DNA of 25,109 bases from a virus: the IMG/VR virus record IMGVR_UViG_3300017786_000128, positions 1 to 25,109 of that record; one strand, written 5' to 3'. The notes beneath the pieces are model-generated. The model worked only from the letters and a program-made list of their open reading frames with translations, did not search any database and was not told where the DNA came from. Positions 1 to 25,109 of this stretch are shown here, one piece after another (positions within the stretch are counted from its first letter, which is position 1; each line of letters opens with the position of its first letter). The translations under genes and the position numbers were made by a program.

Positions 1-270
1 GAGATAGGAATGTTGGCAAGGCGTGTCATGAGGAAGATAGGGCTGTCTGACGAACTGCGACTTATGGACTTACGAAGAACTGGAGTTACACAGATGGTTG
101 ATGCAGGTGTAGATATTAGCCAGATTATGTCAGTTACAGGACACACAAACATAAGTTCGGTACAGCCTTACATTAAAAATACGTTCACAAGTGCAAACAA
201 TGCATTGACAAAAAGAACGAATCATGTTAAAAGCACTTTAAGTGCAGACATTGAAAGTGATATAATATGA
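1..270 (+). CDS. Tyrosine recombinase (phage integrase), C-terminal fragment cut by the window edge
   Basis: This is the 3' end of a site-specific tyrosine recombinase; the frame is open through base 1, so the gene begins outside the window and the ATG at 10 is internal. The fragment shows the catalytic C-terminal signature: MDLRRTG (box II arginine), then VTGHTN (the second conserved His) and QPYIKNT, whose Tyr is the likely nucleophile. In most family members the first box II residue is His (HxxR); here the corresponding residue is Met. Such enzymes integrate and excise phage DNA at att sites. The stop overlaps the primase start in ATGA, so in this phage the integrase gene sits at the head of the replication operon. 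The att site is not visible. Family assignment is firm; activity cannot be judged without the N-terminal part. Confidence 0.85.
   Translation, partial: EIGMLARRVMRKIGLSDELRLMDLRRTGVTQMVDAGVDISQIMSVTGHTNISSVQPYIKNTFTSANNALTKRTNHVKSTLSADIESDII
258..266 (+). promoter_or_regulatory. Possible extended -10 promoter element at integrase/primase junction
   Basis: TGATATAAT is a perfect extended -10 motif (TGn plus TATAAT), but no convincing -35 lies 16-18 bases upstream (best is TTTAAG). Predicted initiation would fall near 273, a few bases inside the primase frame, so a transcript from here would need an internal primase start (Met22, next to the zinc finger) or would serve the downstream genes. 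The same bases GTGATATAA recur in the much better promoter at 5033-5061. Weak call. Confidence 0.3.
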
Positions 271-1046
271 TAAATGATATATACAGTTTAGTGTTACAGT
301 TAGAGTTACGTGATGGAGAAACTAAGCGTATGAATTGTCCTAATTGTGATGGCTATAAAACTTTTACTGCTACTAACAATATGGGTAGTCTTGTATGGAA
401 TTGTTACAAGGCATCTTGTTCCGTATCTGGTGGTGTTCGTGTCCAGTTGACATCGGAAGACATTAAGAAGTCTTTGGGTTATGCTGTAAAAGAGTTGGAC
501 AATGCTGACTTTGTAATGCCAGAGTATGTTGTGCCGTACAATGGACAGCGTGAGATTACTAGGTTCACATCGAGGTTCGGTATTGACGAATGGGAATTAC
601 ATTATGATGTAAAAGATAATCGTGCTGTCTTTCCTATTGTGCATAATGGCATTACAGTTGATGCTATTGGCAGATCGTTAAGAAATAGCTTGCCAAAGTG
701 GAAAAAGTATGGTACAAGTGGATTGCCTTTTTCTCATGGGTTAGGGAAAAGGGCAGTTGTAGTTGAGGATTGCGTGAGTGCTTGCGTGGTCGGTGGAGAT
801 GAATTTGTGGGTGTTGCTGTGTTGGGTACATCTCTTTCTGAAACACATAAAAAGTATTTATCGCAGTTCTCAACTGTTATCGTGGCACTAGACCCAGACG
901 CATTGCCGAAAACTGTAGCCTTTAGTAAAGAGTTAAGAGGTCATGTTGACAACGTAAAGATATTACGCTTGACAGATGATCTAAAGTACAGTAGAGAGAT
1001 AGACATACACAATTTAAAAAGAATGGGAGACACAGCATGGAATTAA
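267..1046 (+). CDS. DNA primase with zinc finger and Toprim domain
   Basis: Predicted to synthesise RNA primers for lagging-strand replication. Residues 24-51 carry four cysteines (C24, C27, C46, C51) in a CPNC…C-x4-C zinc-ribbon like that of phage T7 gp4 and DnaG primases. The Toprim catalytic residues are visible as E167 (VVVEDCVSA) and the D209-P-D211 pair (VALDPDA), which bind catalytic metal ions. At 259 aa it corresponds to the primase half of T7 gp4; the helicase half is the next gene, so the two activities are separate polypeptides here. The start overlaps the integrase stop (ATGA). Its final codons (GDTAWN) overlap the helicase start and contain the helicase ribosome-binding site GGAG. 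Confidence 0.88.
   Translation: MINDIYSLVLQLELRDGETKRMNCPNCDGYKTFTATNNMGSLVWNCYKASCSVSGGVRVQLTSEDIKKSLGYAVKELDNADFVMPEYVVPYNGQREITRFTSRFGIDEWELHYDVKDNRAVFPIVHNGITVDAIGRSLRNSLPKWKKYGTSGLPFSHGLGKRAVVVEDCVSACVVGGDEFVGVAVLGTSLSETHKKYLSQFSTVIVALDPDALPKTVAFSKELRGHVDNVKILRLTDDLKYSREIDIHNLKRMGDTAWN
1030..1039 (+). repeat. Junction repeat ACACAGCATG, copy 1 (primase/helicase)
   Basis: First of three identical ACACAGCATG sequences in this operon, each ending in the next start codon. Here GGAG (1026-1029) lies directly upstream, so the primase codons for GDTA double as the helicase ribosome-binding site. Confidence 0.8.
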
Positions 1047-2278
1047 GTTTAGTTAGAAGTTTGATGGACAGAGCCTTTTATGAAGAGCATAGAGGTGCTA
1101 GATGCCCAGATAGATTATTCAGTAAAGATGTTCGAAAGATTAAGACATCTATCGACAAAGCGATGTACAACTACGAGAGAACCGTCACACCAGATGAGAT
1201 TGAAGCGTTGTTCATGGCTAACAATCCTACCTTAACAACTGCACAGAAAGGTGCATACGGAGATTTATTCAAGAGGATTAAGAAAGAAGATCCGTTGGGT
1301 AATGATGTAGCACAGGAAGTCTTATCAAAGTTATTCCAACAAGTTGTGGGCGAAGATATTGCCAATCTTGGTTTTGATTATGTAAATGGTTCGCAGACAA
1401 GCCTTGAGCCTTTGCGTAATATACTTGAGAGTTATGGCGATGACTTCACTCCCAACCTTAACATAGAGTGGGATGACATGGATGTAGACACTTTGCTACA
1501 GAAGAACGACATGGAAGCCAGATGGTCTTTCAATATATCGTCCCTTACTAGGGTCGTTGAGGGTGTCAATGATGGACACCTTATCGAAGTGGGTGCTAGA
1601 CCCAACACAGGTAAAACGTCTTTTCATGCGAGTTTGATTGCAGGAGTAAATGGTTTCGCAAGGCAGGGTGCTAAGTGTGTCGTGCTTTGCAATGAAGAGG
1701 GCAGTCACCGTGTGGGTCTACGCTACCTCACTTCAGCTACTGGTATGGACAAGTACCAGATAAAAGAGAACCCTAGTAAAGCAAAAGAGTTATATGCACC
1801 AATACAAAAAAATGTCAAGCTACGTGACGCTACTGGCAAAGATATGTCTTGGGTTGAGAGTGTATGCAAGTCTTATCAGCCAGACGTTGTTGTTCTTGAT
1901 ATGGGTGACAAGTTTGCTAAGACAGCAGGGTTTGCTAGGACGGATGAAGCATTGAAAGCTAATGCAGTTCATGCTCGTATGATAGCGAAACAGCATAAGT
2001 GTGCCATATTTTATATGTCACAGTTATCTGCCGAAGCAGAAGGTAAGGTTGTACTTAACCAAGCCATGATGGAAGGCAGTAGAACAGGTAAGGCAGCAGA
2101 AGCCGATTTGATGATTTTGATAGCAAAAGATGCACCTGTAAATAAGAAAGGTGGGGATGACGATGGTGGTGAAGAAAGCACGTTACGTCACATCAATGTT
2201 GTAAAGAATAAATTGTCTGGTTGGCATGGTCGCATTGTTTGTGATTTAGATTACAAAACAGCGAGGTACACAGCATGA
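1037..2278 (+). CDS. Replicative DNA helicase, DnaB-like RecA fold
   Basis: Ring helicase expected to unwind DNA at the phage fork together with the separately encoded primase. The Walker A motif is at residues 186-194 (GARPNTGKT), a catalytic acidic pair follows at 220-221 (LCNEE), Walker B is VVVLD ending at D288, and motif H3 is YMSQLS with Q329. The segment GSRTGKAAEAD (residues 348-358) matches the conserved region ahead of the DnaB arginine finger. The N-terminal ~150 residues are helical and unlike the T7 primase domain. Length (413 aa) fits a DnaB-type phage helicase. The start overlaps the primase frame by 10 bases and the stop overlaps the next ATG (ATGA). Confidence 0.9.
   Translation: MELSLVRSLMDRAFYEEHRGARCPDRLFSKDVRKIKTSIDKAMYNYERTVTPDEIEALFMANNPTLTTAQKGAYGDLFKRIKKEDPLGNDVAQEVLSKLFQQVVGEDIANLGFDYVNGSQTSLEPLRNILESYGDDFTPNLNIEWDDMDVDTLLQKNDMEARWSFNISSLTRVVEGVNDGHLIEVGARPNTGKTSFHASLIAGVNGFARQGAKCVVLCNEEGSHRVGLRYLTSATGMDKYQIKENPSKAKELYAPIQKNVKLRDATGKDMSWVESVCKSYQPDVVVLDMGDKFAKTAGFARTDEALKANAVHARMIAKQHKCAIFYMSQLSAEAEGKVVLNQAMMEGSRTGKAAEADLMILIAKDAPVNKKGGDDDGGEESTLRHINVVKNKLSGWHGRIVCDLDYKTARYTA
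2268..2277 (+). repeat. Junction repeat ACACAGCATG, copy 2 (helicase/115-aa gene)
   Basis: Second ACACAGCATG copy. GAGG at 2263-2266 is the ribosome-binding site for the ATG at 2275, and the same bases encode the helicase C-terminus RYTA. Confidence 0.8.
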
Positions 2279-2622
2279 TGAATTTAGGTATATATAAATT
2301 TACTAAAAAAGACTTGCCCAACTTAGAGTCTAAACTTACAATATCTAAATTTAAATCAGATCAATGTGAGGAAGAGAATTATTATAGAGCCTATTATAAT
2401 AATCCTTACAAGAGAGATATTCAAAGAATAGAAAAATTGATATCTTTGATACATGAAGATTTACAAATAGAAAGTTATAGAGATGGTCTTGTTTTATTAG
2501 ATAAAAAATTTGTTGTATCCTTGATAGATAATAACTGGAGAGTTTTAAATAAAAATACATGGTATAAGCACAAAGATATTAAACATTTTGTAAGCAACTA
2601 TATAAGAAAGGACACAGCATGA
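2275..2622 (+). CDS. Hypothetical protein, 115 aa
   Basis: I do not recognise a family. The protein is rich in Lys, Tyr, Asn and Asp, with no membrane segment, signal peptide or cysteine motif; the C-terminal part (WYKHKDIKHFVSNYIRK) is basic and aromatic, which would suit nucleic-acid contact, but that is a guess. It is translationally coupled on both sides: ATGA overlap with the helicase stop and with the next start. Together with the following gene it forms a visibly more AT-rich pair lodged between helicase and polymerase, which may mark a later insertion. A second in-frame ATG at 2278 could be used instead. Confidence 0.7.
   Translation: MMNLGIYKFTKKDLPNLESKLTISKFKSDQCEEENYYRAYYNNPYKRDIQRIEKLISLIHEDLQIESYRDGLVLLDKKFVVSLIDNNWRVLNKNTWYKHKDIKHFVSNYIRKDTA
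2612..2621 (+). repeat. Junction repeat ACACAGCATG, copy 3 (115-aa gene/GIY-YIG gene)
   Basis: Third ACACAGCATG copy, preceded by AAAGG. It supplies ribosome-binding site, stop (TGA) and start (ATG at 2619) for the gene pair; the upstream protein ends in KDTA. Confidence 0.8.
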
Positions 2623-3032
2623 TTACACAATTACTATCATTTCTCTTTGGAAACTTAGATGTTAAAGACATCAAAAGAAAAGAAGAACTAAAAGAGACAG
2701 CCTTAGAAATATCTAAGAACACATTACGGCAATACAATAAACAGAAAGATGGGTATGTGTATATTATATCTAACCCTGCGTGGGAAGGTTGGTATAAGGT
2801 TGGCATGGCTGTTGATTCTCAGGATAGATGTGGAAGTTATCAAACATCTAGTCCTCACAGAGATTATAGATTAGAATACAGCAAGTATTTTCTAAACAGA
2901 AAAGTGGCTGAAGAGATAGCACATGACGTAATAAGTGAGATTTCTCTTGACAGAAATGGAGAATGGTTTAGAGTAAGCGTTAATAAGATTCGAAAAATAA
3001 TCAAAGGAATAGATTATGAAATTAGTGCTTGA
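2619..3032 (+). CDS. GIY-YIG superfamily protein (T5orf172/MUG113-like nuclease domain)
   Basis: Residues 45-130 look like a T5orf172/MUG113 domain of the GIY-YIG nuclease superfamily: GYVYII (45-50) supplies the first tyrosine pair, GWYKVGMAVDSQDR (57-70) the second strand and helix with R70, and NGEWF (114-118) the metal-binding glutamate E115. The N-terminal 40 residues are a basic helical extension. Members of this superfamily cut DNA and include homing endonucleases, restriction enzymes and uncharacterised phage proteins; which role applies here is unknown. Its place between helicase and polymerase suggests either a replication/recombination function or a selfish free-standing nuclease. 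The end overlaps the polymerase start by 17 bases. Confidence 0.75.
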   Translation: MITQLLSFLFGNLDVKDIKRKEELKETALEISKNTLRQYNKQKDGYVYIISNPAWEGWYKVGMAVDSQDRCGSYQTSSPHRDYRLEYSKYFLNRKVAEEIAHDVISEISLDRNGEWFRVSVNKIRKIIKGIDYEISA

Positions 3033-5055
3033 TGTAGAGAATACTGTAACCAAACGGAACGATAGGCTACACTTAGATCCTTTTGAAACCAATAACTCCC
3101 TTGTCATGATTGGAATGAAGAGTGAGCTTGGTGAGCAGGTAATTACGTTTGACCACAGTGAAACAGAACCCACACCAGATGGGCAAAAGATTGTTCAAGA
3201 TATGCTTGATAAGGCTACAGTTCTTGTATGCCACAACGTATCTCACGATCTCCTCTGGTTGTGGGAGTCTGGTTTCAAGTATGACGGTATTGTTTTTGAC
3301 ACAATGTTGGGGGACTATGTTTTACAGCGAGGTCAAAAGAAACCGTCATCACTTGAGATGTGTGCAGAGAGGTATGGACTAGAAACAAAGAAGCAAGATA
3401 CATTAAAAGAATATTTCAAAAAAGGGTTCTCTGTTCGTGACATACCTCATGCCGAGTTATCGGAATATCTAGTGGCAGACTTACGTGCCACAGATGAATT
3501 ATCAGATAATATATTTGGTAGACTATATGGTAAAGACAGTGGGTTGATGAATACAGTTAGCCTTACAAATATGGTTGCTGTTTGCTTGTGTAAGATATAT
3601 AGGAACGGTTTTGCTGTTGACTATGTAGGATTAGAAGAAGTTAAACAAGAGTTTGAAAAAGAAAAGAGACAGCTTGTACAGGATTTAAATGTACAAGTTA
3701 GAGAACTTATGGGCGATGTTCCTATCAATCTAAACAGCCCAGAGCAACTATCGTGGGTGATATACAGCCGTAAGCCAAAAGATAAGAATGATTGGTCTAG
3801 CTGTTTTGATTATAAGATGGACTACAATGGTTTCAAAAGCAAAGTTCTGGAAAAAGCCGAGACTATATATAAGAAGAAAGCATTTAAGTGTGAAGCTTGT
3901 GATGGTAAAGGTGTAATACAAAAGATGCGAAAAGATGGTAAGCCATATGCCAGACCAACAAAATGTTCTACGTGTAATAATCTTGGGTTTATTTATAAGA
4001 ATGTAGCCAACGAAGTAGCTGGTCTAAAGCGACAGCCACCTAACTCACGTTGGGTTAGTCACAGTGGTTTCACGATAAACAAATCAAACGTAGAGATACT
4101 TGAGAACATGGCTAGACGAGAGGGTGATACTACAGCACAGAGTTTCTTAAAGAAGATACGTAGGTTGTCGGCAGTAGAAACATATCTCTCTAGCTTTGTA
4201 GAGGGCATTGCAGACCATGTTAAGAGAGATGGTAAGCTACACGTTAGATTATTACAGCACCGTACCTCTACAGGACGGTTCAGTGGTGCAGACCCTAATA
4301 TGCAGAACATGCCCAGAGGTGGTACGTTTCCTGTGAAGAAGGTTTTCATATCTCGTTGGAACGAAGGAAAGATACTTGAAGCTGACTTTGCACAGCTAGA
4401 GTTTAGAGTTGCAGCTTTTTTGTCGCAGGATAAAACAGCTATTCGTGAGATATGTAATGGTGTAGATGTTCATGCTTACACAGCAAAGGTTATATCGGAA
4501 GCAGGACAGCCTACAACAAGACAAGAAGCTAAAGCACATACCTTTGCACCTCTCTACGGTGCTACTGGTTATGGAAGGACAAAAGCTGAAGCTGAATACT
4601 ACGAGCAGTTTACCAAGAAGTATGACGGTATAGCTAACTGGCACAGTAATCTTGCCCAAGAAGCTATAGATACTTTGAGGATAAAAACACCATCTGGCAG
4701 AGAGTTTTCTTTTCCAGATGTTGAGAGAAAGGGTAATGGTAAAGTTACGTATGGGACACAGATTAAGAACTATCCTGTACAGAGTTTTGCTACTGCCGAC
4801 ATCGTTCCTTTGGTTCTAATACGAATAGAGGAAGCATTGCAAAAAATGCAAAGCTGTATTGTAAATTCTGTGCATGACTCTATCGTGATAGATATTCACC
4901 CAGACGAGCAAGACCAAGTTTTAAAGGTGATGAAAGATATTAACAAGAACTTAAAAAATATTGTTGATAACCATTTCAACATAGACTTTAATGTACCCTT
5001 GTTATTAGAATCAAAAATAGGAAATAATTGGCTTGACACTAAAGATGTCATGTGA
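3016..5055 (+). CDS. DNA polymerase, family A, with 3'-5' exonuclease and DnaJ-type zinc-finger insert
   Basis: Replicative polymerase of the phage. Exonuclease motifs: D6 and E8 (LDVEN), N74/D78 (HNVSHD), Y151/D155 (YLVAD). Between exonuclease and palm lies a zinc finger with C292, C295, C317 and C320, pattern CxxCxGxG…CxxCxxxG, like the DnaJ central domain; the same oddity is known in HMO-2011. Polymerase motifs: A is DFAQLEFR with D457; B runs from R502 through K506 and F510 to Y514; C is VHDS with catalytic D621. The residue matching E. coli Pol I Phe762 is Phe (F510). The residue after the motif C Asp, usually Glu, is Ser622. Length (679 aa) suits a T7-like polymerase lacking a 5' nuclease domain. 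The start lies inside the previous gene. Confidence 0.95.
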   Translation: MKLVLDVENTVTKRNDRLHLDPFETNNSLVMIGMKSELGEQVITFDHSETEPTPDGQKIVQDMLDKATVLVCHNVSHDLLWLWESGFKYDGIVFDTMLGDYVLQRGQKKPSSLEMCAERYGLETKKQDTLKEYFKKGFSVRDIPHAELSEYLVADLRATDELSDNIFGRLYGKDSGLMNTVSLTNMVAVCLCKIYRNGFAVDYVGLEEVKQEFEKEKRQLVQDLNVQVRELMGDVPINLNSPEQLSWVIYSRKPKDKNDWSSCFDYKMDYNGFKSKVLEKAETIYKKKAFKCEACDGKGVIQKMRKDGKPYARPTKCSTCNNLGFIYKNVANEVAGLKRQPPNSRWVSHSGFTINKSNVEILENMARREGDTTAQSFLKKIRRLSAVETYLSSFVEGIADHVKRDGKLHVRLLQHRTSTGRFSGADPNMQNMPRGGTFPVKKVFISRWNEGKILEADFAQLEFRVAAFLSQDKTAIREICNGVDVHAYTAKVISEAGQPTTRQEAKAHTFAPLYGATGYGRTKAEAEYYEQFTKKYDGIANWHSNLAQEAIDTLRIKTPSGREFSFPDVERKGNGKVTYGTQIKNYPVQSFATADIVPLVLIRIEEALQKMQSCIVNSVHDSIVIDIHPDEQDQVLKVMKDINKNLKNIVDNHFNIDFNVPLLLESKIGNNWLDTKDVM

Positions 5056-5061
5056 TATAAC
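5033..5061 (+). promoter_or_regulatory. Sigma70-type promoter with extended -10
   Basis: TTGACA (5033-5038) is a perfect -35 box, followed by exactly 17 bases and TATAAC (5056-5061), five of six matches to the -10 consensus, preceded by the extended -10 TGA (5053-5055), which is also the polymerase stop codon. Initiation is expected near 5068, giving a leader of about 25 bases with AGGAG at 5080-5084 ahead of the ATG at 5093. This would give the ssDNA-binding-protein gene and those behind it a separate, host-RNA-polymerase-driven transcript. No activity data; prediction from consensus. Confidence 0.65.
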
Positions 5062-5092
5062 TATAGTTCTTTAATTAATAGGAGATAAATAT

Positions 5093-5986
5093 ATGAGTGC
5101 AAACATTACAACAATAGATACAGATAACTACGCAGTTATGGCAAAAGCTATGGGCATGGTTTCAGAAAACGATACAAAGAAGAAGTCTAGTACACTTGCT
5201 CGACTACGAATTAATCACTCGCCCTTAATGGGTCAATCAGAGATCAACGGAAAGTCTGTTAATGTTGAAGTTGTAGAGGGTGGTACATACAAACTAGAGA
5301 TACCAGATGGTGAAACATTATATTCCACCACAGCGAGTGTTCGTCCGTTTATGCAGAGGTATATGTATAAGCGATTTGTAATGGGTTCTGGGGACACACC
5401 AAACAAATATATTAAGACAGTTATGAATGACAATCTTAATGTTGATCTCAAGGATAATGATGGTGGGTTCAACTGTGGTAAACCTGCAGGGTTCATTCAA
5501 GACTTCAAGGCTCTTGACCAATCAACGCAGGATTTGATTAAGCAAATCAAGAGAGTACGTGTTATCTTTGGTACTATTGATTTGAAAGATGCTGTAGACA
5601 CTAATGGTGTATCGGCTGAGTTAGGCACTACACCTTTCATATGGGAAGTAGAAAACAGAGATGCTTTCAAAACTCTTGGTAATTGTTTTGTGAAGCTGTC
5701 CAAAATGAAAAGGCTACCACCACAGCATATGTTTGAAGTAGCTACGGAGCAGAAAAAGTTACCTAATGGTAACAGCTTCTATCTTCCATCGGTTGCTGTC
5801 AATTTGACAGACACAATAAAACTGTCGGACGAAGACCAACAAACCTTTGCAGATTTTATGCAATGGGTTGATAATTATAACGACTACATCATCGGTGCTT
5901 GGGACGAAAACTCTCGTAAGAAAGAGGACATGGATGTTAGTGTCGTTGACGAGATTATCGAAACAGAGGAGATACCATTCGAATGA
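5093..5986 (+). CDS. Putative single-stranded DNA-binding protein
   Basis: No domain is recognised with certainty. The 297-aa protein has a mixed, soluble composition and ends in a strongly acidic tail (DEIIETEEIPFE) resembling the acidic tip of bacterial SSB (which ends DDIPF) and of phage SSBs, where it recruits partner proteins. It lies between the DNA polymerase and a recombination nuclease, is preceded by one of the best promoters and ribosome-binding sites in the window (AGGAG at 5080-5084), and so is likely made in large amounts, as expected for an SSB. A different replication-associated role is possible. The stop overlaps the next start (ATGA). Confidence 0.5.
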   Translation: MSANITTIDTDNYAVMAKAMGMVSENDTKKKSSTLARLRINHSPLMGQSEINGKSVNVEVVEGGTYKLEIPDGETLYSTTASVRPFMQRYMYKRFVMGSGDTPNKYIKTVMNDNLNVDLKDNDGGFNCGKPAGFIQDFKALDQSTQDLIKQIKRVRVIFGTIDLKDAVDTNGVSAELGTTPFIWEVENRDAFKTLGNCFVKLSKMKRLPPQHMFEVATEQKKLPNGNSFYLPSVAVNLTDTIKLSDEDQQTFADFMQWVDNYNDYIIGAWDENSRKKEDMDVSVVDEIIETEEIPFE

Positions 5987-6843
5987 AGCATCCCTCTGAA
6001 ATGGCATTGCATCAATACTTGGAAGATGCTATCAATGGAAAGACCTCTATGTCTGCTAGTACCATAACAAGTATTAAGAAAGACATAGGAGAAGCATTGA
6101 AACGTCAGTTTGGTAAAAAGACAAAGCGTAGAAAGTTTCAACTACGCATGTCAAATGTAGGCAGACCTTCTTGCCAACTCTGGTTTGAAAAGAATAGTCC
6201 AGAGAAAGCTGATCCTCTGCCTACAACATTCGTAATGAACATGATGCTTGGGGATATAGTTGAAGCTGTATTCAAGGGATTGATGAAAGAAGCTAAGATT
6301 GATTTCCAAAACTCAGACAAAGTTTCATTAGACGTTGCTGATACGAAGGTTAGTGGTACGTATGATTTAGTATTGAATGATGCTGTAGACGATATTAAGT
6401 CTGCTTCAGATTGGTCGTATCGAAATAAGTTTGAATCATACGATACTCTTGCCAAAGAAGATCCTTTTGGTTACGTGGGACAGTTGGCAGGTTATGCTAA
6501 AGCTTCTGGTAAAAAAGCAGGTGGTTGGTGGGTTGTTAACAAAGCCAATGGTCAGTTCAAGTACGTACCTGCAAGTAGCATTGACGTAGATGAAGAAGTT
6601 AAAAAGCTAGAAGCCAACGTCAATGTAGTAAAAAGTAATGTCTTTAAAAGATGTTTCGAATCTGTAGAAGAAACCTTCAGAGGTAAGGCTACAGGCAATA
6701 GGATATTAAATATAACTTGTTCTTTCTGTCGATATAAAAATTCATGTTGGGAGAATTTGCAGGAGTTACCTTCCTTGTTGTCTAAAGCTAAAGAGCCTAA
6801 AATTGTTTCATATGTTAGTATAGGAAAGGAGAATGTAGCATGA
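5983..6843 (+). CDS. Cas4/RecB-like PD-(D/E)XK nuclease with predicted Fe-S cluster
   Basis: Predicted DNA exonuclease of the RecB/Cas4 group. The nuclease core shows E94 (DIVEAVF), D128 (GTYDLVL), D137-I-K139 (the DxK catalytic pair) and Q167…Y171 (GQLAGYAK). One cysteine upstream of the core (C64) and three near the C-terminus (C246, C249, C255 in CxxCx5C) reproduce the arrangement by which Cas4 and AddB hold a 4Fe-4S cluster. In phages such nucleases are linked to recombination, end resection or host DNA breakdown. No CRISPR array or other cas gene is present, so a CRISPR role is not suggested. The gene is coupled to both neighbours by ATGA overlaps. Confidence 0.82.
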   Translation: MKHPSEMALHQYLEDAINGKTSMSASTITSIKKDIGEALKRQFGKKTKRRKFQLRMSNVGRPSCQLWFEKNSPEKADPLPTTFVMNMMLGDIVEAVFKGLMKEAKIDFQNSDKVSLDVADTKVSGTYDLVLNDAVDDIKSASDWSYRNKFESYDTLAKEDPFGYVGQLAGYAKASGKKAGGWWVVNKANGQFKYVPASSIDVDEEVKKLEANVNVVKSNVFKRCFESVEETFRGKATGNRILNITCSFCRYKNSCWENLQELPSLLSKAKEPKIVSYVSIGKENVA

Positions 6844-7064
6844 ATGATAAATCTAACACCACACTAGATGAAATGGCTAGTGAAATTAGTGAAATGGAAA
6901 AGCAACTTATGGAGATGAAGAAAGCTTATCGTGAGAGAAAGTACGAAGGTTTGAAGATAGCAATGGATGCTAGAAAGTCTGCAGACGAAGCTCTTAATGA
7001 TGAGCTAAAAGCTCTTGGGCTGAAAGCCTTTCCGTCTGTTAGATCTACATCTGTTTGGTGGTAA
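6840..7064 (+). CDS. Small coiled-coil protein, 74 aa
   Basis: Unrecognised. Residues 8-60 are highly charged and helical with heptad-like spacing (EMASEISEMEKQLMEMKK), predicting a coiled coil; the tail ends in aromatic residues (SVWW). The start follows AGGAG (6829-6833) and overlaps the nuclease stop. The stop codon TAA is directly followed by the GTG start of endonuclease I in the same frame. The small size and position suggest an accessory or regulatory subunit for one of the adjacent nucleases, but this is inference only. Confidence 0.72.
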   Translation: MNDKSNTTLDEMASEISEMEKQLMEMKKAYRERKYEGLKIAMDARKSADEALNDELKALGLKAFPSVRSTSVWW

Positions 7065-7511
7065 GTGTACGGAAGTAAAAAATATAATCTAGCACGTAGG
7101 CTAGGTTTTCGTAGTGGTCTTGAAGTAAAGATCGCAGATGAGTTGAAAGAACTCTCCATTCCATTTATATACGAGGGTATGAAGATAGAATGGGAAGACC
7201 TAGCTTATCGTATGTACACACCAGACTTTGTATTGCCAAACGGTATTATAATAGAGACTAAGGGCAGATTTACTGTAGCTGATAGACGGAAGCATCTTTT
7301 AATAAAGAAACAACATCCTAAATTAGAAATTAGATTTGTTTTTGAAAATGAAAACAACAAACTGAGAAAAGGATCTAAAACCTCTTACGGTAAATGGTGT
7401 GAGAAGAATGACTTTCTTTATTGCAACAGAGTTATACCAAATAAGTGGCTAAGTAAAAAAGGAATAAAGACGCATCCAACTCTCATACAATTTAGGAATA
7501 AAAAAATATGA
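7065..7511 (+). CDS. Endonuclease I, Holliday-junction resolvase (T7 gp3-like)
   Basis: Close relative of T7 endonuclease I, which cleaves four-way junctions and branched DNA during phage recombination and packaging and helps degrade host DNA. Catalytic residues are in register with T7 (E20, D55, E65, K67): here E20 (FRSGLE), D54 (YTPDFVLPNG), E64 and K66 (IETKGR). Further family blocks are DRRKHLLIKKQHP, IRFVFENE, SKTSYGKWCEKN and VIPNKWL. The length, 148 aa, equals the T7 enzyme (149 aa), so the GTG directly after the preceding TAA is taken as the true start; no ATG alternative exists upstream. The ribosome-binding site is poor, suggesting translational coupling to the preceding gene. The stop overlaps the next ATG. 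Confidence 0.93.
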   Translation: MYGSKKYNLARRLGFRSGLEVKIADELKELSIPFIYEGMKIEWEDLAYRMYTPDFVLPNGIIIETKGRFTVADRRKHLLIKKQHPKLEIRFVFENENNKLRKGSKTSYGKWCEKNDFLYCNRVIPNKWLSKKGIKTHPTLIQFRNKKI

Positions 7512-7852
7512 CCAGAGAACCACTAAATTTTTTAGGATATAGAGATGAAGAGATTAGTATCCGTATATCACCAGAGATAGACAAAGATAAATGGACAGGA
7601 AATCTGCATCTAACTATTGATGCGTTTGACTCTAGCCCTCTAAGCGATGTCGATTATTTTTCTCTTATGAATTTTGTACGAATGATAATGGCAACTCCTG
7701 TTCTTATAGAAGAAGATGAAGAAGCCAGAGATAAACTTTGGGAAATAGCACAAAAAGATCTTGACCCACCAAAAAAAAATGGTAGTATACTTAATAGAGA
7801 TGGTAATATAATAAAACTTCACTTTAACAAAAAAACAGATGGGAGTGCATAA
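7508..7852 (+). CDS. Hypothetical acidic protein, 114 aa
   Basis: No family recognised. Acidic, soluble protein with alternating strand-like N-terminal half (EISIRISPEIDKDKWTGNLHLTI) and a helical middle (SLMNFVRMIMATPVLIEEDEEARDKLWEIAQ). Such proteins are common next to DUF3310 genes in marine phages, but no function is established. The coding sequence contains a run of nine A at 7771-7779, a potential slippage site; the frame continues normally on both sides. The start is coupled to endonuclease I through ATGA, and the stop lies two bases before the preferred start of the next gene. Confidence 0.72.
   Translation: MTREPLNFLGYRDEEISIRISPEIDKDKWTGNLHLTIDAFDSSPLSDVDYFSLMNFVRMIMATPVLIEEDEEARDKLWEIAQKDLDPPKKNGSILNRDGNIIKLHFNKKTDGSA
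7841..7845 (+). promoter_or_regulatory. Ribosome-binding site deciding the DUF3310 start
   Basis: GGGAG sits 8 bases upstream of the ATG at 7854. It overlaps the alternative ATG at 7839, which therefore cannot use it and has no comparable site of its own. Confidence 0.7.
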
Positions 7853-7853
7853 T

Positions 7854-8153
7854 ATGGCAAAATGGGAAATTAATAATTGTAAGGATAAAGATATGGTCAA
7901 CAGCCCACCACATTACAACAAGTATGGTGTAGAATGTATAGATGCAATAATGTCAGCTACTGGAGAAGGCTTTGAGTATTATCTGCAAGGAAATATAATG
8001 AAGTATCTTTGGAGATACCGATACAAGAATGGTGTGCAGGATTTAGAGAAGGCACAGTGGTATCTCAATAAATTAATAGAAGTAAAAAAGGGGGACAAGT
8101 CATCCCCAGATTTATTCACTTCTTTAGGTATAGAGTTGAGCGATGGTTGTTAA
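7854..8153 (+). CDS. DUF3310 protein (phage nucleotide-kinase-like family)
   Basis: The core is the full DUF3310 signature: NSPPHYNKYGVECIDAI, then FEYYLQGNIMKYLWRYRYKNG and QDLEKAQWYLNKL. The family is widespread in phages and is often labelled nucleotide kinase, though its biochemical role is poorly established. I choose ATG 7854 (99 aa) because GGGAG lies 8 bases upstream and the previous gene stops just before; starting at 7839 would add only five residues (MGVHN). The location just upstream of ribonucleotide reductase fits a role in nucleotide metabolism. The 3' end overlaps a small gene by 11 bases. Confidence 0.88.
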   Translation: MAKWEINNCKDKDMVNSPPHYNKYGVECIDAIMSATGEGFEYYLQGNIMKYLWRYRYKNGVQDLEKAQWYLNKLIEVKKGDKSSPDLFTSLGIELSDGC

Positions 8154-8304
8154 AATATTTTTGACATTGGATTTGGATAAAGAAGACTATCCTGTACCTG
8201 CTGATGGAGATCCTAGCGAGGAAATACAAGAAGCTGTAGAAGAGTTTATACATGATATTGATGGACTTAAAATAAAAAATATTAAAATTATAATGGAGAA
8301 TTAA
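8143..8304 (+). CDS. Small conserved-looking protein, 53 aa
   Basis: A short open frame filling the space between DUF3310 and the RNR. It reads as a well-formed protein: a beta strand (VVKIFLTLDL), the segment DKEDYPVPADGDPSEE, a helix (IQEAVEEFIHDID) and a final strand (LKIKNIKIIMEN). Strand-helix-strand proteins with the YPVPADG element are familiar small phage proteins of unknown function. It overlaps the DUF3310 end by 11 bases, and its own last codons carry GGAG (8295-8298), the ribosome-binding site of the RNR, so it fits the coupled operon. Translation is unproven. Confidence 0.7.
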   Translation: MVVKIFLTLDLDKEDYPVPADGDPSEEIQEAVEEFIHDIDGLKIKNIKIIMEN

Positions 8305-8306
8305 TT

Positions 8307-10193
8307 ATGGAAGATTATCAAAAGTTTATTGCAATTTCTAGGTATGCTAGATGGATAGATGAAAAAGGACGTAGGGAAACATGGGAAGAAACTGTTCACA
8401 GATATGTAGATTATATAACTGAGAAAGTCAAAGGACATCTACCGAAGCAACAGATCATTGATGCTATAACTAACTTAGAAGTTATGCCCTCTATGAGAGC
8501 CTTGATGACAGCAGGACCTGCTCTCGAAAGAGATAATACAGCAGGATACAACTGTAGCTATCTTCCTGTTGATGATCCAAAAGCTTTTGATGAAGCTATG
8601 TACATTCTTTTGTGTGGCACTGGTGTTGGCTTCTCTGTAGAAAGACAATACGTAAGTCAGTTACCAGAGATACCACAAGGCTTAGATCATGTTGACACTG
8701 TAATAAAAGTACAAGACAGCAAAGAAGGATGGGCAAGAGCCTTACGTAAGCTTATAGGTCATCTGTATATGGGCGAAGTTCCTATGTGGGATATGTCAAA
8801 TGTAAGACCTGCAGGTGCTAGACTAAAAGTGTTCGGTGGTAGAGCCAGTGGTCCTGCTCCACTCGTAGATTTATTTAACTTTACTGTTGCCCTGTTTAGA
8901 CAGAATGAAGGCAAGAAGCTGTCTAGTTATGATTGTCACAATCTTATGTGTAAGGTGGGAGAAGTTGTAGTCTCTGGTGGTGTTAGACGTTCTGCTATGA
9001 TTAGCTTGTCTAACCTTTCAGACCAACGCATGAGACATGCCAAGTCTGGTAAATGGTGGGAGACAGCACCACAGATGGCTCTGTCAAACAACTCTGTTGT
9101 CTACACAGATAAACCAGACGGTGAAACATTCTTACGTGAGTGGACATCTCTCGTGGAATCAAAGTCTGGTGAACGTGGTATATTCAATAGGCTATCAGCA
9201 AAAGACCAAGCATCAAAGTATGGTAGGCGAGATCCTAACTATGACTTTGGCTGTAATCCTTGCAGTGAAATAATATTACGTCCTTATCAATTTTGCAATC
9301 TGACCGAAGTAGTTATTCGTGAGAAAGATAAGTTTGACGATTTGAAGAGAAAGGTTATGCTTGCTACCATACTTGGCACAGCACAAGCTACGCTTACAAA
9401 GTTTCCTTACCTACGTAAGATTTGGAATACAAATACGGAAGAAGAGAGATTGTTAGGTGTCAGTTTAACAGGTATCATGGATAACCCACTAACTAATGGA
9501 AAGAAAAATGGACTTGAAAAAACCCTACAACAACTCAGAGAAGTTGCCGTTGAAACAAACAAAGAATGGTCAACAATCTTTGGTATCCCCCAAAGCACAG
9601 CCATCACCTGCGTCAAACCAAGTGGTACAGTATCACAGCTTGTTGACTCAAGCAGTGGTATCCACCCTCGTCATAGCAGTTATTATATTCGTACCGTTAG
9701 GGGCGATAATAAAGATCCTCTCACTAACTTCATGGTAGATAGTGGCATACCAAGTGAAGCAGACTTTATGAAGCCAGATACACAGACAGTGTTTAGCTTT
9801 CCTATGAAGTCACCTAAGAACTCTGTTATGAGAAATGACATGACAGCTATCGAACAGCTAGAGATGTGGCTTCTCTATCAGAGACATTGGTGTGAGCATA
9901 AACCTTCTGTTACTATATCAGTGCGTGATGATGAATGGATGGAAGTGGGAGCATTTGTATTCAAACATTTTGACGAGATGTCAGGTGTTTCTTTCTTACC
10001 ACACTCCGATCATACTTATCAACAAGCACCATATCAGGACTGTACAGAAGCTGTATACAATGATTTTAGCAGTAAGTTCGGACATATAGATTGGAATAAA
10101 TTTATTGATTATGAAAAAGAAGATAACACTAAATCTTCACAGACCTTTGCCTGTTCTGGTGATAGCTGTGAGATTGTGGATATAGGAGCATAA
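8307..10193 (+). CDS. nrdJ: Ribonucleotide reductase class II, adenosylcobalamin-dependent, monomeric type
   Basis: Converts ribonucleotides to deoxyribonucleotides for phage DNA synthesis using coenzyme B12, without oxygen or a separate radical subunit. The cysteines match the Lactobacillus leichmannii RTPR layout (C119, C408, C419, C731, C736): C83 in YNCSYL, thiyl-radical C319 in NPCSE with N317 and E321, its partner C330 eleven residues on, and C616/C621 in the C-terminal CSGDSC that is re-reduced by thioredoxin. Other blocks are MPSMRALMTAGPAL, CGTGVGFSVE and SGGVRRSAMISLSN. At 628 aa it is about 110 shorter than RTPR. The substrate (NDP or NTP) cannot be read from sequence. The start at 8307 has GGAG 8 bases upstream. 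Confidence 0.93.
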   Translation: MEDYQKFIAISRYARWIDEKGRRETWEETVHRYVDYITEKVKGHLPKQQIIDAITNLEVMPSMRALMTAGPALERDNTAGYNCSYLPVDDPKAFDEAMYILLCGTGVGFSVERQYVSQLPEIPQGLDHVDTVIKVQDSKEGWARALRKLIGHLYMGEVPMWDMSNVRPAGARLKVFGGRASGPAPLVDLFNFTVALFRQNEGKKLSSYDCHNLMCKVGEVVVSGGVRRSAMISLSNLSDQRMRHAKSGKWWETAPQMALSNNSVVYTDKPDGETFLREWTSLVESKSGERGIFNRLSAKDQASKYGRRDPNYDFGCNPCSEIILRPYQFCNLTEVVIREKDKFDDLKRKVMLATILGTAQATLTKFPYLRKIWNTNTEEERLLGVSLTGIMDNPLTNGKKNGLEKTLQQLREVAVETNKEWSTIFGIPQSTAITCVKPSGTVSQLVDSSSGIHPRHSSYYIRTVRGDNKDPLTNFMVDSGIPSEADFMKPDTQTVFSFPMKSPKNSVMRNDMTAIEQLEMWLLYQRHWCEHKPSVTISVRDDEWMEVGAFVFKHFDEMSGVSFLPHSDHTYQQAPYQDCTEAVYNDFSSKFGHIDWNKFIDYEKEDNTKSSQTFACSGDSCEIVDIGA

Positions 10194-10194
10194 C

Positions 10195-10494
10195 ATGAAA
10201 CATCTATCACGAAAAGAACGTGGTCTTGGTAAACATGATGCACCACTGAAGATACAGTGGATGAAAGGCTACGATGCTTTTGCATATGGAAAGCTACGCA
10301 ACCCCTATAGTTCCGATACTATGCAACACAGAGAATGGGAACGTGGGTTTAGTAAAGCCTACTACGAAAACTTAGATAGAGGAATACATGAGGTTAGAAA
10401 AAGAAGCAAAGGATTTTATGGACAGAAGAAACAAAGATCCGAAGACAATGTTCGAAATTCTCACAGAAATGACCTACAGGCTAAGAGAGTGTGA
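10195..10494 (+). CDS. Ribosome-modulation-factor-like small protein
   Basis: Residues 20-60 resemble the RMF/CrpP family (Pfam Rmf): a tryptophan then GYDAFAYGKLRNPYSS, a spacer, and HREWERGFSKAYYENL, i.e. two amphipathic helices with the conserved W/GY…A…G…PY…WE.GF..AY pattern. Bacterial RMF inactivates ribosomes by dimerising them; phage homologues are frequent but untested, so ribosome binding is only a hypothesis. The C-terminal 35 residues are Arg/Lys/Asn-rich and low in information, and overlap another frame (10388-10549). GGAG (10185-10188) lies 6 bases from the start, and the RNR stop is one base upstream of the ATG. Confidence 0.6.
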   Translation: MKHLSRKERGLGKHDAPLKIQWMKGYDAFAYGKLRNPYSSDTMQHREWERGFSKAYYENLDRGIHEVRKRSKGFYGQKKQRSEDNVRNSHRNDLQAKRV

Positions 10495-10549
10495 GAAAAG
10501 TCTGAAAGAGATAAAAGAGGTATTGCGTAAGCTACCTGTAAAGAATTAG
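10388..10549 (+). CDS. Small coiled-coil protein overlapping the RMF-like gene, 53 aa
   Basis: In the +1 frame relative to the RMF-like gene there is a 53-codon frame with GAGG (10379-10382) five bases before its ATG. The product is a highly charged helix (MRLEKEAKDFMDRRNKDP, then ILTEMTYRLRECEKSL and KEIKEVLRKLP), typical of a small phage coiled-coil protein. It overlaps 107 bases of the preceding gene, where the other frame codes for low-complexity basic residues. It is the last plus-strand gene and stops one base from the stop of the convergent virion operon. Support comes from composition and ribosome-binding site only. Confidence 0.5.
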   Translation: MRLEKEAKDFMDRRNKDPKTMFEILTEMTYRLRECEKSLKEIKEVLRKLPVKN

Positions 10550-10550
10550 T

Positions 10551-13500
10551 CTACTCTGGCTCTGGTATAGCTTTTCTAATGCTTTTACCAATATCATATA
10601 AAAGTTCATAATCATAATTATCATTGTCTGGCACACCGTAAGGTTTATTTGTTTCTGGATTTGTCATTTGATGATATGTGTTCTCAGCCACTTTTTTCTC
10701 ATATTCTCCCAGTCTATTATATTTGTAGAATGATATTACTTTAGATGTTTTAGAACCTCTAGCTATGTTATCCATTATATATCGTTTTACTGGGTGAAAC
10801 TCATTAACTATACTGTACTCTATCATTTGTCTCTGAAGCTGTGGGTCATCTTTGTGCTTCAAATATCTTTCTGATGTCATAAGTTCGTGTAAAGGTCCTA
10901 CTGCAAACTCAGCAGATAAAAAATTTATTATATTATTATACTTTGGGTCTTTAGTTCTTTTTGCTAACTTTGATGGTGGTATTCTAAGTCTAATAAATTC
11001 TTTTTGTACAAGTGTTTTTCTTTCTCTAAACATTAAACCTGAGTATTGTTTTTGTATTGCTCCGGGTCTTCTTATTTTTTCGGTAGTAAACGGAGATGTA
11101 AGCTCTAAAGGTTTCTCATAATTCTCAAAAGTATTATCCATAAAATCATGTATGTAATTATTCCAAGGTAGACGCTTAGTAGATTTATTAACAAACAAAC
11201 TAAAAAGATTGGGACTATCTAAACTTTTTAATATTCTAACATCATCTTCTGCAAAGAATGTACTATATGCGTCTTGACCAAAACTCAAAGGGATAGTAAA
11301 AGTTTCTGCTACGTTTGCTGCCCATTCTGTAGCTAATTTACCCATGCCTTGAAAGTTACCTTCTTCTATATCTGCTATGGAGCTTTCAAATGCATATAAT
11401 CCAAACCCTGTTTTAAAAGCTTGCATACCTGTAACTGTGGCAATAGTTGTCTGTATTAATTTAGAAGCTGTTTCAGGAGTAACAGGATTACCTTGCATTT
11501 TTCTAGCTATCAAATCTGCAAAAAACAAATAAGGTGCTAACGGAAAGAATGGTCTTAGATCATATGTTCTTCCATCTGCTGTTTTACCTTCATACCAGTT
11601 TTCACCTGCAAACTCTGATTGTCTAAACGCAACACTTCCCATAAGCACAGATGTACCCACTAAACTTTTAGATAACTCTGTATAACCTTCAGTTACCTCT
11701 CTAGCTGATTTGTTACCTGCCAGAGACATTAGTTGTGCTTTTGCTTTTTTATCAAACATTAACATTGCAGGAGAATGTTCGTAAGTAAAACGCATAGCAT
11801 TAACCATAAATCGTGGAAAAGGTGCTACAGATGTTGCAAGAAAGGGTAAAGAGTGTACGCCATTTATAAAAGACTTAGCTAATGGATTGTCTGGTGATCT
11901 CTGATACGTAAAGTATAGGGCTTCTTCAACGGCATTTTGTACAGCATCTCTTCCTTCTTTTGTCTTTCCAAATACATCGTGAAATCTACCTTTTTGTATT
12001 ATGTTGGATAAGTTAAAATCCTCTTGTCTAAATATAGACTTCCAAGCATCAGGACTTTTATCGTCTACCCCTATAAGTTTATAATAATCTTTTAATCCTT
12101 TTTCTCCTCCAACAATTATTTTTCCGTCAGGTCCTGTTGTCTTAACTAAAAATTTTTCAAAGTATTCTAACGCTTCATCTTTTGTTTTTGGATTTATAAT
12201 AGTGGCTATGTTATTTAATTCTCTTTTTAAAGTGCCTGTTAATGCTACTTTTTTAAACCAGTTATCAGATATAGTATTTAATATATTAACTGCTCTTGCC
12301 GCCGTTGATAAACCTTTTATTTTACTCTGAGTTTTTGTTGCATCAGCCATGTCTATTAGAGGTCTTAGCACTTTATCTGTTTGACCTGCAAAATCTGCTT
12401 TCATTAACGCTACAACAGCATTAGTCTCTGCAGAGTTTAAAAATCCTCCAAACATAGCCCATGCATCACTATTAGGTGTAAGTCTTTCTACTCCTGTTAT
12501 TTTCTGTAATGTTGTATCTACTGAACGTACAAGTGCATCCATAGGTAAACGAATGGCACTACCTGCTATATTTCTTGCAGTAGTTGCAGGTTGAGATGTC
12601 ATAAACGCCAAACGAGCGGCATCTAACTCTTTTATTATCTCTCCTGTTTTTGCTGATACAGTATTTTGATAATAGTCTCTAACATTTTTATTTTTTGCAG
12701 TATCGTCTAACTCTTTCAATGCTTGCTGTCTAGCCTTGGCAAACCCAAAGTAGTCATACTGAGATACATCGGTTAATGCATCTTTTAATTGTTTTTTTAT
12801 AGCACTTCCAACAGCAAGCTGTCTACCTGCTTCAGACATGTCTGCCAAAAACATATCTGATATATTACCCTGAGTTAAATTATATTTTTTCATTAAAGGA
12901 AAGAAAAAGTCATTTACAGCTTTTGATGCTTCATCTCCATCTAACTCTTGTTTTAGAGGTTTACCTGTTTTTGGATCTGTTGTTTTTATTTTTCTTATTG
13001 CTCTAGCAACAGTTTCTGATATTCTTTCTTTTTCTAATTTTCCTGTTTTTGTATTTAATTTAGGTTCTACTTTTCCTGCCTTTTGTGCAATTTCAACTAA
13101 CGCAGCCTGAACACTTTTGTATGATTCTGCTGAAACAGTTATCTTTAGAGGTCCTTCAACTCCCTCTTTTTCTGCAACGGCTCTAAACTCAAGATCCCCT
13201 CTTTTTACTGCTTCAGGATCTAATATTTTTAATTGTTCTGCAACATTTTCAGCGTCTTCTTTTACTGATTTTGTAACTTTTGCACCTTCTAAAAGTTTTT
13301 CTGCTTCTTTAGTTGCAGCGTCCATACGCTCTTGTATAGCTTCTTTACTTAATTTAACTAAATCTCCTGTATTTCTTTCTGCGTAAGATATTACAGCACC
13401 TTTGGTTGTTAGTGGTATTAGAGCAGCAGGAGCTAAACCACTTATTGCTGTCACAGCACCTGTTCTAACTAATGAATAATCATCTTTTAATGCTGTTTCT

Positions 13501-14327
13501 ATCTCTACTTTTTGTGCTGCCACATCTTGTGCTAAACCTGCACCTGCTTCAACTCCTATTGCAGTCAATATAGGTCGTTTACCTACCTGTTGTAGCAGTT
13601 TTGTTACACCAAACTTAGCAGCTTGTGCTGATCCCATTGCACCTGCTTTACCTGCAACTGGCAATAGTAAACCTATCCACGTAGATGGAGCTTGTACTAT
13701 ACCCTCTAGGACATCCCCTATGGCAGTAATCCCTCTACCACCTTTTTGGAAAAAGAAAGGTAACGAGTTTTTAGCTGTAAAAAGAAGTCTGTAATCATTT
13801 AATTGTTGAACTTTATCCTCAAAATCTCCTGATCTACCTGCTTGGTCAGCTTCATTCATATCTGTTACAAGACCACTAACATAACCTAAGTCTTGTGCAG
13901 CAACCATTTCATTTACATCAAATTTATTAAAATGCTCAAGAACTAAATCTATAGCATCCTCACGATTTATGTTTTCTCTACCGAGATATTTTTCAGACAT
14001 TCTTATGGCAGCATCGCCTATGTCTTCATTTTCTTTGATTGATTGGATTGATTGTTTATCTGATCTGAGTAAATCTACAGCATCATAGTTTAACTCGTCA
14101 AAATGTTTAGCGTCTTTGCTTTCTGCGTATTCGTCATTTAAGTTTGTAACGCCTAAACTTGCTTGTTTTGTAGTTTCTTTTGGTACAGTGCTTTTCCACC
14201 TGCTAGGTAACTCTGCGTTCATGTTTTTGTATTCTTCACTGAATACATTTATATTTTTATCTCTATACTTCTCTCCTACAGAACTCCATCTTTCAGGTAG
14301 CTCTGCATTAAGTTCTTCATTTTCCAT
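10551..14327 (-). CDS. Large internal virion / DNA-ejection protein candidate, 1258 aa
   Basis: The largest gene of the window and last in the virion operon. No enzyme motif is evident. The N-terminus repeats the motif NAELPxRW (residues 7-14 and 37-44). After an acidic helical stretch come Gly/Ala-rich hydrophobic segments around 190-300 (STWIGLLLPVAGKAGAMG, LTAIGVEAGAGLAQDVAA), a long charged helical region, the block TSQPATTARNIAGSAIRLP near 580, and more hydrophobic segments toward the C-terminus (FPLAPYLFFADLIA). Size, composition and position resemble podovirus internal core proteins such as T7 gp16, ejected to build a channel across the cell envelope; homology is not shown, and a transglycosylase domain was not seen. 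AGGA precedes the ATG by about 9 bases. Confidence 0.6.
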   Translation of the reverse strand: MENEELNAELPERWSSVGEKYRDKNINVFSEEYKNMNAELPSRWKSTVPKETTKQASLGVTNLNDEYAESKDAKHFDELNYDAVDLLRSDKQSIQSIKENEDIGDAAIRMSEKYLGRENINREDAIDLVLEHFNKFDVNEMVAAQDLGYVSGLVTDMNEADQAGRSGDFEDKVQQLNDYRLLFTAKNSLPFFFQKGGRGITAIGDVLEGIVQAPSTWIGLLLPVAGKAGAMGSAQAAKFGVTKLLQQVGKRPILTAIGVEAGAGLAQDVAAQKVEIETALKDDYSLVRTGAVTAISGLAPAALIPLTTKGAVISYAERNTGDLVKLSKEAIQERMDAATKEAEKLLEGAKVTKSVKEDAENVAEQLKILDPEAVKRGDLEFRAVAEKEGVEGPLKITVSAESYKSVQAALVEIAQKAGKVEPKLNTKTGKLEKERISETVARAIRKIKTTDPKTGKPLKQELDGDEASKAVNDFFFPLMKKYNLTQGNISDMFLADMSEAGRQLAVGSAIKKQLKDALTDVSQYDYFGFAKARQQALKELDDTAKNKNVRDYYQNTVSAKTGEIIKELDAARLAFMTSQPATTARNIAGSAIRLPMDALVRSVDTTLQKITGVERLTPNSDAWAMFGGFLNSAETNAVVALMKADFAGQTDKVLRPLIDMADATKTQSKIKGLSTAARAVNILNTISDNWFKKVALTGTLKRELNNIATIINPKTKDEALEYFEKFLVKTTGPDGKIIVGGEKGLKDYYKLIGVDDKSPDAWKSIFRQEDFNLSNIIQKGRFHDVFGKTKEGRDAVQNAVEEALYFTYQRSPDNPLAKSFINGVHSLPFLATSVAPFPRFMVNAMRFTYEHSPAMLMFDKKAKAQLMSLAGNKSAREVTEGYTELSKSLVGTSVLMGSVAFRQSEFAGENWYEGKTADGRTYDLRPFFPLAPYLFFADLIARKMQGNPVTPETASKLIQTTIATVTGMQAFKTGFGLYAFESSIADIEEGNFQGMGKLATEWAANVAETFTIPLSFGQDAYSTFFAEDDVRILKSLDSPNLFSLFVNKSTKRLPWNNYIHDFMDNTFENYEKPLELTSPFTTEKIRRPGAIQKQYSGLMFRERKTLVQKEFIRLRIPPSKLAKRTKDPKYNNIINFLSAEFAVGPLHELMTSERYLKHKDDPQLQRQMIEYSIVNEFHPVKRYIMDNIARGSKTSKVISFYKYNRLGEYEKKVAENTYHQMTNPETNKPYGVPDNDNYDYELLYDIGKSIRKAIPEPE

Positions 14328-14336
14328 TGTGTATTC

Positions 14337-15560
14337 CTATATACCTCTAGGCATTGCTTGATGATACTGAGTATAATTCCTTATATAATTTTCTATATCT
14401 TGTTGAGTAAATTTGTCTATTTTAAAATTATCTCTTGAAGGTATTATTATTTCTTGATCTGGCTTGTCTCTCATATAGTTTAAGAAAGCAAATGTAGGAA
14501 CTTGATTATTAGCTTGACCTTCTTCATAAACTCTTCCTTGAAATACATTTGTTCTACCAATATCTAAAAACTCACTGAAATAATCCTCTAGTCTTACTCC
14601 TAAATCCTGATATTCTTTTAAATATTCTCCAGTATCTTTATCTTTTAGCTTACCTAAATTTCTATCAACAACTCTAGTTCTGATTAAGTTATAAACTATT
14701 TCTCTTTCAGCTTGAGTTCCCCCTTGTATTCCACCAGTAGGAGTATATCCTAATCTTTCCATAAGTATAGCTAATTGAGGATTATTTTCTGCTTCTTTAT
14801 TGAGTATTTGAAACTCTGACTTTATTTCAGTGTTCATGTTTTTTATCTGACCATCAAGAACTTCTAATGTCGCTCGTGGTGCTTCTTGTAATGTTGCTTG
14901 TCTAACACTGCTTTTCTTTCTACCAATTTTAAAACTTTCTAGTTTACTAAACGCCAACTCTGCTTGTTTATTTAGTTCTTCTCTTTTACCTGCATCCTGT
15001 TCGCCCTCTGCTTTTATCATTAATGTTTCATGATTATTAGCGAGTTCAGCTTCTTGCTCATCTAACGATGGCTTTTCTCTTAAAAGATGCATATTCATTC
15101 TTTTTACGCTATAAGGTAATTGTGCTTCTAAGTCACTTTCATAAAATTTTCCTAATGAAAAAACCTCTCCTTCTTTCTTTCGTTTCATCGGATCGCCAGT
15201 ATATTTTGTTTCATAAAATTCATTTATGTTTAGTGTCTCACCTGACTGTATGGCTCTTTCTTCTATTAGTTTACCTAAACTCATGGCATTTTCTGTTGAA
15301 AATTCGTTCTGTGAAAGAACAGCTACAGTTTCATCATTTAAGCCTAACTCTTTTAATGCTTGTCCTCTTAATTTTCTAGCTTTTCTATCCTTTAAAACTT
15401 CTTGTTGCCTAGAATAATCTCTAGATTCAAGTAAAGCTTTCTTTCTCAAAGCTTCTCTAGTATTTAACATTTCTTTATCATGTTTTGCTGATCTGCCAAA
15501 CTTTACAGTGCCTTCAGCAGCTTCTCCAATACCTGTTAACATACCACCAAAATTAAACAT
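14337..15560 (-). CDS. Putative internal virion protein, 407 aa
   Basis: Unrecognised as a family. The N-terminus is short and glycine-rich (FNFGGMLTGIGEAAEG) and could be a membrane-inserting or packing segment; residues 25-75 are highly charged and helical, and residues 170-290 contain further coiled-coil-like stretches (LANNHETLMIKAEGEQDAG, EELNKQAELAFSKLE). There is no catalytic motif or signal peptide. In podoviruses two or three helical proteins of this sort next to one very large protein form the internal core, and this arrangement matches. GGAG lies 7 bases upstream of the ATG, and the previous gene's TAA directly abuts the start. Confidence 0.55.
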   Translation of the reverse strand: MFNFGGMLTGIGEAAEGTVKFGRSAKHDKEMLNTREALRKKALLESRDYSRQQEVLKDRKARKLRGQALKELGLNDETVAVLSQNEFSTENAMSLGKLIEERAIQSGETLNINEFYETKYTGDPMKRKKEGEVFSLGKFYESDLEAQLPYSVKRMNMHLLREKPSLDEQEAELANNHETLMIKAEGEQDAGKREELNKQAELAFSKLESFKIGRKKSSVRQATLQEAPRATLEVLDGQIKNMNTEIKSEFQILNKEAENNPQLAILMERLGYTPTGGIQGGTQAEREIVYNLIRTRVVDRNLGKLKDKDTGEYLKEYQDLGVRLEDYFSEFLDIGRTNVFQGRVYEEGQANNQVPTFAFLNYMRDKPDQEIIIPSRDNFKIDKFTQQDIENYIRNYTQYHQAMPRGI

Positions 15561-16052
15561 TTACATACTCCTTGCCATTAATCCTCTAGGTTGAGGTTCT
15601 TCAACTGGTTCTTCTTCTTCTTTTGTTTGCTCTGGCATAAACTTTTCTTCTTTTAATTCTTTCATAGCCATTGCCGTAGCTATTTCATTGTTAGGCTTTA
15701 CATCACGCTTTTCCATACCAGTAACATACTTTACGTCATTTTTTTCTGCTACAAATTTTAGTAACTCTACTATAATAGGTAACATCAAAACTCCTACATC
15801 AATACTGTGTACGCCCTCCATAACAGCTGCACTTTGCATAGCGTTAGCTATCGTTGTTAAAGGCATACCCATCTCTATTACTTGTAAAAGATTAGGTACA
15901 AATTCCTCATCCGTTATCTTTTCTCTATAAAAAGGCATAACATCGTCTACATTTGTAAGCTGTGCAGGTTTTTGCCAAGGTCTATCCCCTAGCTCATGTG
16001 TCAGTCCTTCTCCGGGAATAGGTGCATCTAAACTAGCTTGCTGTATCATCAT
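15561..16052 (-). CDS. Putative virion-associated protein, 163 aa
   Basis: Function unknown. The N-terminus is proline- and glycine-rich (SLDAPIPGEGLTHELGDRPW, then QKPAQLTNVDDVMPFY), followed by a hydrophobic helical core (MGMPLTTIANAMQSAAVM and IDVGVLMLPIIVELLKFVA) and an acidic, Glu/Lys/Pro-rich tail (KEEEEPVEEPQPRG). Its position among internal virion genes suggests a structural or assembly role. The start is ATGATG: the ribosome-binding site AGGA is 4 bases from the first and 7 from the second ATG, so translation may begin one codon later. The start lies inside the 3' end of the preceding gene. Confidence 0.62.
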   Translation of the reverse strand: MMIQQASLDAPIPGEGLTHELGDRPWQKPAQLTNVDDVMPFYREKITDEEFVPNLLQVIEMGMPLTTIANAMQSAAVMEGVHSIDVGVLMLPIIVELLKFVAEKNDVKYVTGMEKRDVKPNNEIATAMAMKELKEEKFMPEQTKEEEEPVEEPQPRGLMARSM

Positions 16053-16263
16053 TTAATCCTTGTCTTGCTTCTCTTATCATTTTTACAAAGTCTGCTGCAT
16101 TTTCTGCTTCTGATTTTTGTTTTTCCTGCTTCATACCCATCATGCCAGATTTAGATAACAAACCTTTTTGCTTCTTCTTTTTAGGCTGTTTACCTAACAT
16201 ATCTAAAAACATATCCATGTTATTACACGCATCTACTGCAGGATTTGTCGGACTATACCTCAT
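16033..16263 (-). CDS. Small basic Met/Lys-rich protein, 76 aa
   Basis: Unrecognised. The middle is strongly basic (KQPKKKKQKGLLSKSGMMGM) and the C-terminus helical and acidic. It resembles small DNA-packing or linker proteins of virions in composition only. The reading frame is intact, follows the 666-aa gene after six bases, and overlaps the next gene by 20 bases, in keeping with its neighbours. Confidence 0.62.
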   Translation of the reverse strand: MRYSPTNPAVDACNNMDMFLDMLGKQPKKKKQKGLLSKSGMMGMKQEKQKSEAENAADFVKMIREARQGLNDDTAS

Positions 16264-16269
16264 TCTTTA

Positions 16270-18270
16270 TCACCCAAATAAAAATTCACTACCAAACATA
16301 AATGCTCCTATCAACTTACCAAAGCCAACAGAAGAGTTATAATCATTCTGCATCTTTTGTATGTCAACATTATTATCGGCATCTAAGTGTGCGACAGCTA
16401 AATCTTTTACTCTGTCTCTCTCATTTTCTGCACTTGTCCATGCATACTGCATAGCGTCAGAGTAATACTGCCATAGGTTATTATATGCTGTGTTTGATAT
16501 TCCAAGTAAGTTCTGTGCATTTATTTCGTTAGCACGATTGACTGCAGCGGTATCGGCTGTTGCTATTTGTCTTCTCCACTGTGCATTGTTCTGGTCAATC
16601 ACAAGCCTGTTGTTTGCATTGAACTGGTCACGTTGGTTTCTCACTTCTGTGTTAAACTGTGAGATAGCGTTTTCTTGCCCTGCATTGAACTGTGCCTGTG
16701 CATTTGCCTGTGATGCATTGAACTGTGACACTTGTGTGTCTAGCTGTGCAAAGAACTGTTTAGTCTGGTTCTCACTTGTAGCGTTAAACTGTCGTGATGC
16801 ATTTTCTGCAGCCTGATCTGTAAACAAGCTTTGTATTCTCTGCTGTGACCTAAACAACTCTGTCTGCTGTTGATTAGACAAGTTAGCCATGTCTCTCTGC
16901 ATAAAGTTCTGTGCATTTTGAACGGCAGACATTTGCCTGTTATTTAGATTAGCCATGTCCAGATTAGCCAATGCACTGGCTTCTGCCATCACTTTAGCTT
17001 GTCTGTTACTAAGATTTTGTAGATTTACAGTGTTAGCAATACGGCTGTTCTCCAGAGCTATCTGTTGCTCTGCAGTAAAGTTCATATTTGCTACGTCACT
17101 TACCTTTGCTGCATTTTGCACTCTTGCTTGAAACTCTTGAGTGAACTCCATGCCTATAAATGATGCACGTTGTTCTGCGGCAAGCATTGCACGTTGCTGT
17201 GTATTCGACAAGTTCTGTGCTTCAAACTTAGCAACCGTCTGTGCATCTGCCATTGCTATTGGAAGTGCTGATTCTAAAGATGCCTGTATAAGAGCCTGTC
17301 CTGCGATACTAGATGCCCCTAAACCTCGCTGTTGCATTACAGCCTGAACACCTCTCAATGCCCCTGCAGCCCAAGCAGGTGGGTTCTTAGCATCAAAATC
17401 TGCTGTAAGTGATGCTAACTGTCCTTGGACTGTAGCTTTTTCTGTGGGTGTTGCTGTGGCAGCTTGAATTTGTTCAGTAAATTTTGCTGCTTTTTCTGCG
17501 TTAGCTACTGGCTCTACAAGTTCGCCTTGCTGTATTTCTCTCTGTACAGGGTTTTCTAATTTAATTGCTGTACCTTGAGCTGCATCTAAATCGGACACAG
17601 CCGACTTTGTAGCTTCGGCTGCGGTTACTTTTGATCGTGGGTCATTTGGATCTAGTCGAGCAGCTTCTGTTGCTTCTGTTACGGCTGTTACTTTATCTGT
17701 AACAGTATCAGCTTGCATTGTGGCAGGTTGATCGGATTGCAACCGTCTAGATACATCACTAACATTTGCAAGCTCTTCAAATCTTCTTCTATCTTCTTCT
17801 GATATTGCAGGTGCAACTCTGCCATCTGCTTCAATCATAGGTTGACGAAAAGGAAATACAGGATCACCCACTCTAGTTCGTGATGCCAGAGTTGTACCTG
17901 CTGTTTTAGCTGTAGCCTGTGGTGCTGTTGTATCAACCATTCCAGACGTAGTTGAAACAGTTTGCCCTGCATCACCTGTAGGTATACCAAACGGTGAAAC
18001 AGTCGCACCTGTTGGTACTTTAGGATCGGTTACTCTGTCAAGTGATATATCACGAATACTTTTCTTTGCAGGTGTGCCACCTTCCTGCATCTTGTTAACA
18101 TAACCACCTGATACCATCTTACGTGCTATGTCCTGATAACGCATCATCTCTGCCTGTCTATCAGGGTTTTCTTCTAAAAACTTTTGGAAGTCTTTCTCTT
18201 CACCTTGAAAGCCCATAGCGTTGGCTATCTTTTCTATGCCTGATGGCTTAAATCCTTGAAATGAAATCAT
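16270..18270 (-). CDS. Virion protein with 11-residue (hendecad) repeats, 666 aa
   Basis: Probable internal virion or tail-associated protein; no enzyme motif. The N-terminal 60 residues (ISFQGFKPSGIEKIANAMGF … MVSGGYVNKMQEGG) resemble the opening of structural proteins I associate with marine phages. Residues 65-210 are Thr/Ala/Pro-rich and probably unstructured. Residues 353-570 are long-helical with regular spacing: N-L-(S/N)-N recurs at 353, 419, 441 and 463 (steps of 22 or multiples), and Q-F-(N/F)-x recurs every 11 residues at 494, 505, 516, 527, 538 and 549, then Q-N-N-A at 560. The C-terminus ends in a short hydrophobic segment (LIGAFMFGSEFLFG). An 11-residue period predicts a right-handed coiled coil or an amphipathic membrane helix. 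The start overlaps the upstream stop (ATGA). Confidence 0.65.
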   Translation of the reverse strand: MISFQGFKPSGIEKIANAMGFQGEEKDFQKFLEENPDRQAEMMRYQDIARKMVSGGYVNKMQEGGTPAKKSIRDISLDRVTDPKVPTGATVSPFGIPTGDAGQTVSTTSGMVDTTAPQATAKTAGTTLASRTRVGDPVFPFRQPMIEADGRVAPAISEEDRRRFEELANVSDVSRRLQSDQPATMQADTVTDKVTAVTEATEAARLDPNDPRSKVTAAEATKSAVSDLDAAQGTAIKLENPVQREIQQGELVEPVANAEKAAKFTEQIQAATATPTEKATVQGQLASLTADFDAKNPPAWAAGALRGVQAVMQQRGLGASSIAGQALIQASLESALPIAMADAQTVAKFEAQNLSNTQQRAMLAAEQRASFIGMEFTQEFQARVQNAAKVSDVANMNFTAEQQIALENSRIANTVNLQNLSNRQAKVMAEASALANLDMANLNNRQMSAVQNAQNFMQRDMANLSNQQQTELFRSQQRIQSLFTDQAAENASRQFNATSENQTKQFFAQLDTQVSQFNASQANAQAQFNAGQENAISQFNTEVRNQRDQFNANNRLVIDQNNAQWRRQIATADTAAVNRANEINAQNLLGISNTAYNNLWQYYSDAMQYAWTSAENERDRVKDLAVAHLDADNNVDIQKMQNDYNSSVGFGKLIGAFMFGSEFLFG
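16561..16791 (-). repeat. Seven tandem 33-base coding units (11-residue repeats)
   Basis: Encodes residues 494-570 of the 666-aa virion protein. Each 11-residue unit begins with Gln and mostly reads QFNA followed by polar residues (for example QFNASQANAQA, QFNAGQENAIS, QFNTEVRNQRD). No insertion or deletion occurs between units. At the DNA level the units are related (recurrent GCATTGAACTG on the plus strand) but not identical, so they are old or under selection at protein level. Confidence 0.75.
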
Positions 18271-18503
18271 TTGCTCTCTCTACTTAATACTCTATCTAGC
18301 TTATCTTCTAGTCTATGTAATGCTTCCATCACTCCATGCATCTCCTGCTTTACCTCTGCTCTTGATGCATACTCTTCTCTCGTTTTATTCAGAAGTATGT
18401 CTATGCGTTTCACCTCAATCATTACATTACGAAATGTCCATATAGCAGGTGCTATCACAAGGGTTAGAATTAAATTCCAAAACATTACTGGGTCTATTTC
18501 CAT
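18267..18503 (-). CDS. Small membrane protein, holin-like topology, 78 aa
   Basis: One transmembrane segment near the N-terminus (about residues 7-27, MFWNLILTLVIAPAIWTFRN) followed by a charged coiled-coil tail (EVKRIDILLNKTREEYASRA and onward). Single-span small phage proteins of this form include holins, spanin-like proteins and virion membrane proteins; no family is recognised. One base separates it from the preceding cysteine-rich gene and its stop overlaps the next start. No endolysin was recognised in the window, so a lysis role is suggested only by size and topology. Confidence 0.6.
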   Translation of the reverse strand: MEIDPVMFWNLILTLVIAPAIWTFRNVMIEVKRIDILLNKTREEYASRAEVKQEMHGVMEALHRLEDKLDRVLSRESK

Positions 18504-18504
18504 A

Positions 18505-18972
18505 TTACTTAAAACTCTTATTCATTGACTCAAGAACACTATCTATGTTAGGTGGCTGACCATTTGGGTCATATCTGCAACGGTACTCTGTTGGGCATTG
18601 TCCTTCTACCACTAGCGTATATGTATCGTTTGCTCCCTTGTACAAACAGACCTGCTGTCCATTCTTTGCTTGTACTCTTTTGTATCTACGACATGTGATA
18701 TACTTTGGGTCTTCACGTTTGCCTAGTCTTTTCTCTTGCTCCCATGTCCAGTCGCTGAACTTCTTGAGGAAGCAGGTGTAGCAGTTCTTGATGTTGTCGG
18801 ATTGTGCTAAATATATTGTACCATATTTATTTGCACAAAGCCACTCAAATGTTTGCTGTCCACCGTCTTTTCTTACGCAGTTACCACCATCCTCTGTCGA
18901 ACCCCATAAGGGTAAAAATAAACAGCACCAAAGCACCAAGACCAACAACAGAAACCACTGCCAAAGCGACAT
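18505..18972 (-). CDS. Cysteine-rich membrane-anchored or exported protein, 155 aa
   Basis: Unrecognised family. The N-terminus is a strongly hydrophobic segment (residues 5-23, WFLLLVLVLWCCLFLPLW) that would act as signal anchor or signal peptide. The remainder is basic and holds eight cysteines (32, 46, 64, 67, 94, 109, 126, 132), including the pair CYTC, suggesting disulfide bonds and thus a periplasmic or outer location. C16/C17 do not form a normal lipobox. The first 30 codons overlap the end of the 164-aa gene in another frame. Possible roles are spanin, superinfection exclusion or virion surface protein; none can be shown. Confidence 0.62.
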   Translation of the reverse strand: MSLWQWFLLLVLVLWCCLFLPLWGSTEDGGNCVRKDGGQQTFEWLCANKYGTIYLAQSDNIKNCYTCFLKKFSDWTWEQEKRLGKREDPKYITCRRYKRVQAKNGQQVCLYKGANDTYTLVVEGQCPTEYRCRYDPNGQPPNIDSVLESMNKSFK

Positions 18973-19375
18973 AGTTTATAACCTTTTCTCTGAAGATTTT
19001 CTTGTCGTATATTTCTTTTTGTCTTCTCTTACGTATGTCTGCTTCCATACGTAGGAGTTCTTCCCACCCAGATTGCCCCTGAGAAAACTGTATAAAAGTG
19101 CGTAGGTCATTTCTTTGTTGTTCCAGTTGTTTTTTAGCAGCAAATGCTTCTATTGCTTCTTCTTCTATGCTTTTGGCACTGAGTACCTTACGGAGCATTG
19201 ATGGGTTGTTAGCAGACTTGTGGGCAGCATCTACATCACTGACTGCACCCATCCACCGTGACAAGTCCCCTGCCATACTTTCAAAGTCTCGTCCTGCCTG
19301 AAATGCTCTCTTGATACCATTGAAAGCTGTGCTTGCTGTAGCGACTGCAGCAGATATGGTAACAGGGTCAAACAC
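18881..19375 (-). CDS. Virion or membrane protein with C-terminal transmembrane segment, 164 aa
   Basis: The N-terminus is Ala-rich and helical (DPVTISAAVATASTAFNGI), the centre is a charged coiled coil (AFAAKKQLEQQRNDL, residues 78-92, to about 128), and residues 134-157 form one transmembrane helix (VALAVVSVVGLGALVLFIF). The start is GTG, whose first base is the last base of the preceding gene's TAG; no ATG is available nearby. Ninety-two bases overlap the 155-aa gene, exactly over the membrane segment. Proteins of this shape occur beside tail-fibre genes in marine podoviruses; the function is unknown. Confidence 0.65.
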   Translation of the reverse strand: MFDPVTISAAVATASTAFNGIKRAFQAGRDFESMAGDLSRWMGAVSDVDAAHKSANNPSMLRKVLSAKSIEEEAIEAFAAKKQLEQQRNDLRTFIQFSQGQSGWEELLRMEADIRKRRQKEIYDKKIFREKVINYVALAVVSVVGLGALVLFIFTLMGFDRGWW

Positions 19376-19548
19376 TAATCAGCGTCCTGTATGGTCAGTG
19401 TGCCTTCCTTTACTTGTTTTAGTATCTCTGCGTAGTGTCTGTTGTTAGGGTCTAGTGGAACAAACATTGTTTCACCATCTATAGAGCCTCTAACTGTATC
19501 TAGTTCCCCTTTATCATTTTTAAGATATTGTGCATTTGTAATTAACAT
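19375..19548 (-). CDS. Small protein of tail-fibre neighbourhood, 57 aa
   Basis: An open frame fills the 181-base space between the 368-aa fibre gene and the 164-aa gene. The product starts MLITNAQYLKNDKGEL and contains VPLDPNNRHYAEILKQVKEG and ends TIQDAD. The element VPxDPxNRHYxE…xxG…D is typical of small proteins found next to tail-fibre genes and of the N-terminal part of some fibre-assembly proteins. AGG lies 7 bases before the ATG, and the TAG stop shares a base with the next GTG. Function is inferred from context only. Confidence 0.72.
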   Translation of the reverse strand: MLITNAQYLKNDKGELDTVRGSIDGETMFVPLDPNNRHYAEILKQVKEGTLTIQDAD

Positions 19549-19556
19549 TTTATAAC

Positions 19557-20663
19557 CTATAGTTCTGCATCTACTTCAATGCTAGTAGACCCTGTTGAGT
19601 AAAAGCCAGAAGGCTGTGCTGCAGTTAAGCCTGAGTAACTTGCTCCTTGAATCCTGCCGTTTGTTTTGTTTGCAGTTAGAAAAGAATTAGTTCCTGTTGA
19701 AGAAGGATAACCACCAGTTCCTACTAAAAAAGTTGCATTTCCACTACTTTGTCCTGCTGTGGGTAGAGTAACAGTTGGAGTGGCTCTTTTTTCAGCATAT
19801 TCAAAAGCAGCATGTGCAGAGGTTGTACTGTCTGAATAACCAATTCGCACAAAACCTGAATTTTCATAATCAAATTTTTCATAATATCTTTTTGATTTAA
19901 TTAGTGTAACGTCAAAAGGCTCTGACTCAAACTCTGTTGGGTTCTGCCCTACTTCTAACTGAACTCCTGTGATGAAGAATGTTCTGTCTGTGCTGTCAAA
20001 GAATGAGCTTCCCCCTGCAGCCCTATTAGCGTTTGTTACACTAGCAAAAGAAGATGAGTTTAACGTACCACCTGCAAAAGTAGAACCTGCATGAAGAAAA
20101 ATAATAAGCAGTAAACTTGAATTATTGTCATCATCAAAAGCACCTGTAGTATCAGCAGGAAATGTAAGTTCTACTCGTGTCCAATCTGTTGTTACATTAA
20201 ATGTTTTGGAACATTGTCTTGAGTTATCTTCATCAAACAACTCACACACATATGTGGCACTAGCATTACCCTTTACATAAAACGAAACAGCAAAGGGCTT
20301 TGCATCTGACGTTCCTTTTGCAAACGCTTGTAAATTTTGACCTTCTATTCTTTGTTCAATTTGTAGTCTTTCACCTGCTGCTATTGATGTATCTGCAGTA
20401 GTGCAAGCTAGTTTTAAACTATTAGCAAAACCACTAGGAGCAGAACTATCTTGTGTCATGGTAAATCGTCCTGCATTAGCACTATCAAGATTTAGATTGA
20501 ACCTGTCTATAGTGTAGTATCCATCAGTAGCACCCAATCCTGTGCTTGACGTTCCTCTCTGTGCCACATTCATCGCACCATTTATGATGACATTCCTGTT
20601 TACTCCACCACCACCTGCGTTGATGTTGCCTATTAGGTTTGCTAATTCTGCTGCTTTGCTCAT
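19557..20663 (-). CDS. Tail fibre / receptor-binding protein, 368 aa
   Basis: Likely distal tail component that contacts the host surface. After a short Gly-rich linker (NAGGGG) comes NRNVIINGAMNVAQRGTSS and TDGYYTIDRF, a signature repeated in many marine phage tail proteins, leading into a beta-rich domain of the carbohydrate-binding-module type (KPFAVSFYVKGNASATYVC, WTRVELTFPADTTG, TFFITGVQLEVGQNPTEFE). The C-terminal ~120 residues are a separate Ser/Thr/Gly-rich part, presumably variable. The start at 20663 is set by GGAG 7 bases upstream inside the preceding gene's GDLA codons and by the ATGA overlap. Binding target unknown. Confidence 0.78.
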   Translation of the reverse strand: MSKAAELANLIGNINAGGGGVNRNVIINGAMNVAQRGTSSTGLGATDGYYTIDRFNLNLDSANAGRFTMTQDSSAPSGFANSLKLACTTADTSIAAGERLQIEQRIEGQNLQAFAKGTSDAKPFAVSFYVKGNASATYVCELFDEDNSRQCSKTFNVTTDWTRVELTFPADTTGAFDDDNNSSLLLIIFLHAGSTFAGGTLNSSSFASVTNANRAAGGSSFFDSTDRTFFITGVQLEVGQNPTEFESEPFDVTLIKSKRYYEKFDYENSGFVRIGYSDSTTSAHAAFEYAEKRATPTVTLPTAGQSSGNATFLVGTGGYPSSTGTNSFLTANKTNGRIQGASYSGLTAAQPSGFYSTGSTSIEVDAEL

Positions 20664-21046
20664 GCTAAATCTCCGTGTGCTGCTTTTGAAACAATAGCTA
20701 CGTCTACTCCACTAGCACCTGTATTATAGACTTCTACACGAGTTGCTGAAGTTGTTACAGATTGTTGAATAAAATCAGCCCCTGCTCCACTTATATTAAC
20801 AGAGTAGTCGTTGTTTGCCATTGCATTAGTCAATGTTGAGCTATAGTCTCCTGTAGTATGGTCAGTTATACTAGCATAATTGAATGAATCTTGTATAGCA
20901 GCAGTGCTTGTTCCGTTAAATTGTAACCATCCTTTACACAATCCCTGTTGCAGATTAGTCGTGGTGCTATTCCCTTCGCCTGTCACAGCGATTGACCCTG
21001 CTGTGGTTACACCTGTTAATGTATTAATTTTTAGTGTTGATGCCAT
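20660..21046 (-). CDS. Small tail/fibre protein, GDLA-type paralogue 1, 128 aa
   Basis: Member of a five-gene paralogous set. It begins MASTLKINTLTG, then TAGSIAVTGEGNSTTTNLQQ, then GLCKGWLQFNGTS, DSFNYASITDHTTGDYS and TNAMANNDYSV, and ends HGDLA. Proteins of this pattern are frequent in marine phage tail clusters and are thought to be beta-structured fibre components. A longer frame begins at 21064, but its extra residues (MWRLSI) are just the out-of-frame reading of the upstream junction; the ATG at 21046 shares TAATG with the upstream stop and lines up with the paralogues. Its last codons carry the ribosome-binding site of the 368-aa fibre. Confidence 0.75.
   Translation of the reverse strand: MASTLKINTLTGVTTAGSIAVTGEGNSTTTNLQQGLCKGWLQFNGTSTAAIQDSFNYASITDHTTGDYSSTLTNAMANNDYSVNISGAGADFIQQSVTTSATRVEVYNTGASGVDVAIVSKAAHGDLA
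20661..20674 (-). repeat. GDLA junction cassette, copy 1
   Basis: Minus strand GGAGATTTAGCATG: codons for GDLA, TGA stop overlapping ATG, with GGAG 7 bases from the start of the 368-aa fibre gene. Confidence 0.85.
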
Positions 21047-21060
21047 TATGCTAAGTCTCC
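21044..21060 (-). repeat. GDLA junction cassette, copy 2
   Basis: Minus strand GGAGACTTAGCATAATG: codons for GDLA, TAA stop sharing one A with the ATG at 21046, GGAG 10 bases upstream of the start. Confidence 0.85.
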
Positions 21061-21525
21061 ACAAATTTGTACACCTGCTTCTTTTACATCCACAGCATTA
21101 GTGTTTGCCTGTTTTGCTACAAACCTAACTGAACCGACTAAAACTTGGTCATCGTTTTCTAAAAAGGTACGGTCAACTCCATGCGTGGTACACGAGTAGT
21201 CATCATTTGCCATGTCGTTAGTTATGCTAACTGTATAATCTCCTGTTCCTTCGTCAATTAAACCAGAGCAATTAAAACTATCAGAAAATGAGATACTACC
21301 TGCAGTCCCATCAAATTTGCACCAACACTTAGTTAATCCCTGCTGTACACTCGTAGTAGTTGTACCACCCTCTCCAACAATAGTGGTCTGTCCTGTGGAG
21401 TTCATGGTTAGCTTTGTAGCATTGGCTACCTTCAGCAATATCTGGTCATTAGTCGCAAGGTCAATACCTGTGTCATTATCTCCCCCTGCATTGACGATTG
21501 TATCTACTTTAATTTCACTTGCCAT
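21046..21525 (-). CDS. Small tail/fibre protein, GDLA-type paralogue 2, 159 aa
   Basis: Second member of the paralogous set, with an N-terminal insertion relative to the others: MASEIKVDTIVNAGGDNDTG and LATNDQILLKVANATKLTMN precede the shared TTTSVQQGLTKCWCKFDGT, DSFNCSGLIDEGTGDYTVS and TNDMANDDYSC; it ends CGDLA. The N-terminal part (VDTI…G..D…L) resembles the start of other marine phage fibre proteins, so this gene may be a fusion of two fibre modules. It contains several Cys, unlike its paralogues. Start and stop both lie in TAATG junctions. Confidence 0.73.
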   Translation of the reverse strand: MASEIKVDTIVNAGGDNDTGIDLATNDQILLKVANATKLTMNSTGQTTIVGEGGTTTTSVQQGLTKCWCKFDGTAGSISFSDSFNCSGLIDEGTGDYTVSITNDMANDDYSCTTHGVDRTFLENDDQVLVGSVRFVAKQANTNAVDVKEAGVQICGDLA

Positions 21526-21539
21526 TATGCTAAATCTCC
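21523..21539 (-). repeat. GDLA junction cassette, copy 3
   Basis: Minus strand GGAGATTTAGCATAATG, preceded by another GGA so that GGAGGAG is present. Same arrangement of GDLA codons, TAATG overlap and embedded ribosome-binding site. Confidence 0.85.
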
Positions 21540-21914
21540 TCCAAATGCTGCAGCCATTACAGTATCAGATAAACTATCTCCAGTGCTAAAAGAAAATTGT
21601 GAACAGGCTGTAGTTGTTAAGTCTTGAGGAGCAATCATTGTATACCCATAATTACCATCGTTAGGAATGGCTATGTAGCCATCATCAGATATGTATGGAT
21701 TAGCATGAGCGTAGTTAATTTTGCCTGTAGATGCGTCTGTTACACTACTCAAATTAAAAGTATCGCCAGAGGAATTATCTGACTGCTTAAATATAACACT
21801 AAAGCCCTTTATTAATCCCTTTTGAATAGATGTAGTAGTGCTACCCTCAGTAATATTCATACTACCCTTTGTTGTTCTTCCTTCTATATTATCTACTTGT
21901 AATTTTGATGTCAT
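21525..21914 (-). CDS. Small tail/fibre protein, GDLA-type paralogue 3 (divergent), 129 aa
   Basis: The most divergent member of the set: MTSKLQVDNIEGRTTKGSMN, TEGSTTTSIQKGLIKGFSVI, DTFNLSSVTDASTGKINYAH, ending FGGDLA. The shared positions (TTTS(V/I)QxGLxK and D(S/T)FN…TD..TG) show common descent with 20660-21046, 21046-21525, 24162-24578 and 24578-24994. It starts in an ATGA overlap with the preceding gene, which lacks the GDLA ending, so this junction has the weaker SD-like sequence ATGGA. Confidence 0.72.
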   Translation of the reverse strand: MTSKLQVDNIEGRTTKGSMNITEGSTTTSIQKGLIKGFSVIFKQSDNSSGDTFNLSSVTDASTGKINYAHANPYISDDGYIAIPNDGNYGYTMIAPQDLTTTACSQFSFSTGDSLSDTVMAAAFGGDLA

Positions 21915-22375
21915 AATATTGTATAAAATCCATTAACTGTTAGCGTTGCTGATGCACCGACTGTAATTGGTCCTGCTGATAGAGCATTGGTTGTACTACT
22001 GATTGTTACATCAGCACTGATTGTCTGACCATTGGTTCGTATGATGCTGTCGTTACCTAAGAAGGGATACCGTGTGTCAGACTCAGACTTGGTGTAGCTG
22101 TTGGCTATACTAAATGTGTCATACACAACTATCTCTACTACATCATTAGCTGATGCTCCTGTTACCAACACAACTGATGTACCTGATGTAGAGGTGTAGT
22201 CGGTTGCAGGTTTGAGTAAGATTCCATTCTGATACACATCAACGTACTCTGAGTCTGGATATGTCAATGTGAGTGAGTTAGCATCTGAACCACTGAAGGA
22301 TGTCTGCCCTGCTGTGGCTTGGTAGATGAACCTGTTACGGATACCTTGCTGTGGTGCTTTTCCTATGTATGGCAT
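21911..22375 (-). CDS. Tail fibre-like structural protein, 154 aa
   Basis: The N-terminus MPYIGKAPQQGIRNRFIYQA, then TAGQTSFSGSDANSLTLTY, VDVYQNGILLKPATDYTSTS and DVVEIVVYDTFS, is a pattern shared by many cyanophage and other marine phage tail-fibre proteins; it forms a beta-rich domain. The segment YTKSESDTRYP is like the short coiled or triple-helical connectors of trimeric fibres. The C-terminus is a small TI/SA repeat-like strand region (TISSTTNALSAGPITVGASA). AGGAG precedes the ATG. Likely a fibre shaft or tip subunit; partner unknown. Confidence 0.76.
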   Translation of the reverse strand: MPYIGKAPQQGIRNRFIYQATAGQTSFSGSDANSLTLTYPDSEYVDVYQNGILLKPATDYTSTSGTSVVLVTGASANDVVEIVVYDTFSIANSYTKSESDTRYPFLGNDSIIRTNGQTISADVTISSTTNALSAGPITVGASATLTVNGFYTIL

Positions 22376-22387
22376 TTAGTTATTCTC

Positions 22388-22621
22388 CTATGACGGCTTT
22401 GTTGGGAACTTAATTGAGAACATATCAACTGGTGCTGAAGTCGCAGTAATTACTTGATTGATAAAGTCTGAACTTGCTGTTGAAGGTAAATCCCTCAATG
22501 CTTGCCTATACGTTTTCCAATCAGCATCATTTGATAAAGTCACATCTCTGCTTTGTGTCCAGTCGCTTTCTGCTAAAAGTTTGTCTCTAGTTTCTCTTAA
22601 TTGTTTCATCGCTATTGACAT
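22388..22621 (-). CDS. Phage tail assembly chaperone-like protein, 77 aa
   Basis: The sequence KQLRETRDKLLAESDWTQSR followed by a variable segment and WKTYRQALRDLPS is the signature of the phage tail assembly chaperone family (Pfam Phage_tail_APC), commonly encoded right beside fibre genes. Such proteins are thought to help fibres fold or trimerise. It is short, containing the conserved domain plus a 25-residue tail. Its start shares TAATG with the stop of the 231-aa gene upstream. Confidence 0.8.
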   Translation of the reverse strand: MSIAMKQLRETRDKLLAESDWTQSRDVTLSNDADWKTYRQALRDLPSTASSDFINQVITATSAPVDMFSIKFPTKPS

Positions 22622-23316
22622 TATGCGTTCACCCTTAATCCAAATAGTGACATATACGTTCCTGCTAGTTCTCCAGTTTCACCCATAAAAGCAAAGCCAG
22701 TAAAGGTAGTATCTGCACTCCCATTATTGTAACGTCCAAAGGATTGTGACCTTATGTATGCACCAAGTGTTTCATTATAACCCACCAAATCACTCTTCAT
22801 CATTGGTCTGTGTTTAGACCCTCTGTCAGTATTTGTACCACTTATAACAGTGGCAATAACACCATACATATCAATTTCACCATACAAACCAGTATCTTGT
22901 GCAGTTCCATCTCCGTTGTCATTTAAATTTCTAAACAAACGCATTCTATCATCACTATTATCATTGTTACCGATGTATGAGCCTGTATTTACTGAAAGCT
23001 CTTGAGTATGCCATCTATAGTTTGCATCAGTTATTTCAGAACTACCATTCATCCATCGCATAGTTATATCATGTGCTCCACTTGTGTGAGCAGAACCATA
23101 GAAACCAATAACCAATTTGTACGTTATATAGTCCGTTGTGAAAACATCTTGGAAACGTATAGATGCAGCAGTAGAGCCACTTAATTCACTATCGGAGGTA
23201 CTTACCTTTGTTGTAATGTGTTCATATATACCTGCTCGTTTTGGTATGGTCAAAACATCACTAGAACTAATCGTAGCTCCACTCACTCCACTTCCAGTAA
23301 CTTTAGTTAAAGCCAT
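22621..23316 (-). CDS. Tail fibre / receptor-binding protein, 231 aa
   Basis: The N-terminus MALTKVTGSGVSGATISSSD is a common opening of marine phage fibre proteins. The rest is beta-rich, Gly/Ser/Asn-rich and free of Cys (YKLVIGFYGSAHTSGAHDIT, RLFRNLNDNGDGTAQDTGLY), consistent with a jelly-roll-like distal domain. It is followed directly by a tail-assembly chaperone-like gene, a usual fibre/chaperone order. Host-recognition role is inferred from position and composition. Confidence 0.68.
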   Translation of the reverse strand: MALTKVTGSGVSGATISSSDVLTIPKRAGIYEHITTKVSTSDSELSGSTAASIRFQDVFTTDYITYKLVIGFYGSAHTSGAHDITMRWMNGSSEITDANYRWHTQELSVNTGSYIGNNDNSDDRMRLFRNLNDNGDGTAQDTGLYGEIDMYGVIATVISGTNTDRGSKHRPMMKSDLVGYNETLGAYIRSQSFGRYNNGSADTTFTGFAFMGETGELAGTYMSLFGLRVNA

Positions 23317-23325
23317 CTATTTACC

Positions 23326-23700
23326 TCATGCGTATGGGCTTGTACCCAATGTGCTTGCATCCCAAGCAGCTTTTAGTTTAGCTATTGTGTCTGCATCATC
23401 TATAGCCTTTGCAGAAGGAGCATCTCTCAATGCTTTCTTCTTGTTTACAGATGCTGTTTTAGCAGATGCGTCATCAGCTTCAAGTGCCTTCATGTATGTT
23501 ACATCTTCAGCTTCAAGTAAAGGCTTTCGCACTTCCCTGATTTTATCCTTGAAGATAACTTTAGCAGCAGTCATGTCTTCAGCCATAACACTACCATTTA
23601 GTTTCCAAGCATTTCTGAAATGCCTGTCGGAAGGTATAGTTGCTGTTGAAGCATCTATTGTTGCACCATCCTTGTCGGTTACAAAAGTCTTAGTTGCCAT
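23326..23700 (-). CDS. Tail assembly-like protein, 124 aa
   Basis: Ala/Lys/Asp-rich helical protein. DRHFRNAWKLNGSV near residue 25-38 and the helix AKVIFKDKIREVRKPLLEAE are features of small proteins encoded among fibre genes of marine phages, probably assembly factors; the latter half (ALRDAPSAKAIDDADTIAKL) has the ALRD(A/L)PS element also seen as ALRDLPS in the chaperone-like gene at 22388-22621. It has the strongest ribosome-binding site of the cluster (AGGAGG about 8 bases from ATG), so it may be highly expressed. Confidence 0.65.
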   Translation of the reverse strand: MATKTFVTDKDGATIDASTATIPSDRHFRNAWKLNGSVMAEDMTAAKVIFKDKIREVRKPLLEAEDVTYMKALEADDASAKTASVNKKKALRDAPSAKAIDDADTIAKLKAAWDASTLGTSPYA

Positions 23701-23715
23701 GTTAGTTCCTCCTAT

Positions 23716-24165
23716 TTAAGCAGCTATTTTCCAAGCATTTCGCCATGTTCGTTGTTGTGGCAGTTGCTCTTTCTTACATATGACAAGTCTTGGTCGGTTT
23801 GACTTCTCATAATCTCTCCATACCCTTTCAGGTATATCTTTCTGTATTAGATACTCTATTGCTTCTTCTTCTGTCATAGCCTTCACAGGCTCAGTGTTAT
23901 GCAACAAGTATCCTCTTGTATGCTTTACAAAGTCTGGTTGTGCTTCGTCCTTCTTGAGTTCCCAATACACCCACACAGGTGGTAGTATGCCACCATTCAA
24001 TGCACACGCCATCCAGTTAGGGTCAGGGTGCGTTATCTTTGCAGGTTCATCTAGGTTGTCAGGGTCTTCCCACACAATGCAGAACTCACTTCTGTATGGC
24101 TCTAGGTTTTGCTTTGCCCATCCTAGTCTATCCCATAAATGTGTTCCTTGAAATTCTGGTGTCAT
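23716..24165 (-). CDS. Fibre-cluster protein, probable assembly factor, 149 aa
   Basis: Soluble, Trp- and Pro-rich protein starting TPEFQGTHLWDRLGWAKQNL and containing WVYWELKKDEAQPDFVKHTR. The C-terminal end QRTWRNAWKIAA resembles the N-terminal HFRNAWKLNG of the following gene product, so the two may share a binding motif or derive from one ancestral protein. I do not recognise a named family. Its start is set by a GDLA junction cassette (GGAG 7 bases upstream, ATGA overlap). Confidence 0.62.
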   Translation of the reverse strand: MTPEFQGTHLWDRLGWAKQNLEPYRSEFCIVWEDPDNLDEPAKITHPDPNWMACALNGGILPPVWVYWELKKDEAQPDFVKHTRGYLLHNTEPVKAMTEEEAIEYLIQKDIPERVWRDYEKSNRPRLVICKKEQLPQQRTWRNAWKIAA

Positions 24166-24578
24166 GCTAAATCTCCGTGTATTGCTAAAGATATCTCTCC
24201 GGGGTCTTGATTGCTTCCATCTCCTGTTTTAAAAGAAGATATATTACATAGTGCCGTTGTTTTTAAAGAATCACTTTCAGCGTAAAAAGAAACAATGGCT
24301 GTAGTTGCAAATAAACTTTTTTGCCCTATTGTTATGCCATAATTAGTATTACTCAATGCGTTTGTGTAGTTAGGTTTATAATCACCAGTTCCACCATCTG
24401 TTAAACTAGCCGTATTAAAACTATCATTTATTGTTGCATCAGGAGCATCATACTGACACCAAACTTTCACTAATCCTTGTTGCACACTCGTAGTGGTAAT
24501 ATTCCCTGCACCTGCAACAATAGTGATGCTGTTCTTTGCGTCTACTCCCTCTAGGGCATTTGTTCTTAGTGTGGACAT
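24162..24578 (-). CDS. Small tail/fibre protein, GDLA-type paralogue 4, 138 aa
   Basis: Begins MSTLRTNALEGVDAKNSI, then TTTSVQQGLVKVWCQYD, DSFNTASLTDGGTGDYKPNY and TNALSNTNYGI, and ends AIHGDLA. It aligns over its whole length with the next upstream gene (24578-24994) and with 20660-21046. Predicted beta-rich fibre subunit. Start in a TAATG overlap, stop in an ATGA overlap, both within GDLA cassettes. Confidence 0.75.
   Translation of the reverse strand: MSTLRTNALEGVDAKNSITIVAGAGNITTTSVQQGLVKVWCQYDAPDATINDSFNTASLTDGGTGDYKPNYTNALSNTNYGITIGQKSLFATTAIVSFYAESDSLKTTALCNISSFKTGDGSNQDPGEISLAIHGDLA
24163..24176 (-). repeat. GDLA junction cassette, copy 4
   Basis: Minus strand GGAGATTTAGCATG, identical over 14 bases to copy 1, linking paralogue 4 to the 149-aa gene; GGAG is 7 bases from the ATG. 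Confidence 0.85.
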
Positions 24579-24592
24579 TATGCTAAGTCTCC
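24576..24592 (-). repeat. GDLA junction cassette, copy 5
   Basis: Minus strand GGAGACTTAGCATAATG, identical to copies 2 and 6; joins paralogue 5 to paralogue 4 by TAATG. Confidence 0.85.
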
Positions 24593-24994
24593 GTGTATTG
24601 CACTATAGTGAACTTTATCAGCTTGAGCAAAATTGTCAGTGCCTTGACCTGTAAGCCCAATCTGTAGTCTATAAGAACCTGTTGCAGTAACATCATCTGA
24701 TGGATTGCAAGATATAACTGGGTCATTTGCTACGGCATTTGAAGCTGTTCCAAGAATTGAATAATTAGCATTAGCCATATCATTAGTAATAGCGTAGGAA
24801 TAATCACCAGTGCCATTATCTGTGCCTGATGCAATATTAAAGTTATCAGTCAAACTAGCATCAGTTCCTCCAAAAACCCAAGCTTTCGCCAACCCCTGCT
24901 GTAAGTTGGTAGTTGTAGAGTTACCCTCTCCTGTGACGGCAATAGACCCTGCTGTTGATGTGCCTGTGAGTGTGTTTGTTTTGAGTGTTGCCAT
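24578..24994 (-). CDS. Small tail/fibre protein, GDLA-type paralogue 5, 138 aa
   Basis: Begins MATLKTNTLTGTSTAGSI, continuing AVTGEGNSTTTNLQQGLAKA, nearly the same as the protein at 20660-21046 (TLKINTLTGVTTAGSI…) over the first 40 residues, then DNFNIASGTDNGTGDYSYA and TNDMANANYSI, ending AIHGDLA. The two N-termini are also similar in DNA, so one is probably a copy of the other, now separated by 3 kb of other fibre genes. The C-terminal halves differ strongly. Confidence 0.75.
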   Translation of the reverse strand: MATLKTNTLTGTSTAGSIAVTGEGNSTTTNLQQGLAKAWVFGGTDASLTDNFNIASGTDNGTGDYSYAITNDMANANYSILGTASNAVANDPVISCNPSDDVTATGSYRLQIGLTGQGTDNFAQADKVHYSAIHGDLA

Positions 24995-25008
24995 TATGCT
25001 AAGTCTCC
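24992..25008 (-). repeat. GDLA junction cassette, copy 6
   Basis: Minus strand GGAGACTTAGCATAATG, here at the end of a protein unrelated to the five paralogues, joining it to paralogue 5. Confidence 0.85.
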
Positions 25009-25109
25009 AAATGTTTGAGACATTTTTCCTATGTCTAAGTATCCTGAACCAGTGTATGTATCGTGGTCATACTGACCAGTTGCAATGTCATCACACCATG
25101 ATTGATTTA
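24994..25109 (-). CDS. Tail/structural protein, C-terminal fragment cut by the window edge
   Basis: The frame is open from the right edge to a TAA at 24994 and encodes the last 37 or so residues: SWCDDIATGQYDHDTYTGSG, then YLDIGKMSQTFGDLA. It is not similar to the small paralogues except for the last four residues, GDLA. Composition (Asp, Tyr, Gly, Thr) suits a fibre or tail protein with a beta-rich end. No more can be said without the missing N-terminal part. Confidence 0.7.
   Translation of the reverse strand, partial: NQSWCDDIATGQYDHDTYTGSGYLDIGKMSQTFGDLA

Follow-up and report, generated by a model that had tools for sequence, protein, structure and literature searches.

Results

A tail fibre array with exchangeable C-terminal domains

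The analyzed window, a stretch of 25,109 nucleotides of viral DNA, carries an array of small tail fibre genes that very probably act as slots for exchangeable fibre-tip domains, with a dual-coded seam as the 3' joint of each slot. Comparison of related contigs showed that gene order and the N-terminal part of each gene are conserved slot by slot. By the same comparison, the changing unit was shown to be one domain of about 100 aa, which starts at the K in a QQGLAKxW box and ends with the C-terminal tetrapeptide GDLA, and these modules were shown to be replaced and to move between slots. The window groups with HMO-2011-type phages: its structural genes match HMO-2011 and the CRP phages at the DNA level, a T7-type endonuclease I (PF05367) is present, and the order of the array is that of HMO-2011. 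As a group, these bacteriophages are marine and very abundant.

All array genes of the window lie on the same strand (minus). In the first run, slot A1 (24997–25107) is represented by a 37-aa C-terminal fragment of a gene truncated at the edge of the window, which begins with MSNLLVQ in relatives. Seam 1 (GGAGACTTAGCATAATG, 24992–25008) combines GDLA, the stop codon, and the Shine-Dalgarno (SD) sequence and ATG of the following gene. Slot A2 (MATLKTNT, 138 aa, 24578–24994) contains an exchangeable module from K37 to GDLA (24581–24886), the borders of which were taken from module comparison and the modelled domain. After seam 2 (GGAGACTTAGCATAATG, 24576–24592) follows slot A3 (MSTLRTNALEG, 138 aa, 24162–24578), the structure of which was modelled, and its module from K38 to GDLA (24165–24467) is predicted to form one beta-sandwich domain. 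Seam 3 (GGAGATTTAGCATGAC, 24161–24176) has an ATGA overlap and leads to a 149-aa protein beginning with TPEFQGTHLWDRL (23716–24165), which is conserved as the 3' partner of slot A3 in related phages, isolates among them. The second run is preceded by the 154-aa MPYIGK protein (21911–22375), which lacks GDLA. It consists of slot B1 (MTSKLQVDN, 129 aa, 21525–21914; module 21528–21809), seam 4 (GGAGATTTAGCATAATG, 21523–21539), slot B2 (MASEIKVDT, 159 aa, 21046–21525; module 21049–21330), seam 5 (GGAGACTTAGCATAATG, 21044–21060), slot B3 (MASTLKINT, 20660–21046; module 20663–20935) and seam 6 (GGAGATTTAGCATGAG, 20659–20674), again with an ATGA overlap. Downstream of slot B3 lies a conserved partner, the 368-aa MSKAAELA fibre (19557–20663, phrog_4492); a scan of bacterial genomes with this fibre gave two weak relatives. 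A gene was listed from the TTG at 21064, and the more likely true start is the ATG at 21046, which overlaps the upstream stop codon.

The junction pattern, searched with up to three mismatches, occurred six times in the window compared to a mean of 0.46 in 100 dinucleotide shuffles, none of which reached six. All six junctions reported in an earlier note on this DNA were present on the minus strand, and its reading of GGA-GAY as the SD sequence of the next gene, with stop/start overlap, was confirmed. The codons GGA GAY TTA GCA were found at 6/6 junctions and thus place GGAG 7 or 10 nt ahead of the following ATG, with TAATG as overlap in four cases and ATGA in two. Five owners of the seam are indeed paralogous, as all match the phrog_11355 tail fibre profile (E 1e-15 to 1.5e-4). 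The sixth had been regarded as unrelated. It is cut by the edge, and its 37 aa in the window belong entirely to the hypervariable part. The position directly ahead of the MATLKTN gene is occupied in relatives by a member of the fibre family (the MSNLLVQ slot), and MSNLL genes lead to MATLK genes in 11/11 cases. The notion of an unrelated owner was therefore dropped.

On related contigs, 684 of 726 distinct members of this one fibre family end in GDLA. The 304 complete GDLA genes could be aligned as a single family in which K and D are near-invariant and a stretch of about 70 aa is hypervariable (3.5–4 bits of entropy per column). A seam travelling across unrelated genes, as had been proposed, was not supported: 685 seams were found in the family versus 8 in other genes, and 5 of these 8 belong to a second fibre family. 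The Chao1 richness of the tip domains amounted to at least about 1,800–3,200 kinds (at 50–70% identity), and most modules had no close relative in the sample, which consisted mostly of metagenome contigs. HMO-2011 itself possesses five GDLA genes. Cultured CRP phages were considered as array controls and rejected, since their annotation gives one or two long fibre genes instead.

Borders of the exchanged module

The single-linkage slot clusters are crude, and the conclusions rest on the nucleotide identity of slot and next gene. A shared module (≥75% nt identity) was present in different slots before different next genes in 53 pairs. In the 47 pairs in which the moved module was located, identity rose at the K codon and fell from about 0.9 to about 0.28 after the stop codon. 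Since the middle base of the stop codon agreed in only 0.34, the stop belongs to the recipient. On the recipient side, 1410 same-slot pairs lost identity at the same K codon. Among junction pairs sharing the next gene (n = 1113), identity stayed at 0.31 as far as the base preceding GGA, reached 1.00 at GGA and was about 0.9 in the next gene. Judged from these profiles, the K of QQGLAKxW is the second joint of exchange, which the earlier note had missed. As examples, the slot B3 module is 98% (aa) and 96.7% (nt) identical to the MSNLLVQ-slot module of the contig behind L113/L019, and a module of HMO-2011 is 73% identical (aa) to one in another slot of L062.

An unselected breakpoint map was obtained from 55 pairs of otherwise near-identical contigs. 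Internal similarity restarted within 20 nt of the seam in 37% of cases versus 1.7% at random, and only 1/241 breakpoints was located well inside a module. The seam had been proposed as a modular joint for the duplication and swapping of fibre genes. Content does change at the seam; whole genes are not swapped, and the C-terminal domain alone moves, while the order of the slots, their N-terminal parts and the partners downstream stay largely the same.

The longest exact run between slots had a median of 5 nt at the 5' joint, 8 nt at the seam and 2 nt inside modules. The scant exact identity at the 5' joint argues against classical homologous recombination there. A 5' border at a domain edge with little nucleotide identity, and borders matching the modelled domain, are also what would be seen if crossovers occurred anywhere and only domain-end joints that keep fold and coupling survived. 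The seam may then be only the joint kept by selection and not crossover homology, a reading that we consider a serious competitor with somewhat less than an even chance. This reading and the best explanation part only over what sets the position of the breakpoints. Against it, the third base of the Leu codon tracks the next gene (0.68 vs. 0.47), even with mostly unrelated modules, which suggests that crossovers often fall inside or just before the seam, where 8–14 exact bases are shared.

Dual constraint on the seam

The Gly codon of the seam was GGA in 697 of 722 cases, compared to 27% elsewhere, while GGC did not occur and GGT occurred twice. Stop and start overlapped as TAATG, ATGA or TGATG at 708/722 junctions, and the SD core was located 6–10 nt before the ATG in 706/718. 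An overlapping stop/start with an internal SD sequence has the hallmarks of translational coupling, and the seam would be expected to couple translation in vivo. The strict use of GGA would also be explained if GDLA were kept only as a ribosome-binding site and the peptide had no role. Several exceptions fit this idea: serine variants use GGG-AGY in 4/4 cases, restoring GGGAG; gene c of Nsp-JY18 keeps the SD sequence out of frame (GGGGAGACAAACGCATGA); and L008, which lost GGA, has gained a new SD sequence, AGGAGAT, after its stop codon. Vibrio phage 1.052 keeps the SD sequence with other residues (GGAGGCAATTCATGA). However, the Leu codon is free to vary, and yet its variation was synonymous in 428 cases versus 10 nonsynonymous ones. 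Moreover, GAA was found in only 16/726 seams although it preserves the SD sequence, and virus SI2 retains the peptide without an SD sequence (GGCGATCTCGCATGA). A role as ribosome-binding site alone is thus improbable, and codon usage at the seam showed a double constraint on peptide and SD sequence.

Replacement of modules versus divergence in place

In 432 pairs with slots at least 90% and next genes at least 85% identical (nt), the median global identity of the modules was 0.57, and random modules gave 0.56. Same-slot pairs with unrelated modules would look alike if mutation and diversifying selection drove very rapid divergence of the module in place and no module was ever exchanged. Diversifying selection is indeed expected on receptor-binding tips. 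Three observations make this explanation very unlikely. First, the modules of the 53 pairs were 75–98% identical in different slots before different next genes. Second, among 4048 pairs with N-terminal parts at least 85% identical, modules were at least 50% identical in 0.5% and at least 80% identical in 0.4%, with almost no intermediates. Third, module lengths differed between pairs with 96–100% identical flanks. Descent in place also occurs, since same-slot sharing was over-represented among close module pairs (≥90% identity; 64% vs. 18% by chance).

Slightly less probable still is a dedicated recombination system moving the modules, such as a shufflon or serine invertase, a tyrosine recombinase at the seam, integron-like capture or a diversity-generating retroelement. 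The precise borders on both sides and an integrase C-terminus (PF00589) at the left edge of the window would be compatible with it. Yet in 15 related array-bearing records, some possibly incomplete, no reverse transcriptase (PF00078) and no serine recombinase were found, and an integrase was present in only 6/15; these enzymes, the integrase as a universal agent, are unsupported as agents of exchange. In addition, whole domains with indels change rather than single bases, and the genes of an array share one orientation. Subgroups IV–X are described as lacking identifiable lysogeny-related genes (PMC9038755), which also counts against a dedicated recombinase. Least probable of all are chimeric assemblies. 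Nearly all data are assembled contigs, and within a sample an assembler could be misled by the conserved parts of the slots. Against this, the exact identity at joints between different slots is mostly limited to about 5–14 bases, below usual assembly words, moved modules have already diverged by 2–25%, and the module pattern is also seen in three isolates. Between the isolates Mel-JY33 and Nsp-JY18, upstream DNA was 98% identical, slots 72–87% and modules 54–58% (nt).

Predicted fold of the module

The AlphaFold model of the slot A3 protein (pLDDT 81.6) showed a single beta-sandwich that starts at K38 and ends with the strand preceding GDLA, and the modelled domain edges coincide with the module borders. 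The nearest solved structures were the phiAB6 tailspike (C-terminus; Z 8.8), the Pam1 tailspike (7.8) and the AP22 gp53 fibre (6.8), followed by weaker matches to Helix pomatia agglutinin (5.7) and pyocin fibres (5.2–5.3). These matches are moderate, all with Z under 9 (VIA-align) and without ligand. A Foldseek search against the PDB gave no significant match (E > 0.1), and the family profile did not match PDB sequences. The predicted fold thus bears a moderate resemblance to phage fibre and tailspike tips.

Discussion

In the proposed mechanism of domain exchange, each slot gene retains its position in the operon together with its own N-terminal part of about 24–65 aa, which probably serves for attachment, while the C-terminal beta-sandwich is replaced whole from a large shared pool that includes domains of other slots. 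GGA-GAY encodes the last glycine of the final strand of the domain plus one residue and is also the SD sequence of the next gene. Since the incoming domain ends in GDLA, the fold would be closed and the next gene still translated. An overlapping-gene joint of this kind could carry the translation of an operon across successive domain replacements, as the ribosome-binding site that follows is formed by the final residues of the incoming domain itself. The tips would bind host surface glycans or proteins, and the array would thus set the host range. When two phages infect the same cell, their DNA would recombine illegitimately or over short homology, and selection would favour joints that stay in frame and coupled.

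The array may go further and be a dedicated domain-exchange architecture, in which each virion has several receptor-binding slots, thousands of tip domains form a shared pool, and the seam is kept as crossover site and translation coupler. This extension is tentative and rather doubtful. If true, any pool member would fit any slot with the operon intact, and one phage lineage could present a combinatorial adhesin set. With fixed slots, one exchangeable domain and two exact borders, the array offers a concrete, countable unit of host-recognition diversification. With the exact borders known, any virome can be searched for its tip repertoire, and questions of host range can be tested one domain at a time.

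In the modular theory of phage evolution (Susskind and Botstein; lambdoid phages), gene content changes at short conserved boundary or linker sequences. The seam shares this property, but it encodes protein for one gene and is a regulatory signal of the next, is present up to six times per operon and is paired with a second border inside the gene. A shufflon likewise combines one constant part with many C-terminal versions, whereas the array shows no inversion, no serine recombinase was found in the 15 related records, and the alternatives are not stored side by side. In polymorphic toxins, too, the N-terminal part is constant, and C-terminal domains are exchanged as cassettes beyond a fixed motif (PMC3482391). 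The array genes, in contrast, are not toxins and have no immunity gene, and their 3' joint would couple translation to the next slot. No description of the array or the seam was found in the open-access literature searched; in the passages covered, PMC9038755, PMC8528129 and PMC6918029 on HMO-2011-type phages mention neither the array nor the GDLA seam nor an exchange of modules. Host-recognition islands of marine phages are known from metaviromes as under-recruiting regions with tail fibre and C1q genes (PMC3909814). The mosaic marine fibres described there likewise have a conserved N-terminus and a hypervariable, receptor-binding C-terminal end. They are, however, one or two longer genes, whereas the array consists of about six small genes in two conserved runs, and its exchanged unit is exactly one domain, the end of which doubles as the ribosome-binding site of the next gene.

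The GDLA Junctions, Their Owners and the Array Order

The window, a 25,109-base IMG/VR virus record, is of the HMO-2011 type, and its structural genes match those of HMO-2011 and of the Roseobacter phages CRP-1, CRP-2 and CRP-345 (69–70% DNA identity, over parts). GDLA is the C-terminus of six minus-strand genes between 25,107 and 20,659, and each of these genes overlaps the ATG of its successor (TAATG at four junctions, ATGA at two). These six junctions, as described in the earlier note, compare with a pattern count of 0.46 in shuffles. Five of the six owners belong to the tail-fibre family phrog_11355, and the sixth is truncated at the window edge, with 37 aa present. The C-terminus of a tyrosine integrase (PF00589) lies at the left edge (1–270).

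Relatives were drawn from 80 viral contigs encoding family relatives and many more from a seam-only scan of viral contigs, i.e., 272 loci in total, and family members were detected with a profile of the conserved core. GDLA ended 684 of the 726 distinct members, and nearly all other ends were near variants (GELA 13, GSLA 4, GNLA 3, GVLA 3, others). The seam (TETRAPEPTIDE), i.e., the junction at which the GDLA codons carry the Shine-Dalgarno (SD) sequence of the next gene, had been proposed to travel across genes. Instead, it belongs to one family, with 685 family seams, 17 in genes truncated where a contig ends and 8 in other genes. Nor was the supposedly unrelated sixth owner supported, since in relatives a family member (MSNLLVQ) precedes the MATLKTN gene in 11 of 11 cases. 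Five of the 8 other genes form a second, unrelated fibre family (...YSAATIVCTGTNTFTLIGDLA), whose tandem members also end in GDLA (L118:3264 and 3934; L181:4621 and 5291; L194:5659); the next ATG overlaps or adjoins that end, a possible convergence on the same joint.

The array follows a recurring order: three slots, each with its own N-terminal part, the TPEFQG protein, a few other genes, the PYIGK protein, three further slots and the MSKAAEL fibre. The window conforms, with (cut A1), MATLKTN, MSTLRTN and TPEFQG, then PYIGK, MTSKLQV, MASEIKV, MASTLKI and MSKAAEL; slot A3 has the TPEFQG protein (149 aa; 23716–24165) as its constant downstream partner. Locus L029 is partly rearranged, with B-type slots upstream of the TPEF gene (6563–10773). 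The TPEFQG protein also occurs in HMO-2011, Microcystis, Nostoc and 'Dunaliella viridis virus SI2' records (48–70% identity). The listed host of SI2, which carries the phage tail cluster (L288, HQ332136.1), is a green alga; since its taxonomy line reads Caudoviricetes, a bacterium from the culture is probably the true host.

Double Coding of the Seam

The seam glycine codons (n = 722) were GGA in 697 cases, GGG in 23, GGT in 2 and GGC in none, compared with 27% GGA, 42% GGT and 20% GGC within the same genes. In 706 of 718 junctions, the SD core preceded the ATG by 6–10 nt, and the reading of the GGA-GAY codons as the next gene's SD sequence held. All four GSLA variants were encoded GGG-AGY, which restores GGGAG. 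In L008 (SDLA, glycine lost), AGGAGAT follows the stop, as does AGGAGG in L156 and L134, while gene c of Nostoc phage Nsp-JY18 retains the letters GGAGAC..GCATGA in a different reading frame. Thus, the seam is constrained at the RNA level. It is also constrained at the protein level: the Leu codon showed 428 synonymous alternatives versus 10 nonsynonymous ones, and virus SI2 retains GDLA with a GGC codon and without an SD sequence. Array-less relatives end in ...VFG, VFR or VIR without GDLA, which suggests that G ends the last strand and DLA is an addition of the array. At the seams, CTC was strongly over-represented as Leu codon (213/716 versus 6% in genes) and GAC was favoured over GAT (726 members); the SD sequence explains neither bias.

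Exchange of the C-Terminal Module

An alignment of 304 members revealed a slot-specific N-terminal part, a QQGLAKxW box, a conserved core (DSFNxSSxTDxGTG), a variable stretch of about 70 aa (3.5–4 bits of entropy per column) and GDLA. The module, i.e., the C-terminal domain of about 100 aa from the K of QQGLAKxW to GDLA, is the part that moves. For 4048 pairs whose N-terminal parts matched at 85% identity or more, median module identity was 22%, and only 0.5% reached at least 50%. In 432 pairs with DNA identities of at least 90% in the slot and 85% in the next gene, the median was 0.57, compared with 0.56 ± 0.03 for random pairs. Conversely, 78 pairs shared modules at 75% or more, and in 53 of these both slot and next gene differed; e.g., the slot-B3 module of the window is 96.7% identical in DNA to an MSNLLVQ-slot module of L113. 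A module common to two slots of a single contig was found just once (L035:447 and L035:4279; 82% aa) and is perhaps a recent copy inside one genome.

Both borders could be located for 47 moved modules: the K codon marked an increase in identity from about 0.5 to 0.9, and directly past the stop identity dropped from about 0.9 to 0.28. The stop's middle base agreed in only 0.34; therefore, a moved module takes over the stop and overlap type that belong to the recipient's next gene. Junction pairs sharing the next gene (n = 1113) showed chance identity (0.31) as far as the last base ahead of GGA, where it rose to 1.00, and 1410 same-slot pairs lost identity at K. Whether gene content changes at the junction, the check set by the earlier note, was addressed by a breakpoint map, unconditioned on modules, that covered 241 internal ends in 55 pairs of near-identical contigs. 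Of the restarts of similarity, 37% lay within 20 nt of the seam (random 1.7%), and of the ends, 23% lay within 20 nt of K (random 2.3%); one of the 241 breakpoints lay well within a module. Numerous further breaks occurred at other contig sites; breaks throughout contigs are expected of phage mosaics.

Predicted Fold and Putative Role

In an AlphaFold2 model built from 105 alignment rows (pLDDT 81.6), predicted strands span residues 37 to 134, and the exchange unit K38–GDLA is therefore predicted to be a single beta-sandwich. The best matches among solved structures were phage tailspike or fibre tips (phiAB6, Z 8.8; Pam1, 7.8; AP22 gp53, 6.8; pyocins, 5.2–5.3); an H-type lectin (Z 5.7) and many predicted phage fibre proteins also matched. 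Fold, annotation and hypervariability point to a putative role of the modules in receptor binding.

Variable C-terminal tips and host-recognition islands are already known in marine phages (PMC3909814). The arrangement here is a multi-slot array that exchanges single domains at a double-coded joint. Its novelty is provisional: the literature consulted on HMO-2011-type phages mentions neither array nor seam, and text searches of open-access papers returned no description of either.

Proposed Route of Exchange

Assembly chimeras could in principle produce such mosaics. However, the pattern is present in isolates: Mel-JY33 and Nsp-JY18 are 98% identical in upstream DNA and 72–87% in the slots, with modules at the random level, and one module of HMO-2011 shares 73% identity with a module from a different slot elsewhere. 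Moreover, moved modules diverge by several percent, and inter-slot joints have few exact bases in common, which also argues against chimeras. The seam wobble bases track the next gene (Leu position 3, 0.68 versus 0.47); therefore, the crossover is often located in the seam or immediately ahead of it. Since there is little homology at K, short-homology or illegitimate recombination is favoured, which would create module joints, with selection retaining those that preserve fold and coupling. Searches of 15 related records, some possibly incomplete, detected neither a reverse transcriptase nor a serine recombinase; 6 of the 15 encode an integrase. The window and 7 of the 15 records encode a T7-type endonuclease I, and linking it to module exchange is only a guess. 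In one related contig, the endonuclease I gene contains an in-frame TGA (G006:C1:15999-16382).
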